From: Dulcicalothrix desertica PCC 7102
GTDB taxonomy: Bacteria > Cyanobacteriota > Cyanobacteriia > Cyanobacteriales > Nostocaceae
Length of the DNA: 64,000 bases
Reading direction: 5' to 3'
Assembly (NCBI RefSeq): GCF_003991905.1
Contig: NZ_RSCL01000008.1
Coordinates: 186,001-250,000, forward strand
Shown here: positions 1 to 64,000 of the stretch, piece after piece
Position numbering within the stretch: the stretch's first letter is position 1
Layout of the letters: each line of letters opens with the position of its first letter
Notes under the pieces: generated by a model
Seen by the model: the letters and a program-made list of their open reading frames with translations, nothing else
What the model was told of the DNA's origin: nothing
Databases searched by the model: none
Program-made: the position numbers and the translations under genes

Positions 1-951
1 CTTATATTCTTCTTCGGTGCGCCAATAACCCCCTGGATTTGTCACCATCATCTGAACTGCGGCAAGACCTGGAATAGTTCCATCTGGATATTCTACTGGC
101 GCCCCGCGAGGTGGAACAAGTGTTTGTAGAAGTACGACTTTACCTTGTGGAGGAAGAGCTTCTCTACACCGAGTAATTACTTGACGCGCGTCTTCAACAT
201 TAAATACAGACAAGAAATACTTCATTATAATTGCCGAAGCACCTTTTGGTAACTCCTCTAAAGCATTTCCGCCAACAACTTGCACAGCATCACTATCAAT
301 TCCTTGACTTGCGAGGAAAGCAGGAGCTATCTCAACTTCATGTGGAAGGTCGAATAATATACCTTTACATCCGAATTTCTTGACAATATGGGCAATTAGT
401 GAGCCTCGATTGCCTCCAACATCCATAACTGTATCAAATTGGCCGAAGTCGTAGACCTCAAACAGTGAATCAATTGCTTGATTCGTCAAATAGCTCATGG
501 CATTATTAAACAAGTTTTTACTATCGGGGTTTTCCGACATGAAAAACTCATAAAAATTTTTGCCATGTGCCCTTTCAAAAGCGACTTCCCCTGTTTTCAA
601 TGAACCACCTAATTCTCTCCAAGCATCCCACATCGGTGGTTCTGTAATATGTAACAAAAAATGTCCTAAACTTGGCTCTGCATCTGTAACCAGGAGTTCT
701 GAGAGTTCTGTTGCAGCAAATACACGTCCAGGTTTTTCTGCAAACACACCTAGATGAGCTAAAGCACGAAGAAGAACATAAAGAGTTTCTACTTTTGTCG
801 AAGTTTTTTCTGCTATCGCTTCCACAGTCATTGCCCCTGACTGTAACAGGTTAGGTATACCTAAATTTGTTGCTATATAAAGACACTGGCTTTGCCAATA
901 GCCATAAATCATCTTAGCAAGTTTATTTGATGCCGAATTCGTCCCTAACAA
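1..951 (-). CDS. SAM-dependent O-methyltransferase (acetylserotonin-OMT-like), 3' end outside window
   Basis: Translating the reverse complement gives an open frame running off the left edge. The N-terminal half is a winged-helix dimerisation region (YWQSQCLYIATNLGIPNLLQ, then VEAIAEKTSTKVETLYVLLR). The SAM-binding motif DVGGNRGSLIAHIVKKFG follows, with a later stretch VLLQTLVPPRG typical of the small-molecule O-methyltransferase family 2. I place the start at a TTG (951-949) because GGAG lies 8 nt upstream and an in-frame TGA lies just before it; an ATG at 912 is the alternative. The substrate cannot be read from sequence. It is transcribed away from the rest of the window, so its operon lies to the left. 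It is not related to MysB, which belongs to the CCoAOMT-like family. Confidence 0.85.
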   Translation of the reverse strand, partial: MLGTNSASNKLAKMIYGYWQSQCLYIATNLGIPNLLQSGAMTVEAIAEKTSTKVETLYVLLRALAHLGVFAEKPGRVFAATELSELLVTDAEPSLGHFLLHITEPPMWDAWRELGGSLKTGEVAFERAHGKNFYEFFMSENPDSKNLFNNAMSYLTNQAIDSLFEVYDFGQFDTVMDVGGNRGSLIAHIVKKFGCKGILFDLPHEVEIAPAFLASQGIDSDAVQVVGGNALEELPKGASAIIMKYFLSVFNVEDARQVITRCREALPPQGKVVLLQTLVPPRGAPVEYPDGTIPGLAAVQMMVTNPGGYWRTEEEYK

Positions 952-1107
952 ATCTATTTCTCCGTGTCAAAATTTTACATTACTTCAATTTCTATTTATT
1001 CGTACCATCTCGTCAATAGGCCTAGTAGTGCGTGGTAAAGATAATTACTATTACTGCACAGGCGCGTGTTTTTGTTAAAATATGAAAAATTGAGGCGCCT
1101 GCTCCGT

Positions 1108-1359
1108 TTGAAAGCTGTTGAAGTCACTGGCAGTATTGACAAAAATGGAAATTTAATCTTGGATGAGCCGATTCTTGCAGAAGAACACTCTAATAGGGTT
1201 CGAGTCATAGTTTTGTTTACTGACCAAGAAGAAATTGACCCTGATGATACGCCCATCGAAGAAGTTAAAGCTATTTTAAGGAGAGGATTTCAGCAAGCAA
1301 AAGCTGGGCAAACTAGACCTGTAAGCGAGCTATGGAGTCGGATTGATACTAAATCATGA
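1108..1359 (+). CDS. Small antitoxin-like protein (RelN-like family)
   Basis: About 83 aa from TTG 1108, reading KAVEVTGSIDKNGNLILDEP and ending in DDTPIEEVKAILRRGF...PVSELWSRID. This is the layout of small cyanobacterial antitoxins: a short beta-rich N-terminus, then an acidic/helical tail that wraps a RelE/ParE-type toxin. The frame is open from a GTG at 1066, but relatives begin at the KAVEVTG segment, so TTG 1108 is preferred; GAGG at 1092-1095 is a weak, distant ribosome site. The stop overlaps an ATG (ATGA, 1356-1359) that opens a broken downstream frame, as expected for a TA operon that lost its second gene. Family assignment is from memory of similar proteins. Confidence 0.6.
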   Translation: MKAVEVTGSIDKNGNLILDEPILAEEHSNRVRVIVLFTDQEEIDPDDTPIEEVKAILRRGFQQAKAGQTRPVSELWSRIDTKS

Positions 1360-1505
1360 TATTATTTTAGTGCTGGTATCTAGTCATATATCAAGTTGAG
1401 GCGCCTACAACTATTTTGGTGATAACAATTTCTTCAAAATTTGATAGAGAACATATTCAAGTAAACGAAATCCTAGAAATCATCAGCGAATTTTATAAAG
1501 ATTGA
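1356..1505 (+). pseudogene. Possible remnant of the second gene of the TA operon
   Basis: An ATG overlaps the antitoxin stop as ATGA. The frame meets a TAG at 1368-1370, then stays open for 44 codons ending ...SKFDREHIQVNEILEIISEF. No family is recognised. The overlap geometry and internal stop suggest a nonsense-mutated, shortened partner gene, but the fragment is short and could be chance. Confidence 0.25.
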
Positions 1506-1592
1506 GAAATAATCTCTGTTTCTCACAGAATATCTTCGTAAGAAGCTCTTTGTTGGGTCTCCTGTTCCTACAATATTATAAGAAAATCTTAG

Positions 1593-1817
1593 AGATGCTT
1601 CGTTCCTCAGCATGACACATGCAAGATGCTACGTTCCTCAGCATGACAAATGCAAGATGCTACCCTGCGGGAAAACTGCGTTAACGTTCCTCAGCATGAC
1701 AAATGTAAGATGCTTTGTTCCTCAGCATGACAAGGAGATGCTTTGTTCTTGAGTGTGACAAATGCAAGATGCTACCCTGCGGGAAAACTGCGTTAACGTT
1801 CCTCAGTATGACAATGA
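1593..1817. repeat. Array of six ~30-nt degenerate direct repeats
   Basis: Six units begin AGATGCT and carry TTCCTCAGCATGACA near their ends. Two units hold the same extra ~21-nt block (ACCCTGCGGGAAAACTGCGT), so the array has two unit types. Unit sequences drift and there are no unique spacers, so it is not a CRISPR. It fills most of the 1506-1943 spacer; the rest of that gap shows nothing coding and would hold the kinase promoter. Confidence 0.7.
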
Positions 1818-1943
1818 GATAATAATTTAATTACAAATTTTGTAACGATTAGACCCGTAAAAGCTTAACAATAGTTAATGAGACACAGTTCGCGTTACCC
1901 TGTGTTTAGTATAATCAACTAAGCTAGTGTCTCTTAAACAGTT

Positions 1944-3749
1944 GTGTCCCAGGTAAACAAGAGTGCGATTCATTGTATAAATCCTGATTGTTTGCGTCCC
2001 TATCCGCAACCTTGGGGTAATAAATTTTGCAATAGCTGTGGCGCCAATCTACAGCTACTTGAACGTTATGTGCCATTGCAAACCCTAGGTTCTGGTGGAT
2101 TTGCCCAAATTTATACGGTTTGGGATACAATAGCGCAAACCGAAAAGGTTCTAAAAGTCTTAATTGAAGATTCACCTAAAGCACTCGAACTGTTTGTACA
2201 AGAAGCAGAAATATTATGTAATCTTGAACACCCTGGAGTTCCGATTGTTGATATTTGCGGGCATTTTCAGGTTGAGTTCTCACACCCCAAACCTCGCAAA
2301 CTGCCATGTTTGGTGATGGAAAAAATTCATGGGTTGACGCTGGAGGAAATTCAAAAGCACTACCCGCAAGGTTGTCCTCAAGTATTAGTACTCAACTGGC
2401 TGCTGCAAGCGATTGATATTTTAAATCACTTGCATTCCCGTAAAATTATCCATCGTGATATTAAACCCTCTAATATTATGCTACGTACAGGCGCCTTTTC
2501 TCGTGGGGCGGTACGTGGAGACCAGCTAGTGTTAATTGACTTTGGTGGAGTCAAGCAAGTTAGTTCGGCATTGCTGCGCTTTCCTAGTCGCTCAACGCGG
2601 TTGTTTTCGTCGGGTTATAGTCCCCCAGAACAGCTAACTGGTGCTAACGTTGGACCCCAAGCCGATTTTTATGCGCTTGGTCGAACGATGGTAGAATTAC
2701 TTACTGGGAAAAACCCTGCAGATTTGGAAGACCCTGTTACAGGAGAGTTACGCTGGCGCCATTTAGTTGACGTTAAACCCAAATTGGGCGATTTACTTGA
2801 CGAAATGGTTAAATACGATGCCCGCTCTCGTCCTGCATCTGCTACCGTTATTCAAAAAAGACTCGCTAGTATTTCTCAAGCGGCGCCTGCCATATCATTA
2901 TTTTCTCAGGTTGGGCAAAACGTTCAGAAAAAATTTACTCAAATTACCCATCAAGTTAATAACACCGCATCACCGTTATCTAACTTCTGGCAACGGTTAA
3001 AAGGTACAAGCGTACAAATAACTACTGCATTCGCACAAGCGACTTCTCAAACAGTACTTTTTACAGTCAAGACTTTTATTAATACTATTCTCGCTTGTCT
3101 TAGTACTACTTGGGCAATGCTCCTTGCTGCAATTGGCGCCTGTATTGGTACAATCGTTGGTTTACTACTCGCTAATAACACCATCTGGGGAAAACAACTT
3201 TCTGTATATATTGCTAACCAACTTCCAGGTGTATTGAATAATACAAGCAATGTGTCAGGGTCAGAAATAATATCATTCGCGGTTGCTGGTTTAGGAACTT
3301 CATGGGCACTAACTATTAGCGGTGCATTTGGACAAAGGCGCCGTTACTTCATCGCTTTAATTACAAGTATTATTGGCTACGGTTTAGGATGGGTAGTATT
3401 AGCTAGTATTAGTGTACCTACTGCTAATCTCGCTTACTCAGTTACAGCCGAAGGATTAATGGGGTTGATATTAATCGCGGTTTCTTTGCTAACTCTTGGT
3501 TTAGGACTACGTAGTCATAACATAGTTCATGCACTAACTAGCGCTTTCGGTACAGCGTTAACTTTTGCTTTACTAATTAATCTTGGTATTTTGTCACCTA
3601 GCTTATTTAACTTTCTACTTTCCACAGAAGCATCTCAACTGGCGCCTAAAGTTATCTTTTTTAGCTTACTAGGTATTTTCAACAGCTTTTACCTAGCTCT
3701 AAGTCATTATTTAGTAGTTCCTTGGTTAAAGCTTTTAGGTTGGAAGTAA
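1944..3749 (+). CDS. Zinc-ribbon Ser/Thr protein kinase with membrane C-terminus
   Basis: 601 aa from GTG 1944. An N-terminal zinc ribbon (CINPDC...CNSCG, about residues 11-33) precedes a full Hanks-type kinase domain: glycine-rich loop LGSGGFAQIY, ATP-binding lysine in EKVLKVL, catalytic loop IIHRDIKPSNIML and metal-binding LIDFGGVKQ. The C-terminal third has several hydrophobic helices (WAMLLAAIGACIGTIVGLLL, then FALLINLGILSPSLFNFLL). It should phosphorylate Ser/Thr of unknown targets while anchored in a membrane. The GTG start is chosen because the zinc ribbon begins ten residues later; the ribosome site is weak. No partner lies beside it. Confidence 0.9.
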   Translation: MSQVNKSAIHCINPDCLRPYPQPWGNKFCNSCGANLQLLERYVPLQTLGSGGFAQIYTVWDTIAQTEKVLKVLIEDSPKALELFVQEAEILCNLEHPGVPIVDICGHFQVEFSHPKPRKLPCLVMEKIHGLTLEEIQKHYPQGCPQVLVLNWLLQAIDILNHLHSRKIIHRDIKPSNIMLRTGAFSRGAVRGDQLVLIDFGGVKQVSSALLRFPSRSTRLFSSGYSPPEQLTGANVGPQADFYALGRTMVELLTGKNPADLEDPVTGELRWRHLVDVKPKLGDLLDEMVKYDARSRPASATVIQKRLASISQAAPAISLFSQVGQNVQKKFTQITHQVNNTASPLSNFWQRLKGTSVQITTAFAQATSQTVLFTVKTFINTILACLSTTWAMLLAAIGACIGTIVGLLLANNTIWGKQLSVYIANQLPGVLNNTSNVSGSEIISFAVAGLGTSWALTISGAFGQRRRYFIALITSIIGYGLGWVVLASISVPTANLAYSVTAEGLMGLILIAVSLLTLGLGLRSHNIVHALTSAFGTALTFALLINLGILSPSLFNFLLSTEASQLAPKVIFFSLLGIFNSFYLALSHYLVVPWLKLLGWK

Positions 3750-4196
3750 AGAGTGCTGAGTGCTGGGTGCTGAGTGCTGTGGAGCGGAATTAAGAATATT
3801 ACTCAGCACTCATTACTCATAAATATTCATCCCCCAGTCATTATCTGACCGAGGGATTACATAAGGCTTAGACTATAGAGTTTCTGTATAATTAGCAGTT
3901 ATGTCCATTCTAATATCTACGTCCAATATTCGGTGGTTCAAAGACGCGAGTTTATGGTATTTTCACAGAGTTTTTACAGGCTCTTTATGTTTACATGCGT
4001 CTTATCTCTAGTATTTACAGGCATTACTGAGGTTTTTTGTTTGTTAGATTACATGTATCGTACCAACACAACCTATGTAAGTGTATAGTTTATAGTTATT
4101 TTACTATTTCTTTACATTTTCTTTATTCCTATTGTTTGCGAAAAAAGTCCTATATGTAAGTATGGCTATACGCACGATTGGTAAAATTCTAAAAAT
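3750..4196. other. Intergenic region with a GAGTGCTGA-type repeat
   Basis: 3750-3820 carries several copies of GAGTGCTG and the inverse CAGCACTCA, forming a possible hairpin after the kinase stop. The same motif recurs at 29288-29322. The remaining ~370 nt are AT-rich with no open frame or RNA recognised and presumably include the promoter of the next gene. Confidence 0.5.
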
Positions 4197-4805
4197 ATGC
4201 GACATAAACAACATACAATTTTTGCTACTTTAGCGGTACTAGCTTGTTTGGGATTAACTCAACAAGCTAAAGCAGTCAACCAACAAGATTTAGAGCAGTT
4301 TAAGGCTACTGGTGTCTGTTCTCGTTGTGATTTGAGCGGCGCCGACTTAAGCGGAGCTAATCTAACTAGGGTGATTTTACGCGATGCCAACCTCAAAGGC
4401 GCCAATTTTAGCGGCTCAAACTTAAGTGGTGCTGACTTAACTGGTGCAAATTTGGAAGGTGCTATATTAAGTAATACAAATCTTACTGCTACTTCTTTCA
4501 CAGGCGCCTTATTAAAGTCAGCATCCCTAGAAAATGCCAATATGAGGTTTACTAGCATGATGGGCGCCAACTTAGAGGGTGCAAACCTTAAAGGTTCAAC
4601 CAGCATGATGGTAAATATGCGCGGCGCCAACTTTCGTTTAACAACGTTGTCTAACGGTCTAGTTACTGGTGACAAACCTTATGGTTGGTCATTACAACGT
4701 CCTCAAAAACGTGATTGCGAAAAATTTAAGATTGAGAGGGGCGCGCGTGGTAGCGTTTGTTCAACCGAGCAAATAACCGAGGAAACTACAGAAAGACGCG
4801 AATAA
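4197..4805 (+). CDS. Exported pentapeptide-repeat protein
   Basis: 202 aa. A signal peptide (HTIFATLAVLACLGLTQQAKA) ends near residue 27, followed by a short CSRCDLSG cysteine pair and about twenty A(D/N)LxG pentapeptides (residues 48-150, e.g. GADLSGANL, GANFSGSNL, GADLTGANL), which fold as a right-handed quadrilateral beta-helix. The charged tail after residue 160 is outside the helix. The protein is predicted to be periplasmic or thylakoid-lumenal; molecular function in this family is mostly unknown. Five GGCGCC hexamers fall in the repeats, four of them encoding G-A. It stands alone, with no neighbour on the same strand close enough for an operon. Confidence 0.85.
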   Translation: MRHKQHTIFATLAVLACLGLTQQAKAVNQQDLEQFKATGVCSRCDLSGADLSGANLTRVILRDANLKGANFSGSNLSGADLTGANLEGAILSNTNLTATSFTGALLKSASLENANMRFTSMMGANLEGANLKGSTSMMVNMRGANFRLTTLSNGLVTGDKPYGWSLQRPQKRDCEKFKIERGARGSVCSTEQITEETTERRE

Positions 4806-5466
4806 TTATCTTGACGGTGGGGGTAGGCAATCCCCACCTTACGCCATATCATACTTTTGAAAGATTCTCTATATATTTAATAATTATTTAATTTGTTGTG
4901 TCCGATAATTAATACTAATATTTCGATTGGTAAATATGTCACCTAATAGAGTTAATCTGAATTTTATGGTTCATAGCGAAAAATAACTTCACATCCAATT
5001 TGCCCGATATTACTAATGTAAGCACGGCCAATGCGGCAGTCTTTGCTGCAAATTATTTCTGTTTCTAGCTAAATGAGGTCAAAAGTGAATGCTTAAAGGC
5101 AGCGAACTGAATATTAATCAGGGCTGTAATCTCAAGTGGAAATTAGGAGATAAAAATAAACTATCTTCCACGGTACAGATTTTACTAGTGATTACGTTAG
5201 AGGTTCCACAGTAAACATACTTAGTATTACTAGGAACAGAAGCAAAACATTAATATTTTTACTCCCGAATGTCCAAATTTAGGGCATTATAAACCGGGTT
5301 TCTTCGTTGAAATCTGTGATAAAAATGACGATTTGGTGTAGAAACCCGGTTTCTGTTTGATTATAGTCTGTTCTGTTGAGTTGTAATGGTCGTCGGGTGA
5401 CTGACGTTAAAGCACAGTATTTTCAATTTTGTTCGATTTTGAATTATTAAATCAAGGACGAGAGAT
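4806..5466. other. Long intergenic region upstream of the mys operon
   Basis: About 660 nt without a plausible gene. It starts with a GTGGGG/CCCCAC hairpin after the pentapeptide gene (about 4815-4845) and contains the AAACCGGGTTTCT inverted repeat at 5296-5355. The last ~110 nt must contain the mysA promoter and 5' leader; I could not fix a convincing -35/-10 pair. GGACGAGAG at 5456-5464 is the likely mysA ribosome site. Confidence 0.5.
5296..5355. repeat. Inverted repeat, AGAAACCCGGTTTCT family (copy 1)
   Basis: The left arm AAACCGGGTTTCTTCG and right arm GTAGAAACCCGGTTTCTG flank ~30 nt. Further copies lie at 12470-12540 (divergent), 48916-48986 and 61658-61722. Each arm is itself palindromic. 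They probably form hairpins in RNA. Confidence 0.8.
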
Positions 5467-6696
5467 ATGGGTATACCTCACGCATCTTTTACAGCGACTG
5501 AAAAAGCGTTTCACGTTACTGGGTATGAAAAAATAGACTTCAGTCTAGAGTATGTCAACGGTGCGTTTGATATTAAAAATACTGAAGTCGCAGACAGCTA
5601 CCAACCGTTTGGACGCTGTTTGGCAGTGGTTGATGCGAACGTTAACCGTTTGTATGGTGAGCAAATTCGAGCTTACTTCCGTTACTATGACATTGATTTG
5701 ACGGTACATCCTGTTACTATTACCGAACCTGCAAAGACGCTAGCGACGTTTGAATCGGTTGTAGATGCATTTGCTGATTTTGGTTTGATTCGTAAAGAAC
5801 CAGTTTTGGTAGTGGGTGGTGGACTAGTTACTGATGTAGTGGGTTTTGCTTGTTCTGCTTATCGTCGTAAGACTAACTATATCCGTATTCCAACAACGCT
5901 TATTGGTTTAATTGATGCAGGTGTCGCAATTAAAGTTGCAGTGAATCACAAGAAGTTGAAGAACCGTTTAGGCGCCTATCATGCACCACAGAAGGTAATT
6001 CTTGACTTTTCGTTCTTAAAAACTCTGCCTGTTGCACAAGTTCGTAACGGAATGGCAGAGCTAGTCAAGATTGCCGTAGTCTCAAATTCTGAAGTTTTTG
6101 AACTGCTGTACGAGTACGGTCATGATTTACTACAAACTCACTTTGGTTATGTAAATGGTTCAGAGCATTTACAAGAAATCGCTCATAAGGTGAATTACGA
6201 AGCGATTAAAACAATGCTAGAGTTAGAAACACCTAATTTGCATGAAATCGACCTTGACCGGGTAATTGCCTATGGTCATACTTGGAGTCCTACACTGGAA
6301 TTGGCGCCGCGCGTTCCTTTATATCATGGTCATGCGGTAAATATTGATATGGCATTATCGGCAACAATTGCATCTCGACGCGGATATATTTCTGTAGGAG
6401 AACGTGACCGTATTCTCGATTTAATGTCTCGCATTGGTTTGTCACTTGACCATCCACTATTAGAAGGTGATTTACTTTGGCACGCTACTGAGTCAATTAC
6501 TCAGACTCGTGATGGGAAATTACGTGCAGCAATGCCAAAACCAATTGGAACTTGCTTCTTTGTTAATGATTTGACTCGCGAGGAGCTAGATGCTGCGGTT
6601 GTCGCGCATAAAGAAATTTGTGCAGCTTTACCGCGTTCTGGTGCTGGTATTGATGCTTATATTGGCACAGAAGAGGTGGAAATGGCTGCGGTGTAA
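5467..6696 (+). CDS. mysA: 2-demethyl 4-deoxygadusol synthase (MysA)
   Basis: 409 aa, the usual length of cyanobacterial MysA. It belongs to the dehydroquinate-synthase-like sugar phosphate cyclases and converts sedoheptulose 7-phosphate to 2-demethyl-4-deoxygadusol using NAD+ and a metal, the first step of mycosporine synthesis in the cytosol. Visible motifs are the nucleotide-binding [16 protein letters not shown] (residues 115-130), [16 protein letters not shown] (141-156), [11 protein letters not shown] with the metal ligand E198, and the histidine pair in [14 protein letters not shown] and YHGHAVNID. The ATG start has a purine-rich ribosome site. mysB and mysC follow on the same strand; a 57-nt palindromic repeat sits between mysA and mysB. 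Confidence 0.97.
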
Positions 6697-6733
6697 ATAT
6701 TACGGGGTGGTTTGTAAAATTATGATATCTGTA

Positions 6734-6790
6734 AGGGGCGGGTTTACGAGATGGTACACACAGTTTTAGGATATTGGTTAACCCGCCCCT
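6734..6790. repeat. Palindromic repeat AGGGGCGGGTT...AACCCGCCCCT inside the mys operon
   Basis: GC-rich arms flank a ~36-nt middle including ACAGTTTTAGGATATTGG. A half copy lies at 38211-38250 with almost the same inner sequence, and a related arm pair at 30837-30949. Its place between mysA and mysB could set up a hairpin that tunes mysBC expression; that is inference. Confidence 0.8.
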
Positions 6791-6821
6791 ATGGTATCCA
6801 CAATCTAAAATCTAAAATCTA

Positions 6822-7649
6822 ATGACTATTACTCAAATTAATCAACCGAGAGCTGTTACACCTCATGGTATTTTGGTGGAATTGCTCCAAAGTACATTAC
6901 AACTCGCGCAATCATCAAATACTTCCGCAGAGGTATTGACTTCATTACAGCAGATATATAATCTAGCGGCAGGTTTGGAACCTTATATTGGTGAATATAC
7001 GACGAATGAATCTCAGGGTTTGAAGGCACTTGCACAGAAGACGAGTACTGAAGATTGGTCTAAGCGGTTTTCTGATGGTGAAACTGTTCGTCAACTCGAA
7101 CAAGAAATGTTATCTGGACATGTTGAAGGACAAACGCTGAAGATGTTTGTTTACTTGACTAAAGCCAAACGTGTTCTTGAAGTGGGTATGTTTACTGGTT
7201 ATTCGGCGTTGGCAATGGCGGAAGCATTACCCGATGATGGTAAACTTGTGGCCTGTGAAGTTGATGCTTATGTTGCTAGCTTTGCTCAAGCTTGTTTTCA
7301 AAATTCCCCTCATGGTAATAAAATTAGTGTAGAAGTGGCGCCTGCTCTTGAAACACTACGTAAGTTAGCTCAAAACGGTGAGTCGTTTGATTTAATTTTC
7401 ATCGACGCTGATAAAAAAGAGTATATTGAATACTTCCACACCATATTAGACAGCAGCTTACTGGCGCCTGGTGGTTTGATATGTGTTGATAACACATTAA
7501 TGCAAGGACAAGTATATCTACCTAACGAACAACGTAGTGTTAACGGTAAAGCAATTACTGAATTTAATCAAGTGGTCGCAAATGATTCCCGTGTGGAGCA
7601 AGTAATATTACCTTTGCGTGATGGCGTTACTTTGATTAGAAGAATTTGA
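6822..7649 (+). CDS. mysB: 4-deoxygadusol O-methyltransferase (MysB)
   Basis: 275 aa, of the class I (CCoAOMT-like) O-methyltransferase family that methylates 2-demethyl-4-deoxygadusol to 4-deoxygadusol with SAM. The SAM site is VLEVGMFTGYSALAMAEALP (about residues 117-136), followed by ACEVD and the metal-binding stretch FDLIFIDADKKEYIEYF; LAPGGLICVDNTL is typical of the family. It lies ~125 nt after mysA, and its stop lies 8 nt before the mysC ATG (or overlaps an in-frame TTG), so mysBC are tightly coupled. The ATG at 6822 lacks a clear ribosome site. Confidence 0.95.
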   Translation: MTITQINQPRAVTPHGILVELLQSTLQLAQSSNTSAEVLTSLQQIYNLAAGLEPYIGEYTTNESQGLKALAQKTSTEDWSKRFSDGETVRQLEQEMLSGHVEGQTLKMFVYLTKAKRVLEVGMFTGYSALAMAEALPDDGKLVACEVDAYVASFAQACFQNSPHGNKISVEVAPALETLRKLAQNGESFDLIFIDADKKEYIEYFHTILDSSLLAPGGLICVDNTLMQGQVYLPNEQRSVNGKAITEFNQVVANDSRVEQVILPLRDGVTLIRRI

Positions 7650-7657
7650 TTATACAC

Positions 7658-9031
7658 ATGGCACAGTCAATTTCGCTTTCCTCACCTGCAAAAACACATG
7701 CTCCTGGTATTAGCGCTTCTTCGCTAAAAACTTTAGGCACTCTTACACTTCTATTGCTTGCTTTACCATTAAATGCATCTCTTGTTTTGGTCGCACTACT
7801 TTTAAAAAGTTTGCGTCCTCAAAATTTTACCACTGAAAAACCTAAAAATATTTTGATTAGCGGTGGTAAAATGACCAAAGCATTACAACTTGCGCGCTCG
7901 TTCCATAATGCTGGGCATCGAGTTATTTTATTAGAAGCGCATAAATATTGGTTAACTGGACACCGCTTTTCGTCTGCTGTAAATAAATTTTACACAGTTG
8001 AGGCGCCTGAAAAAGACCCAGAAGGTTATATTCAGTCATTAGTAGACATCGTAGAAAAAGAAAATATCGATGTTTATGTACCTGTGTGTAGTCCTGTTGC
8101 GAGTTACTATGATTCTCTCGCGAAGAAAGCACTGCCACAATGTGAAGTTATACATTGCGATGCAGAAATGACACAAATGCTTGATGATAAGCACGCATTC
8201 GCACAAACTGCACAAAGTTTTGGTCTATCAGTTCCTAAGTCTTTTAAAATTACTGACCCCGAACAAGTTATAAACTTTGATTTCTCCCAAGAAAAGCGTA
8301 AATACATTCTTAAAAGTATTCCTTACGACTCAGTACGTAGGTTAGATTTAACTAGACTTCCCTGCGATACTCCCGAAGCAACCGCAGCATTCGTGAGAAG
8401 TTTACCTATTAGTTCAGAAAAACCCTGGATTATGCAAGAATTTATTCCAGGTAAAGAATATTGCACCCACAGTACCGTTCGTAATGGGGTAATTACATTG
8501 CACTGCTGCTGTGAGTCTAGTGCGTTTCAAGTCAACTATGAAAATGTTGATAACCCTAAGATTTTTGAATGGGTAAGTCGTTTTGTTAAAGAGCTAGGTA
8601 TTACTGGGCAGGTTTCTTTTGACTTTATTGAAGCAGAAGACGGGAATATATACGCTATTGAATGTAATCCTCGTACTCACAGTGCTATCACGATGTTTTA
8701 TAATCATCCAGGTGTAGCAGATGCATATCTAGGTACAGGAAATAATTTGGCAGAACCTATTCAACCAAAATTTACGAGTAAACCAACTTACTGGACATAC
8801 CATGAAATATGGCGCCTATTTAATACTCGTTCCTGGTCAGATTTTGTTTATAGATTCAAAATTATTAAGCATGGTAAAGATGCTATTTTTTCTTGGCAAG
8901 ACCCGTTACCGTTTTTGATGAATCCTCACTGGCAAATTTTCTTGCTGTTAATTCAAAATTTGCAGAAAAATCGAGGTTGGATAAGGATTGATTTTAATAT
9001 TGGTAAGTTGGTAGAACTGGGTGGAGACTGA
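7658..9031 (+). CDS. mysC: ATP-grasp ligase (MysC), mycosporine-glycine synthase
   Basis: 457 aa from ATG 7658. ATP-grasp enzyme that joins glycine to 4-deoxygadusol to give mycosporine-glycine. The frame is open from TTG 7646, but MysC relatives begin MAQSIS, which fits ATG 7658. A hydrophobic N-terminal segment (about residues 25-50, LTLLLLALPLNASLVLVALL) is typical of MysC. The ATP-grasp core shows KYILKSIPYDSVRRLD, WIMQEFIPGKEYCTH and the metal-binding IYAIECNPRTHSAI. No MysD (D-Ala-D-Ala ligase-like) or MysE (NRPS-like) follows; the next gene is convergent, so the cluster here ends at MysC. Confidence 0.95.
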   Translation: MAQSISLSSPAKTHAPGISASSLKTLGTLTLLLLALPLNASLVLVALLLKSLRPQNFTTEKPKNILISGGKMTKALQLARSFHNAGHRVILLEAHKYWLTGHRFSSAVNKFYTVEAPEKDPEGYIQSLVDIVEKENIDVYVPVCSPVASYYDSLAKKALPQCEVIHCDAEMTQMLDDKHAFAQTAQSFGLSVPKSFKITDPEQVINFDFSQEKRKYILKSIPYDSVRRLDLTRLPCDTPEATAAFVRSLPISSEKPWIMQEFIPGKEYCTHSTVRNGVITLHCCCESSAFQVNYENVDNPKIFEWVSRFVKELGITGQVSFDFIEAEDGNIYAIECNPRTHSAITMFYNHPGVADAYLGTGNNLAEPIQPKFTSKPTYWTYHEIWRLFNTRSWSDFVYRFKIIKHGKDAIFSWQDPLPFLMNPHWQIFLLLIQNLQKNRGWIRIDFNIGKLVELGGD

Positions 9032-9037
9032 TTTTAA

Positions 9038-9062
9038 AGGGTGGGCAAGGATGCCCACCCCA
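9038..9062. terminator. GGGTGGGCAAGGATGCCCACCC hairpin between mysC and the M20 gene
   Basis: A perfect GC-rich inverted repeat lies in the short convergent gap and is a natural bidirectional terminator candidate. Copies of the same palindrome family occur near 10357, 21650, 24775, 34909, 37240 and 50640, always between genes. Confidence 0.6.
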
Positions 9063-9075
9063 CAAGATGTTTATT

Positions 9076-10254
9076 CTATGAGTTCCAAAATTTGGATGCA
9101 GCATATGCCATTGTGACTACACCTGTAATGATGGCATTTTCATCTACTTCAAATTGTGGATGATGTAATGGGTAGTTTGTTGGTCTTTCTTTAAAGCCGA
9201 CACCGAGACGGAACATGCTACCAGGTGCATAATCTAAATATACTGAAAAATCTTCGGCGCCTAAGCTCGGTTCTGGTAGTACCTGAACTCTCTCGCATCC
9301 CCATGCTTCTTCGGCTGCGGATTGTAGTAATTGCGTTAACGTATAATCGTTTTGGACGCTGGGAACTCCTTGACGATACTTAACTTCATATTTGGCGCCA
9401 TACGAGTCACAAACGTTTGCCACAATATTCTCAATCCAAGCTGGTAAATTTGCTCGTGTTTCTGGATGTAATGAGCGTACTGTTCCTTTTAATTCTACTT
9501 TATCGGCAATTACGTTCGGCGCCCGTCCTCCATTAATTTGTCCAATACTCAATACTACGGGACGTAATGGGTTTTGGGTTCGACTAATCGCTTGTTGTAA
9601 TGTTGTGATTACCTGCGAAGCTATCCAAATTGCATCGACTGCTTCGTGTGGACGGGCGCCGTGTCCCGATTCTCCTATAATAATAATCTCTAAATCATCA
9701 GCCGCAGCAGTTAGGGCGCCGTAACGTAACCCAACCGAACCACCAGGTATTGACGGAAAAACATGTATTCCCAATATTGCGGTAACATCATTCATTGCCC
9801 CATCTTTAACCATCCAACTTGCACCTTGAGCTATTTCCTCAGCAGGTTGAAATAAAAACCGAACTTTTCCTGGTAATTCTTCTGCTAATTGCGACAATAT
9901 CATTGCTGTTCCTAAACCAACTGTTGTGTGGACATCATGACCACAAGCGTGCATTACACCCGACGCGCGCGAGATAAAATCTAATCCTGTACGCTCCTGA
10001 ATTGGTAGTGCATCCATATCAGTACGAATCGCTAAAATGCGATTACTTTCTCCAGTACCTTGCAACTCTCCAATTACACCTGTTTTGCCTACACCTTCTT
10101 GTACATGTAGACCACTCGAAGATAAAACACCAGCAACAAAAGCTGCCGTTTGATATTCCTGACCGCTTAGTTCTGGGTGCGAGTGCAGGTGACGACGAAT
10201 TTCAATTAAGCGAGGCGCCAACTTTGTTGCTAAATCTTTTATATCAGTCAACAT
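9076..10254 (-). CDS. M20-family amidohydrolase (N-acyl-amino acid / IAA-conjugate hydrolase type)
   Basis: 392 aa, standard length for the M20D branch. These dinuclear metal enzymes hydrolyse the amide bond of N-acyl amino acids. Metal-site motifs are visible: RTDMDALP (77-84), HACGHDVH (102-109), then FLFQPAEEIAQGA with the catalytic EE pair, and a late LGAEDFSVYL. The inserted dimerisation domain lies about residues 180-295. The ATG start gives the expected MLTDIKDLA N-terminus. It converges on mysC with ~45 nt between stops. A role in mycosporine turnover is only a guess from position; such genes are common elsewhere. Confidence 0.92.
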   Translation of the reverse strand: MLTDIKDLATKLAPRLIEIRRHLHSHPELSGQEYQTAAFVAGVLSSSGLHVQEGVGKTGVIGELQGTGESNRILAIRTDMDALPIQERTGLDFISRASGVMHACGHDVHTTVGLGTAMILSQLAEELPGKVRFLFQPAEEIAQGASWMVKDGAMNDVTAILGIHVFPSIPGGSVGLRYGALTAAADDLEIIIIGESGHGARPHEAVDAIWIASQVITTLQQAISRTQNPLRPVVLSIGQINGGRAPNVIADKVELKGTVRSLHPETRANLPAWIENIVANVCDSYGAKYEVKYRQGVPSVQNDYTLTQLLQSAAEEAWGCERVQVLPEPSLGAEDFSVYLDYAPGSMFRLGVGFKERPTNYPLHHPQFEVDENAIITGVVTMAYAASKFWNS

Positions 10255-10300
10255 ATCTCAATTAAACTACATACTTTTTTCCATGATAGTTACAAAACAA

Positions 10301-10330
10301 TGTAGAGACGTGATTAATCACGTCTCTACA
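10301..10330. repeat. Perfect 30-bp palindrome, TGTAGAGACG...CGTCTCTACA family (copy 1)
   Basis: Arms TGTAGAGACGTGATT / AATCACGTCTCTACA are fully complementary. Other copies lie at 13495-13524, 15671-15700 and 54505-54555. It lies between the M20 and hemerythrin genes, followed at 10357-10379 by the GGTGGGCAGTGCCCACC palindrome that ends just before the hemerythrin stop. Confidence 0.85.
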
Positions 10331-10380
10331 AATTTTAATATTATATCGAATATGTACGGTGGGCAGTGCCCACCCTACGA

Positions 10381-11433
10381 TTACTTCATCATGCCGGCTT
10401 CTTTAGCCATTTTTTGTTGTTCTTCGCTCTTAACACTCTTGAACTGTGTAGCTAATTGCTCGCTTTGCTCAGTACTGAAGTTGTTACGGATAGCAGCAAA
10501 CATGGTGCTTTCTTCTTGACGAATGTGGTCGCCAACTGCATCCATGATCTGTTTGATTTTGTCTTTGAATTGAGGAGAAGCTGGATCCATTGCCTTGGCT
10601 TGGTCTAACTCTACTTTCAATTGTGCCTGTTCGTCATACAATTCTTTGGTGTCGTCTTCACCGTAGAAAGGACGTACTGCGGGGTATACAACTTTTTCTT
10701 CTGCAATCGAGTGTACTAATAAATCTTTGTAGATTTGACCGAAGTACTCTTGAATTTTTTGAGGGTCGTTGCTCGCAAATAACTGAGTGAACAAGGTATT
10801 TACCTTATTGTGGTCAAGACGAATAATGTCTTGAATGTTCATGTCAGTCTTATCACTGGTTTGGGTAACAGCGCTACCAAATACACCGCTTAAAGCAGCC
10901 ATAGCATCTTGTACCCGTCCCCAGATACCTTGGTCAGCATCTTGTCCGGTTAGTTCGCGAACACCTAGTACTTCTAATACACCTTTGAGTTGCTCTTGGT
11001 GCGCGCGGTTTTCAAAGTTGATGGTGTTTAAAGGTCCAATTGCCATCATCACATCGGCGCCAACTTTTTGTGCTGCCTTATGAATGGTCAAACCACTCAT
11101 TACTTGTTGGTGCTTCAACAATTCATGTTGGAATACTTTTTCGTAGAAGCTTAACTCTGAACCTTGCATCAACTGCTTAAGCGTGTCAATCATTTTGGTG
11201 ATCGTTTGCTCAGGTTGTGCTTGTACGCCGTACTGTACGATAACAGTATCTAAAACACCTAGATTCTTTTGGTCATCTTCGAGCATCTTCTGGAAGCGCT
11301 CAGAAATTTCAGAATCATTTGACTCACGCAAAAACTGCTGTTCGTTTTGAATCAACAATTCTTGCAACGCTTTCATATCAGCTAGCTTCATGCCGATAGC
11401 AAAGCGCTTGGTATCGTCTAATGTAGCTACCAT
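10381..11433 (-). CDS. Two-domain helical protein with C-terminal hemerythrin domain
   Basis: 350 aa. Residues 1-~170 form a helical, ferritin-like region (KLADMKALQELLIQNEQQF ... KHQQVMSGLTIHKAAQKVGA). Residues ~205-320 are a hemerythrin HHE domain: LDHNKVNTLF, then HSIAEEKVVYPAV, then VGDHIRQEESTMF, giving the expected His and Glu/His iron ligands of a diiron site. Such proteins bind O2 or NO or scavenge iron in the cytosol. The ATG at 11433 is preceded by AGGAGA, a good ribosome site. The gene is single, with ~290 nt upstream that holds its promoter and that of the divergent DUF2993 gene. Confidence 0.88.
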   Translation of the reverse strand: MVATLDDTKRFAIGMKLADMKALQELLIQNEQQFLRESNDSEISERFQKMLEDDQKNLGVLDTVIVQYGVQAQPEQTITKMIDTLKQLMQGSELSFYEKVFQHELLKHQQVMSGLTIHKAAQKVGADVMMAIGPLNTINFENRAHQEQLKGVLEVLGVRELTGQDADQGIWGRVQDAMAALSGVFGSAVTQTSDKTDMNIQDIIRLDHNKVNTLFTQLFASNDPQKIQEYFGQIYKDLLVHSIAEEKVVYPAVRPFYGEDDTKELYDEQAQLKVELDQAKAMDPASPQFKDKIKQIMDAVGDHIRQEESTMFAAIRNNFSTEQSEQLATQFKSVKSEEQQKMAKEAGMMK

Positions 11434-11723
11434 TTGTGTGTTCTCCTGTTAAAGGGTTTTGTTTAATTCCTTAATTTCAAGGTTGCCACATAGATTACGA
11501 GCTTCCATCTGACTTTTGAGCGATTACCATTAAAACCGTAAGGTAGAAACGCATGATTTTATTTTTTGCATTGTATTAATAAATAAAGAACTAATTGTCA
11601 AAACTAGATTTATACTTTTCGATAGAGCCAAAATGAATACGTCCTATTCCAATAGATAGAGCAAAATTCTATTGCAATTTTCTAGATTGACAGTGAAGGT
11701 TAAGATGGGAGATTGCACTAATA

Positions 11724-12458
11724 ATGCCTAACAATCCTGGATTAGGCGAGCAGGCGTTGAATAAAGCTGCCGAAATTGGTATAACTAGCCAATTAGACGA
11801 AGTGGAAAACCTAGATGTAAACGTAAAGACAGATCCTCTAAAACTTATGCAGGGGGAACTAGATAGCGTCAAAATCGATGGTGAAGGTTTAGTAATGCAA
11901 AAAAGTCTGCGTGTGGAAGAATTGCACATGCAGGTTGACAACGTTGCTATAAATCCTCTTAGCGTTGCATTTGGCAAAGTCGAACTGACAAGACCAACTC
12001 AAGGCAGTGCAAAGATTGTTTTGACTGAAACTGATATTAATTGCGCGTTTAACTCAGATTATATTCGCAGCAAATTGCAAAGCCAAACAATTAACTTATC
12101 AGGTCAACCTGTAGCAGTTAGTTTGAAGCAAGTTGACTTTCATTTGCCAGGACAAAATAGAGTTGAACTAAAAGCCGATGTGCAGTTAGACAATAATGAG
12201 AATCATCTAGTTGAATTTTCAGCAGTTCCAACTGTTAGCGCGAACGGCAAAACAATTAATTTAGAAAACGTCGAATATCCACAAGGAGAAGAAAGCTCGT
12301 CAATCACACAATCCTTGATTGATGCTACAAGCGAAATCTTAAACCTGGATAATTTTGATTTACAAGGTATGACGCTGACCATTAAAGGTTTATACCCTGA
12401 AGTTGGTCAATTCATTATTGCTGCTGAAGCTTATGTAGAGCAAATTCCTTCAGCTTAA
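11724..12458 (+). CDS. DUF2993 (LmeA-like) lipid-binding protein
   Basis: 244 aa. Cyanobacterial DUF2993 proteins are built of long amphipathic beta-strands; here FDEVENLDVNVKTDP-like strands near the N-terminus (LDEVENLDVNVKTDP), VRLTETDINCAF-like middle (KIVLTETDINCAFNSDYIRS) and a C-terminal FDLQGMTLTIKGLYP are visible. The family is thought to bind phospholipid at membranes; no catalytic motif. The ATG at 11724 gives MPNNPGLGEQALNKAAE. No signal peptide is seen, in line with other cyanobacterial members. A divergent hairpin repeat (12470-12540) follows. Confidence 0.75.
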   Translation: MPNNPGLGEQALNKAAEIGITSQLDEVENLDVNVKTDPLKLMQGELDSVKIDGEGLVMQKSLRVEELHMQVDNVAINPLSVAFGKVELTRPTQGSAKIVLTETDINCAFNSDYIRSKLQSQTINLSGQPVAVSLKQVDFHLPGQNRVELKADVQLDNNENHLVEFSAVPTVSANGKTINLENVEYPQGEESSSITQSLIDATSEILNLDNFDLQGMTLTIKGLYPEVGQFIIAAEAYVEQIPSA

Positions 12459-12469
12459 AACAAACCGAA

Positions 12470-12540
12470 AGAAACCTGGTTTCTACACGAAATTATTGTT
12501 TTTATGACGATATATCGACAAAGTAACCAGGTTTCTAGTT
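12470..12540. repeat. Inverted repeat, AGAAACC(C/T)GGTTTCT family (copy 2, divergent)
   Basis: Arms GAAACCTGGTTTCTACAC and AACCAGGTTTCTAG flank ~40 nt right after the DUF2993 stop. The central CCGGG of other copies is CCTGG/CCAGG here, and the compensating changes keep the pairing. Confidence 0.75.
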
Positions 12541-12567
12541 ATCAACAAACCATTAATACAAACAACT

Positions 12568-13110
12568 ATGGAAACCGAACAAAGAAACACTACCCCATAT
12601 CCAAACATTCCTGCTGTACTTGAAAGCGATAGTCGCGAATTTCGTGATACTGGTGTACCAAGCACAGTAGCAATTGCTGGACATCCAATTCATCCTATTT
12701 TGGTTCAGTTCCCAGTTGCTTTTCTGGTTGGCTCCACATTAGCAGATGTAGTTTTTTGGTTTAATCGCGATAGTTTCTGGGCACTAGGTGCATACTGGTT
12801 AATTCTTGGTGGTTTCGTTGCTGGACTTGCCGCTGCTGCTACTGGACTATCAGACTTTTTCCGTATTGAGAGAGTTCGTAAGCGCACCGCAGGTTGGGCA
12901 CACTTAATTTTAAATGTTATCGTTTTAGGTTTAACACTCGTTAACTTGTTAATTCGTTGGAATCATCCCGTTTCTGCGGTACTACCTTGGGGGCTTGTTA
13001 TTTCACTTATAGTCGCTACAGCTTTAGGGTTATCTGGCTGGTATGGTGGAGAACTTGTATATCGCCATAAAATATCAGTAATTGGTAATGGTAGTCGTAG
13101 CGAACCTTAG
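12568..13110 (+). CDS. DUF2231 membrane protein
   Basis: 180 aa. The diagnostic GHPIHPILVQFPVAFLVGS (about residues 38-56) opens four predicted membrane helices: this one, FWALGAYWLILGGFVAGLAA, AHLILNVIVLGLTLVNLLI and WGLVISLIVATALGLSGWY. The first 35 residues are polar. DUF2231 proteins are small membrane proteins of unknown mechanism, sometimes linked to redox or heme proteins. The ATG is preceded by AACAACT without a clear ribosome site. Two hairpins follow within 150 nt and probably end its transcript. Confidence 0.85.
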   Translation: METEQRNTTPYPNIPAVLESDSREFRDTGVPSTVAIAGHPIHPILVQFPVAFLVGSTLADVVFWFNRDSFWALGAYWLILGGFVAGLAAAATGLSDFFRIERVRKRTAGWAHLILNVIVLGLTLVNLLIRWNHPVSAVLPWGLVISLIVATALGLSGWYGGELVYRHKISVIGNGSRSEP

Positions 13111-13130
13111 AAAATTAGTAAGCTTTTAGG

Positions 13131-13185
13131 AGGCGCCAAAGTCAAAAAGTTATTTACAAAACTTTTAAGCTTTGGCGTTTTGCTT
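13131..13185 (+). terminator. Long hairpin CGCCAAAG...CTTTGGCG followed by TTTT
   Basis: Outer arms CGCCAAAG and CTTTGGCG plus inner AAAAGTT/AACTTTT form an extended stem, then GTTTTGCTTATT. It lies just after the DUF2231 stop and is probably an intrinsic terminator. Confidence 0.55.
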
Positions 13186-13231
13186 ATTATATACAGTCTA
13201 AGCTTTAAAGCTGAAACGTAATCCTCTCTTT

Positions 13232-13258
13232 GCTCATCGTCGCGGTGAGCATTTTTAT
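13232..13258 (+). terminator. Hairpin GCTCATCG-TCG-CGGTGAGC plus T-tract
   Basis: An 8-bp stem (one G-T pair) with a 3-nt loop is followed directly by ATTTTTATT, a compact Rho-independent terminator shape just upstream of the DUF167 gene. Confidence 0.6.
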
Positions 13259-13278
13259 TATTGTGAATAGTTATCAAA

Positions 13279-13500
13279 ATGCAAATAAGAGTCAAAGTAA
13301 AACCTAACTCCAAGGCGCCGAAAATTATTGAAGAAGAAGATGGTAGCCTTACGGTACATCTTAAATCGCCACCAGTGGATGGTAAAGCAAACGAGGAGTT
13401 AATTAAGACTCTTGCTGAGAAATATAATGTGCCAAAATCTGACGTTACAATCAAATCTGGTTTATCCGCACGGCAGAAATTAGTTGAAATTGATATGTAG
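13279..13500 (+). CDS. DUF167 / YggU family small protein
   Basis: 73 aa covering the whole family fold: [14 protein letters not shown], then [19 protein letters not shown] with the conserved PPVDGKAN loop, then [16 protein letters not shown]. Function is unknown across bacteria and eukaryotes. ATG 13279 fits. The stop TAG (13498-13500) lies inside the first arm of a TGTAGAGACG palindrome, so the repeat supplies the stop codon. Confidence 0.9.
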
Positions 13501-13540
13501 AGACGCGATTAATCGCGTCTTTACGTATGGCGTCTCTACA
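13495..13540. repeat. TGTAGAGACG palindrome (copy 2) overlapping a stop codon
   Basis: Arms TGTAGAGACGCGATT and AATCGCGTCTTTACG have one mismatch, followed by an extra GGCGTCTCTACA arm. It overlaps the DUF167 stop and lies between two convergent genes, where it may terminate both. Confidence 0.8.
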
Positions 13541-13550
13541 TCTTTTGTGT

Positions 13551-14162
13551 TTAATCTTCCGTAATATCAATGTATCCGGGTTGACTTTTAATTCTATCAA
13601 TCCAGGCGCCGATAGCAGGAAACGGTGTTAAATCGTAACCACCTTCAGGTGCCACATGCGTGTATGCAAATAAGCTGATATCTGCTATCGAGTAACGTCC
13701 TCCCACAAAAAAGTTATTCGTTTGTAAATGATTTTCCATTAAGCGTAGTGCTGCATAACCCTGCTGCTGTCGTTTTTCGATTTCGGCTTGATGTTCCTCG
13801 TGAGTTTTGAGAATAGAAATCCAAAATCTCGGTGATGCGATGTAAGGTTCGTGACTAAACTGCTCAAAGAACAACCATTGCAAAACTTGAGCGCGTTGCC
13901 AACGGTCGTATGGTAAATACTCAGTACCCTCACTAAGGTAAATTAAAATAGCATTTGATTCTGCTAAATACTGACCCGGTTGTACTTCTAACACAGGTAT
14001 TTTACCATTTGGATTTTTGCTCAAAAAGTCTGGACTCCTAGTCTCACCCTTGGTTATATCCAGATTTATGCGCTCAAAAGGTATCCCCAGTTGTGTTAGT
14101 AAAAGCCGTATCTTATAACCATTTCCAGAAGGTAAAAAATCGAACAAACGCAAAGTTTCCAT
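13551..14162 (-). CDS. Glutathione S-transferase family protein
   Basis: 203 aa. The N-terminal thioredoxin-like domain shows LRLFDFLPSGNGYKIRLLL, with a Ser in the position that activates glutathione, NPNGKIPVLEV with the cis-proline, and LAESNAILIYL. The C-terminal helical domain has FFVGGRYSIADISLFAYTHV with the conserved Asp N-cap. It conjugates or reduces electrophiles in the cytosol; subclass uncertain. The ATG at 14162 is the only sensible start. No operon partner; ~200 nt of AT-rich spacer separates it from the divergent SRAP gene. Confidence 0.92.
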   Translation of the reverse strand: METLRLFDFLPSGNGYKIRLLLTQLGIPFERINLDITKGETRSPDFLSKNPNGKIPVLEVQPGQYLAESNAILIYLSEGTEYLPYDRWQRAQVLQWLFFEQFSHEPYIASPRFWISILKTHEEHQAEIEKRQQQGYAALRLMENHLQTNNFFVGGRYSIADISLFAYTHVAPEGGYDLTPFPAIGAWIDRIKSQPGYIDITED

Positions 14163-14361
14163 GCCAAGAAATTGGGATGAAGTTGATATTTTTAAGAAGG
14201 GGGAAAAAACTATATATTATCAGATTCACCCAATAATTAGGATAAAATTTTATATATACCTTATCGAAGGTATAAAAAAGAGAGAAATCTCCCTTATAAA
14301 GTAATGTTTAATTTCCGGAAGCGCGAAATTCATTTTTAGCAAGGTACTAAAGGTTTAAATT

Positions 14362-15030
14362 ATGTGTGGAAGATTTACTTTAACACGATTAGAGGAAAAA
14401 TTGGCTGAAGTTTTCGATATTCCAAATATTCCAGATTTCAAACCACAATACAATGTGGCGCCTACGCAAACCGTCATGACAGTATTGCATCATCCAGAAC
14501 ATCATCATGTGTTTCAATTATTACATTGGGGATTAATCCCTTCGTGGTCAAAAGACCCCAGCATCGCATCAAAACTAATTAACGCGCGTTCAGAAACAGT
14601 CGCTGAGAAACCCTCATTTCGGTCAGCGTTTAAAAAGCGTCGGTGTTTGGTAATTGCAGACGGGTTTTACGAGTGGCAGCGTACAGAAGGTAAAAAACAG
14701 CCTTATTATTTCCAACTTCAGGACTCTCAACCGTTTGGCTTTGCTGGACTTTGGGAGCAATGGCACTCAAATGAAGGCGAACAAATTGATACATGTACTA
14801 TTTTGACAACGAGTGCCAATTCTCTAATGGCGCCAATTCACGACCGAATGCCAGTAATATTAAAGCCAGAAGATTACGATTTGTGGCTTGACGTGCAAGT
14901 GCAAGACCCAAAAATGTTACAACCACTATTGCAGCCCTATTCAACCGAAGCTATGACGGCATATCCAGTAAGCACCATCGTAAACAGTCCCAAAAACAAT
15001 ACACCTGAGTGCGTGGCGCCTGTTGGATAA
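14362..15030 (+). CDS. SOS response-associated peptidase (SRAP/YedK family)
   Basis: 222 aa. Cys2 directly after the initiator Met (MCGRFTLT) is the nucleophile that crosslinks to abasic sites in single-stranded DNA; YNVAPTQ, INARSETV, DGFYEWQ with the catalytic Glu, and HDRMPVIL with the catalytic His are all present. The protein shields abasic sites from error-prone processing during replication. ATG 14362 is fixed by the need for Cys2. No LexA-type box was recognised upstream. A single gene. Confidence 0.95.
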   Translation: MCGRFTLTRLEEKLAEVFDIPNIPDFKPQYNVAPTQTVMTVLHHPEHHHVFQLLHWGLIPSWSKDPSIASKLINARSETVAEKPSFRSAFKKRRCLVIADGFYEWQRTEGKKQPYYFQLQDSQPFGFAGLWEQWHSNEGEQIDTCTILTTSANSLMAPIHDRMPVILKPEDYDLWLDVQVQDPKMLQPLLQPYSTEAMTAYPVSTIVNSPKNNTPECVAPVG

Positions 15031-15138
15031 CGGGGCACATAGAGGCAGGTTTATTTTATTAATTTGTATATAGTCCTGATTTACGCCTTAACCTGCCTCT
15101 ACAATATTTCTATTGATATAACTATTAAAGAGGCGGAT

Positions 15139-15660
15139 ATGCCAAGAACCCAGAAAAACGATAACTTTATTGATAAATCCTTCACAGTAATGGCGGACAT
15201 CATCCTTAAGATACTGCCAGCAAACAAAAAAGCCAAAGAAGCGTTCGTTTACTACCGTGACGGAATGTCGGCACAGGCAGAAGGTGAGTATGCCGAAGCT
15301 TTAGATTATTACAATGAAGCGCTAGAACTTGAACAAGACCCCAATGACCGTAGTTACGTTCTTTACAACATGGGGTTAATATACGCAAGTAACGGCGACC
15401 ATAATAAGGCTTTGGAATATTACCACCAAGCCATCGAACTAAACCCACGAATGCCTCAAGCATTGAATAACATCGCCGTAATTTACCACTTCCAAGGTGA
15501 AAGAGCCAAGGAAGCAGGTGACAACGATGCAGGGGAAGCGCTGTTTGACCAAGCTACCGATTATTGGATTCGTGCAATTCGTTTGGCGCCGAACAACTAC
15601 ATCGAAGCACAAAATTGGCTCAAGACTACCGGACGCTCCCAAGTTGACATATTCTTTTAA
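15139..15660 (+). CDS. ycf3: Photosystem I assembly protein Ycf3
   Basis: 173 aa, the usual size. Three tetratricopeptide repeats cover about residues 35-155 ([60 protein letters not shown]). Ycf3 is a thylakoid-surface chaperone for PsaA/PsaB assembly. The start MPRTQKND is chosen because Ycf3 relatives begin this way; the frame is also open from 15064. A TGTAGAGACG palindrome follows at 15671-15700 before gatC. Confidence 0.96.
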
Positions 15661-15670
15661 AAGCCAACAA

Positions 15671-15700
15671 TGTAGAGACGTGACATGTCACGTCTCTACA
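15671..15700. repeat. Perfect 30-bp TGTAGAGACG palindrome (copy 3)
   Basis: Arms TGTAGAGACGTGACA and TGTCACGTCTCTACA lie between ycf3 and gatC. Identical outer arms to copy 1, with a different centre. Confidence 0.85.
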
Positions 15701-15738
15701 TATGTCAATACATATGTCAATAATCCATAAATTAAAAA

Positions 15739-16029
15739 ATGATTGACCGCGAACTAGTACATAAAGTCGCCTTTTTAGCGCGCTTAGAATTAACACCTGA
15801 AGAAGAAGAGCAATTCACTACGCAATTGGGAAGTATCTTAGAATACGTAGACCAATTAGACGAACTAGACGTTACCGATGTTCTTCCCACTACGCGAGCA
15901 ATTGATGTTAGTAATGTCACACGTGCCGATAACTTACAACCTTATCCTGAACGTGAAGCAATTCTAAATGGGGCGCCTGCTCAAGAAGGCGAATTTTTCA
16001 AAGTGCCCAAAATATTGAATCCCGAATAA
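15739..16029 (+). CDS. gatC: Asp-tRNA(Asn)/Glu-tRNA(Gln) amidotransferase subunit C
   Basis: 96 aa, full length. GatC pattern: VHKVAFLARLELTPEEEEQF, LGSILEYVDQLDELD, VLPTTRAI, and a C-terminal LNGAPAQEGEFFKVPKIL. GatC stabilises GatA and links it to GatB in the complex that turns Glu-tRNA(Gln) into Gln-tRNA(Gln), essential in cyanobacteria without GlnRS. It is not next to gatA or gatB here. A string of GGGGCTACACTG repeats follows the gene (16065-16108). Confidence 0.95.
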   Translation: MIDRELVHKVAFLARLELTPEEEEQFTTQLGSILEYVDQLDELDVTDVLPTTRAIDVSNVTRADNLQPYPEREAILNGAPAQEGEFFKVPKILNPE

Positions 16030-16108
16030 TCTCTTATTCCCCAATACCCCATACCCCATACCCCAGGCTGAAGCCTGGGGCTACACTGGGGCTACACTGG
16101 GGCTACAC

Positions 16109-16819
16109 TTATGTAGCGTATTTGACGCTACATCCATAAGGTTGAGTTGTAGATGTTTTTACTGCTTCACCCTTGAGGACGCTATCTACAGCCGCACGCA
16201 CATAATTATTGGCTGTTTTGGCATCTTGAGGATTTTTAGACGAATTATCATCAATGGCGCCTGTGTATTGTAACACGCCGTTTTTATCAATTACATACAT
16301 ATGAGGCGTTGTACGAGCTTGATACAATTTACCAACTTTTCCATCTGCATCAATAAGTACTGCTGTCGGATTTGCATTACGAGTTTTTGTTAATTCGTTG
16401 GCTTTTTGTGGAGCTACATTTCCTTGTTGTCCAGGCGCCGAGGATATTACTGATAGCCAAACCACTCCTTTACCAGTTTTTTCCTTTTGCAGCGCTTGCA
16501 TATTATTGCTTTCATAATGCTTTTTCACAAATGGACATTCGTGATTTGTCCATTCTAATACAACTGTTTTACCTTTGAAATCACTAAGATTGTGTGTTTT
16601 GCCATTGCTATCTACTGCTGTAAATGCAGGTGCAGGGGCGCCTACTCTAACAGCAGTAGTATCAGTATTTTGTGAAACAGGACTTGATACATTTTGTGGC
16701 ACCGAGCTATCTGCTGAATTAGTAGAACTTTGGCAACCTGCTGTTGAGGCTATAGCTAGTGTAGTAATTCCTGCTATAGCTAGCTTTTTCCAGTCGAGTT
16801 TTTGTAGACGTGTTTTCAT
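16109..16819 (-). CDS. Redoxin/thioredoxin-like lipoprotein
   Basis: 236 aa. The N-terminus KLAIAGITTLAIASTAGCQ has a lipobox with Cys29, so it is an exported lipoprotein, followed by a low-complexity Ser/Asn linker. The redoxin domain begins VRVGAPAPAFTAVDSNGKTH; its active site is WTNHECPFVKKHY with one Cys (CPFVK instead of CxxC), as in a peroxiredoxin-like family. LSVISSAPGQQG and LYQARTTPHMYVIDKNG (cis-Pro) complete the fold. It is transcribed after the truncated dsbD gene, from which it is separated by an inverted-repeat element, suggesting a former envelope redox pair. Confidence 0.85.
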   Translation of the reverse strand: MKTRLQKLDWKKLAIAGITTLAIASTAGCQSSTNSADSSVPQNVSSPVSQNTDTTAVRVGAPAPAFTAVDSNGKTHNLSDFKGKTVVLEWTNHECPFVKKHYESNNMQALQKEKTGKGVVWLSVISSAPGQQGNVAPQKANELTKTRNANPTAVLIDADGKVGKLYQARTTPHMYVIDKNGVLQYTGAIDDNSSKNPQDAKTANNYVRAAVDSVLKGEAVKTSTTQPYGCSVKYAT

Positions 16820-16840
16820 GGTTGGTTTTATGGGTTGATG

Positions 16841-16941
16841 GCAACGGATACAGCGGATGTAACGGATAAATAAATGGGCTTCGTAAAGAAGGTTGTTTTT
16901 TTAACTAATAAATCATCCGTTACATCCGTTAAATCCGTTGC
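16841..16941. repeat. MITE-like inverted repeat, GCAACGGAT family (copy 1)
   Basis: About 101 nt with ~27-nt ends: GCAACGGAT...GCGGATGTAACGGAT on the left and ATCCGTTACATCC...ATCCGTTGC on the right. A second copy lies at 33210-33335. The right end supplies the last codons (LQRI) and the stop of the dsbD remnant. Confidence 0.75.
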
Positions 16942-17735
16942 AAGGTGTTTACAACTTCGCTTACTGAAAGCGACTGAGGTAAAATTATCGGCTTGTCGGA
17001 GTTGGTAGCAGGATATAAAACATACAAGGGTACTCCGCTACGCCCAAAAGATTCTAATGCTTTGGTAATTTCTGGGTTACGATTTGTCCAGTCAGCTTTG
17101 AGCAAAGTAACGCCTTTTGATTTAAAAGCTGCAATTGTATCTGGTTGATTTAAAGCTACTTGTTCGTTTACGAGACAACTTACACACCAAGCTGCGGAAA
17201 AATTTACAAATACTGGTTTTCTTGCTTGTCGAAGTTCGGTTAACCGTACTAAAGTATACGGTTGCCAATTAATTAAGCTGTTTTGAGAAGGGTTATTTGC
17301 GACTGTGTTTGTAGTGTTATTGGGAATTTGGGCTAAAGTTAACGCAAATCCAACTACTACTAAGGCGCCTATGGTTCCTAAACGTTGCCATAGTACTTTG
17401 GCTAAACGTGTTTTTTGGTGGAACCAAGCAGCAAAACCAATTAATACAAGTCCAGCCAAAGCAGCAGCTAAACCATTAGTTCCTGCTTGTAATGTTAGTA
17501 TCCATACCAACCAAGCGGTGGCAGCATACATTGGAAAGGCTAAAACTTGCGAAAATGTTTCCATCCAGGCGCCTGGTTTTGGTAGGATGCGCTGTAACCC
17601 TGGAGTGAAGCAGATTACTACATAAGGAAGTGCTAACCCAAAGCCTAATACTTCAAAAATAGCTATGGCAATTAAAGGAGGTTGAGTAAGCGCAATACCA
17701 ATTGCTGTTGAAATCTTTGGAGCAAGCGGGATGAT
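16929..17735 (-). pseudogene. dsbD: 5'-truncated thiol:disulfide interchange protein DsbD
   Basis: The open frame starts after a TAA at 17736-17738 without a start codon for the membrane part. It matches the end of the DsbD transporter domain (IGIALTQPPLIAIAIFEVLG, GLALPYVVICFTPGLQRILP, then KPGAWMETF), a few more helices, and a complete C-terminal thioredoxin-like domain with FSAAWCVSCLVNE (CVSC motif). The first half to two thirds of the CcdA-like channel is missing. An internal ATG (17564) could express 211 aa with the redox domain, but electron transfer across the membrane should be lost. DNA beyond 17736 has no DsbD similarity, so a rearrangement took the 5' part. Confidence 0.75.
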
Positions 17736-17775
17736 TTATTATAGATGGTTAGACAGTCCTGGTTCTTGCGTATGT

Positions 17776-17940
17776 AGCGTGCTAAATTTTAATTATAATC
17801 GATACTTTTCCTTTAAAATCAAGGCTTACAGGCACTTATAGTTGAAATTTTGGGAATTTTATTTTTTACAAAGGTAATAATGGCTGCAAGATAGGCATAG
17901 CAGGATTTTCAAGCTATTTTATCAATACATTTAGCACGCC
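17776..17940. repeat. Possible MITE with AGCGTGCTAAAT / ATTTAGCACGCC ends
   Basis: Eleven of 12 bases match between the inverted ends, with ~140 nt of AT-rich DNA between them and no clear target duplication. It abuts the truncation of dsbD, so it may mark the rearrangement. Confidence 0.4.
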
Positions 17941-17967
17941 AAGTACGGAAGAGCCGCTAATACAATT

Positions 17968-18864
17968 TTAATAATATCTGCTACGATAATCTTTAGGTGT
18001 AACACCCATGACTTTGCGGAAGTGTTTACCGAGATGGCTGTGACTATTAAAACCTAAAGTTAGGGCGATTTCGGTAATAGATAGGTGGGAATTGTTTAAA
18101 AGAGATTTGGCTCGTTCGATGCGTTCTGTCATCACATACTGATATGGAGACATACCCATAGATTGCTTAAACAAACGGCTAAAATGAAACTGGCTAATTC
18201 CTGCTAGCTCTGCTAAATCTGATAATTTAATTTCTGTGGCTAAATTGTCATTAATATAATCGGTAACTACAAGTAACAAACGATTACATAATCCTCCCTC
18301 GTAAAAACTTGTGCTGATTCTGTTGATACAATAGTTCCGCAGTAAAATTACAGCCAAAGCATTCCTCAAGGATTCGATATACAACTTGTTTCCCCAACCA
18401 TTACCCTGGATGAGTTCGGAATGCAACATCATTGTAATTTGCTCCATTTGAGAATTACGAGAATGAAATTGAGGGATTAGTTCTAGGTTGCTTGCGTCAA
18501 TTTCTGCAATTTCCTGAGTTGCAAGCTTTAATAGCTGCGGTTCGATTTGAACTTGAACAAAATGGTCTCCACCTTCCGACCTAAATGTACCTTCAATTCC
18601 TGCGGGTGTAATACAAATATCTCCCTTGCGATAAATTCCTACATAGCGTTGCCGTCCCATCATCTGATGGATACGCTGGGGACGTGCTGAGAGACACAAG
18701 GTAAAATCATGTACAGCCAAAGCTGGGTAGGAACACTGACTCGGTGGTAAACGGTATTCCTTTACAATAATTGACTCCCAACCTAAATCTTGGCTGGAAA
18801 CAATTAAGCCTTCATTGGATGAATAAATTATTTCTGTTATTTCTGAGTTGAGTGCTATGTTCAT
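17968..18864 (-). CDS. AraC-family transcriptional regulator
   Basis: 298 aa. The C-terminal ~100 residues are a double helix-turn-helix: IKLSDLAELAGISQFHFSRL, then MSPYQYVMTERIERAKSLL, then LSITEIALTLGFNSHSHLGK and FRKVMGVTPKDYR. The N-terminal ~190 residues are a beta-rich sensing domain (HDFTLCLSARPQRIHQM, GDICITPAGIEGTF). It is divergent from the GNAT gene 202 nt away and may control it. ATG 18864 is used. Inducer unknown. Confidence 0.92.
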   Translation of the reverse strand: MNIALNSEITEIIYSSNEGLIVSSQDLGWESIIVKEYRLPPSQCSYPALAVHDFTLCLSARPQRIHQMMGRQRYVGIYRKGDICITPAGIEGTFRSEGGDHFVQVQIEPQLLKLATQEIAEIDASNLELIPQFHSRNSQMEQITMMLHSELIQGNGWGNKLYIESLRNALAVILLRNYCINRISTSFYEGGLCNRLLLVVTDYINDNLATEIKLSDLAELAGISQFHFSRLFKQSMGMSPYQYVMTERIERAKSLLNNSHLSITEIALTLGFNSHSHLGKHFRKVMGVTPKDYRSRYY

Positions 18865-19066
18865 CGTTCATTTTGACAGGAATTGCATTCAAGGCGAAAG
18901 ATGCAGCAAGATTGTAGTATTACCGCAAGAATTAAATAGCACATTCGCTAAAAACTTTTTAAATTCTAATTATGTTTGCCACCCAAAAGCAAGTAAGCTT
19001 CAGGGTTTCAATGCAGCCCAAGTCCTATATCTAAATAAATTCGGCATAAATAGCGGTACAGTAACG

Positions 19067-19672
19067 ATGAGTAATAATTTGACGTTGGAATCTTATAGCT
19101 CTATCTCTACCATTGCCCAGGTGTTGGCAGAATCATTTGCTGATGACCCTAGCTTTAACCTTGTCTTTGGTCAAAATCCCAATCGTTTAGCTACTATACG
19201 TGCTTTTTTTGAGCCATTTGTGGCGGATGCCACCAAACGCGGCAAAATTATTATGGCGCCTAATTTGCAAGGTGCTTGTATTTGGTATCCAACCGAAGTG
19301 GAAATTTTTGACGAACAATTTGAGCAAATGTTGATGGAAGTTATTAAAACTCTTACCAAGCTTGCTGGAGAAGAATCCGCTCAACGTTTTCAACATTTAA
19401 TAGAACAAGTTGGTAATCACGAACCACAACAAAGTCATTGTGAAGTGTTTTTTCTTGGGTTGAAACCATCCGCACGAGGAAAGGGTATCGGTCAAGATTT
19501 AATCAAACCCGTTCTTGATTACGCAGATAAAAATCAACTTCCGTGTTACCTTGTTTCTTCCAATTCGCGCAATATTTCCTTCTACGAACGCCAGGGTTTT
19601 AGAAAATATTGCTCTATCAAAATTAATGACACTTACTCCATGACGGGGATGTGGCGAGAGTTATCTTGCTAG
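19067..19672 (+). CDS. GNAT family N-acetyltransferase
   Basis: 201 aa from ATG 19067 (SNNLTLESYSSISTIAQVLA). The acetyl-CoA site is VFFLGLKPSARGKGIGQDLI, with the RGKGIG pyrophosphate loop, and a C-terminal NISFYERQGF motif. It transfers acetyl from acetyl-CoA to an unknown amine. The frame is open from 18848, but that would overlap the divergent araC-type gene, so I use 19067. Its stop overlaps the end of the convergent ene-reductase by 12 nt. Confidence 0.85.
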   Translation: MSNNLTLESYSSISTIAQVLAESFADDPSFNLVFGQNPNRLATIRAFFEPFVADATKRGKIIMAPNLQGACIWYPTEVEIFDEQFEQMLMEVIKTLTKLAGEESAQRFQHLIEQVGNHEPQQSHCEVFFLGLKPSARGKGIGQDLIKPVLDYADKNQLPCYLVSSNSRNISFYERQGFRKYCSIKINDTYSMTGMWRELSC

Positions 19673-20755
19673 AGCAGGATAATCTGTATACCCTTGCTCT
19701 AAAGCTTGATTGCCTTTACCATAAACAGTTGCAAAATTTACCTCGTTCAAAGGTGCATCGAGGACAAACCGATGGGGTAAATCGGGGTTTGCAATAAAGG
19801 GTCTGCCAAAGGAGACTAAATCTGCTTCGTTGCTCAAAAGAACTTGATTGCCTTTGCTTTTGTTGTAATTTCCGTTTGTGATAATTAAGCCAGAATAGAA
19901 GGGACGAAAGGTTTTTAGCACTGGATTGATTACGCTTTCCGTTTTGAGGTCGTCTTCACTTGGCTCCATTAAATGAATATAAGCCAGATTGAATTGATTG
20001 AGTTGTTGGATTACATAGCTGAACGTTGTGATAGGATTGGAATCACGTATTCCATAAAACGTATTGCTGGGAGATAGCTTAATTCCAACTTGCCCTCCAC
20101 CCCATACTTGACAAACGGCTTCCACAACTTCCAAAAGAAAGCGAGCGCGATTTTCAACCGAACCGCCATAGCGGTCAGTTCGCTGATTGGAGCCATCTTG
20201 TAGGAATTGATCTATTAAATAGCCAAATGCTCCATGTAGCTCCACACCATCAAATCCTGCTTGCATAGCGTTTTTTGCAGCTTGACGAAATTGCTCAATA
20301 ATACCAGCTATTTCCTCGGTTTCTAAGGCGCGCGGAGTTTCCATTGTGACTTTTCCTACTGGGGTATGTAGCGTTCCCACAGGTGCTATCGCGCTGGGCG
20401 CTACAGGCAACTCCCCATTGAGTAACGCAGGATGAGAAATCCGACCCGAATGCCAAAGTTGTAGAAAAATCTTGCCACCAGATTGATGGACAGCATCAGT
20501 CACCTGTTGCCAGCCTGCAACTTGCTCAGGCGAATAAATACCCGGACAGTTGATGTATCCATTGCTCATGGGCGACACCATTGTACATTCTGTGACTATC
20601 AGTCCAGCAGATGCTCGTTGATGGTAATACTCTGCCATCGTAGCATTAGGTATTGAATCCACTGCTCGCAACCGCGTCATGGGAGCCATCACGATCCGAT
20701 TTGCCAGACGATGTACACCAAGCTGAATCGATGAAAAGAGATTGCGCTCGCTCAT
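19661..20755 (-). CDS. Alkene reductase (Old Yellow Enzyme, NADH:flavin oxidoreductase)
   Basis: 364 aa from ATG 20755. An FMN-dependent TIM barrel that reduces activated C=C bonds. Motifs include NRIVMAPMTRLRA near the N-terminus, LQLWHSGRISHP, GFDGVELHGAFGYLIDQFL, DRYGGSVENRARFLLEVVEA and VSFGRPFIANPDLPHR. GAGG lies 7 nt before the start. The frame stays open upstream, but that extension has no family similarity. It is divergent from an HxlR-type regulator with a palindromic operator between them, a common arrangement for aldehyde- or quinone-sensing control. Confidence 0.95.
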   Translation of the reverse strand: MSERNLFSSIQLGVHRLANRIVMAPMTRLRAVDSIPNATMAEYYHQRASAGLIVTECTMVSPMSNGYINCPGIYSPEQVAGWQQVTDAVHQSGGKIFLQLWHSGRISHPALLNGELPVAPSAIAPVGTLHTPVGKVTMETPRALETEEIAGIIEQFRQAAKNAMQAGFDGVELHGAFGYLIDQFLQDGSNQRTDRYGGSVENRARFLLEVVEAVCQVWGGGQVGIKLSPSNTFYGIRDSNPITTFSYVIQQLNQFNLAYIHLMEPSEDDLKTESVINPVLKTFRPFYSGLIITNGNYNKSKGNQVLLSNEADLVSFGRPFIANPDLPHRFVLDAPLNEVNFATVYGKGNQALEQGYTDYPALAR

Positions 20756-20850
20756 AAAAAACCTCGATAGCTTTAAAAATATAGCTTTGCCAGCCCTAGT
20801 TAACACTGCCTTAGCTCTGCATGATTTAATTATCAAATCATTAATTAAGA

Positions 20851-20898
20851 TTGACAAGTACGAACAAAAAACTGCTATACATACAAAAATGTATGTAT
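20851..20898 (+). promoter_or_regulatory. hxlR-type gene promoter with palindromic operator
   Basis: TTGACA (20851-20856) and TATACA (20876-20881) with a 19-nt spacer. A perfect inverted repeat ATACATAC-AAAAAT-GTATGTAT at 20877-20898 overlaps the -10 and ends 12 nt before the start codon. It is the likely regulator site, allowing control of both divergent genes. Confidence 0.65.
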
Positions 20899-20910
20899 GG
20901 GGGAGATTGA

Positions 20911-21300
20911 ATGAGTCGAGAGTCGAAAGTAAATATATCTTTAAACGTGCTAGATAACCATCCTTTCTTGCGACAAACGCTGGAATTGGTTGCCGATAAA
21001 TGGGTTGTGGCAGTTTTGTACGTACTCTCAAACGGAACGAAACGCTACGGGGAGTTACAACGCGAAATCGGTGATATTTCTCAGCGAATGCTAACGAAAA
21101 GCTTGCGAGATTTAGAACGTAATGGGCTGGTAAACAGAAAAGTGTATCCAGTGGTTCCGCCAGTAGTAGAGTATTCTTTAACGCCACTAGGAGAAAGCTT
21201 AAATGGGGTACTAAAATCATTATGTGATTGGTCAAATCAAAATTTTGATGCAGTAGAAGCCGCAAGAGATAAATATGATAAGCAAACTCTATGCAGCTAG
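20911..21300 (+). CDS. HxlR-family transcriptional regulator
   Basis: 129 aa. Winged-helix pattern: LELVADKWVVAVLYVLSNGT, KRYGELQREIGDISQRMLTK, then LRDLERNGLVNRKVYP, VPPVVEYSLTPLGESL. It has no conserved N-terminal Cys (the region reads DNHPFLRQT), so it is unlike the Cys-sensing YodB/HypR group. GGGGAG lies 6 nt before ATG 20911. It probably represses itself and the divergent ene-reductase. Confidence 0.92.
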   Translation: MSRESKVNISLNVLDNHPFLRQTLELVADKWVVAVLYVLSNGTKRYGELQREIGDISQRMLTKSLRDLERNGLVNRKVYPVVPPVVEYSLTPLGESLNGVLKSLCDWSNQNFDAVEAARDKYDKQTLCS

Positions 21301-21403
21301 CAAATTAAACAAAACTATGCATAGCATGAGTTATAGCTTATGAATGTAATTGCCTTACTGATGAATATTGCTTGTTGTTTGTTTTTGCGAGTTAAAGACA
21401 CGA

Positions 21404-21560
21404 CGTGCGCCATAGACTTGTGGCAGGTTTCACATCCTGACGATTAACAGCAACAATATAAACCCCTGGTGACTCTAAAGCAATTCCGCTCGTTGCTCCA
21501 GGTAGCTTGGCAATAACGCGCGTCTGTCCTGTGAGTGTAATTCGCAACACCCCAATCTTC
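21404..21560 (-). pseudogene. Fragment resembling an NHL/SMP-30 beta-propeller protein
   Basis: A minus-strand stretch LRITLTGQTRVIAKLPGA ... GIALESPGVYIVAVNR resembles one blade of NHL/SMP-30-type propellers. The frame around it (21392-21673) has a non-similar N-terminus from a GGCAGGC repeat. The rest of 21301-21684 holds no recognisable gene. Confidence 0.3.
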
Positions 21561-21684
21561 AAATATTTTTTGAGCAAACGGCAAACAGCTATCTCTAAGC
21601 AAAGAAATAATCTGTGTCTCTGTGGTAAATAAGAAGATATTTTTGGGGAGGCAGGCAGGGATGCCTGCTCCACAAGAGTTTATT

Positions 21685-23640
21685 TTAAGCTATTAATAAC
21701 CTTGCTTTGTCTGCTTGTTCTTGAACGCTTTCTTTTAACCATTCACTGATAGCTTTAGCTAGTTTAATTGCAATAGTCGGGTCTTTTGTTAGGGTTTCAT
21801 GGATTTTTTGCTGGAGTTCTGGTTTCTTTGTTGTTGCTAGGTTACTAATGCGGGTGTCGGAGATGAAGTTGCGTACCCAACCTGGTATATCAGTTTCTTT
21901 AACCAAAGATTCTCCGGCAAAGTATGCGACTATTCCTAAAATAGGCGCCAATATTCCCGCAAATAGTAGTATATGGAATAACCCTGCTAAAACGGCGCCT
22001 ACTATTAACCCAACTAAGTGTCCCATAAACACCGAAAGTCCAGTTAAGTCATCGAACGATACCGATGTTGATACTTTCTCGGTTTGGTCACTTAAATTTA
22101 TTTCTCTAGCATTTAATGTACCTATTGGCAAGCTATATTTACGAGAAATTTCATCAGTTTGTTCGCGAACTTCACTTTGCACTGTAGATAACCAGTCTAA
22201 CAAGCAATTTGTGACTTTTTGATTTCCTTCACTTCCTGCTAACCAAGCTTTGGCTTTTTGCTCAATATCTGCTTCGAGTGCTTTTAATGTAATAATCTTA
22301 CGCTGGCGCCAGTCTTTTATACTAGTCGTAATTACTTCATTAACTAAACCTGTTGCTAGCTCTTGTGCAAGTCTATCTAAAAATGTTGGTACGTAATTAC
22401 CCACAATATCTGTAAGTTCTTTGTCAAGAAATTGACTTATTTCTTTTACAAAGCCAGATGTACGAAGATATACCCTTCCCCAACGTGCAAGTCCTCTAGC
22501 TATACTAAGTTCGGGTTCTCCATCACGTTTACAAGACAGTTGCGGAAATACCTCTTGACAGGTGTCTAATATAAAGTACATTTTAGATGCACTACCTGTA
22601 AGTAAAATAGCACTTGGCTCAATATCTAATTCTGATAATTTTTTCTGTACTGTTACTAACTGCTCAGTAAATGCTTGGCGCCAACTGTTATTATCTAACT
22701 TAGCCAAAGGTTTATTTAAAATAACATCCATTATTTTGCCATTAACCAAAGGCATAAATTTATATTTACGCTGAATATCTTCACTACCGACATTTACAAA
22801 ACTATCTTCGTGTAGTTGAAAAAAGTTAAAATATTCTTCTTTGGCTTTGCGACAACGTAACTCGCAACGGTTTCTATATATAGGATGTTGTTGAAATATC
22901 GCTTCTAGCTGTTCGACTTCTTCTAACTGCAAAATTTCACCTTCACTGAGATGGTCAGCAAGATGAATTATTTTTTCATCTCCTTGACGGTATTGACGGT
23001 GTAGTTCTAAAGTTAATTGTAATATTTCTTTGTCGATGAGCGAGGCGCCTAAATCATATCCAAAGTCAATAGGGGTATCAGCCATACCTTTGACTAGGGT
23101 ATAATCGGTTGTTGAGGAGCCGATATCGATGATTAATACAGATTTTTGGAGTTCTTGAATTGTAAATATACCGCTTTCTTTGGCGTGCATTAAAGCTGCA
23201 CGGGATTCTTTGACGATGTTAGAATTGGGTAAAATCTCGCTTAAAAGCTGTTTGTAGGTGTTAATTTCTTCTTGCCACCATCCCGAAGGACAACCGATAA
23301 AGAAGTAATTTGTGTCGGAGGTTTGGATTTGTGTGGTAGATATTAAGTGGTCATAGATGGCTGTAACAAAGTCTTGGATGGTCTTTTGGTACTGTTTATC
23401 ATCGAATCTGCGACTTTTGAATGCTATATCAAATGTGTTGGCATCAGATATTTGAAAAGCCATATCGCCTATTAGTGTACCGCGTGTTGGGTGGTTGGCG
23501 ATGGCGGTTATTTGACTTTTGCGGTTGTTGATTAGTAGACTTTGGGGAGTGTCTTGGTTATTTGCGCTGACCCAGGTGAGTGATGTTTCTCCGTGACCTA
23601 AGTCGAAACCGATAATTTTTGTATTTAGGTAATCTTGCAT
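21685..23640 (-). CDS. Hsp70-like actin-fold ATPase with C-terminal membrane region
   Basis: 651 aa from ATG 23640. Actin-fold motifs: phosphate-1 KIIGFDLGHGETSLTW (8-23), phosphate-2 VLIIDIGSSTTDYTLVKG (168-185) and adenosine motif ILLTGSASKMYFIL. There is no typical Hsp70 substrate-binding domain; residues ~400-500 look helical, then come GHLVGLIVGAVLAGLFHILL and LFAGILAPILGIVAYFAGES, two membrane helices, and a charged tail. It is co-directional with the next gene upstream, 31 nt away, whose product is also a glycine-zipper membrane protein; they likely act together. The frame is open to 23697 but that would overlap the neighbour. Function unknown; stress or membrane remodelling is a guess. 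Confidence 0.8.
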   Translation of the reverse strand: MQDYLNTKIIGFDLGHGETSLTWVSANNQDTPQSLLINNRKSQITAIANHPTRGTLIGDMAFQISDANTFDIAFKSRRFDDKQYQKTIQDFVTAIYDHLISTTQIQTSDTNYFFIGCPSGWWQEEINTYKQLLSEILPNSNIVKESRAALMHAKESGIFTIQELQKSVLIIDIGSSTTDYTLVKGMADTPIDFGYDLGASLIDKEILQLTLELHRQYRQGDEKIIHLADHLSEGEILQLEEVEQLEAIFQQHPIYRNRCELRCRKAKEEYFNFFQLHEDSFVNVGSEDIQRKYKFMPLVNGKIMDVILNKPLAKLDNNSWRQAFTEQLVTVQKKLSELDIEPSAILLTGSASKMYFILDTCQEVFPQLSCKRDGEPELSIARGLARWGRVYLRTSGFVKEISQFLDKELTDIVGNYVPTFLDRLAQELATGLVNEVITTSIKDWRQRKIITLKALEADIEQKAKAWLAGSEGNQKVTNCLLDWLSTVQSEVREQTDEISRKYSLPIGTLNAREINLSDQTEKVSTSVSFDDLTGLSVFMGHLVGLIVGAVLAGLFHILLFAGILAPILGIVAYFAGESLVKETDIPGWVRNFISDTRISNLATTKKPELQQKIHETLTKDPTIAIKLAKAISEWLKESVQEQADKARLLIA

Positions 23641-23671
23641 GGTTGTTTTTTGGAAAGCACTGAAGTGCTTA

Positions 23672-24619
23672 TTACGAGGGTTTTGTGCTGGGTTCAAGAA
23701 CGTAACCTGGTAGTAAAACGCGGTTATCTTTTACTAATGCGTGTTTTAGCGTAATATAGTCGGTAATTTCTGCATCCAAACTTGGCTCAAAGTAAAACAT
23801 GTTTTGGTCTACATTTGGTTGGTAGGTACGTGATTCAATTCCATGATGTCTTAAAATACTTGCTGCTTGCTCTATCCGGCGCCTTACACTTACAGGCAAA
23901 TCAATGTTATCATCGAGTCCATCTGCCATTAAATCTTGCAGATACTCTAATAAGTCAAGATTATTCTCTATACCTTCCTTGGGTACTTTATCCTCGTTTC
24001 TATATCCTGCTACTGTTATATCGATTGACTGCAAAGCTTGATAAAGATAATTTAGTAATTTATCTATATCTATATTTACTTCAGTCACTGCAGTTTGATT
24101 TATTTCTAAAGCCTGATTTTCTTTCTTTGGTTTTATAACTTGTGCTATTGTGCCTCCAGTTATACCACCTATTGCGGCACCTATCAATCCCCAATACCAT
24201 CCACCTTCAAGAACTCCTGCCAAACCCCCAGCTAGAAAACTACTTAGCAATTCTCTACTTTGCTGTGCTTTTTGTATCAATGCTAACTTATAATTAGGCG
24301 CCGTAATTGCATTTTTTATCGGTGATACTAACTTTGTCGTTAATTCTGCAAAATTTTGTTGTGGTAATACATTATTTTCATCTATCTGAGGTTTGACTAA
24401 TAATAATACGCTTGTATAGTGACTCAAAGATTGTAACAAAGTCTGTGCTAGACGTGCTTGAGGTGGAGTCAAGCTCTGCATATACTCACTATTAATATCT
24501 GTAAGTGCGTTAATTTCTCGTTGAATAACCTTGACAGCGACTTCAGGCGCCGTGTTAGGTTGAAGCTGAGACTTTAATTTATCTTTTACTTGTTGGTAGT
24601 AGTTTATTAGTGTTGTCAT
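23672..24619 (-). CDS. Hypothetical glycine-zipper membrane protein, partner of the Hsp70-like ATPase
   Basis: 315 aa from ATG 24619. A helical N-terminus (residues 1-120), then a glycine-rich hydrophobic pair LAGGLAGVLEGGWYWGLIGA and IGGITGGTIAQVI (about 125-163). The end (YITLKHALVKDNRVLLPGYV) vaguely recalls the beta domain of GrpE, the nucleotide exchange factor of DnaK, which would make sense next to an Hsp70-like ATPase; this is inference from a short stretch. An ATG 12 nt upstream is possible. It is not recognised as a named family. Confidence 0.6.
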   Translation of the reverse strand: MTTLINYYQQVKDKLKSQLQPNTAPEVAVKVIQREINALTDINSEYMQSLTPPQARLAQTLLQSLSHYTSVLLLVKPQIDENNVLPQQNFAELTTKLVSPIKNAITAPNYKLALIQKAQQSRELLSSFLAGGLAGVLEGGWYWGLIGAAIGGITGGTIAQVIKPKKENQALEINQTAVTEVNIDIDKLLNYLYQALQSIDITVAGYRNEDKVPKEGIENNLDLLEYLQDLMADGLDDNIDLPVSVRRRIEQAASILRHHGIESRTYQPNVDQNMFYFEPSLDAEITDYITLKHALVKDNRVLLPGYVLEPSTKPS

Positions 24620-24815
24620 ATTTAAGATCAAGAAGGTGTTTTTATATACATAGTGCTTTTTATAATCAAATTAAATTATAGTCGTTTACTAGTTTAGGCG
24701 CCGACTCGTTTAAGATTGATGTTTAAATAGTGAATGATAATTGACGGTACTACTTTTGGATTATTTATATGGAACGGGCAAGGATGCCCATTCTACAAGA
24801 GTAATTTGCATACAA

Positions 24816-26657
24816 TTATAATTCTCGTTTATAATCTTCTAATAATTGTGGAAGATAATCATAACCATCTACACCGATAACCGCAATAATTCTAGGACGA
24901 CTTTGGGTTAATGCTTGTTGAAAACTATTCTCACCTAATTGTGATTCTAGTCTAACTAGTAATGATGCAGCTTTATGCCATTCGCGTGATGCAATTTGAT
25001 TTAATAAGTACATTCCTAACGAAGCAGTATATACCGCACGCTCAAAATTGGCGAGACTATAATTAGTAGCAGCTAAATGCGATAAATTTAATCCCTGTGA
25101 ATATAAGTCTCCCGCTACTTGTGCAGCTTGAAACCCTGCTTCTAAATTTGTGACAGCAAGTTGTAATTCTCCAATGACTTGATACGCTATCCCCAAACTA
25201 CTCAAGCACAAAGCTTTACCCTGTATATCACCGAGTTGCTCAGATAACTTTAAACCTTGCTGTAAATAATTAATCGGCATTTCATAACTATCAGCTTCAG
25301 CATCTTCTTGCTGTAAGTTCATGACTTCGCTGTAGCCTAAATTAACCAGCGCATTCTCTTCCCCTACTTTATCACCTGCTTGCCGACTAAATATTAATGC
25401 ACGCTGACTATAATTTATTGCTTCACTATAATCTTTCTCTTCCACACAACTACGACTCAGATGGTTGAGGTTTGCTATCTCACAAGTTCTATCACCTGCA
25501 CTTCTTGCTATTTCTAACGCTTCGGTATGAAAACCTTTCGCACGCTGGTTTTGTCCCATCGCACGTTGTGAATATCCAAGTAACGTTAAAATTCTGGCTT
25601 TTTCTTGCGTTCCCTCAGCATTACGTAGTGGTTCGTCTAAATAATTTAATGCATCGCGTAAATAATTACCTGAAAACGACGCAAAAATTCCTCCATACAA
25701 AGGAAAATACTGACGCTGTGAAAAAGTCCGTAATATTTGTATCATAATTTGCCAACAGCCATCAGTGTACATCTTAGAAATACTCTGAAAACCATTTGCT
25801 AGCAAACTCCAAATTACGGCAAAAGTCAAAAACGTCGAAATCGAAAGTTTGGAACCTGCCTTGACATTATATGGTTGCTGATCGAACCAGTGAACTAACC
25901 CACGTTGAATATATTGTAAAACGATAGCTAACTCAACCCAATCACTTAATTTTAACGCGCGTTGCTGTTCGGCAAATTCGATTGCTGATTTTTCTGCTGC
26001 CAAAGTCTTAAACAACGCTTGGGGTATTTCACTTTTTACGTGTTTTGCCCAAGTTGCCCAAGGACCACTTTCAGAAGGCGCCCCACCAAATCCCATTGTT
26101 TCTTGCCGCTCATACATCCAACTTACCAAGTTATCTTGGATTCTTTGCCATGATGCAATGCCACGATTGACTCCATCATATATTTGTTGTAAATTAGAAT
26201 CTGCTTGGGCGTATTGTTGTAAAGACTTCGCCAACTGTTGAATTTGCTGTATATTCAAAGGTTGCTTTTGATTTGGGTCAACCGCACGTAAAAATACACC
26301 TAACTGTTTATCTGACTCTGCCGTAATAATTTCTCTAATTGCCGACGCAGTTACTGCACTCGCTTTGTTTTGCTCCTCTGCACGTTGCCATTGCGTTTGA
26401 ATAGTCTTCATCGCACGTAGACTACGGGTTAGTTTAGCTTTTTTAAGCTCGTCTTTTTCTGAGTCAACCGAAAGTTGGGTAGAACTAACCTGCTCCCCCA
26501 ATATCATCTCAAACACTTCCCCTGTATCAACACTAACTCCCTTGAGCAGCATTTGATAAACCTGCTCAACAGAACTAATCTTACCCTTTAACGTGGCTTC
26601 GACGATTTCCGAGATTAAAGCCAGATATTTATCGCGCAATGATAGAGAGTCAGACAC
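24816..26657 (-). CDS. Tetratricopeptide-repeat protein
   Basis: 613 aa from GTG 26657 (SDSLSLRDKYLALISEIVEA); the frame is open to an ATG at 26681 but cyanobacterial relatives start at SDSLSL. The N-terminal ~290 residues form a conserved helical domain (EQVYQMLLKGVSVDTGEVFE, then a hydrophobic LSISTFLTFAVIWSLLANGF). From about residue 320 there are TPRs (ARILTLLGYSQRAMGQNQRA, CEIANLNHLSRSCVEEKDYS, ENALVNLGYSEVM, KALCLSSLGIAYQVIGELQL). It should scaffold protein-protein contacts. It precedes the Hsp70-like pair on the same strand; whether they share a transcript is unclear. Confidence 0.8.
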   Translation of the reverse strand: MSDSLSLRDKYLALISEIVEATLKGKISSVEQVYQMLLKGVSVDTGEVFEMILGEQVSSTQLSVDSEKDELKKAKLTRSLRAMKTIQTQWQRAEEQNKASAVTASAIREIITAESDKQLGVFLRAVDPNQKQPLNIQQIQQLAKSLQQYAQADSNLQQIYDGVNRGIASWQRIQDNLVSWMYERQETMGFGGAPSESGPWATWAKHVKSEIPQALFKTLAAEKSAIEFAEQQRALKLSDWVELAIVLQYIQRGLVHWFDQQPYNVKAGSKLSISTFLTFAVIWSLLANGFQSISKMYTDGCWQIMIQILRTFSQRQYFPLYGGIFASFSGNYLRDALNYLDEPLRNAEGTQEKARILTLLGYSQRAMGQNQRAKGFHTEALEIARSAGDRTCEIANLNHLSRSCVEEKDYSEAINYSQRALIFSRQAGDKVGEENALVNLGYSEVMNLQQEDAEADSYEMPINYLQQGLKLSEQLGDIQGKALCLSSLGIAYQVIGELQLAVTNLEAGFQAAQVAGDLYSQGLNLSHLAATNYSLANFERAVYTASLGMYLLNQIASREWHKAASLLVRLESQLGENSFQQALTQSRPRIIAVIGVDGYDYLPQLLEDYKREL

Positions 26658-26713
26658 AGCAAAAAATATATATAGCAGCAATACAATTGTAACTGCTGAT
26701 AACCCAACAATGA

Positions 26714-28630
26714 TTATCTGAGATTGGCGCGTATACCCAACCTACAAACCGCACTAACTAACTCTGTAAGGTTAACGGGTTTAACGAGATGCTGCTGAAA
26801 ACCTGCTTCTAATGCTTGTTTTCTATCTTCTTCACGTGCAAAAGCAGTTAAAGCAATAGCTGGGATACGCTGTATATCTCCAGGTTGACTTCTAATTTTA
26901 CGAATTAATGAGTAACCATCCTCTTGTGGCATGGCGATATCCGATAGTAATATATCAGGTTCTAATTGAAGTAGTACGGATAATGCTTCAGAGGCAGATG
27001 CAGTAGTCGTAACCTTTGCGTCATACCCCTCAATTATTTGAGCTAGTAACTCGCGTGTATCTTTATCATCATCCACTATTAATATATGTATTCCAGAAAG
27101 TGATGGAACTTCTTCAACTTCATCTTGCTTAGATTTTTCTAACGATTCGTTTATTTCCTGACTAGGGATACTATATATAGGAAGCTCCACTGTAAATGTA
27201 GCACCTTTGCCGATACCCTCACTCTTCACGCTGACGGCGCCGTTATGCATTTCAACTAAATTACGTACTATTGCCAAACCTAAACCTAAACCATTGTGTG
27301 TGCGTGCTTTAGTGTTATCTGCTTGACGGAAGGGTTCAAATACATGTGGCAAAAAATCGGCGCCTATTCCAATTCCTGTATCTTTAACTGTAAATTGGAT
27401 AGAAGAATTAATTTGTTGCAACTCGACAAATATATGTCCACCCTGCGGAGTAAACTTAATGGCATTATTGACCAAATTTGAAATAACTTGCAGTAACCGC
27501 GCTGCATCTCCCATTATTCTACCAACCTCGGCGCCGATTTTAGACTCAAGAGTAATGGATTTTGCTTGAACTCGCGGTTTCACATCTAATAAAACACTTT
27601 GAATAATCGCTGCTATATTAATTGGTTGCTTGTTTAAACGTAATCGATTTTGAATAATGCGCGAAATATCTAATATATCTTCTATCAGCGTGTTTTGGAG
27701 ATTAGCATTTCGCTCAATAGTCTCCAAACCCTGTGCTAGCTTTGTTTCACTGACTTTTCCACTTCTGAGTATTTTTGCCCATCCCAAGATTGAAGTTAAG
27801 GGACTACGAAGTTCATGCGACACGATTGCGATAAACTGGTCTTTAATACGGTTAGCTTCACATGCTTCTCCTAAAAGCCTTTTTAATTCCTCTTTCGCAG
27901 TTGCTAACTCTGCCATGACTCTAGAACGTTCTGCTTCACGCTGCTTAGATAAGCTAATATCTTCCATCAACCCATCTATAATAACGGCGCCTTCTTTAGT
28001 TGTGACAGTTTGACTAATTCGTACCCAAATTGGGATATCATTCTCGTAACGCAAGATAATTTCCCTATCGCGTGTACCGTTGAACTCTAATTTACTCAAT
28101 ATCTCAGCATTCTGTGTGATATAACTAAAGCCAGCAAGTCGTAAAAATGCTTTATTCGCTTCGAGTAATACCCCACCTTCACCTAAACGATAAATTCCCA
28201 CATTTAAATTATCGAGCAGCGTTTGTAATCTTGATTCTAACCCTGCGACTTTACGCTGCGCTTCAACTTTATCTAAAGCTGATTTAACGGCAGCAGGTAA
28301 ACGAACGTAATGATGAGCAGATTTTAAAATATAATCATCTAACCCTAATTTCATCGCTTCCACAGCAATTTCTTGCGTACCACTTGCGGTAAACATAATT
28401 ACTGGGCAATCAGGGTATAAACTTTTAATAGCTCCCACCACGGTCAAACCATCAGTCCAGCGCAGTTCATAGTCAGTAATCGCTAAATCAAACTGCCTTG
28501 AAGATAAAGCTTTTTCTAAGTCTTGCGCTCTAAAAACTTCTTGAAGTTCTACTTCTGGAAATTCATGTTCGAGTGCATGAGTTATGAGTAAGCGGTCATC
28601 GTAGTTATCGTCAATAAGTAAAATACGCAC
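26714..28630 (-). CDS. Hybrid histidine kinase REC-PAS-HisKA-HATPase-REC
   Basis: 638 aa from GTG 28630 (VRILLIDDNYDDR); open to a TTG at 28660. First receiver: IDDN, phospho-Asp in LAITDYELRWTDG, Lys in YILKS. A PAS region (LQTLLDNLNVGIYRLGEGGV), coiled linker, then HisKA IVSHELRSPLTSILGWAKIL with the His, N-box NLVNNAIKFTPQGGH, G1 DTGIGIG and G2 GLGLGLAIVRN. A second receiver ends it: ILIVDDDKDTRELLAQI, LLSDIAMPQEDGY, QQHLVKP. It is a complete phosphorelay protein in the cytosol without membrane helices. The stop lies 57 nt before the TPR gene. Confidence 0.93.
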   Translation of the reverse strand: MRILLIDDNYDDRLLITHALEHEFPEVELQEVFRAQDLEKALSSRQFDLAITDYELRWTDGLTVVGAIKSLYPDCPVIMFTASGTQEIAVEAMKLGLDDYILKSAHHYVRLPAAVKSALDKVEAQRKVAGLESRLQTLLDNLNVGIYRLGEGGVLLEANKAFLRLAGFSYITQNAEILSKLEFNGTRDREIILRYENDIPIWVRISQTVTTKEGAVIIDGLMEDISLSKQREAERSRVMAELATAKEELKRLLGEACEANRIKDQFIAIVSHELRSPLTSILGWAKILRSGKVSETKLAQGLETIERNANLQNTLIEDILDISRIIQNRLRLNKQPINIAAIIQSVLLDVKPRVQAKSITLESKIGAEVGRIMGDAARLLQVISNLVNNAIKFTPQGGHIFVELQQINSSIQFTVKDTGIGIGADFLPHVFEPFRQADNTKARTHNGLGLGLAIVRNLVEMHNGAVSVKSEGIGKGATFTVELPIYSIPSQEINESLEKSKQDEVEEVPSLSGIHILIVDDDKDTRELLAQIIEGYDAKVTTTASASEALSVLLQLEPDILLSDIAMPQEDGYSLIRKIRSQPGDIQRIPAIALTAFAREEDRKQALEAGFQQHLVKPVNLTELVSAVCRLGIRANLR

Positions 28631-28816
28631 TTTCAACTCACCATCAATGTGCGAAAACAAACACGAGACTTTTTAAATTAAACGTAACAAATAAATGTGA
28701 ACAATAATTAATATATAAAAATTATCATATGGTTAGCATAATCTAAAATTTATTAAATTCTTAAAAATTCTTGAAAATTATATAAAGATTAAGAATATTT
28801 AAAGAACTGTTGTTAG

Positions 28817-29263
28817 TCATATAGTGATTTGTGGTTTTTCGTTAAAAATTATCCAATGTAAATTGAGAGTTTTAACTATTTCCACTAAATCATTAAAAGC
28901 AACAGGTTTGACTATGTAAGCATTTACACCTAAGTCGTAAACATTGTTAATATCTATATATTCTTGAGAAGCAGTCAGAACAACAACAGGTAAGCGTTTG
29001 AGACCAGGTTGTTGTCGTAACCACATTAAAACTTCAGCCCCTGACCGACGTGGTAGTTTCAAGTCGAGTAAAATCAGCACAGGTAGAGGATAACTATTAC
29101 GGTCATTATAAGGCGCCTGTCCCGATAAGTACAGTACTGCGGCATCACCATCGTTAACAACTTGTAGCGGGTTGGCAATTCCTGCCTTACGAACCGCACG
29201 TTGCATTAACAAAACATCTTTAGGATTGTCTTCTATCAATAATATAGTGTCTTGACTACTCAT
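28817..29263 (-). CDS. Single-domain response regulator (Rcp1-like)
   Basis: 148 aa. ILLIEDNPKDVLLMQRAVRK with the acidic pair, phospho-Asp in LILLDLKLPRRSG, Thr in VVVLTASQEY and Lys in AYIVKPVAF. It is of the Rcp type that works with phytochrome-like or PAS kinases, with the typical inserted loop after beta-3. No output domain. It lies between two sensor kinases on the same strand, so it is probably their phosphoacceptor. Confidence 0.93.
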   Translation of the reverse strand: MSSQDTILLIEDNPKDVLLMQRAVRKAGIANPLQVVNDGDAAVLYLSGQAPYNDRNSYPLPVLILLDLKLPRRSGAEVLMWLRQQPGLKRLPVVVLTASQEYIDINNVYDLGVNAYIVKPVAFNDLVEIVKTLNLHWIIFNEKPQITI

Positions 29264-29307
29264 TTATTCAAAGTTAGGGGTTAGGAGTATTACTAAGCAC
29301 TCAGTAC

Positions 29308-30822
29308 TCAGCACTCAGCACTAAATTCGATCCAAAATTGACTACCCTGTCCTGGCTGTGATTCTACACCAACATGGGCGCCCAAACGCTCGGCGCCTTT
29401 ACGGACGATAGCTAGACCGATACCAGTACCGGGATATTCGTCATTGCTATGTAAGCGCGTAAATACAGTGAATATACGCTCTTGATAGTTCTGAGCAATT
29501 CCAATCCCATTATCTTCTATCCAGAGACGTATTTTATTAAAAGTGTACTCGGTATATATTCGCACCACAGGTTTAACTTCGGGAGCAACAAATTTTATCG
29601 CATTATTTACTAAGTTAGAAATAATTTGAATTAAAATGGTATAATTGCCAATCACTTCAGGTAAAGGTTCTTCGACTTGTACTGTTGCTTGTCTGTGCTG
29701 TATTGTTGATTCTAACTGCATTAATACTTCTGCGACTACACAAGACAAATCAATAAGTCTTAATGGTAACTCGCTACGACTAATACGGCTGTACGTCAAC
29801 AAATCATCAATAAGTCTGAAAGCAGACTGTGAGCTAATAATAATACGCTGTAAATATTGTTTTTGACGCTCTGGCTCAAGTTGTTGATTTTGCAGTATTG
29901 TACCAAATCCTTGAATTGCACGTAGTGGTGAGCGCAAGTCATGAGAAACCGAGTAACTAAATGTTTCTAAATCTTGGTTTGCAATGATTAACTTTTGATT
30001 TGTTTCATCTAGCGCACGATTTGTAGCTTCGAGTTCAACAGTACGTTCAATTACTCGCTGTTCTAAAATTGAGTTTAGCTGCTGTCTTTCGAGTTCAACT
30101 TGCTTACGTGTAGTAATATCTTCAATCAAGCCATCAAGTACCTTTTCTTTATCAATCTCATTCATAGTTATACTTAAAGCTATCCAAATAAATGTACTAT
30201 CAGGACGTTGCAATTCAATTTCTAGCTCTTGCTGTGGTTCTGGTAGCTCTTCTAAGATTGAGTAGTATTCGCGAATGTTCAGTATATCTCTGGTTTGTAA
30301 TTGTGCTAAATTATCTATGCCTAGCAATTTGAGAAAAACTGTATTGCTTTCAATGTAATTGCCATTACTGTTTGCCCTAAACGTTCCTATCTGCAACTGA
30401 TTGAGTAATCTACGCAACTGAATTTCTAATAACTCAGAAGAGCGTCGATTTTCTAAGCGTTCAATCGCAATGCGTAATGAGATTGGTAATTTAATATACT
30501 TAGATTGCGATTTGAGAACATAATCGTCCAATCCAGACTTCATTGCTTCAACGGCAATTTCCTCGCTACCTGTACCAGTAAACATAATTACAGGGCAGTA
30601 AGGGTATAACTGTTTAACAGTTCTTAAAATATCAAGTCCAGTAGTCCAACGTAGGTCATAATCAGTAACAACAGCATTGAATTGTTTTGCTGTGATAGCA
30701 GCAGCTAATTCCTTTTCATCAAGAATTTCTTGAATCTCAATTTGAGCAAATTCGCGCTTTAGTTCTCGAATTACCAATGCACGGTCTGCTTTGTTATCAT
30801 CAATAACTAAGACATGGAGCAT
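29308..30822 (-). CDS. REC-PAS-histidine kinase
   Basis: 504 aa. N-terminal receiver (HVLVIDDNKADRALVIREL; Asp in AVVTDYDLRWTTG; YVLKSQSKYIKLP), PAS region, then HisKA YSVSHDLRSPLRAIQGFGTI, N-box NLVNNAIKFV, DNGIGIAQNYQERIF and GTGIGLAIVRK. Its receiver and PAS are clearly paralogous to those of the hybrid kinase two genes downstream (DY(E/D)LRWT, EEIAVEAMK-GLDDY). No second receiver. ATG 30822. Bacteriophytochrome-type kinase core. Confidence 0.93.
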   Translation of the reverse strand: MLHVLVIDDNKADRALVIRELKREFAQIEIQEILDEKELAAAITAKQFNAVVTDYDLRWTTGLDILRTVKQLYPYCPVIMFTGTGSEEIAVEAMKSGLDDYVLKSQSKYIKLPISLRIAIERLENRRSSELLEIQLRRLLNQLQIGTFRANSNGNYIESNTVFLKLLGIDNLAQLQTRDILNIREYYSILEELPEPQQELEIELQRPDSTFIWIALSITMNEIDKEKVLDGLIEDITTRKQVELERQQLNSILEQRVIERTVELEATNRALDETNQKLIIANQDLETFSYSVSHDLRSPLRAIQGFGTILQNQQLEPERQKQYLQRIIISSQSAFRLIDDLLTYSRISRSELPLRLIDLSCVVAEVLMQLESTIQHRQATVQVEEPLPEVIGNYTILIQIISNLVNNAIKFVAPEVKPVVRIYTEYTFNKIRLWIEDNGIGIAQNYQERIFTVFTRLHSNDEYPGTGIGLAIVRKGAERLGAHVGVESQPGQGSQFWIEFSAEC

Positions 30823-30836
30823 TTTACTACTAATAC

Positions 30837-30949
30837 GTGTACGGGCGGGTTCACCGATATTTTCAATTATTTACCAGGATATAGTGTACGGGCGGGTTCA
30901 CCGATATTTTCAATTATTTACCAGGATATAGGTAAACCCGCCCCTACAC
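30837..30949. repeat. 47-bp perfect tandem duplication within a GC-rich inverted repeat
   Basis: 30837-30883 and 30884-30930 are identical (GTGTACGGGCGGGTTCACC... to ...ACCAGGATATA). The arm GGTAAACCCGCCCCTACAC (30931-30949) pairs with the start of either copy. It separates the two kinase genes and is related to the repeats at 6734 and 38211. Confidence 0.85.
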
Positions 30950-33136
30950 CCTTTTGATCAATTCAATCCAGAATCTACTGCCACTATTAACTTGTGATTC
31001 TACCCCAACTTTGCCGCCCATACGTTCTACGGCTTTCCGTACAATAGCTAAACCGATACCTGTACCTGGATAAGATTCTGCACCGTGTAAGCGTTCAAAA
31101 ACACGGAAAATTCTTTCTTGGTGTTCGGGTGCAATACCTATACCGTTGTCTTCAACCCATAAATATACCGAATTTTGCTGTTTGCGTGCGTATATATGTA
31201 CTTTTGGCTGTATTGCTGGTTCTACAAATTTAATGGCATTGCTAATTAAATTTGTAATTACTTGCATCAATGTCGGACGATGCGCCATTACTGATGGTAA
31301 CGTGTCTATTGTAATTAAGGCATGTTTTTCTTTGATAGAGGCGCCAAGTTGTTTCAATGCTTCTTGGACGATGCTATTCAAATCTACTTGTTGTAGTTCT
31401 ATTTGAACGCGCGTTAAACGACTGTATGATAATAAGTCGGCGATGAGAGCATCCATTTGAACGGCGCCTTCGGTTATATATTGAATATATTCCTGTGCAA
31501 TTTCGTCAAGTTGGTCAGCGTAGTCTTCTTGTAAAGCTTGAGCAAAACCCTGCATCGTTCTTAACGGCGCCCGTAAATCGTGAGATATTGAATAAGCAAA
31601 AGCCTCCATTTCAGAATTCACTTCTTGTAATTGTAAAGTGCGTTCTTGGACTCGTTGCTCTAATGTCTCATTAAGTAGCTGAATTTCTGCCTCTTTATAC
31701 TTGCGTTCGGTGACATCTTCTGCTATACCAGCAACTCGATAAATTTCTCCTTCTTGATTGCGAATCGGAAAACCTCGGTCTTGTATCCAGCGCACCTCAC
31801 CATCTGGACGAATTATCCGGTACTCTATATTTAACGTTCCACGATGTATATTTTCTCGGTGTAGTTCTGCATGACGCTGTTTATCATCTGGATGAATAGC
31901 CTCACTCCACCCCATAGGATTATTTTGAAGACTGTCAATTGTGCGTCCCCAAATTCTCTCATATGCGGGACTAACATAAATTAATTGGCCGTTACGTGGG
32001 TCAAAAATCCAAAAAACTTCATGAATGCTTTCTGCTAGCTGGCGAAATTTCTCATCGCTGCTGCGTAATTCTGCTTCGGTTGTTTTTAACTGGGTAACAT
32101 CATAGAACGTTGCAACCGCAGCAACAATTTTATTAGACTCGCGAACAGGTGTAGAGCTAATATATACAACTTTCTCGCTACCATCGGGTTGAGGATACCT
32201 AAATTCTTCATCTACAACACATTCCCCTGTGGTCAAAGCGCGAACCATTGGATACTCATGAGCTTCGTAGGGTCGTCCATCTGGGTGTAAAGCTTGGTAT
32301 TCGCTATAATCATCCATACTTTCTGTTGCAACAAGTGCGTGTCCTAAAATCTTTTCTGCTTGCTTGTTACCAAGAATTAATTTTCCTTCATTATCTGCTA
32401 TTGCGGCGCCTACAGGTAATTGTTGCATCATCGTTTCCAAACGATTACGTTCTGCCTGCAACTCAGAGAAAAGCTGATTTTGCTTAGTTTGCTCTTGATG
32501 CCGAAGAATTCTATCACGACGAAATAAGTAATAAATAATTCCTATTCCTAGTATATTTACGCTATTCGTTATAACTGAAGATAATAATGTACTATCAATA
32601 CTAGCTTTAGACTCAGCATTACGTAGCTGCAACAGTTTATTTTCTTCGAGTTGCAACGAAGCTATTTGGCGCCGAATTTTATCCATTATCAGCTTACCTC
32701 GATTGCTTCGCAGTAGTTGCAAAGCAGCCTGTTGTCCTTGAGTTCGCTGAATATCAATAGTACCTTCAAGCTCAGTTAACTTTGTATCTACAGACTTTTT
32801 TAAATCAACAATCCGTTGCTGCTGTTGAGGGTTATCGCTCGTTAGCTGCTGCAAACCAGCAATTTGTTGATTAACTGTATTAATAGCAGTCTTATAAGGT
32901 TCTAAATAACGGTCATCACCTACAAGTAAATAACCACGTTGCCCAGTTTCCGCGTCTTTAAGCATAGACAAAGTTTTCTCAAGTGTACTAATTACCTCAT
33001 GTGTATGAGCAACCGACCGTTCATTCTGAACTACTTTCAAAGTATTACGATAGGAAAGCGCTGCATTAAAAATAACTAGTAACAGCGTTAACCCTAAACC
33101 AAGATTAATCTGTCGTCGAATCAATGGTAGCTTCAT
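30944..33136 (-). CDS. CHASE3-PAS-PAS histidine kinase, membrane bound
   Basis: 730 aa from ATG 33136 (GTG 33166 is possible). TM1 RRQINLGLGLTLLLVIFNAA, then a CHASE3 sensor (LSMLKDAETGQRGYLLVGDD, about 45-180), TM2 SSVITNSVNILGIGIIYYLF, and two PAS domains (MMQQLPVGAAIADNEGKLIL; FRQLAESIHEVFWIFDPRNG), the second with a PAC tail RWIQDRGFPIRNQEGEIYRV. Kinase core: YSISHDLRAPLRTMQGFAQA, NLISNAIKFVEP, DNGIGIAPEHQERIF, GTGIGLAIVRK. It detects an external signal through CHASE3. The stop TGA lies near the GC-rich repeat. It is first in the two-component block. Confidence 0.94.
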   Translation of the reverse strand: MKLPLIRRQINLGLGLTLLLVIFNAALSYRNTLKVVQNERSVAHTHEVISTLEKTLSMLKDAETGQRGYLLVGDDRYLEPYKTAINTVNQQIAGLQQLTSDNPQQQQRIVDLKKSVDTKLTELEGTIDIQRTQGQQAALQLLRSNRGKLIMDKIRRQIASLQLEENKLLQLRNAESKASIDSTLLSSVITNSVNILGIGIIYYLFRRDRILRHQEQTKQNQLFSELQAERNRLETMMQQLPVGAAIADNEGKLILGNKQAEKILGHALVATESMDDYSEYQALHPDGRPYEAHEYPMVRALTTGECVVDEEFRYPQPDGSEKVVYISSTPVRESNKIVAAVATFYDVTQLKTTEAELRSSDEKFRQLAESIHEVFWIFDPRNGQLIYVSPAYERIWGRTIDSLQNNPMGWSEAIHPDDKQRHAELHRENIHRGTLNIEYRIIRPDGEVRWIQDRGFPIRNQEGEIYRVAGIAEDVTERKYKEAEIQLLNETLEQRVQERTLQLQEVNSEMEAFAYSISHDLRAPLRTMQGFAQALQEDYADQLDEIAQEYIQYITEGAVQMDALIADLLSYSRLTRVQIELQQVDLNSIVQEALKQLGASIKEKHALITIDTLPSVMAHRPTLMQVITNLISNAIKFVEPAIQPKVHIYARKQQNSVYLWVEDNGIGIAPEHQERIFRVFERLHGAESYPGTGIGLAIVRKAVERMGGKVGVESQVNSGSRFWIELIKRV

Positions 33137-33209
33137 GCCTGAAGAGGGGGAAGGGGTAATTTTCACCTGATACTATTTTAAATTGGCGCCGATAGATAAA
33201 CGTGAATTA

Positions 33210-33335
33210 GCAACGGATGAGAGCGGATGTAAGGGATTATTTATTTTGTGAAAATAGTAACCATTATTTATGGTACCTTAAAAAGACTTCCTGAATTGTA
33301 TAAATCATCCGTTATATCCGTTTATCATCCGTTGC
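33210..33335. repeat. MITE-like inverted repeat, GCAACGGAT family (copy 2)
   Basis: Left end GCAACGGATGAGAGCGGATG, right end CATCCGTTATATCC...CATCCGTTGC. Same family as 16841-16941. It lies between the divergent CHASE3 kinase and XPB-like helicase genes, whose promoters must be in or beside it. Confidence 0.75.
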
Positions 33336-33386
33336 CACTTTTGCGCTATTAGTAATAAATAGATACAACAACGCTCACCGCGAAAA

Positions 33387-34898
33387 ATGGCTCGCACCCC
33401 TACTTTAACTTTTGATCGTGGCACATTGATTTTACATCCACCACCTAGGGGCAGAAGTTGGATGGATTTTGCCACATGGGATGACCGGGTAGAAAAATTC
33501 CGTATACCCGCGATTCAATACCGCGCGCTTGTCGAATCACTACAAGCGGAGAATACTATTTTTAACGATGATGCTAAAGCGTTTTACCAGGTGGACTTGG
33601 TAGCGAGTCTTGAAATGGAACCTTACCAGCACCAAAGTGAAGCGCTAGCAGCGTGGAAGTTGGCAGGTAGGCAAGGTGTTGTTGTGCTTCCAACAGCAGC
33701 AGGAAAGACGTATTTAGCGCAAATGGCAATGCAAGCGACACCACGAACTACATTAATAGTGGTGCCAACGTTAGATTTAATGCATCAGTGGTACGCGCAT
33801 CTTAAAGCAGCGTTTCCAGATGCGGATGTGGGTTTATTAGGAGGAGGTTCGCGCGATAAAAGTTCTATATTAGTAGCGACATATGATAGTGCCGCAATTC
33901 ATGCGGAAACGATAGGTAGTATGTACGCGCTAATTATTTTCGATGAATGTCACCATTTACCGACTGATTTTAATAGGGTAATTGCGGAGTATGCTATTGC
34001 TCCTTATCGACTGGGTTTATCGGCAACTCCTGAACGTACCGATGGTAAACACGCTGATTTAAATATTTTGATTGGTAAGGAGGTTTATCGCAAGCGCGCG
34101 GAAGATTTAGCAGGGAAAGCTTTAGCTGAACACGAAATCGTCCAAATTAAGGTGAAATTATCGCAGCATGAGCGGGAAAGATATAATAAATTAATGCAAA
34201 TTCGCAACGATTTTTTAAGAGAATCAAAAATATCTTTGGGCAGCATTCAAGGATGGCAACATTTTGTCATGGCTTCCGCTCGGTCGCAAGCTGGACGCAA
34301 AGCGATGTTAGCGCACCGGGAAGCGAAGGAGATTGCTTTGGGTACTGATGGTAAAATTAGAATTCTCACCGATTTGTTAGCAGAGCATTATCCAGACAGG
34401 ATATTAATTTTTACTGCTGATAATAATACTGTGTATAAAATTTCTAATGAATTTTTAATTCCTGCGATTACTCATCAAACTCCTGTGAAGGAACGACATG
34501 AGATTTTGACTAAGTTTAAAGAAGGTGAGTTTAAGAGTTTGGTTGCTTCTCATGTGTTGAATGAAGGGGTGGATGTGCCTGCTGCACGAATAGCAATTAT
34601 TTTGTCTGGCACTGGGTCTGTACGGGAATATACGCAGAGGTTGGGGCGGGTGTTGAGAAAGGGTCAGGAAGCTAATAAGCAAGCGATTTTATATGAGGTG
34701 GTGACGGAAGATACTAGCGAGGAAGGAACATCCGCAAGAAGAAGGAATGAACCACAAAGAACACAAAGGACTCAAAGCAAAGAGGGGGAGAAGAAAGGAG
34801 ATTTAAAGGTTGTGTATGGTACTGGGCAAAAGAAAACTCCGCGCGCTGCTGAACAGTTAGGTTTATGGAATGATTCAGGAGATACACCTAATTTTTAA
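33387..34898 (+). CDS. XPB-like superfamily 2 DNA helicase
   Basis: 503 aa. Helicase motifs: Q-like EPYQHQSEALAAW, Walker A LPTAAGKTYLA, TTLIVVPTLDLMHQWY, Walker B IIFDECHHLP (DEcH), LGLSATPERTDG (motif III), ILIFTADNNTVYKI, SHVLNEGVDVPAARIAIILS (V) and REYTQRLGRVLRKG (VI). An N-terminal domain of ~75 residues precedes the core. The order and DEcH box fit archaeal/bacterial XPB-type helicases (DNA repair). The C-terminal tail holds RNEPQRTQRTQSKEG, which is a translated copy of a dispersed repeat (ACCACAAAGAACACAAAGGA). ATG 33387. A Bax1-type nuclease gene lies 3.4 kb downstream. Confidence 0.93.
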   Translation: MARTPTLTFDRGTLILHPPPRGRSWMDFATWDDRVEKFRIPAIQYRALVESLQAENTIFNDDAKAFYQVDLVASLEMEPYQHQSEALAAWKLAGRQGVVVLPTAAGKTYLAQMAMQATPRTTLIVVPTLDLMHQWYAHLKAAFPDADVGLLGGGSRDKSSILVATYDSAAIHAETIGSMYALIIFDECHHLPTDFNRVIAEYAIAPYRLGLSATPERTDGKHADLNILIGKEVYRKRAEDLAGKALAEHEIVQIKVKLSQHERERYNKLMQIRNDFLRESKISLGSIQGWQHFVMASARSQAGRKAMLAHREAKEIALGTDGKIRILTDLLAEHYPDRILIFTADNNTVYKISNEFLIPAITHQTPVKERHEILTKFKEGEFKSLVASHVLNEGVDVPAARIAIILSGTGSVREYTQRLGRVLRKGQEANKQAILYEVVTEDTSEEGTSARRRNEPQRTQRTQSKEGEKKGDLKVVYGTGQKKTPRAAEQLGLWNDSGDTPNF

Positions 34899-34908
34899 AA
34901 TACTTACG

Positions 34909-34931
34909 TATGGTGGGCAGTGCCCACCATA
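34909..34931. terminator. TGGTGGGCAGTGCCCACCA palindrome after the helicase
   Basis: A perfect 19-bp core palindrome followed by AATTTTATT on the plus strand. A copy of the intergenic GGGCA family, placed as a terminator. Confidence 0.55.
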
Positions 34932-35073
34932 ATTTTATTATGTATAATTACATAATTTATGAAAATTGCTTAAGGGTTTGTGTTTGATGTTTGGTTTAAG
35001 GCGCCACACGGGATAACTAGGACAAGAAGTGATTATCGCTTCTTGGAGTTTTATTAATTCGGTATGGTGTAGG

Positions 35074-37221
35074 ATGAAAAACCAAAATCAAAGTTTCTTG
35101 GCTTTTTTTAGCAAAGTTATTTTTGCAGTTGCCTATGTGGCAATGGTTTCACCAATAGCTTCTGCAAATACAGCATCAGGGTTGCCTACCAGCATTGAAG
35201 AATCTACTAATCCGCAAGAATCAAAAGTACTAGCAAGCGCAGACGATGACAATGACGACGACGATGACGATGATGATGATTTGCCGGAAGTCGTTAAAAC
35301 ATCTGTTTTTAAAGATATTTCTCAGCGCACAAATGTAGAAGTTTCTTCTTTGCGCGTTCTTAGAGCCGAAAAGACTACTTGGTCTAATGGCTGTTTGGGT
35401 TTAAAATCCGATGAAGTTTGTTCACAAACGTTGCTTCCTGGTTGGCAAGTCGTCGTTGCTGGCAGTACCCAAGCTTGGGTTTATCGTACTAATGAATCTG
35501 GCAGTATAGCCAAAATTGATGAAACATCAAGTCAGTCAGTGACTGCAACAATTCTCAAAACACGAACTGTTAACGAACAAATTAGCAGTCGCACTACTAC
35601 TATTCAACGTCGCAGTCAAGTACTCGCTGCCAGAACTACTGCGGTTAGTCGTGAGGATGAAGCAAATATAAATGCTGTTAGTCGCAGTAGTATGCAAGTT
35701 AGTGCTGCAACTGTTGACGTAAAAAGCAAAAAACCCGGTTTCAGTCTGGCAATTCTGCAACCGTCAGGTAGTTTTGAAGAAGTTATAGCGCGCGTTTCTA
35801 TAAAAGGTAAACGCGGTAAGAGTTATCTCAAAGAACGCTTTTTGGGTGATTATAAGTACAAAATCCAACAAAAAGCCAAATTTGTTAAAGGTTTGAAAGC
35901 TGGCGACAGAATTGTTGTCCGGTTGTATGATACTCAAAATCGCTTTATCGGCTACAGCGAATTTGAATGTTTGTCGGCAAATACTGCTGTTAATCTGATT
36001 TTGTCGAATAATCCCAGTGGCTATAAAGTTGTTCGCACCGTTTATGGTTTAGATACCAATTTTGATGGCGCCATTGACTCAGGTAGCACAACTTACGATT
36101 ATTTTACCCAAGTAAACGAACAGCGCGTTACTTTCTTAAGAAGTTCGCAGCAAGTAAATGTCAGTCAATTCCAAATTGAAGGATTATCAGCAGTTGCCAG
36201 TCGCAGCGTTTATCCTGCATCTTTTACCCAAGGTGAATATGCGCTAGTTCGACAGTCTGTGAGTGCTTCTAGTACAAATCTCGCTTCAGCACTCAAAGCG
36301 GCGCCAAGTCAGTTGGTGGAAGTGAATGAAGTTAGCGATGACTCAACTTTCGATGTCAGTCAAAAGATGATGGACTATCGTGAAGTAGGTGTTGCAAACG
36401 GTATTCAAGTTAAATTCTCGGATGTATCTGTAAATCACTGGGCAAAAGATTTTATTGCCGAGTTAGCAGCAATGGAAGTTATCGAAGGTTTCCCCGATGG
36501 TTCTTTCCGTCCCGAAGAACAAGTAACTCGTGCCCAATTTGCAGCAATGATTGCCCAAGCATTTGAAAAAGCGAAAGTTCGCAAAGTAGCTTCCTTCAGC
36601 GACGTTTCCTCGCGTTACTGGGCATTTAATGCAATTCGCGAAGCTTATCAAACAGGATTTTTAACTAGTTCTGGTAGTCAATTTAAACCAACCCAAGGTT
36701 TATCGCGTCTAGAAGCAATGCTAGCAATAGCACGCGGTTTGAATTACACAGTTACAGGTTCAACCGAAGCAATATTAGCAGCTTACAGCGATGCTACTAC
36801 CATTCGTAGTGATGTTCGCTCTTCTATTGCTGCCCTTACCGAACGCGGTATCGTCGTTAACTATCCAAATATCGAAACTCTCAATGCTGATAAAGTCGCA
36901 ACCCGCGCCGAAGTTTGTGCTTTAATTTACAAAGCATTGGTTAGCAAAGGTGAAGTTAGCGACATTTCTTCTGAGTATGTTGGTGGAGGAAACAAAACCG
37001 AAATTGAATCGCGCAACGACGATGATGACGATGATGACTCAGAGCGCAAAAAACCTAAACGTCCCTGTAACCAAGGTATCGGAAACGGCGCCGAAGGATG
37101 TGACCCAGGTAACTCCCGTCCACATGGTGGCAGCAACGACGAAGGTGATGATGACGATGACGATGACGATGACGATGATGACGATGATAAAAAACGGTCA
37201 CCAAATAAAAAAGATGATTAA
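35074..37221 (+). CDS. SLH-domain surface protein with Asp-rich tracts
   Basis: 715 aa from ATG 35074 (GTAGG just upstream). A signal peptide (FFSKVIFAVAYVAMVSPIAS) is followed by an Asp run, a small domain VFKDISQRTNVEVSSLRVLR with a CLGL...C pair, a long linker, and three S-layer-homology units from about residue 450 (FSDVSVNHWAKDFIAELAAM; FSDVSSRYWAFNAIREAYQT; SIAALTERGIVVNYP). The end has two poly-Asp tracts around CNQGIGNGAEGCDPGNS. SLH domains usually bind pyruvylated wall polymers, and the acidic runs could bind Ca2+. It should lie on the cell surface. A GGGCAAGG-type palindrome follows the stop. Confidence 0.88.
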   Translation: MKNQNQSFLAFFSKVIFAVAYVAMVSPIASANTASGLPTSIEESTNPQESKVLASADDDNDDDDDDDDDLPEVVKTSVFKDISQRTNVEVSSLRVLRAEKTTWSNGCLGLKSDEVCSQTLLPGWQVVVAGSTQAWVYRTNESGSIAKIDETSSQSVTATILKTRTVNEQISSRTTTIQRRSQVLAARTTAVSREDEANINAVSRSSMQVSAATVDVKSKKPGFSLAILQPSGSFEEVIARVSIKGKRGKSYLKERFLGDYKYKIQQKAKFVKGLKAGDRIVVRLYDTQNRFIGYSEFECLSANTAVNLILSNNPSGYKVVRTVYGLDTNFDGAIDSGSTTYDYFTQVNEQRVTFLRSSQQVNVSQFQIEGLSAVASRSVYPASFTQGEYALVRQSVSASSTNLASALKAAPSQLVEVNEVSDDSTFDVSQKMMDYREVGVANGIQVKFSDVSVNHWAKDFIAELAAMEVIEGFPDGSFRPEEQVTRAQFAAMIAQAFEKAKVRKVASFSDVSSRYWAFNAIREAYQTGFLTSSGSQFKPTQGLSRLEAMLAIARGLNYTVTGSTEAILAAYSDATTIRSDVRSSIAALTERGIVVNYPNIETLNADKVATRAEVCALIYKALVSKGEVSDISSEYVGGGNKTEIESRNDDDDDDDSERKKPKRPCNQGIGNGAEGCDPGNSRPHGGSNDEGDDDDDDDDDDDDDDKKRSPNKKDD

Positions 37222-37288
37222 CTAGTTAGTTCTAAATTAACTCTTGTGGGGTGGGCATCCTTGCCCGCCCTTACTTACTTCAATAAAG

Positions 37289-37807
37289 TTAAATATCAAA
37301 ACGTTGACAAAGTTCCTCTATTGCTTTAACAGGCAGATACAGCTTAAAGGGATATTCCTTAAATTGTTGAAAACCATACTTTTGATAAAAAGCAACTGCA
37401 TTTTCATCTATAGCTTCTACAACTACAGCAACGGATGCAACTTGCTCTGTCGTTCTAAGCGCGCGTTTCATAGCATCTATTAAAATGACCCCTCCCAAAC
37501 CTTGACCTTGCCGATTACTATCAACAGCAAGGCGACCAAGTAAAATAGCAGGAAGCAAAGGATAGCGAGGTAAACCTTTAGCAAAAGCTTCGTTTAAATT
37601 ATTAATATCTAGCGTATAAAAAGATAAAGTATAGTAAGCAATAATATCAGTACTTGGTGAATCAATCAAAACAAACACTGTAGCAACTTTTTTCTTGAGG
37701 TCTTGGGATGCGGATTTACGTATGTAGTTATCTAAACTATCGTTTCCACAGGAAAATACTGAACGATTATGCCTTTTACTATCGAGCAACTCAATCGTTA
37801 ATACCAT
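37289..37807 (-). CDS. GNAT-fold toxin of a DUF1778/GNAT toxin-antitoxin pair
   Basis: 172 aa. LGRLAVDSNRQGQGLGGVIL holds the acetyl-CoA loop (RQGQGLG), and AVAFYQKYGFQQF the C-terminal GNAT motif. Toxins of this type (TacT/AtaT-like) acetylate the amino group of charged tRNAs and stop translation. The gene overlaps the upstream DUF1778 antitoxin by 17 nt, which is the classic organisation. The N-terminus CGNDSLDNYIRKSASQDLKK is typical of this subfamily. Target tRNA unknown. Confidence 0.92.
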   Translation of the reverse strand: MVLTIELLDSKRHNRSVFSCGNDSLDNYIRKSASQDLKKKVATVFVLIDSPSTDIIAYYTLSFYTLDINNLNEAFAKGLPRYPLLPAILLGRLAVDSNRQGQGLGGVILIDAMKRALRTTEQVASVAVVVEAIDENAVAFYQKYGFQQFKEYPFKLYLPVKAIEELCQRFDI

Positions 37808-38078
37808 TTTGCATCACCTGTTTATAACGTAAAGCTGCTGCAATCAGAGCATCATTTGGTATCGCTGGCTGCTTTAGGGCTTCTACAAAAGCTTCAGCAT
37901 CTTCTAAACTTAGCTTGAGCGTTTGATGCTGCTCTATAACTTTGCAAGCTGCTTGTTGAACGCTCGCGATGACAAAATCTGTTAACGTGACTCCCTGTAA
38001 GTCAGCAGCCTTTTGCCATAAAGCTTTTATCTCAGGATTAACGCGCGCTTCTAGTCGAGCTATCTTTGTATCATTCAT
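37791..38078 (-). CDS. DUF1778 (TacA-like) antitoxin
   Basis: 95 aa. Ribbon-helix-helix N-terminus (KIARLEARVNPEIKALWQKA, then LQGVTLTDFVIASV), with a C-terminal arm LSLEDAEAFVEALKQP that would bind the toxin. It neutralises the GNAT toxin and represses the operon. First gene of the pair; a palindromic operator lies 34 nt upstream. Confidence 0.92.
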   Translation of the reverse strand: MNDTKIARLEARVNPEIKALWQKAADLQGVTLTDFVIASVQQAACKVIEQHQTLKLSLEDAEAFVEALKQPAIPNDALIAAALRYKQVMQNGIND

Positions 38079-38111
38079 AGAAAATAAGCTTAAGCCTACA
38101 TTTTTATTATA

Positions 38112-38128
38112 TACGGCAATATGCCGTA
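38112..38128 (-). promoter_or_regulatory. Palindromic operator of the DUF1778/GNAT operon
   Basis: TACGGCA-ATA-TGCCGTA is a perfect 17-nt inverted repeat in the AT-rich leader upstream of the antitoxin start. It is the natural binding site for the ribbon-helix-helix antitoxin (inference). Confidence 0.6.
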
Positions 38129-38210
38129 AAAAATCAACAACTATGATGATAAGATAGAGTTAGTTTCCAAACATTATTTGGTATGACTGTATCATCAAAC
38201 GTTTACGAAA

Positions 38211-38250
38211 TAGTTATACAGTTTTAGGATATGGGTTAACCCGCCCCTAC
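38211..38250. repeat. Half copy of the AACCCGCCCCT repeat
   Basis: TTTTAGGATATGGGTTAACC plus CGCCCCTACGGTATTG matches the right half of the 6734-6790 element. It sits immediately upstream of the DUF790 gene and could affect its translation. Confidence 0.7.
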
Positions 38251-38260
38251 GGTATTGACC

Positions 38261-39484
38261 ATGTTAACAACTGATTTACTTATTTATCGCCAAAATGGTG
38301 AACAGATTATACCTAAACGTTTGAAAATTGAATCGAAAAGTTTGGAGTTAGCGACTGAGCTAATTAATTGTTTTCTCAGTATGCGAGGTAAAACCCAAGG
38401 TGATTTAGAACGACAATTGTCTGAATTAGAGGGGGAAAGTACTGATTACCGTGTGAAGCGAGGATTAGCTTATATTCTTAAAAGCAGCTTTTGCAATTTT
38501 GAAATAGTCAGTCCCATTGACCCACTTTTACTACGCGAACGTGTATTCGCACGTGCTGCATTATCTGTTCCTAGTAGAAATCAAACGCAGGCTACACTTA
38601 CATATGTAGCTGATGTATTAACTAAAGAACTTGAACGCGAGGTGTTACCCGAACAGGTAAAATCAGGGTTATATGCCGATTTGTCAGAAAATAGGATTTT
38701 AACAGCTTTTGAGGAACCAAATCCTGAAGCTTTGATACATAGATACAACTTGTCACAAGTGCAGGGGATATTTTACAAAGCGAGTCAGCTAGTTATCAAC
38801 GCACATCGTAACAACCCTGGAGAGTACAAGTTATTATTTAGGTACTTAAAATTATTTCAATTAATGGCTTATATCGAAGGTGACTCAGACCACGGGTTTA
38901 CTATTACTATTGATGGGCCAGTTAGTTTATTTAATCCGAGTACACGGTATGGTCTTGCTATAGCTAAATTAATTCCCGCTATACTTCACGTCACGAAATG
39001 GAGTCTAGCAGCAACATTACAAGTCCGCGATACTTACAACGATACTTGGAAAATCGGAAGATTTGCGTTGAATTCAGCAGATTGTGGTTTAGTTACACAT
39101 TACCCACCTGGCAAACCATACGATAGCATGTTAGAAGCATCGTTTGCTGATAAATGGGATTCATTAAAAACCGAATGGAAACTAGAACGTGAAGTTGATT
39201 TAGTTCCCATTCCCGGTAGTGTCATGATTCCCGATTTTCGTCTCGTTCATCCTGACGGTAGAGATTACTTATTAGAAATTGTAGGGTACTGGCGCCCAGA
39301 ATATCTACAGAAGAAATTTTCTCAAGTGCGACGTTCAGCATGTAATAATTTAATACTGGCTATTTCTGAAAGACTCAACTTAGAAAAAGCAGGTGTAAAA
39401 TTAAACGACGTACCCGCACGCATAGTTTGGTTCAAAGACAAATTACAACCAAAAGCAGTATTAGCAGTGTTAGAAGATGTTTGA
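38261..39484 (+). CDS. DUF790 (Bax1-like) nuclease
   Basis: 407 aa from ATG 38261 (LTTDLLIYRQNGEQIIPKRL); a TTG 6 nt upstream is in frame. This matches DUF790, the family of Bax1, the nuclease partner of archaeal XPB. The N-terminal two thirds hold conserved helical stretches (ERVFARAALSVPSRNQTQ, LIHRYNLSQVQGIFYKAS, YKLLFRYLKLFQLMAYIE). The C-terminal nuclease core shows SVMIPDFRLVHPDGRDYLLE and EIVGYWRPEYLQKK, a PD-(D/E)XK-like arrangement. It would incise DNA opened by the XPB-like helicase encoded at 33387. A strong C/G-tract hairpin follows. Confidence 0.88.
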   Translation: MLTTDLLIYRQNGEQIIPKRLKIESKSLELATELINCFLSMRGKTQGDLERQLSELEGESTDYRVKRGLAYILKSSFCNFEIVSPIDPLLLRERVFARAALSVPSRNQTQATLTYVADVLTKELEREVLPEQVKSGLYADLSENRILTAFEEPNPEALIHRYNLSQVQGIFYKASQLVINAHRNNPGEYKLLFRYLKLFQLMAYIEGDSDHGFTITIDGPVSLFNPSTRYGLAIAKLIPAILHVTKWSLAATLQVRDTYNDTWKIGRFALNSADCGLVTHYPPGKPYDSMLEASFADKWDSLKTEWKLEREVDLVPIPGSVMIPDFRLVHPDGRDYLLEIVGYWRPEYLQKKFSQVRRSACNNLILAISERLNLEKAGVKLNDVPARIVWFKDKLQPKAVLAVLEDV

Positions 39485-39507
39485 AAAGTAAAATTCAATA
39501 CGTATTT

Positions 39508-39548
39508 AATCCCCCCAACCCCCCTTTCATGCGGGGGGTTAGGGGGAT
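39508..39548. terminator. Double-tract hairpin AATCCCCCC...GGGGGATT
   Basis: AATCCCCCCAACCCCCC pairs with GGGGGGTTAGGGGGATT across a short TTTCATGC loop, followed by TT. A very stable hairpin after the DUF790 stop, also known as a dispersed cyanobacterial repeat type. Confidence 0.7.
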
Positions 39549-39681
39549 TTTAAAACTATAGTTAAAGTAAAAAACTTAAACTTCGATTATTGTAATAAAT
39601 AAAACAGACGGTCTTGGTATTTATTGGTATAAATAAATATAAATTCTCAATGGCAGTGGCAGAACACCAAATGGAGGTAAG

Positions 39682-41448
39682 ATGGATATTATTTCTTCTA
39701 CATGTATGGTGGCACTGTTTAATACTGTTTGGCAAGGCTGTTTAACCAATGTAGCTTATGATGTAATTGAAGAAGTATTACATTTAGAAACTTTCATTTT
39801 AAAAATAAGAAATAATCATCAATTAAATCAATATTTAGCTTCGGCACTTGCTAAATGTTTTATTAATGCACAAAAAAATATTGCAAACGAATGTATTGAA
39901 GAACTCAAACGTAATTCTACCCAAGCTAATTATCGCGGACTAATTACCTATAAGCCAGAGCAAAACCATATTGATATTCATAATCTACAACATAAAATTG
40001 ACTCTCTAAAAAAACAGTTACTTTTGATTAAAAAGAACCCAAGCAGTATACCTATTTTTAGTCTAACAGAAATTGAGCAACTATTAGCATCTAAAGCTGG
40101 AGCCGATTGTTCAACCTCTACAAGTCTTATAGATAAACTACTACCATTAGCGCTAGAAAACTGCCCCGTAGCTATCTATGAGCAAAAGCTAAAGCACCAA
40201 AAAAGTGGCTTATTTGAAAAAATATCTGACTGTTTTTTAGAAGAAGTAGTAGAGTATGAGTTACTTTATCGCATCTTTACAACTTTGTCTCAGTCTCGGA
40301 CAAGTACTAATGTACAGAAAAATCATGAGGAATTACTCAACATTAAAAAGTTACTTGAAGACTTAAATAATTTTCCACAAAAAAGTGTTCATTCTAAAAC
40401 ATTACCAAGCTCCGATAAAAAACAAGATTTGCACGCTACACATCAAGAATTATTAACAGAATCAGAAGATTATTTATTGGATTCTAGTTTCTATTCTGAT
40501 TGCTGTAAAGAAATTGATAAACCAGGCGCATTAATTAGAGTAAAAGCTCCTTTAAAATGGGGAAAAACATACTTAATGATGCACATTTTAAATTATGGTA
40601 ATCAAAAAGGATATAAATTTGTAAGAGTAGATTTTAAGCAAGCAGACTCAAATGTTTTTATCGATTCAGAACAATTTTTAAAGTGGTTTTGTTCTAAAAT
40701 TACTGATGAAATAAATTTGTCAGATAAGCTAGATGAATATTGGCGCCAAACAAGAGGTATAAAAAGGAATTGCAGTAATTATTTTGAAAAATATTTATTA
40801 GCATCAATTGATAACCCTTTGATTTTAGGATTAGATGATGTTGATTTACTGTTTTCTAACTTAACAACTGCTCACGACTTTTTTTCCTTACTACGTAGTT
40901 GGCATGAAGACGCGAAGGTAAAGCCAATTTGGCAAAAATTACGATTAATACTAGCTTACTCCAGAGAAGATAATATTTATCTACCTCAAAATCAGTCCCC
41001 ATTTAATGTTGGCAAGAACGTCGAACTTCAAGAATTAAGTCAGAAGCAAGTTTTTCAGTTAGTACAAAAATATAAATTAAATTGGGATGAAGAACAAGTC
41101 AAACAACTGATGAGAATGGTAGGTGGTCATCCCTATTTAGTACTGACAGCATTGGAGCAAATTGCATATAAAAAAATCACACTTGAAGAATTTCTTGAAA
41201 CTGCTCCTACTGAAGAAGGTTTGTACGGTGACTACTTACTGCGCTATTTAAGTTTCTTAGAAGATAATCAAGAGTTACTTGAAGCACTTCAGCAAATAGT
41301 AAATGCAAATACTCCAGTAAAAATAGATGCTAAGAATGCATCAAAATTGAAAAATATGGGGTTAGTAAAATCAAAAGGTAATTCCGTTGAGATTTTATGT
41401 GATTTATTTCGCCTTTATTTTAAAGATAGGTTAGAGGTTAATTCATGA
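39682..41448 (+). CDS. AAA-like STAND-type ATPase with unknown N-terminal domain (gene 1 of pair)
   Basis: 588 aa. Residues 1-~250 are a helical region I cannot assign ([20 protein letters not shown]...; [20 protein letters not shown]). From ~265 comes the AAA-like (AAA_35) module of cyanobacterial STAND proteins: [20 protein letters not shown], Walker [12 protein letters not shown] (GKT 294-296), Walker [13 protein letters not shown] and [15 protein letters not shown], with a C-terminal winged-helix-like end. The Walker loop is less regular than usual (W in place of M). Its stop overlaps the next ATG (ATGA). Codon use is noticeably AT-rich compared with the flanking genes. Probably part of a defence or signalling module. 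Confidence 0.75.
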
Positions 41449-44186
41449 ATGCAGTATTTCAAGGAAATTACGGATACCAAGATGGAGGCACTTTACCTGC
41501 TGAATCTTTGACTTATGTAACACGGCAAGCAGATGAGGATTTTTACCAAGCACTAAAAGCAGGGAAGTTTTGTTATGTTCTTAATTCGCGGCAGATGGGT
41601 AAATCTAGTCTTCGGGTAAGAACTATGCAGCGGTTGAAAGAGGAAGGCATTCTTTGTGCTGCAATAGATATTAGCATCAATACTAATGTTTCTTTAGAGG
41701 AATGGTACACTGATTTAATAGATTGCTTAATTAATGAATTAGATTTAGCAGATAATTTTAATTTAGACAATTGGTGGTTTAGTTACAAAAGTTTGTCTCC
41801 AACACAAAAATTTAATAAATTTATTGAAATAATTTTAATCAATTATAATTATGAAAAAATTGTAATTTTTATAGATGAAATCGACAGCATTATTAGTCTT
41901 AAGTTTAAAATAGATGATTTTTTTGCTTTCATTCGATACTGTTTTAATCAACGTGCCGATAACCTGGAATATAGGCGCCTAACTTTTGCACTTTTAGGAG
42001 TAGCGACTCCATCTGATTTAATCAAAGATAAAACACGTACACCATTTAATATCGGTCAAGCAATTGAACTTAATGGTTTTCAGTTGAACGAAGTAGACCC
42101 TTTAGCAAAAGGGTTAGAAGGAAAAGTTGATAACCCGTTAGAAATATTGACGCAGATATTAAATTGGACAGGAGGACAACCATATCTTACACACAGACTT
42201 TGTAAACTTGTTAATGAATCACAATCATATATAATTGCAGGTAATGAAGCGGAATCAATCCAAAACTTGGTACAAGCTCGCGTGATTAATGATTGGGAAT
42301 ATCAAGATGAGCAAGCACATTTACGCACAATCCGCGATAGAATTTTAGAAAGCGAGAGCGCTGGAAGATTATTAGGCTTATATCAACATATTTTGCAAAA
42401 CGACGAAGTTGCACCTAATGACAATCTAGAAGAAATGGAACTACGTCTATCTGGGTTAGTTGTTGAAAAACAAAACAAGCTAAAAGTTTATAACCGTATT
42501 TATCAAGTAGTATTTGACCAGACTTGGATTAACAAGGAGTTGGCGAAATTACGACCATACGCTGAAGCAATAAATGCTTGGCTAATGTCTGAACGTATGG
42601 ATGATTCGCGATTATTACAAGGAAAAGCATTAGAAGATGCACTGCGATGGGCAGATAAAAAAATACTGAGCAACGATGACTATCAGTTTTTACAAGCAAG
42701 TCAAGCACAAGCTTGGAAATTAATACGTTTTAAATTTAACAATGACGAAGAAGCGTCTAATGTACTAGAATTAATTGCTTTATGCGACAAATATCCTGAA
42801 AAAGCTACGGAATTTCTATTTATTAACTATTTTGAGCAATGGTTTGTAGGACATTTAGGAAGAACAGATTTAGCAAGCATATCAACGAAGTTTGTATCTG
42901 AGTATAAACAGGACAAACGCAGAGGGTTAGAGATGTTTGTACGAGAACTTTGTAAAAGCACAGAAGAAATCGACCCTTACCCCAAAATTTTTGTAAAACC
43001 AAATAAACTAGACTTTGGTACAATTCCAATTGGATATCAACAACAAGTTTATTTAGAAATAGGCAATAATGGACGTGGCTTTGCTTGGGGTGAGATAACA
43101 ATTGAAGGAGATGTTCCTAGTATAACTATAATGAACACGTCTTTTAGTTCACTTACTACTAAATCAATTTTTGTTGAGATAGATACACTTTACACATTAC
43201 CAGGAGATTATCAAGGTACTATTAATATTTATTTGGAAGATATTGACTATGATTGTCGAATTGATATTAATTACAAAGTTACAAAACTTAAGATTTATTT
43301 AGAACCTGCTCAATTAAATTTAGGCGTTATTAAAGGTGATGAAGTTAAATTCGATGAGATAATAAAAGTAAGTTGCGAACCACCTACAGGTAGAATTAAA
43401 GGTACTATTTCAACTCAAGCATATTCTTTTGGGCCAGAGCATATTAAAATAAAACCGACAATATTTGAAAGCTCAAAATTTTATATAAATTTAAAAGTTG
43501 ATACAAGATTAATGCAGTTAGGCTCGCATGAAGATAAAATTATTATAAAAACAAACGTCGGCGAATATTCGATTCCCATACTTTTCAAAATTCCAACAAG
43601 ATGGGAAAATATATTATCTATTTCTTTTTTCTATGCTTTTTTTGCGGGATGCAGTCTTGGACTAATTCGATTTGTCAATTCATTTTCATTAGTACAATTG
43701 AGAAGTTTTTGTTATCTTAATAATACAAACAATAATCTTATATCTTTAATCACAAACTTAGAGCCTAATTTTATCCTAACTTTGTTTGGGTGTTTAATAA
43801 TTATAATATTGCCAAAGTTTACAAGTGTAAATTTTGTTACAAAAATTTTTGATTTTTTCGGTAACTTTGTTCATTTAATAATAATTTCTATTTTAATATT
43901 ATTACCAATAATTATAACATCAGGTCAACTTTTTTACCTTTTAACTTTAGTTAGTTTTTGTTTTATCGTAATTTTGGATTTATTCGTATCTCCACTAAAA
44001 TTTATAGGTATAAAAGAACCTTCTATTGCATGGTTAATAATGGGTGCGCTAATCGGAACTCTAGTAGGAATACTCCCAGCGTTACATAATAATAAAAAAG
44101 ATAATATTTATTTATGGATTAAAATAATCATTATAACCCTAGCAATATTAATATTTGGATATTCAACGATTGATACAGGGTGTTAA
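41445..44186 (+). CDS. AAA-like ATPase with Ig-like (ASH/MSP) domains and C-terminal membrane bundle (gene 2 of pair)
   Basis: 913 aa, starting on the 4-nt overlap with gene 1. AAA_35 module at the N-terminus: [20 protein letters not shown], Walker [11 protein letters not shown] (48-57), Walker [11 protein letters not shown] (140-149) and [18 protein letters not shown]; winged-helix to ~400; a helical span to ~510. Two beta-sandwich repeats follow, [18 protein letters not shown] (~512) and [16 protein letters not shown] (~614), of the ASH/MSP-like kind. From ~720 five to seven hydrophobic helices ([47 protein letters not shown]). It is predicted to sit in the inner membrane with the ATPase in the cytosol. 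The last 24 nt overlap the convergent flippase gene. Confidence 0.75.
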
Positions 44187-45515
44187 CAATGCAGCAACAA
44201 TCGAAGGACGAATACCCAAATGCTTGACTACCAAGCGATGTAACCATAAATTCCATAGCATCATCGAAAACGCTGTTGCTAATGCGGCGCCTAAAATTCC
44301 CAGAGTGCGTATACCAATCAAATTCAGTACAATATTAACGAGTGCGCTGATACCCACAACCACCGCACACTGATTTTGATGTCCAGTCATCTGCAACAAA
44401 TACCCCACCGAACCTGCACCCACGTTAACTAGTTGCCCTAAAATCAAAGCTATTAATACAAACTTCGCGCTGACAAATTCCTCACCAAACATTCGCAGTA
44501 CAGGTTCTGCAAAAATAATCATTCCCAAACCAACTGCAAGGGCAGGAAAAAACATCCACTTAACGCTGGTCGATACTAATTTTTGCAGCCCAACCATATC
44601 ACCTTTCACATATAATGAAGCAAACATCGGCGCTGCAATTGAATTGATTGATGTTAGCAACAAATTTACCCACAGTGACGTTTTAAAAGCGGCGCCGTAA
44701 ACACCCACTGCTTTCACTCCTAGCATACCACCAATCATTAGCGTGTCTGCTTGGTTCAAAATCACGTTAGAACCATCGAGAAATATTACCACTAATGCTA
44801 CTTTCCACCATTGACCCAATGCATAACTTGACTTGACATAATTAATTTCTCTAGGAAAACTCAGACGTAATAAAATCAATTGCCCAACTGTAACAATGAG
44901 TAAAGATAGTATTGAACAAAACAGTACATTATATGATGTTAAAGAATGCCCCACACTCCATAACATCGTTATAACCATAAATAAGATTGGGTAAACAACC
45001 ATATATGGCGCCAATGCTAAAATAATCCGATGCAAACCCCTTGCCATTTGTTGCTGTAAAATTGCAATAGCTAGGAAAGGAACTCCCCAAACGCCAATAA
45101 TCAAAGCTATGGTATTTTCTAATTTATAATATACTTCTAACCGAAGTAATACTCCAGTACTCGTGCATGAAACTATTAAGCTAGCAATAAGTGTTTGTAG
45201 CCAACTACCCGTAACTATTCCCTTTAAATGTGCCCAATCTTGTTTAATAATATATTCAGGAATAAACCGCAACACAGTCGTAGGAAAACCCAAACTAGCA
45301 GGAAAAGCTAAGAAAGTTGCTAGCGTCGTTGCGTATTCATACACTCCATATTCTGTAGCTCCAATAGTCTGCGCTAAAAAGACTTGAAACCCATAATTTA
45401 AAGCAGCATTTAATATTTGTACAGCTAAAGCACTACTGGCGCCACGTGCTAAAGTTATTAATAATGAAGATGTTGTTTCAGGCGCCGTTTGTTGTAGATT
45501 TTCCTTTTTATTCAT
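44163..45515 (-). CDS. Oligosaccharide flippase (Wzx / polysaccharide biosynthesis family)
   Basis: 450 aa with about 12-14 hydrophobic helices. N-terminal [20 protein letters not shown] and [20 protein letters not shown] are typical of the MATE-like flippases that move lipid-linked sugar units across the inner membrane; [20 protein letters not shown] is the conserved central stretch. No glycosyltransferase is beside it, so its polysaccharide is unknown. ATG 45515 gives MNKKENLQQ. Its 3' end overlaps the STAND gene by 24 nt. Confidence 0.9.
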
Positions 45516-45554
45516 TTATATTACAGATATAAGAACAGTAGAGACATTTATCTA

Positions 45555-46247
45555 CTATAATTGCCAATATTTTCTCTTTTCCCAATATTCCTTAACTCGT
45601 TTCTCCCATATCAACCAGTATTGCTTTATCGCTTCGGTGTCAAACCAAAACACTTCAGCAGGACTATTGGGAATAGCCACAACCAAAAGCGCATGTTTTA
45701 CTTCAATATTATACTCGCGATAAGATTCGCTAACTGCACCTAAATATGCTGCTAACTGCAATGGATATTCGTATAGTCTTTCTACAGAACCTTTTGGTTT
45801 ATCAGCAGTTTTCCACTCGCAAATACAATTTATACCCTCATAGCTGGCAACGCAGTCAACTTGACCCGAATAATTTAAATTGTAGTTAAAAACCGAACCT
45901 TCAATTAATCTTACAGTATCAATTTTATCTAAAACAGGTTTAATACTTTCCCAGTATGGAAGACTTGCTTCAGGACAAACAGGGTCTTGGTTAAGTAAAT
46001 AACGTTCAATCTGTTTATGTGTTTGAGTACCACGACGACTAGCTTTTGTTGTAATCTTAGTCGCTTCTTCTACACCAATGCGTGTTTTCCAATTAGCTAA
46101 CCTATCACGGTCTTCTTGGGGTTTAGTAGCATTCAATATTGTTGTCACACTCGGAAAACTTTTTCCATCAGCATCAACGTAATATTGTTTACCATCTTGA
46201 CGTGAAACTTGAGCGTTTATACGGGGGAGCAATTGAATATTGAACAT
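45555..46247 (-). CDS. PD-(D/E)XK nuclease (MGME1/RecB-like)
   Basis: 230 aa. The pattern is that of single-domain RecB-like nucleases: FPSVTTILNATKP near the start, RRGTQTHKQIERYL (His motif), NYSGQVDCVASY (catalytic Asp), CICEWKTADKP (E-x-K) and LQLAAYLGAV (Gln). These cut single-stranded DNA. Free-standing and co-directional with the flippase (39 nt apart), perhaps co-transcribed by chance. Confidence 0.88.
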   Translation of the reverse strand: MFNIQLLPRINAQVSRQDGKQYYVDADGKSFPSVTTILNATKPQEDRDRLANWKTRIGVEEATKITTKASRRGTQTHKQIERYLLNQDPVCPEASLPYWESIKPVLDKIDTVRLIEGSVFNYNLNYSGQVDCVASYEGINCICEWKTADKPKGSVERLYEYPLQLAAYLGAVSESYREYNIEVKHALLVVAIPNSPAEVFWFDTEAIKQYWLIWEKRVKEYWEKRKYWQL

Positions 46248-46304
46248 AAAAAATACTACTTTTGCTAGAGGAAATATTTACAAAAATTAACTACGTTGAT
46301 TACC

Positions 46305-46349
46305 GTGCGTGTTTAATTACGAAGTTGAATATTGTGCGTGTTTAATTAC
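46305..46349. repeat. Direct repeat GTGCGTGTTTAATTAC, two copies 29 nt apart
   Basis: Identical 16-nt copies at 46305-46320 and 46334-46349 just upstream of the fasciclin start. The spacing is near three helical turns, so they could be protein-binding sites or a simple duplication. Confidence 0.5.
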
Positions 46350-46360
46350 AAACCGGTGTA

Positions 46361-47179
46361 ATGATGTTTAACAAATTTATAAATTCCGCCAAGATTGCTG
46401 CTACTATCATAGGTATTAGCGCGTTAGCAATACCAGTTACTGCACAAACAAGTCCAAACCCTTCGGCGCCAACAAACACCCAAGAATCTCCTGGTACCAC
46501 TACAGATACTCCCAGCAACACGACTGAACCATCAACAAATCAATCCACACCAGCCAAAACTCCAACAAATGCGGCAAATGAAAATTTACTGCAAGTAGCT
46601 CAATCGAGTGGTACATTTACAACTCTTGCCCAAGCTGTTGAAGCAGCAGGTTTGTCTAACACCCTCTCTGACGGTAATTTTACAATCTTCGCGCCTACCG
46701 ACCAAGCTTTTAGTTCTTCCTTACCTCAAGGCGCCTTACAGCTTTTACTCGAACCTGAAAATAAAGACTTGTTACGGCAAGTGCTTTCATATCACGTTGT
46801 AGCTGGTAGAGTTCCTGCCAACAAATTAAGAAGTGGTCCGGTCAAAACTCTTGGTGGTGGAGTAGCAGTTCGCAAAACTGGTCAGAGGGTCATTGTAAAC
46901 GATGCTAGCGTTACCCAAGCTGACATCAAAGCGAGCAATGGTGTGATTCACGCAGTCAACCGCGTGCTTCTACCATCAAGCTTACGCAAAACCATCGCAA
47001 CAAAACTTCAACAAGAATCAAGCCCCACAACTCAACCGGAGCAGGTGCCAGCACCAAACACAGTACCTGAAACAAACCAGGCGCCCATCCCAGGTCAAAC
47101 ACCCGAATCAAATCCGGCGCCCATACCAGGTCAAACACCCGAATCAAATCCGGCGCCTATACCAGGTCAAACACCTTAA
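46361..47179 (+). CDS. Secreted fasciclin-domain protein with Pro-rich repeat tail
   Basis: 272 aa. Signal peptide FINSAKIAATIIGISALAIP with cleavage after VTAQ; a Thr/Pro/Ser linker to ~70; one FAS1 domain (~75-205) with NLLQVAQSSGTFTTLAQAVE, DGNFTIFAPTDQAFSSSLPQ (H1 motif) and SNGVIHAVNRVLLP (H2 motif); a tail of three 12-residue repeats (APIPGQTPESNP) encoded by nearly identical 36-nt units. FAS1 domains mediate adhesion at the surface. ATG 46361 or 46364. A perfect terminator follows. Confidence 0.92.
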   Translation: MMFNKFINSAKIAATIIGISALAIPVTAQTSPNPSAPTNTQESPGTTTDTPSNTTEPSTNQSTPAKTPTNAANENLLQVAQSSGTFTTLAQAVEAAGLSNTLSDGNFTIFAPTDQAFSSSLPQGALQLLLEPENKDLLRQVLSYHVVAGRVPANKLRSGPVKTLGGGVAVRKTGQRVIVNDASVTQADIKASNGVIHAVNRVLLPSSLRKTIATKLQQESSPTTQPEQVPAPNTVPETNQAPIPGQTPESNPAPIPGQTPESNPAPIPGQTP

Positions 47180-47231
47180 TTATGTAGAGCGACGTTAACT
47201 CACATCACTCTAATAACAACAGAAATTCTTC

Positions 47232-47265
47232 GCCTACTTTACGAAAACGTAAAGTAGGCTATTTT
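47232..47265 (+). terminator. 12-bp hairpin GCCTACTTTACG-AAAA-CGTAAAGTAGGC plus T-run
   Basis: A perfect stem with a GAAAAC-like tetraloop followed by TATTTTG; a textbook Rho-independent terminator after the fasciclin gene. Confidence 0.85.
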
Positions 47266-47394
47266 GCTTGTACCAACTTACTCGACTAACAGCCAGGGAC
47301 TTTATAAACCAACTTATGTTAATTTAACCTTATATCATATCGAGCAATCATACCTATGAGGTATTGACAGCTTATTATTTTACATCCAAATAAA

Positions 47395-48909
47395 ATGAAA
47401 ACCTATATAGAAGATTTTACTGGGCGTAATTGGCTCTTTGAACTTATAGACAACTGGTTAACAAATACAAGTGAGCGTTTTTTTATCCTGACTGGGGAAT
47501 CAGGGGTAGGTATAAGTAGTATTTCTACTCAATTGATTCAGCGCAGCTACATAACCGCGTATCATTTTTGTCAAGCTGGGGATGTAGAAACTACAAAATC
47601 AAGCAACATCTTAAGGTCATTGGCTATACAGTTAGGAAATTTACCAAACTATGGTCAAGCTTTAGCAACTACAGTTAAACCACTTGACTTACTATCAGCA
47701 GTCAATAGTATTGACTCGTCGATGACAGAAAGTCAAATTACTCAACTTTACATTGATAATCTGGCGCCAAACGACCCAGAAAATGAACTCGAAATACTTA
47801 TTCGCCGACCTTTAACAATATTACAGCCACAGCCGACTAATATAGTTATCCTTATAGACTCCTTGTATGAAGCTGCAATTACAGGAGATGAAAATATAAT
47901 TAGACTATTCGCGCAATTATCGAACTTAGATTTACCATCTTTTGTGCGCTTTATCTTGACATCTCGTCCACGAGACCCGCTTTTACGAGAATTCTCAACA
48001 GTTACACCGTATTATATAGAGAATACATCGCAGAAGAATCAGGCAGATATATGGCAGTATGTTGAGGAGCGATTAAAACAACCAGATTTTCAAAATATAC
48101 TCGATAAGGCGCCTGTCACAAGTGGAACATTAAGTAGTCAAATTGTCAACTGGGCAAAAGGTAATTTCTTATATACTAAGTTATTAATAGACAATATTGT
48201 TACACAGGAATTCATAGATAACACAGAAGCTTTACCAAAATGTATAGATGATATTTACCATAGCTTCCTCAATAACATTAATATAGATGAGCGGCAGAAT
48301 TATCAGTATATATTGGGAGTACTATCCGCAGCACAACAACCTTTAACACAAGAACAGTTAATAAATTTTACAAGGATTGAGAGTATATTTTATTACTTAG
48401 ACAAATTAAACAAGTTTTTATATATAGAAAACGAAACTTATTGCATCTTTCACCAATCGCTACGAGATTATTTGCTAGATAAAAAACGTAGTGGAGAATT
48501 TTGGTGTGATGCTAGCTTCTACCATAACTTGATTATTCAGCACTATCAGCAAGATACTACTTGGGAAGAAGTAGACTTTCAAAAATTTGATAATTATGGA
48601 CTACTTTATTTAGTAAGACACCTTGATGCAGCACGTCGTGTAGAGGAAGTTAACACTTTGCTAACTAGCTCATCAAAATGGATGGAAGCTAAATTTAATG
48701 CATTTTCTAATAATGCGTCTTATATCGATGACCTTGAACTTGCAATTAACAAATTTCCCAAATTACTACAACCGGATCAACTGCGAATGTTAATGAAGCG
48801 CTATGTAGCACTGCGAAACATACAAGCAGGAACCGGAAAAAAACGGGAAAACCATGTTGGGGGACAAAGATGTATGTTTTTTATTGAAGAAGAGGCGCCG
48901 AAATTGTAA
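47395..48909 (+). CDS. STAND/NACHT-like protein with altered Walker A, lacking WD40 repeats
   Basis: 504 aa. It opens like WD40-fused STAND ATPases of cyanobacteria (YIEDFTGRNWLFELIDNWL). The P-loop reads LTGESGVGISS (residues 32-42), with Ile40 where Lys is required. Walker B-like IVILIDSLYEA and the following FILTSRPRD are kept. Residues 270-380 look like the winged-helix region (LGVLSAAQQPLTQEQLINF, IFHQSLRDYLL). After ~430 one expects WD40 or TPR repeats, but the protein ends at 504. It is likely a C-terminally trimmed, ATPase-dead relative. An AAACCGGGTTTCT inverted repeat follows 7 nt after the stop. Confidence 0.7.
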   Translation: MKTYIEDFTGRNWLFELIDNWLTNTSERFFILTGESGVGISSISTQLIQRSYITAYHFCQAGDVETTKSSNILRSLAIQLGNLPNYGQALATTVKPLDLLSAVNSIDSSMTESQITQLYIDNLAPNDPENELEILIRRPLTILQPQPTNIVILIDSLYEAAITGDENIIRLFAQLSNLDLPSFVRFILTSRPRDPLLREFSTVTPYYIENTSQKNQADIWQYVEERLKQPDFQNILDKAPVTSGTLSSQIVNWAKGNFLYTKLLIDNIVTQEFIDNTEALPKCIDDIYHSFLNNINIDERQNYQYILGVLSAAQQPLTQEQLINFTRIESIFYYLDKLNKFLYIENETYCIFHQSLRDYLLDKKRSGEFWCDASFYHNLIIQHYQQDTTWEEVDFQKFDNYGLLYLVRHLDAARRVEEVNTLLTSSSKWMEAKFNAFSNNASYIDDLELAINKFPKLLQPDQLRMLMKRYVALRNIQAGTGKKRENHVGGQRCMFFIEEEAPKL

Positions 48910-48915
48910 TAACCT

Positions 48916-48986
48916 AAAGAAACCGGGTTTCTATTGTAAAGTCATTGTTTTTATTACAAACTTTAACAAAGAAACCCGGTTTCTAT
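48916..48986. repeat. Inverted repeat, AGAAACCCGGTTTCT family (copy 3)
   Basis: Arms AAGAAACCGGGTTTCTA and AAAGAAACCCGGTTTCTA flank ~35 nt between convergent genes; it overlaps the last codons region of the DUF1802 gene (stop at 48983). Confidence 0.8.
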
Positions 48987-49585
48987 GATTTTATGCATAA
49001 GTCCTGACCAATAATGCTGCTAATATCATTTACAGTTAGGTGATAAGTAGATTCAGATAATACAGGTATTGCATTTTTAATACTAATTGACCGCTCTAAA
49101 TCAATCCAAGATTTACAACCACCATATGAATCACGGTAAGGAACTTCTTCTGTTTGTGCTAACTTATACGCACGTAACAGCAGCACAAATAAAGGTTGAC
49201 GAGGTTTCCACTTAAGACGGTCAATTAAAAAATTTTCGTTCCAAATATGAAAAGGTAACAATTGGTTAACAATATGGGCATCACTAACTGGGAACACATG
49301 AGTAATTTGAGCAAAGCTACCAATCCTTACCGTTTCTGGATGCCAACCAGATGTTACAGGAACAACACGGTCAGCATACTCTGTTTTAAGTAAGAAAGGT
49401 TGTTGGTGTTCATAAGTTGGGTACAGTAGAACTTGTTCTTGGGCAACTCGAAAACGTCCACCTTGTTCGTTAATACCACCCTTGCGAAGTAGCATCACAG
49501 TATCACCAGCTTCCAAAGCTTGAATAGCTACAGCCCATTCCTTTAAAGCATGAATATTTGTAGTTAATTCCATAAGCACCATCAT
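48983..49585 (-). CDS. DUF1802 family protein
   Basis: 200 aa from ATG 49585 (starts at 49582 and 49573 also possible). The family pattern is clear: HALKEWAVAIQALEAGDTVM, LLRKGGINEQGGRF, QVLLYPTYEHQQPFLLK and WHPETVRIGSFAQITHVF. Function unknown; it occurs mainly in cyanobacteria and some firmicutes. It is divergent from the aldo/keto reductase gene with under 90 nt between them, suggesting shared regulation. Confidence 0.88.
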   Translation of the reverse strand: MMVLMELTTNIHALKEWAVAIQALEAGDTVMLLRKGGINEQGGRFRVAQEQVLLYPTYEHQQPFLLKTEYADRVVPVTSGWHPETVRIGSFAQITHVFPVSDAHIVNQLLPFHIWNENFLIDRLKWKPRQPLFVLLLRAYKLAQTEEVPYRDSYGGCKSWIDLERSISIKNAIPVLSESTYHLTVNDISSIIGQDLCIKS

Positions 49586-49669
49586 AAATTTTCATTTTAA
49601 TTGAATCTACAGCTAGATAAATTAAGTAACTATCTAAGGCAGTATTCAAAGAGATACAAAGGAGGAAAA

Positions 49670-50632
49670 ATGGAAAAGCGACGTTTGGGAACATCTGATG
49701 TGAATATAACACCTATTATCATGGGAACTTGGCAAGCAGGTAAAAAACAATGGGTAGGAATAGAAGATGCAGACTCAATAAAAGCAATACGTGCGGCAGT
49801 TGATGCAGGCATTACAACCATCGACACAGCAGAAGTTTATGGACAAGGACACTCCGAACGAATAGTTGCCGAAGCATTATCTAATATACGTGACCAAGTA
49901 GAATATGCCACCAAAGTATTCGCCAACCATCTTAAGTACAATCAAGTTATAGAAGCTTGCGATAATTCACTTAAAAACCTCAAAACTGATTATATAGACT
50001 TGTACCAAATTCACTGGCCTTCCGGCGCCTTCAAAACCGAAATAGTGCCAATAGAAGAAACAATGCGAGCGTTGAACGAATTAAAGACACAGGGGAAAAT
50101 ACGGGCAATAGGTGTTTCTAACTTTTCGCTAGCACAGCTAGAAGAAGCAAGTCAGTACGGGCGTATTGATAGTTTACAACCTCCATACTCATTATTTTGG
50201 CGTTATGTGGAAAAAGATGCGGCGCCTTATTGTGTTGAAAATCAAATATCTATCATTGCCTACTCACCCCTAGCACAAGGATTATTAACAGGAAAATTTG
50301 AAAAAGGACACAAATTTGAACAAGGTGATAACCGCGCCGATAATAAACTATTTCAAGGTGAAAACTTTGAACGCGCGTTGCAAGCATTAGAAAAGCTGCG
50401 TCAAGAAGCAGAAAGTTATAATTGTACACTTGCTCAACTTGCTATAGTTTGGTTAATAGCTCAACCTCAAAGTAATGCAATAGTAGGCGCCAGAAATGCT
50501 GAACAAGCTGTAGCGAATGCCAAAGCTGGAAATGTAAAACTATCAAAACAAGATTTACAACAAATTGATGCTATTGGGCGCCTAGTTACCGACCATCTTG
50601 ATGATAGTCCTGGAATGTGGACTTGGGCATAG
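49670..50632 (+). CDS. Aldo/keto reductase
   Basis: 320 aa from ATG 49670 with a perfect GGAGG 4 nt upstream; the frame extends to 49601 without similarity. TIM-barrel AKR motifs: IIMGTWQAGKKQW, TIDTAEVYGQGHSERIVAEA (catalytic Asp and Tyr), YATKVFANH (Lys), DYIDLYQIHWPSG (His), RAIGVSNFSLAQLEEA, IIAYSPLAQGLLTGKF and NAIVGARNAEQAVANA. NADPH-dependent reduction of aldehydes or ketones in the cytosol; substrate unknown. GGGCAAGG and CAGGCATCCTGCCTG palindromes follow. Confidence 0.95.
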   Translation: MEKRRLGTSDVNITPIIMGTWQAGKKQWVGIEDADSIKAIRAAVDAGITTIDTAEVYGQGHSERIVAEALSNIRDQVEYATKVFANHLKYNQVIEACDNSLKNLKTDYIDLYQIHWPSGAFKTEIVPIEETMRALNELKTQGKIRAIGVSNFSLAQLEEASQYGRIDSLQPPYSLFWRYVEKDAAPYCVENQISIIAYSPLAQGLLTGKFEKGHKFEQGDNRADNKLFQGENFERALQALEKLRQEAESYNCTLAQLAIVWLIAQPQSNAIVGARNAEQAVANAKAGNVKLSKQDLQQIDAIGRLVTDHLDDSPGMWTWA

Positions 50633-50637
50633 AGAAA

Positions 50638-50702
50638 GGACGGGCAAGGATGCCCATCCCACAAGAAAAACTCTTGTGGAACAGGCATCCTGCCTGTTCA
50701 AG
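50638..50702. repeat. Two adjacent palindromes between convergent genes
   Basis: GACGGGCAAGGATGCCCATC and GAACAGGCATCCTGCCTGTTC flank CCACAAGAAAAACTCTTGTGG, so three nested hairpins can form. A likely bidirectional terminator. Confidence 0.65.
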
Positions 50703-50719
50703 TATGCTTTACAAATACT

Positions 50720-53173
50720 TCAATCTCTCCTACAAGATACAGATTGAAATCTAGGTGTATTAGTTTTTGTAAAAGGCGTGTTAGCAACTAAGTACAAATC
50801 TCCTTTAGAAGACCGCACCCAACCAATAGCTTCCACAATTTTCATAGGGTCGCGCGAAGAATCTATGTTTATTTTGCCCGGTGCATAATGAAGAAAATCT
50901 TGCCGACTTTCACTATCACCTCTCTCAACTGACACCCAATCAGGTTCTAAGATAGTACTACTTCTAATTGGTTCTAACGGATTAATAGGGAGTCCACCAC
51001 GTCCAGTGATGACGAACTGGCTTTGATTTATTAATACATCGGTTCTACAGCTTTGGCTAAGTTTCTGCTCAACTAGCTTAGTGGATAAATTAATAGGTGT
51101 GCGGTTAATACTATCATCTAAAGTATTAATATTTACAATACCATTCAATGTTGGATTTTCCTGGGAAATAGCTGTGATATCGCTTGTTGGTAGCGAATCT
51201 GGGTCAAGTACACTTGGGTTTGTACCATTGTTAATTTTTAATTTTCTCACTAAGTCTTCTCGACTTCTTGGCGCCGTACCAAAAAGACTAATTGCATTGA
51301 TTTGAACTTTGCCACCACTACCGCTAAACGCATTCGCTGTAATATCATTGTTTTCTTGAGGTGGCGCCACAATAAAGCCAGTAGGGACATCAATAGTAAT
51401 ATTGCCACCATCTCCAGGAGTCTCTAACTTACCTGCCGATGCTGGTATTTGACTACCTCTACGCATTAGTAATAAGTCATGTATTTGTAAATTTATATTA
51501 CCGCCCCTACCAGAGACAGATTCAGATATGAGTTTGCCTTGGTTATCTAAAATTATCGAACTAGCTTGGACTTTAAGGGCGCCAGATGAACCGATATTGT
51601 TTACATCAGTTGAAGAGTAAATAGAATTATTCGTAACCTCACTGCTAACATTCACGGAGGCTCTATCGCGCACAATTAATCGCTGTGTATTAAGCTCCAA
51701 GTTTCCAGCATTTCCAGTTCCTTGAGTCGAAGTAAATAAACCACTAACTGTAGAATTATTTTTACCATAAAATCCACCAGCCAGTTCTATAGAATCTCTA
51801 GCATTTACAGTTAAATTTCCCCCTTGTCCACTAGCTGGTATATATTGGTTAGAAGTCGCTAGATACAGTCCTGGTGAAGAAGTTGATACCCTTGCCCCAT
51901 CGTGAATACTTAGCAAAAAGGTATTAATTATTACCTCTCCAGCATTCCCAGTAGTGTAAGCTGAACTTAAAATAGCACTGGGTATAAATAAATCACGATC
52001 TATACTTATATATTTAAAAGAATAACCACGCCAGAGTTCCACAGAATAGTCAGCGTTTATTGTTAATCGCCCTCCCGACCCCAAACCATTACTATAAGTT
52101 TCTACTTGCGCTCCATCTTTAATAACAAGTTTTTTAGTTGTAATCGTTAAGGAAGGGGCGTTTCCCATGCTCTCTGTTCCAACTTGCAAGGACTTACCAC
52201 CGTTACTAATAAGTTCTACAAGCTCTGTTGCAGTCACGCTTAAATTTCCTCCTTCATCAGAGCCTAACGTTGTAGTAAAAATACTTGAATCACCATTAAT
52301 TAGTATGTTCCTTCCTGTAAGCTGAATACTACCGCCACCAGAACCACTGGCATCTAAAAACGATGGGATTTTAGTTCGCTCGCTTATTTGGATGTCTTGG
52401 AAATTTTGAATACCTTCGTGTCCGGCATACCAACCCTTTCTGGAGAAGTGCAAACTTACATTACTATCACTACCTACACTTAATAACTCAATTCTTCCCC
52501 CTGGTGCTGTTAAATTACCACCACTTAGTATTATATCACCGCCAACAAGTGCTAAGGTTTTGCCTGGTTCAACTTGTAGACCAACTGCATAACCTAAGCT
52601 GTTCGTTTTGCTATCTGGACTTGCTTGAGATGTTAAATAGATAGGATTCGCGATTGTTCCAAATTGTAAACCTTCTGGAACACTTACTTTTAGTACTTGT
52701 TGGAATTTAGTATCTGTAGCGCTAAACTTACTACCATCGGCAAAGTTGAGACTTGACGCTGTACTTGCTATAAATGACCCGCCAATATTTAATTCGGCGT
52801 TATTACCAAAAACAATACCATTCGGATTAATAAAAAACAAATTAGCAGCGCCGTTTGCTTTAATTAGTCCATCAATATTAGAAATTTTAGAACCCGTTAC
52901 TCGACTAATAATATTTTGAATATCTAGCTGATTGTTAAAATAAACTCTATTTTTGATAGGGATAGAAAATTCTTCAAAACTATGAAATAAATTACTTTCA
53001 ACTTGAGTTCCTCCATTGATAATTTTACTATTATTAATACTCTCTACACGCGAATTATTAGGTAGAGTAGTATCCGGAATGACTTGAGCAACAGCAAAGT
53101 TTTCTCTTAAAGCTATTACCCCACAACAAATTATACCTAAAAATCTCAAGCCGCTACTGAAAATGTTGTTCAT
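50720..53173 (-). CDS. Two-partner-secretion filamentous haemagglutinin-like protein
   Basis: 817 aa from ATG 53173 (upstream ATG at 53203 possible). Signal peptide GLRFLGIICCGVIALRENFA; a TPS domain with FHSFEEFSIPIKNRVYFNN, ISNIDGLIKANGAANLFFIN and NPNGIVFGNNAELNIGGSF, the markers for export by a TpsB Omp85-type transporter. Then beta-helix repeats (GSGGGSIQLTGRNILIN, GTGNAGNLELNTQRLIVRD and others) to ~640, and a C-terminal region ending CRRD. A cell-surface or released protein; no tpsB gene in this window. Confidence 0.9.
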   Translation of the reverse strand: MNNIFSSGLRFLGIICCGVIALRENFAVAQVIPDTTLPNNSRVESINNSKIINGGTQVESNLFHSFEEFSIPIKNRVYFNNQLDIQNIISRVTGSKISNIDGLIKANGAANLFFINPNGIVFGNNAELNIGGSFIASTASSLNFADGSKFSATDTKFQQVLKVSVPEGLQFGTIANPIYLTSQASPDSKTNSLGYAVGLQVEPGKTLALVGGDIILSGGNLTAPGGRIELLSVGSDSNVSLHFSRKGWYAGHEGIQNFQDIQISERTKIPSFLDASGSGGGSIQLTGRNILINGDSSIFTTTLGSDEGGNLSVTATELVELISNGGKSLQVGTESMGNAPSLTITTKKLVIKDGAQVETYSNGLGSGGRLTINADYSVELWRGYSFKYISIDRDLFIPSAILSSAYTTGNAGEVIINTFLLSIHDGARVSTSSPGLYLATSNQYIPASGQGGNLTVNARDSIELAGGFYGKNNSTVSGLFTSTQGTGNAGNLELNTQRLIVRDRASVNVSSEVTNNSIYSSTDVNNIGSSGALKVQASSIILDNQGKLISESVSGRGGNINLQIHDLLLMRRGSQIPASAGKLETPGDGGNITIDVPTGFIVAPPQENNDITANAFSGSGGKVQINAISLFGTAPRSREDLVRKLKINNGTNPSVLDPDSLPTSDITAISQENPTLNGIVNINTLDDSINRTPINLSTKLVEQKLSQSCRTDVLINQSQFVITGRGGLPINPLEPIRSSTILEPDWVSVERGDSESRQDFLHYAPGKINIDSSRDPMKIVEAIGWVRSSKGDLYLVANTPFTKTNTPRFQSVSCRRD

Positions 53174-53390
53174 AATTATACATGCCTGACTAACAATCAT
53201 CAATCTACATACGGATGCCTACCCTTTACGTTAACTTGATGATAGTTAATTATATTGCTACATTTTAGAACGATATGGCACGTAAAACTTCTACATTATA
53301 AACATGTAGGATAAGCAATAGCCCATCCTACATACTTAAAAATTATTTAAACTTTGATTAAAATTTCCTATATAGTGTATAGTGTACTAG

Positions 53391-53648
53391 TTAAAAGCAT
53401 ACTAAGCATCCTTGAGGACTGCCAGTTGTTGGGCAAGGTTTGATTGTTATGCATTGGTTGCTTTTGGAATTAATCTCAGGTTTTATACTTTCTTGTAAAA
53501 CTTCTTGTATCTGTTCACTATGAAGTTCAGACGATTTTGCTTCCATTAATTCCCTTCCTTCAAGTTCTTGCTCATTATTACCTTCACTAATTTGAGGTAT
53601 AGTTAAATAGTTTTCGGATTGTAACTGTTGTAATTTTTCGGATTTCAT
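53391..53648 (-). CDS. Small Cys-tailed peptide, possible RiPP precursor
   Basis: 85 aa with AGGGA 7 nt before the ATG. The first ~64 residues are hydrophilic and acidic (LQQLQSENYLTIPQISEGNN; SSELHSEQIQEVLQESIKPE), a leader-like composition. All four cysteines plus most Thr/Ser of the end are packed in the last 20 residues, CITIKPCPTTGSPQGCLVCF. This is the shape of a lanthipeptide or other thioether-type precursor. No modification enzyme, protease or transporter lies within the window, so the maturation system would act in trans. No family is recognised with certainty. Confidence 0.55.
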   Translation of the reverse strand: MKSEKLQQLQSENYLTIPQISEGNNEQELEGRELMEAKSSELHSEQIQEVLQESIKPEINSKSNQCITIKPCPTTGSPQGCLVCF

Positions 53649-53971
53649 GATATTTCCCTAATAAACGTAAATTTATTTTACAAGAAGATGTTTTTACCTC
53701 TTCTATACATTTAATTAGGTATCGAGTAAATTAACTTATGCAGTGAGATAACCCTAGGAAATATCGTATAACATCCTCACGATATGAGTTTACAGCTATA
53801 GTATAAATATTATTTACTCAATGATGGCTATTTCAGGTATGGTAGTGCAAATGCTTGAGCCAGTCTTCAAAAAACTTCATGTTTGAGTTTCCAACTTTAT
53901 TATTCAGTTTCCAACTTTATTATCCAGTATCCAACTTTATTATATTTATACAGCACGATGACTTAGTACAT
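53649..53971. other. AT-rich spacer with a 20-nt triple tandem repeat
   Basis: 53885-53944 holds three units of AGTTTCCAACTTTATTAT type, one after another (variants GAGTTTCC, CAGTTTCC, CAGTATCC). Nothing coding is seen; the promoter of the RiPP-like gene lies in the left part. Confidence 0.5.
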
Positions 53972-54224
53972 TTAAATTATCTTGCCGAATGGTTGTCCCC
54001 ACTTAGCCCAATTCTCCTTATTAAACGGCGCCTTCCATTTGAGTATCAAATACTGCTCTAAATCCTGGCGCCATTCCCGTCTTTGAGGAGTCTCCCACCA
54101 AAACGCAATATTGACAGCAGTTTTCAACTTGTACTTATAATATAAGAAGCTATATATTCTTTACAATAGTGAACCCCTTTCCAACGCTTGTTACTGCGGC
54201 AAGTTCTCCAATATAGAGGATTAG

Positions 54225-54396
54225 CCTAGGGTGTTGACTTTGAGGGTTTTTGGGCAATTTTTACTCACGCATAATGCGTGTTTCATAACAAAGCGCTCTA
54301 AAAGCTTATAAAATAAGGATTTCAGAGCTTTTATTTTAGACACAAAAACTGTATGAACTTTTAGGCGCCCGTTTTCCACAAAGTAAACACCCTAGG
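54225..54396. mobile_element. 172-bp MITE-like element with CCTAGGGTGTT ends and 5-bp target duplication
   Basis: Left end CCTAGGGTGTTGACTTTG and right end CAAAGTAAACACCCTAGG are inverted with one mismatch in 18. ATTAG flanks both sides (54220-54224 and 54397-54401). No ORF inside, so transposition would need a transposase in trans. Confidence 0.8.
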
Positions 54397-54463
54397 ATTA
54401 GCCCCCGCGCCGAATCAATTACAAAATACAAACAAGCTTCTCCTGGATAATCTACAGGCATCC

Positions 54464-54597
54464 CAATACTGCTCGGTTAAGGATTTTTTTCGTGATTTCG
54501 GAGATGTAGAGACGCGAAATTTACCTGCGGTACACTCCGTGAACGCGTCTCTACAAGGTTTTGGGGTTTATTGAATTTTCTTAACCGAGCAGTATTG
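54464..54597. mobile_element. 134-bp MITE with perfect 18-bp inverted ends and 10-bp target duplication
   Basis: Ends CAATACTGCTCGGTTAAG and CTTAACCGAGCAGTATTG are perfect inverted repeats. The flanks ACAGGCATCC (54454-54463) and ACAGGCATCC (54598-54607) are a 10-bp direct repeat. The inside contains a TGTAGAGACG palindrome (54505-54555). No coding capacity. The long duplication is in the range made by IS4-type transposases. Confidence 0.9.
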
Positions 54598-54938
54598 ACA
54601 GGCATCCTGTAAAAAGCCATCGATTGCATTTGCAACTGCAATGGGTCGATACGTTCCGGAGCGCAATGGGATGGCGCCAGGTCAAATAATGCTACTTGTT
54701 CAGATGGTTTACATGTACGCGCTTGTTGTTGATAGTCAATTATTTGATTTTCCACCGTTGTAATGCGTCAGCATCCATTAATAAATCTTCTTGGCGCCGC
54801 GCGCGGAATTTGGTATCGGGGAATAAACTTAACTGGGTGCCTGGTGGTGGAGGTGGAGGTGCCGTTTTTTTCTCCTTCGGAGACACTTCGTGAACAAGAG
54901 GGAGTTCTAGTTGTCGAGGTTTCCCCTGTTCAATCCGT

Positions 54939-55241
54939 TATCTGAAAAAATATCTAAGGAACGTGGTTTCTTCAAAGAATAACCTCAACCCCTTACTCTA
55001 TATATATTTATCTAAATATAAACTATTGTTTATGCTCATGCTTTTAAAACCTTCTATACTGAGTCAAAAGCTAGAAACAACATGTAAATTTTATACAAAA
55101 GCATAAGTGTGTATATAAAAACTTAGGCATAAATTAGTGTCGTTGTTACCTATAAGTTATTAGGATAAAGTAAGAGAGCTTACTTGAGCGTGATTTTTAC
55201 TCTTATTTATCAATTGTTTTTTAATTCAAGTTAGGATTGTT
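54939..55241. other. AT-rich spacer, nothing recognised
   Basis: About 300 nt of AT-rich sequence between two pseudogenes with no plausible gene, hairpin or repeat noticed. Confidence 0.4.
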
Positions 55242-55976
55242 ATGACGGAAGGACTACACACTCACTCATAGCATTTGTCAACCACTTCAGGGCAGTCCAT
55301 GTTTCAATCACGACCGTTTACAGTGGAGGCAAAAAAAGCGTCACAAGCAGTACCTGACTTGAATACATCTTTCATACGAGCGGAGAAATACGGACATAAT
55401 TTGAATCGGACGCACTCAACTAGTGTTTCATATATTACAACAGTACCACCAAAACTACATATAGAGCAACCTGTCCAACTGGCGCCGAAAAAAAAGCTCA
55501 ACAAATAAAAACCGCCAGAACAAGAGCGCAGAATGCAGGGAGATCACGTCTTTAATGACTTTATAGGGGACACCCAAGATATTATAGGCGGCAATCTTCC
55601 TTTCCATTCAGGAGTGGGTATAGAAAGCCAATATAGGAAACAGAAAGTTGATTACAGCGAAAATGGCTTAGATAATGCTGCAACCTATGGAAATAATAAG
55701 AAAGAAGCAGACAATGCTTTTAAAAAGCTTACAGATAACAAAGCAAAGCACAAAGTCAGACCTGGAGATAAAAAACATCCTGATTATAAAAACGCAATGG
55801 CAAGTTTAAACAATATGCAAGAAAGCGCGATAGATCAAGGCGCCTACGACCAAACCAAAAACAACAAAGTCGTTGACCAAACAGATAAATATCGGCAAGG
55901 TCTTCCAACAATGAATGACCGCCTAATTGACCAGCATATTTTGTCTGAACAATACAAACGAGACAAAATTACATAA
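55242..55976 (+). pseudogene. DUF4157-type (eCIS/polymorphic toxin) effector gene with two in-frame stops
   Basis: One reading frame of 245 codons from ATG 55242 is interrupted by TAG at 55269 and TAA at 55506. Between the stops FQSRPFTVEAKKASQAVPDL and SFIRAEKYGHNLNR resemble the N-terminal leader of cyanobacterial DUF4157 proteins carried by extracellular contractile injection systems. After the second stop the same frame gives PPEQERRMQGDHVFNDFIGD, then a Lys/Asn/Asp-rich stretch to QHILSEQYKRDKIT. Internal starts at 55299 and 55533 could make 69- and 147-residue pieces. The metalloprotease-like HExxH of DUF4157 is not visible, so either a deletion removed it or the match covers only the leader. 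Confidence 0.55.
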
Positions 55977-56010
55977 GGAATAAAAGCCCAAAACAAAGCT
56001 AAAAAATAAT

Positions 56011-56367
56011 TTAATTATTTTCTGATTCTAAAAACTCTGCTACAACTCTTAAATCATACAGCGCGCGGTTTAATCGATTAAACATTGCTTCTTTTACTTC
56101 CGGTTCATTATTAATAGTTTCTAACTTTTCTTGTAGATAATACTCTAAAACTTCTATCCATAACGATGATTTCGTATGCTGTAGCGCTTTAATTAACCCC
56201 ATATTTGTTAACACAGCTAATTGAAAAGCTGTTTGCTCTTGACACCCATAGCCTAAGTAACCGTCGTAAAATTCAAGTTTTTCAGGGGTAAATTCCAAAT
56301 ACTGTTCAGATGTAATACCAGATGGTTCTAATTGTGGCTTTGGTAATGGAGGTTGTGATTCACTCAT
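56011..56367 (-). CDS. Hypothetical cyanobacterial protein
   Basis: 118 aa, no named family. A Pro-rich start (SESQPPLPKPQLEPSGIT) then LEFTPEKLEFYDGYLGYGCQ, EQTAFQLAVLTNMGLIKALQ, SSLWIEVLEYYLQEKL and a helical end. Looks folded and soluble, mainly helical. I recall similar small proteins in other Nostocales but cannot name a function. ATG 56367. Confidence 0.6.
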   Translation of the reverse strand: MSESQPPLPKPQLEPSGITSEQYLEFTPEKLEFYDGYLGYGCQEQTAFQLAVLTNMGLIKALQHTKSSLWIEVLEYYLQEKLETINNEPEVKEAMFNRLNRALYDLRVVAEFLESENN

Positions 56368-56415
56368 AACTTAATACTATAAAAAATGGCGCCATCTCTA
56401 TATTAAGCACTTTTA

Positions 56416-56589
56416 CTATATAGAGACGCACGCTAAACCTGTGGCATAGAAGGCGCCTGCTGCAACTTCAGTAGGTAAACTTGCTTGTGTTGAACAGAAA
56501 CGAGGCAAACAAACGTCCGAAATTGCTGACAATCCGACACTTCCCCCAAAGGAATGTCCTAGCAATCGTGCTTTCAAGCAATTCAGTCA
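56416..56589 (-). pseudogene. C-terminal scrap of an alpha/beta hydrolase
   Basis: The minus strand reads LKARLLGHSFGGSVGL, with the G-x-S-x-G nucleophile elbow, then VCLPRFCSTQASLPTEVAAG and FYATGLACVSI before a TAG. An in-frame stop lies just upstream and no start exists. The rest of the 56368-56757 gap holds nothing recognised apart from the leader of the next gene. Confidence 0.5.
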
Positions 56590-56757
56590 TATTACCAAGA
56601 CTCTAAACATATATAGTACTACCGTTAATTCATGCTCCTCGCAGTTATTTAAAGTTTCCAAAAAGAAGCTGAAGTCCGTATAATTACCATCTGACTATTT
56701 TTCTCTGTATAAGTCAAAATAGTATTCATAACGGTTTATCAGTAGTCCAAAATCCTT

Positions 56758-59700
56758 ATGAAGCTGGTTAAACGCACAACGCTGCATCACCAAGAGGGTA
56801 CATCTAATCGAGTTTACGAAGTTGACTTATGTCAAATAGCGAACCAGCGTTATGTGGTTAACTTTCGCTACAGCAAACACGGTGCGAATTTAAAGGAGGG
56901 TACAAAGACCGTTCAAGCTGTACCTTTAGAAGAAGCGCAGAAAGTATTTGATAAATTAATCGAACAGAAGCAAAAAAAGGGTTACGTAGAAAACGTTGCA
57001 GAAAATAACTTAAATAAATTTGATTTAACTCAACCCATAATAGTAGATGACCCACAAAAGCAAGCAGTTATTAACCGTCTAGCAGATAATCAGCCCAATA
57101 AATGCAACTTAGAAAGGGCAATATGGCGCGCAGGTGAGCTTAAAATGAAAGAAGCTACACCACTACTTATCAATCTTCTTGGAACAGGCACCCCTTTAAG
57201 AGATTACTGCATAGCTTGGGCGTTAGGATGGTGTGGCGCCAGTGAAGCAATACCATTCGTCACTCAGTTACATCAAAACTCAGCAACACCTGATTTTGTT
57301 CGACGCATTGCTTTTGAAGCATTATTAAAGCTAGCAGACGATGCCACAAAAGCGAATTTACAGGCTCAAAAAATAGAAAGTTTACCTCCAGAGTTGTTAT
57401 CTTTAGCGCGCGTTGGTTCTTCAGAGTCATTTGCAAAATCACTCAGCTCATATTTAGAAAGTGGAGATTATCAAAATTTTGCTGTTCTCGATCCTATCTA
57501 TCAAGTAGATAATGAATACGTGCGTCCAGCGTTGTTAAATATATTACGTAGCGCACCTTTCGCACCTAATTATTTCCAGCGAATACGACATATTTTTAAA
57601 ATTGCCGAATACCGTCGTGATGCTGAAGTATTCGCTATTCTGGCTTACCGCTTCGACAAGCATTCACCAATGTTTTCCAGTCGAAAGAGGACTATTGAGG
57701 TGGTAGGAGATAAATTTCTCAGAAAATCTGGTTTGTATTGGGACTCGCAAACGAAGAGTACAAAGGAAGTAACTAAAGATGAAGTTGCCGAAGAACTCAA
57801 ACGTCCCGACTCAAAGCTTGCTTACAGCACAAAAACTCGTGATTACTTTTTGCGGCGTCTGTGGCGTACTCTCACAAAACTAGGTGAAGATGGCGACCCA
57901 GACTATGTAAGAATAGCAGCCACAATTTTACTTCAATATTCTGATGCAGATGCAGAACCTGTAAAAGAGTCTACTTTCAAGCGCAGACTACCTTCTGAGC
58001 AACAAATTTTTGAGAATCAATTTATCGAATATCAGCGTGTTTGGGACATATACGCACGCTATATAACCTTTAATCATATTCTGTACAAGAACAGTCTACG
58101 CTATGAACTAAAATCTAATGCACACGCTTGGTCATGTCGAGAAGCCTATAAGATATCTGGGGAAGTAATACACTTACAGCGAGAAGAAGCTTTCCCACAG
58201 CTTTGGGAACAAAATCCAAGTATATTAGTTAAATTGCTTTTAGAAAGTAATTGTCGTCCTGTTCACAATTTCGCAGTCAAAGCTTTAAACGCTTCGTCTA
58301 ACTTTTTAGACTACATCAATATAAATACTATTATTGAATTAGTTAAAAAGCCTTATTTAACTACAGTGCAATTTGCTTTTGAGGTAACAAGGAAAAAATA
58401 TAATTATACCGAGCCTAATAATGAGTTAATTATAGCACTTGCAAATTGTATTGATGACAACGTGCGCGCTCAAGCTTTACGACTAATTAGCAAAAGGCGA
58501 GATAGCTTCTTACAAGACAATACTTTTATACCTAAGTTAATTACAAGCGAGTATGTAGAAACTCGCAAGTTAGCTCGTAATATACTAAACAACAGTATTA
58601 TTTCAAACAGTGTAGCACTTGTATTTATTGAAACAATTATTGCTAAATTGCTTTCAATTAAATCTTCAGCAATACCTGAATATCAACACAACACAGCCAA
58701 AGACCTGATGGCTGTTTTATTAATTAACTTTACACTTCAGTTACGCAGTCTACCATTAAATACCATTCAAAAGTTAATTACACACCCACTGGCAATCATT
58801 CAAGAATTAGGCGCCCGCATTTTATTGAATCATGAAATAGGCGCCTTTCCAGCACAATTAATAGTCAATGTCTTAGAATCATCGCATGAACGAGTCCGGG
58901 TAATAGGTCTAAGGTTATTTAGTGCTTTACCTTACGAAAACCTGATTGGAGAACATAGAAGCTTAATTGTCGTCATGGCAACAAATGTCAGTCCAGCAAT
59001 TCGTAATGCCATCAAACCAACTATTCGATATTTGGCTTCAACTTACCCAAGCTTCAAGATTCAACTTGCTTCAGATTTAATTGAAATTTTACTCATCCCA
59101 GAAAAACATCAAGGAGTTCATATTTATTTACAAAGCTTACTATTAAAAGACTTACAAGGATGGACATCAAGTGTTAATAAAGAAACCATTTTTAAACTTC
59201 TGCACGCAAAGTATCCACATGCTCAAGAGCTAGGAGGTATATTACTGCATGAAAATTGTCAAGCTTTAATACCAGAGCTAGCAACCAGTGAAATTGTAAA
59301 ACTTGCTAACCACGAAATTTTTACAGTCCGCCAAGCCGCAACACAGATATTATCACAAATATTAAACCGTTTACGTGCGGATTCTCAAGACATGCTAGCA
59401 ACTGTACGCTTGCTAGACTCCAAATGGGATGACTCACGAGAGTTTGCATTCAGAGTATTTACCCAAAATTTGGCGCCAGAAGAAATTGTACCAGAAGTTG
59501 TAATAGCTATCTGTGATAGCGTTCGAGAAGATGTACAGCAACTAGGACGAGATTTAGTAACTCAAAACTTCCACACCCAACAAGGACAAGAATACCTTCT
59601 CAAATTTAGCGAACATACATCAGCAGATATGCAGCTATTTGCTAGCAACTTTTTAGAAGAATACGCAGTAAACAATCCAGAAAGGCTACGTGAATTAATG

Positions 59701-59961
59701 CCATTTTTTATACGTGTATTATCTCTTGTAAATCGTGGTAGTATAGTAAAAAAGAGAATTTTCGCCTTCTTAGAATCAGAAGTACAAAAGAGTGAAGCTG
59801 CCGCAACTATTGTGGCAGAAATAATGTCACGACAATCAGCAACTATAGCAATAGGAAATAAATCGATGACAATACAAATTATGTTAAAGATTCGTAAAAA
59901 ATTTCCTCATATATCTCTACCATTTAATTTAAAAATCGTAACTGAAACAAGAAGCAAATAA
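56758..59961 (+). CDS. Retron accessory protein: WGR domain + HEAT/ARM repeats (MolR-like)
   Basis: 1067 aa. Residues 1-~80 form a WGR domain (KLVKRTTLHHQEGTSNRVYE, NQRYVVNFRYSKHGANLKEG). The rest is a long alpha-solenoid of HEAT/ARM-like repeats (IWRAGELKMKEATPLLINLL, DYCIAWALGWCGASEAIPFV, ELGARILLNHEIGAF, VRVIGLRLFSALPYENLIGE, EFAFRVFTQNLAPEEIVPEV). It resembles E. coli MolR-type proteins. In retrons of the ARM + WHSWIM kind such a protein is one of the two effectors. It is followed after 60 nt by the SWIM gene. WGR domains often bind nucleic acid; the solenoid may bind the RT/msDNA complex (inference). Confidence 0.88.
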   Translation: MKLVKRTTLHHQEGTSNRVYEVDLCQIANQRYVVNFRYSKHGANLKEGTKTVQAVPLEEAQKVFDKLIEQKQKKGYVENVAENNLNKFDLTQPIIVDDPQKQAVINRLADNQPNKCNLERAIWRAGELKMKEATPLLINLLGTGTPLRDYCIAWALGWCGASEAIPFVTQLHQNSATPDFVRRIAFEALLKLADDATKANLQAQKIESLPPELLSLARVGSSESFAKSLSSYLESGDYQNFAVLDPIYQVDNEYVRPALLNILRSAPFAPNYFQRIRHIFKIAEYRRDAEVFAILAYRFDKHSPMFSSRKRTIEVVGDKFLRKSGLYWDSQTKSTKEVTKDEVAEELKRPDSKLAYSTKTRDYFLRRLWRTLTKLGEDGDPDYVRIAATILLQYSDADAEPVKESTFKRRLPSEQQIFENQFIEYQRVWDIYARYITFNHILYKNSLRYELKSNAHAWSCREAYKISGEVIHLQREEAFPQLWEQNPSILVKLLLESNCRPVHNFAVKALNASSNFLDYININTIIELVKKPYLTTVQFAFEVTRKKYNYTEPNNELIIALANCIDDNVRAQALRLISKRRDSFLQDNTFIPKLITSEYVETRKLARNILNNSIISNSVALVFIETIIAKLLSIKSSAIPEYQHNTAKDLMAVLLINFTLQLRSLPLNTIQKLITHPLAIIQELGARILLNHEIGAFPAQLIVNVLESSHERVRVIGLRLFSALPYENLIGEHRSLIVVMATNVSPAIRNAIKPTIRYLASTYPSFKIQLASDLIEILLIPEKHQGVHIYLQSLLLKDLQGWTSSVNKETIFKLLHAKYPHAQELGGILLHENCQALIPELATSEIVKLANHEIFTVRQAATQILSQILNRLRADSQDMLATVRLLDSKWDDSREFAFRVFTQNLAPEEIVPEVVIAICDSVREDVQQLGRDLVTQNFHTQQGQEYLLKFSEHTSADMQLFASNFLEEYAVNNPERLRELMPFFIRVLSLVNRGSIVKKRIFAFLESEVQKSEAAATIVAEIMSRQSATIAIGNKSMTIQIMLKIRKKFPHISLPFNLKIVTETRSK

Positions 59962-59976
59962 CTTTCTTTCTTCCTT

Positions 59977-60002
59977 CTTTGTGTCCTTTGTGCCTTTGTG
60001 GT
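59977..60002. repeat. CTTTGTG/ACCACAAAG dispersed repeat
   Basis: In reverse it reads ACCACAAAGGCACAAAGGAC, nearly the sequence translated in the helicase tail at 34751-34773. It fills most of the spacer between the two retron accessory genes. Confidence 0.6.
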
Positions 60003-60021
60003 AAATAATCTTTTTAAACAT

Positions 60022-61680
60022 ATGGAATTTAACTATAGCTATAAAAAAAGCACAGAAATAGTGCAAAACGGCAGTAATACTCAAATGTCCTTCTCCCCCG
60101 ACACAAAGCGTCCACCCACATACTTCATAGGTGAACTACGTCAAAACATAGCCTTTCGTGAAGCCATTATGGCTTTACACGACGTAGTAGTATCAGACCT
60201 ACGCTTCAAAGCAAAAGACAAAACCGCATATAAAGAATGGCGAGCAAAACAAGACCAAATAGACTGGCAACTAGTTACAACACTACGCCAAGATATAGTA
60301 GATAGAATCCAACAACTACAAGCCGAGTCTAGCGAAATAACAAAGCGTAATTACAAACGTTGGGCTAGTTACTATGAAGCTCAAAATCGTTACCGCAAGT
60401 ACTTATATGAACAAAAAAGCGATATTTTGTACATTTTTGACCCTGTAATTACCGTTCACCCCGATGAAGTATTTTTTGAGTGCTTTAGCGTTGATGAATC
60501 AAGCTACGGTCGTTTAGGCGCCAGTTACGAAATCTTCAAGAACATAAATGAATTTGCCTGTGGAACAACAAACGTAGATTATTCAGCATCACTGTACAAT
60601 GAATTTCAAAAAATCCGCAGCTACAAAACAACACAGCTACAAGTTGACCCTTCAGGCTTTGAAGTTCAGACCACAAACGAAGACACCTATAAAGAAGTCA
60701 AAATAGACTTACCCGATAGCTGGGTCAGAGGTTTTCTACAAGTAAGTTCGGCAATGTGTCTACCAGCAACGCGGTTCGACTTGCATCCAATGGATATCCA
60801 TAATATATGTTTTATCCTACGGCGCCATAAAGAAAAACAAGGGCCACGCAGTATCTGCTACCACCTCAAACCAGGTGAACCCGTGCGAATAGTCTTTGAA
60901 CCGTGGAACATAGAGGTAGTTTGTCACCGTTCGCCTTATTTTGGTGATGCTCAAACTATTCGTATATGGGGACGCCGTCGTCTGAACATTCTCGAACGTC
61001 TTATTCCTGTAGCGAACAAGTTTACTGTTCATCTACTGGGTACAGGTATGCCATCATTTTATGTTGCCGACCTGGGTGATATGTCCTTTACCTTGGGTTT
61101 ATCAGGATGGACTGCCAATGACTGGGCGGGTGCTGGTAACTTTGACTTAATGGCGCCGCGTCTAGATGTTGATGAGTGGACACAAAGAACTATTTTTAAT
61201 GCACTGCGAGAAAATTGGGTAGAAGATATAGACAGTCTTTCACAACGCTTGGGTATTAGTCGTACAACATTAATGGGAGGTCTAAGTGCTTATACACAAG
61301 CAGGTAGAGTAATTTATGACTTAAACAAACAGGTGTATAGAGTCCGAGAACTTAGCCGCGAACCTTTACCAATACAGCGCTTGCGCTTTGCCAACGAACG
61401 AGAAGAAAAAGCTACACGTTTTTTAGCACAAAACGCTGTCAAAGTCGCATCTATTAACGAGCAAGACAGCATATTAACCTTAAAAGGTCGTGTCAGAGGT
61501 AAAGGCAAAACTTACACCCCATCTCTGACTATCGACAAAGATGAGCGTATTGCACAAGGTGAATGCACTTGCAGTTGGTATAAACACCACAAACTTTACA
61601 AAGGCCCATGTGAACACATGCTAGCGCTACGAATGCAATTTAGGCGCCAGTCTAAAGAAACCGGGTTTCTTCATCACTGA
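60022..61680 (+). CDS. Retron accessory protein: winged-helix + SWIM zinc finger
   Basis: 552 aa from ATG 60022 (EFNYSYKKSTEIVQNGSN); open to GTG 59998 inside a repeat. A large N-terminal region (residues ~1-380) with conserved LPDSWVRGFLQVSSAMCLPA and FTLGLSGWTANDWAGAGNFD; a winged helix at ~395-445 (DSLSQRLGISRTTLMGGLSA); a SWIM zinc finger C515, C517, C530, H532 (CTCSWYKHH...GPCEHM). SWIM modules bind DNA or protein. In ARM + WHSWIM retrons it is the second effector. The last codons SKETGF come from an AAACCGGGTTTCT repeat arm that also gives the stop context. Confidence 0.88.
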   Translation: MEFNYSYKKSTEIVQNGSNTQMSFSPDTKRPPTYFIGELRQNIAFREAIMALHDVVVSDLRFKAKDKTAYKEWRAKQDQIDWQLVTTLRQDIVDRIQQLQAESSEITKRNYKRWASYYEAQNRYRKYLYEQKSDILYIFDPVITVHPDEVFFECFSVDESSYGRLGASYEIFKNINEFACGTTNVDYSASLYNEFQKIRSYKTTQLQVDPSGFEVQTTNEDTYKEVKIDLPDSWVRGFLQVSSAMCLPATRFDLHPMDIHNICFILRRHKEKQGPRSICYHLKPGEPVRIVFEPWNIEVVCHRSPYFGDAQTIRIWGRRRLNILERLIPVANKFTVHLLGTGMPSFYVADLGDMSFTLGLSGWTANDWAGAGNFDLMAPRLDVDEWTQRTIFNALRENWVEDIDSLSQRLGISRTTLMGGLSAYTQAGRVIYDLNKQVYRVRELSREPLPIQRLRFANEREEKATRFLAQNAVKVASINEQDSILTLKGRVRGKGKTYTPSLTIDKDERIAQGECTCSWYKHHKLYKGPCEHMLALRMQFRRQSKETGFLHH

Positions 61681-61722
61681 ACACAATAATCTTAAAACAA
61701 AACGAAAAGAAACCCGGTTTCT
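61658..61722. repeat. Inverted repeat, AGAAACCCGGTTTCT family (copy 4), overlapping a CDS end
   Basis: Left arm AAAGAAACCGGGTTTCTTC encodes KETGF near the C-terminus of the SWIM protein; right arm GAAAAGAAACCCGGTTTCTG. The hairpin could end the accessory-gene transcript before the retron RNA. Confidence 0.8.
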
Positions 61723-61798
61723 GTAAATTTTTAGCTTACCCTCTTCCCAAAATCACTAGATTGCGATTAAGCTATAAATACAAAAAAATAAAAGTTCG

Positions 61799-62075
61799 CG
61801 CACAGCAGCTAGTCGTAAGTATTAACCTTGCAATCCGGACGATGTATCATCGTCCTTGCGCTGAGTCTATACATGCTTCACTAGCCAGTTCTTTACGGCG
61901 CTCCGCCACCCAGTGTCGCGGTTTGGTTTCTGTAAAACCGACGACTCTAAATGGCTAAATCCTAACAGCACCCGAGACTAGCAATCTTGGTATAATGCTT
62001 GTGGGTGGCTCCGCTGAGTAAAACTGTCTAGTCTCGGGTGATTTACGAAGGGGTTTACAAACTAGCAGATGTGCG
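61799..62075 (+). ncRNA. Predicted retron msr-msd RNA
   Basis: The 480-nt gap before the RT gene has the layout of a retron template. Outer arms a1 CGCACAGCAGCTAGT (61799-61813) and a2 ACTAGCAGATGTGCG (62061-62075) pair at 13 of 15 positions. After a1 comes a perfect hairpin GGACGATG-TAT-CATCGTCC (61837-61855), a GGCG-CTC-CGCC hairpin (61897-61907) and CGGTTT/AAACCG (61919-61940), plausible msr stems. The msd stem is CACCCGAGACTAG / CTAGTCTCGGGTG (61969-61981 and 62028-62040), 13 perfect pairs around a 46-nt loop region. The branching G is expected just after a1. A possible -10 (TATAAA) lies at 61773-61778. Confidence 0.75.
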
Positions 62076-62161
62076 TAATTTTTTATACAAATAATCCTGA
62101 CATTTGTTAAATCTTAAAGTTAAGCTGAAAGCATTAAATATTAGTGTCTCTACTGCATAAT

Positions 62162-63571
62162 ATGAGCGACCAGCCCCGTAACCGAGAAGAGTTATACCAA
62201 TACATCAGCAAAGTTGGCAGGGAAAAATTCATTCTCGAAGACATGCAACGCTACGGTTTTTGGCAAGGTGATTCACCACAAGGTTCAGAAGAAGATACTC
62301 GGCGCCAGCTGGAAATTCAACGAGAAATAAACGAACTAGGAAGACAAAGCTCAAAACTCCAAAATGAGAAACTACTGCGTGAACTATCTTTAAAGAAGCG
62401 CTTAGAAGAATCACGTCGCAGGCGTCAGGAAACCAAAGAACGCCAAGAACGAGAACGCCAAGAACGTGCAGAAGCCTGGAGACAAAGAAAAGAAAAAGAA
62501 ATTCTTTACCTTGGTGAAGATGTTTCGGGTGATTTAAACAATACCGAAGGTAATGAAGAAAGATTAAACTCACTCTCATTACCAGTTTGTAATACTGCTG
62601 AACAAATAGCAGCAGCAATGGAGATCACTGTTGGTAAACTACGCTTCTTAGCATTTAACCGTAAAACTTCCACAGTCTCCCACTACATTCGCTTCAAAAT
62701 GCCCAAAAAAACAGGGGGAGAACGTATCATATCGGCACCAATGCCACAATTAAAGCAAGCACAGCACTGGATATTAGCAAGTATTCTTGAAAAATTAGAA
62801 CTTCATGATGCTGCACATGGTTTTCGTCGCGAACGTTCCATTGTTTCCAACGCAACTCCTCATGTAGGTGCTGAAGTAATAATTAACTTTGACTTAAAAG
62901 ACTTTTTCCCCTCTATATCTTACAAAAGAGTCAAAGGACTATTCCGTTCCTTTGGTTATTCAGGCGCCGCAGCAACTATTTTTGCTTTAATATGTACTGC
63001 TGCTGAAGTCGAAGAACTAGAATTAGATGGTCAAAATTATTATGTTGCGGTCGGTGACAGGTTCCTTCCCCAAGGTTCACCAGCCAGTCCAGCCATTTCT
63101 AACTTGCTCTGTCGTCGTTTAGACCGTCGCCTAACAGAAATGGCAGAAAAATTAGGTTTTGCTTATACTCGCTACGCTGATGATTTAACCTTTTCTGCCT
63201 CTGGTGACAGCCTCAACTCTATCTGTAACATTCTCCGACGTACAGAATCCATCGTCACTCACGAAGGTTTTACAATAAACCAAGATAAAACTCGAATCCA
63301 AAGAAAATACAACCAACAAGAAGTTACAGGTGTAGTAGTTAACGAGAAACCTAGCGTTTGTAGAAAAACACTAAACAGGTTCCGCGCGACCTTATATCAA
63401 ATCGAGAAATCTGGTATAGAAGGCAAACATTGGGGCAACACTTCCAACACCATTGCTGCAATTACAGGATTTGCAGATTTTGTCGCAATGGTCAACCCAG
63501 AAAAGGGAGCAGAATTCCAAGAGCAAGTAAAACGAATCAAAGAGAAACTCAAGCAAAATACGCTATCGTAA
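62162..63571 (+). CDS. Retron reverse transcriptase (Mx162-like, type XIII-like)
   Basis: 469 aa from ATG 62162 (GTG 62144 also open). A long charged N-terminal extension (residues 1-~125, Arg/Glu-rich coiled coil such as LKKRLEESRRRRQETKERQE) precedes the RT. Diagnostic retron motifs: NAxxH as NATPH (230-234) in region X, motif A FDLKDFFPSI (D244), PQGSPASPAISNL (motif B), YADD (338-341) and VTG (388-390) in region Y. The stretch KLRFLAFNRKTSTVSHYIRF matches the myxobacterial Mx162-type RTs. It copies msd into msDNA. The template lies directly upstream and two accessory genes before that, forming one locus. Confidence 0.95.
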   Translation: MSDQPRNREELYQYISKVGREKFILEDMQRYGFWQGDSPQGSEEDTRRQLEIQREINELGRQSSKLQNEKLLRELSLKKRLEESRRRRQETKERQERERQERAEAWRQRKEKEILYLGEDVSGDLNNTEGNEERLNSLSLPVCNTAEQIAAAMEITVGKLRFLAFNRKTSTVSHYIRFKMPKKTGGERIISAPMPQLKQAQHWILASILEKLELHDAAHGFRRERSIVSNATPHVGAEVIINFDLKDFFPSISYKRVKGLFRSFGYSGAAATIFALICTAAEVEELELDGQNYYVAVGDRFLPQGSPASPAISNLLCRRLDRRLTEMAEKLGFAYTRYADDLTFSASGDSLNSICNILRRTESIVTHEGFTINQDKTRIQRKYNQQEVTGVVVNEKPSVCRKTLNRFRATLYQIEKSGIEGKHWGNTSNTIAAITGFADFVAMVNPEKGAEFQEQVKRIKEKLKQNTLS

Positions 63572-63649
63572 ATTTTTTTGTATTCGACTTGCAAATATAT
63601 GTTCTCACTAGTACATAATAATTGGATTGTAAAAATAGTAAGTTGTCTT

Positions 63650-63830
63650 ATGAAAGCCAAAGTTATGTAGAAACTTCGGTAATTAGTTATTTAACTTCTC
63701 GTCCTAGCCGTGATGTAATTATCGCGGGACACCAACAGACTACACGAAACTGGTGGGAAAATTGTAGAGAAGCATTTAACATTATGAACCAGTCGCAATT
63801 TGTACACCAGAGGAACTATTAGAGGTTTAA
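63650..63830 (+). pseudogene. PIN-domain toxin pseudogene with frameshift and internal deletion
   Basis: ATG 63650 opens KAKV, then a one-base loss shifts to YVETSVISYLTSRPSRDVII, the PIN N-terminus with its first acidic residue, continuing AGHQQTTRNWWENCREAFN. In yet another frame the end YEPVAICTPEELLEV is typical of the same family's C-terminus. Some 100 residues between are missing. It precedes an intact small partner gene, so only the toxin is lost. Confidence 0.7.
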
Positions 63831-63834
63831 ACCA

Positions 63835-64000
63835 ATGAAAGAAGACTCAATTATAGAAGAAATAAGACAAATCCGAGAAGCCCATGCCGCTAAATTTAAT
63901 TACGACTTATGGGCGATTTACAAAGATATTAAAGAGAGCGAGAAGAAAAGTAAAAGAACTTATGTTTCTTATCCTCCAAAACTTATTCAAACTAATGAAA
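63835..64000 (+). CDS. Small partner protein of the PIN toxin, 3' end outside window
   Basis: The frame from ATG 63835 stays open to the edge: KEDSIIEEIRQIREAHAAKF, NYDLWAIYKDIKESEKKS, then YVSYPPKLIQTNE. Such short proteins commonly follow PIN-domain genes in cyanobacteria and are taken as antitoxins or regulators. Starts 4 nt after the PIN gene stop. Confidence 0.75.
   Translation, partial: MKEDSIIEEIRQIREAHAAKFNYDLWAIYKDIKESEKKSKRTYVSYPPKLIQTNE

Follow-up and report, generated by a model that had tools for sequence, protein, structure and literature searches.

The window analyzed here is a 64,000-nucleotide stretch of DNA from Dulcicalothrix desertica PCC 7102. Judged from its sequence, the region at positions 56758-63571 is a complete and compact type XIII retron (Table 1). 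The original prediction of three genes and an RNA in one direction was confirmed, as three co-directional open reading frames were located at the expected places. It had also called the locus type XIII-like and suggested PADLOC as a check. All three proteins were assigned to type XIII models, with WGR_XIII (1113 bits), SWIM_XIII (784 bits) and RT_XIII (655 bits) giving by far the top scores. The preferred start of the SWIM gene is the ATG at 60022, with a GTG at 59998 also possible. For the reverse transcriptase (RT) gene the open reading frame list gives a GTG at 62144, but the ATG at 62162 (M-S-D-Q-P) is preferred because it is common to most relatives in alignment A1. The template gene adjoins the RT gene with approximately 80 nt between them, and the U tract is positioned in this interval.

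Table 1. Features of the retron locus, in positions of the window.
Feature	Position	Strand	Evidence
WGR + HEAT/ARM solenoid protein, 1067 aa	56758..59961	+	PADLOC WGR_XIII 1112.8 bits over 1-1062
SWIM zinc-finger protein, 552 aa	60022..61680	+	PADLOC SWIM_XIII 783.6 bits; Pfam SWIM
Retron template RNA (msr-msd), a1 to U tract	61799..62084	+	Fold, profile match, covariation
a1 arm	61799..61813	+	Pairs with 62061-62075; CGCACA/TGTGCG and GCTAGT/ACTAGC complementarity; agrees with MFE fold
CCUUG	61826..61830	+	CCUU able to pair with AAGG 62048-62051
msr hairpin	61837..61855	+	8 pairs; compensatory changes in 5/8 (alignment A2)
msd stem-loop	61880..62032	+	Conserved base 61880-61891 with 62021-62032
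a2 arm	62061..62075	+	Complementarity to a1; agrees with MFE fold
U tract, terminator-like end	62079..62084	+	Directly behind a2; read from sequence
Retron RT, 469 aa, N-terminal extension of ~130 residues	62162..63571	+	PADLOC RT_XIII 655 bits; motifs

The RT harbors the retron motifs NAxxH, YADD and VTG, as had been predicted, and these are present in 80/80, 80/80 and 79/80 relatives, respectively. The next-best PADLOC model reached 320 bits, and Pfam RVT_1 matches the protein above the cut-off. When the RT profile was compared with PDB chains, the Ec86 retron RT was matched at E 7e-68, whereas the best chain labelled as a group II intron RT gave 8e-11. By sequence the protein is therefore a retron RT and not a group II intron RT; a closer kinship with group II intron enzymes, one of the results named beforehand as speaking against a retron, was not found in this comparison.

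The non-coding gap had been described as structured, and the RNA at 61681-62150 does fold better than all of 100 shuffles (z -4.6). Stronger evidence is provided by its membership in an RNA family with strong covariation. By profile match the gap RNA belongs to a family present in loci labelled as seven phyla, in which 21 of the 27 predicted pairs show compensatory changes (53-sequence alignment A2), and the covariance model matches the window template in its own genome with E 2e-19. Because flanking sequence obscured the RNAalifold result for the full set of 85 templates, trimmed alignments were used instead. Four of the 85 were skipped at trimming, before A2 was built, and A2 comprises 53 of 57 non-redundant templates, omitting L127 (wrongly cut), L123 (long or odd cut) and one copy each from L174 and L105. 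A search of Rfam returned six matches, none of which reached the gathering score of its family; the families concerned are eukaryotic miRNAs, snoRNAs or mRNA elements. All 53 sequences of A2 share G61830, a candidate for the priming G, although PMC6868368 gives CAGC as the priming motif of Mx162. The msd apex is variable in sequence but paired in relatives, and 61891-62021, one of 19 mapped pairs, is a non-standard pair in the window. A run of at least five T residues within 55 nt after CGAAG follows 31 of 38 SWIM-linked templates compared with 5 of 13 RT-linked ones, and is also found in 13 of 25 templates close to both genes and in all six others; three templates (L130, L131, L133) yielded no motif in this count, and the signal may partly reflect AT-rich genomes.

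The partner proteins were largely as predicted. The WGR-HEAT solenoid protein matches Pfam WGR (2.9e-5) and HEAT_2 (5e-11), both above cut-off, and in a PDB sequence search it retrieved designed alpha-repeat and HEAT proteins as well as a match in the WGR region (E 0.0026). For the second protein, predicted as a winged-helix SWIM protein, the SWIM domain was recovered by Pfam above cut-off, whereas the winged helix had no Pfam match. In the AlphaFold model, the region 385-441 has helices and a hairpin compatible with a winged helix (mean pLDDT 75 in the best of five models, 60-66 in the other four). The SWIM protein is the more conserved partner, with a mean column identity of 74% (31 sequences) and a CxC..CxH pattern in 78 of 80 sequences checked, and its PDB sequence search gave no match below E 0.28. 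An enzymatic domain was recognised in neither protein, and any effector step is therefore described here by analogy.

The window locus itself is an ordinary representative of a known retron type, and what was not expected is the arrangement across its relatives. Many cyanobacteria have their template at the 3' end of SWIM, and in these the RT is frequently unlinked. Full-length RT_XIII occurs in 42 of 152 genomes drawn, of which 41 also contain SWIM_XIII, the exception being a genome that is 82% complete; six further genomes with only extension-less RTs all lack SWIM. RT and SWIM are not within 10 kb of each other in 25 of the 41. Of 386 cyanobacterial genomes, 15 likewise carry RT_XIII (full length by filter), and SWIM_XIII (E up to 1e-100) occurs in exactly these 15. 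The 152-genome draw overlaps both this set and the split set described below, and co-retention is partly due to shared descent, so that 15/386 and 41/42 do not represent independent events.

The split set was derived from 32 entries corresponding to 29 genomes (three were reached twice), from which L066 and L118, with RT and SWIM linked at about 10 and 6 kb, were removed. All of the remaining 27 genomes harbor a single RT_XIII that includes the N-terminal part and a single SWIM gene, together with a full-length WGR protein and one or more templates; in seven of them WGR is also unlinked. Species with the split arrangement include Moorena bouillonii PNG, Calothrix parasitica NIES-267 and Trichodesmium erythraeum. 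The stretches fetched around the split SWIM cassettes contained no RT, and within up to 1.5 kb upstream of the 27 split RTs no convincing template was detected at maximum sensitivity (best E 0.19). In a tree built by a quick method, 11 changes of state were counted, only six of which are forced by well-supported branches. This tree has 73 rows; of the 80 named loci it omits 10 without usable SWIM information as well as L120, L125 and L133. A comparison of RT and SWIM distances excluded L098.

Intermediate arrangements also occur. L069 and L081 each carry two templates, one at SWIM and one at the RT. A second copy in the window's own genome (L034) has an RT-side template that is a remnant, as is the RT-side copy in L073 and L076. 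As the window copy is compact, the split organisation applies to its relatives and not to the window locus. The window's own genome harbors, on C9 at about 16050-19720, a template and WGR-HEAT cassette without SWIM or RT; a second cassette of this composition is found in Calothrix parasitica, and stand-alone templates are present in G401, G405, G406 and G409.

In several cyanobacteria an RNase III, and also an NYN-domain protein, is encoded upstream of the RT and looked like an additional component. RNase III was rejected as a core part, since a high-scoring gene of the same kind, as judged by bit score, lies away from the RT elsewhere, including in the window's own genome, and 2 of 22 genomes have only a weaker gene.

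The most probable explanation, which we hold with good though not full confidence, is that of a complete type XIII retron belonging to a family that forms a four-part unit with the template tied to the effectors and the RT gene repeatedly relocated. The RT would copy the msd part of the RNA into msDNA, with a predicted length of ~165 nt if copying halts at the base of the msd stem, and msDNA, RT, SWIM and WGR-HEAT protein would together make up the unit. The co-retention of these parts despite their lack of linkage argues well for a joint function of RT, RNA, SWIM and WGR-HEAT. Compared with its link to the RT gene, the link of the template RNA to the effector pair appears equally close or closer, and the RT gene would have been relocated repeatedly with no part lost. 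Because the template of many cyanobacteria lies behind SWIM, usually with its own terminator-like end, the RT could act in trans. By analogy with other retrons, the most likely action is that the RT-msDNA complex keeps SWIM and WGR-HEAT inactive or primed until phage attack or DNA stress alters the msDNA, which would release the effectors and stop growth. A bolder formulation, put forward tentatively and with slightly more doubt than confidence, is that cyanobacterial type XIII retrons are trans-acting in general, with one template-free RT gene serving one or several templates elsewhere, among them those of the WGR-HEAT cassettes without SWIM or RT and the stand-alone templates described above, and that the system is defined by the RNA rather than by the gene cluster.

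The unlinked cases could instead be compact retrons broken up by draft assembly, or the wrong RT could have been read. Many split genomes are draft assemblies, RT and SWIM are on different contigs in 21 of the 25 unlinked cases of the 152-genome draw, and the lower bound of their distance stays below 10 kb in 4 of the 27 split genomes. However, this bound is at least 20 kb in 17 of the 27, and RT and SWIM are 0.6 to 5.7 Mb apart on single contigs (L077, 5.7 Mb; G468, 5.2 Mb; L058, 1.2 Mb; G489, 1.15 Mb; G308, 0.64 Mb). That no split genome has a second RT_XIII with the N-terminal part also argues against a wrong RT. Near-complete chromosomes have already refuted an assembly artefact in the main, and this explanation is very improbable. 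A second alternative, also improbable if less so, is that the unlinked RT has ceased to serve the RNA at SWIM, that the parts persist separately by vertical inheritance, and that the RNA now functions as a 3' UTR element in the mRNA of SWIM. In its favour, inheritance in these lineages is strongly vertical, the templates follow SWIM immediately and usually carry a U tract, and damage to one part is seen in two of the 27 split genomes: an in-frame stop near residue 68 interrupts the RT of L097, and in G403 the SWIM gene is spread over two frames with stops. Both are metagenome assemblies, so that the breaks may be decay or sequence error. On the other hand, none of the 41 SWIM carriers of the 152-genome draw lacks RT_XIII, the template is away from SWIM in 3 of 27 split genomes, and the split RTs retain NAxxH, YADD and VTG (27/27) at a dN/dS of 0.09-0.28 (8 pairs). 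Furthermore, the msr hairpin, msd stem and paired apex covary in the split cassettes, which a role as UTR would not predict. In alignment A5, built from 23 split cassettes (of the 24 whose template is near SWIM, L188 was omitted), 40 of 77 pairs show double changes, with 209 cells compared with 61 in shuffles and at most 69 in slid alignments, and 17 of 18 apex pairs covary.

A further alternative concerns function and is rather unlikely, though it carries more weight than the preceding two: the system might be a chromosomal response to stress or DNA damage and not a phage defence, with the msDNA as a DNA-end decoy or a cofactor for the WGR/SWIM pair. This would agree with the scatter of the retron parts across the genome, with the absence of SWIM relatives from 50,697 phage records and, by pattern search, from IMG/VR contigs, with a single clear SWIM member in 72,556 plasmid records, and with a defence-model match in just one of ten other window proteins tested. 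SWIM homologues moreover pair with DUF6493 proteins with no RT in the annotated neighbourhood. Against it, PADLOC files the locus with retrons, and those retrons whose role is known generally act in phage defence.

The usual way to find and classify a retron is by an RT with adjoining template and effector. As the parts of the type XIII family are kept together in genomes but often do not map together, neighbourhood-based tools would report many of them as RTs lacking a template or effector. With the covariance model and the list of split species, the proposed action in trans can be tested directly, and an RT that naturally locates its template in trans would be useful for msDNA engineering. 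The literature searched contained no report of unlinked retron parts or of type XIII function, and neither XIII nor SWIM is mentioned in the available main text of PMC12548924.

Among known systems, the retron with the closest RT sequence in the PDB is Ec86. The match begins at profile position 132 and hence leaves the N-terminal extension uncovered, and the Ec86 retron has other partner proteins than type XIII. The SWIM protein is homologous (hhalign 99.8%) to that of a SWIM + DUF6493 pair on Streptomyces, Diaphorobacter and Asticcacaulis plasmids, where a large protein follows SWIM and no RT is annotated in the stretches shown; a relation between WGR-HEAT and DUF6493 was not detectable (hhalign 0.3%). 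Kinship of the partners with E. coli yehF-yehQ (WGR, MoxR, VWA, SWIM) was rejected, as a six-protein search gave a match to the WGR domain of YehF (E 4e-5) only, and YehQ and YehI were not significant. A further comparison is with the myxobacterial retrons Mx162 and Sa163. According to the available text of PMC6868368, the RTs of Mx162, Mx65, Sa163 and Ne144 have an extended N-terminus, seen in Mx162 and Sa163 as in the window RT, and group with RTs of Nostoc and Trichodesmium. The prediction of an Mx162-like RT fits this account, the likeness being one of description, and on the same footing type XIII probably includes the long-known Mx162. Loci of Archangium, Hyalangium and Nannocystis share the RNA family and the WGR-SWIM-RNA-RT order of the window. 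The published Mx162 msDNA measures 162 nt compared with ~165 nt predicted here, but the template of most relatives is about 40 nt shorter, and the agreement is therefore possibly due to chance. A length match from trimmed alignments was dropped, since trimming itself set the length, and the CAGC motif of Mx162 (PMC6868368, available text) is absent from the aligned place in the window.

Type XIII classification reportedly underlies the PADLOC models WGR_XIII, SWIM_XIII and RT_XIII. The template lies between SWIM and RT in type XIII as in the window, whose copy differs in nothing essential. In retrons as described in the available text of PMC8867640, the template gene adjoins the RT gene and both are on one transcript. 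A template next to the RT is found in the window but not in the 27 split relatives, and many cyanobacterial relatives differ from type XIII as known in that the template resides at SWIM and the RT is unlinked.

The three co-directional genes of the locus encode proteins for which type XIII models of PADLOC (WGR_XIII, SWIM_XIII and RT_XIII) were the top match in every case, in agreement with the original prediction of a type XIII-like retron. Judged by its sequence, the reverse transcriptase (RT) is a retron RT: it matched the RT of retron Ec86 at E 7e-68, compared to 8e-11 for the best chain labelled as a group II intron RT. The same locus occurs in synteny in Calothrix sp. PCC 7716 (93% DNA identity) and HK-06 (91%), to which the host genome (11.4 Mb, 109 contigs) is close. 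In itself, the window locus is a complete and ordinary representative of a known type. It is flanked by a 91-bp direct repeat (89%), at window positions 56558-56643 and just past the window (fetched locus L035, ~6592-6682); read by eye, the right copy and the beginning of an antitoxin-like ORF overlap. An 80-bp piece of the RT gene (window 62767-62846) is copied next to the right repeat (L035 ~6685-6761, 92.5%). Elsewhere, window positions 33387-34898 encode a protein that aligns with part of PADLOC PbeA and gives weak matches to type IV restriction models.

Features of the window retron, and SWIM-DUF6493 gene pairs in three plasmid records (loci L205 to L207)
Feature	Position	Strand	Evidence
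WGR-HEAT protein gene	56758-59961	+	PADLOC WGR_XIII 1113 bits; Pfam WGR + HEAT
SWIM zinc-finger protein gene	60022-61680	+	PADLOC SWIM_XIII 784 bits; Pfam SWIM
a1 arm	61799-61813	+	pairs with a2
msr hairpin	61837-61855	+	RNA fold
msd stem base	61880-61891/62021-62032	+	variable apex above
a2 arm	62061-62075	+	pairs with a1
U tract	62079-62084	+	3' of a2
RT gene	62162-63571	+	PADLOC RT_XIII 655 bits; Pfam RVT_1
SWIM gene, then DUF6493 gene(s)	L205 6773-13106; L206 6770-11009; L207 6782-11070

The gap 3' of the SWIM gene had been described as structured, and it indeed outfolds all 100 shuffles. An RNA profile seeded with the window sequence and then widened located this predicted template RNA in loci labelled as cyanobacteria, Myxococcota, Bacteroidota, Pseudomonadota, Planctomycetota, Acidobacteriota and Chloroflexota, several of them metagenome bins. 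In an alignment of 53 sequences, 21 of 27 predicted pairs show at least one compensatory change. Over the interval bounded by two conserved points, the window template exceeds the median of 79 by 40 nt. By analogy with other retrons, an msDNA of about 165 nt is predicted if copying ends at the stem base; the msDNA of Mx162 measures 162 nt (PMC6868368), an agreement that may be chance. G61830, invariant across the alignment, is a candidate priming G, but the priming motif published for Mx162 is CAGC (PMC6868368).

The organisation of relatives was compared in 80 of 453 related loci, taken with flanks of up to 10 kb from an RT-alignment scan of genome contigs. Outside the cyanobacteria, the SWIM gene and template share the RT locus in all 17 cases, with the template within ~310 nt of the RT match in 17 and the SWIM gene within 3 kb in 15 (farther in L099 and L118). 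The 3' end of the SWIM gene is where the template starts in many cyanobacteria; their RT lies 0.7-5 kb beyond or is missing from the neighbourhood. A search of 32 entries (29 genomes) carrying RT_XIII, in which SWIM was initially thought not to be nearby, located a SWIM_XIII gene in all 29 genomes; L066 and L118 turned out to be linked, leaving 27 split genomes. In each of these, RT_XIII with its N-terminal part and SWIM_XIII occur once, and there is a full-length WGR_XIII and at least one template. The distance between RT and SWIM is at least 10 kb in 23/27 and at least 20 kb in 17/27. On single contigs the distances were 5.7 Mb (~2.6 Mb by the shorter arc if the contig is circular), 1.2 Mb, 0.64 Mb and 27 kb. 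The template lies within 2.3 kb of SWIM in 24/27; in genomes G405, G406 and G409 it sits on a further contig, and so does the WGR gene. WGR is separate from SWIM in 7/27. No RT was found in the stretches fetched around the SWIM loci of the 27 genomes. Two of the 27 are broken or misread: an in-frame stop interrupts the L097 RT near residue 68, and the G403 SWIM gene is spread over two reading frames containing stops.

Co-occurrence of the parts was examined in two draws of genomes. RT_XIII matches at E <=0.001 were present in 139 of 386 cyanobacterial genomes, mostly other RTs, and reached the N-terminal part (match start at model position <=12) in 15. SWIM_XIII was found in 20/386 at E <=0.001 and in 15/386 at E <=1e-100, the latter being exactly the 15 full-length RT_XIII genomes. 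WGR_XIII (E <=1e-60) occurred in 13 of those 15 and nowhere else among the 386; the template occurred in 13 of the 15 and in three others, which have an RT_XIII-like gene whose N-terminal extension is partly or wholly missing. The two genomes without WGR and template matches, G114 and G169, are divergent members. In a further draw of 152 genomes from one order, 42 harbored full-length RT_XIII, 41 of these also SWIM, and none SWIM alone; the sole exception is a 2.9 Mb assembly that is 82% complete. Among the 41, 16 were linked within 10 kb and 25 were not; in four of the latter both genes share a contig, separated by 27 kb to 5.2 Mb. The draws overlap: 31 of the 41 were absent from the first, and by coordinates 13 of the 25 unlinked cases were already among the 27, leaving 12 new. 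Due to the kinship of the genomes, these counts do not represent independent events. The linked or split label requires 11 changes on a 73-row RT tree, at least six of them forced by well-supported branches, and every split row is cyanobacterial.

Sequence conservation was analyzed in the separated parts. In 23 split-cassette templates 91% of the cells over 77 pairs are standard pairs, and double-sided changes occur in 40 pairs (209 cells; shuffles give 61 and a slid partner no more than 69). The apex helix is variable in sequence, yet shows both-sided changes in 17 of 18 pairs. All 27 split RTs retain NAxxH, YADD and VTG. Nei-Gojobori dN/dS was 0.09-0.28 in eight split-RT pairs and 0.09 and 0.10 in two linked pairs. 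RT and SWIM distances correlate with r 0.84 in split and 0.94 in linked genomes, much of which shared descent alone would give.

Transitional forms exist, one of them in the window's own genome. Tandem or double templates are present in L099, L105, L116 and L120, and L069 and L081 have one template at SWIM and one at the RT. Alignment with L069 and L081 shows the RT-side template trimmed to roughly its first 40 nt in the close relatives L073, L076 and L034 (the second retron of the window's genome), where the SWIM-side copy is nearly complete; the profile still finds the remnant in L076 only. A T-run of at least five within 55 nt after the conserved CGAAG follows 31/38 SWIM-side versus 5/13 RT-side templates; L069 and L081, whose RT-side copies are intact, lack it there. 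Double templates, remnants and T-run bias together point to a likely order of events, in which the template was duplicated, a copy with its own terminator came to lie behind SWIM, the RT-side copy was lost and the RT could then move freely.

Further arrangements were observed. A third template of the window's genome (L198 7051-10720; contig C9 ~16050-19720) lies directly behind a WGR-HEAT paralogue; SWIM and RT were not found in that stretch, and L204 is a similar cassette. In L199, L200, L201, L202 and L203 the stretch around the template contains no retron gene; the templates of L200 and L201 lie beside genes similar by eye, which suggests a conserved site. RTs with a missing or incomplete N-terminal extension and no SWIM occur in L048, L049, G203 and G328 (~60% identical to the RT core) and G042 (46%), with TPR repeats in L048 and L049; a related RNA is directly downstream of the RT in G203 and G328 and upstream in G042. 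The region up to ~1.4 kb upstream of the RT contains an RNase III gene in L036, L063, L066, L068, L071, L083, L085, L091, L092, L095, L104, L106, L107, L109, L113 and L124, in several cases with an NYN-domain gene also upstream; a similar RNase III gene is unlinked in other genomes.

Most likely, RT, msDNA, SWIM and WGR-HEAT function together as a unit. In analogy to characterised retrons, the complex of RT and msDNA would keep the partner pair restrained or primed until the msDNA is altered by phage attack or DNA damage. SWIM is better conserved than WGR-HEAT (mean column identity 74% versus 46%), and its homologues adjoin a different large protein, DUF6493 instead of WGR-HEAT, in three plasmid records whose annotation shows no RT nearby. 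Thus SWIM may already have acted together with a large partner before becoming linked to the retron, and it is the better effector candidate. No SWIM-family match was found in phage records, nor a member in viral contigs by pattern search, and plasmid records held a single clear member, from Methylobacterium bullatum. This absence, the one plasmid member and the scatter of the parts over the genome fit a resident function as well as defence. The M. bullatum record (L208, 2.8 Mb, classed as a plasmid) has WGR, SWIM, template and RT in a row at 2858-9379.

In the textbook retron, the RT lies beside its template in one transcript (PMC8867640). The family of the window retron includes an organisation that departs from this, in which the RT is unlinked from the template.
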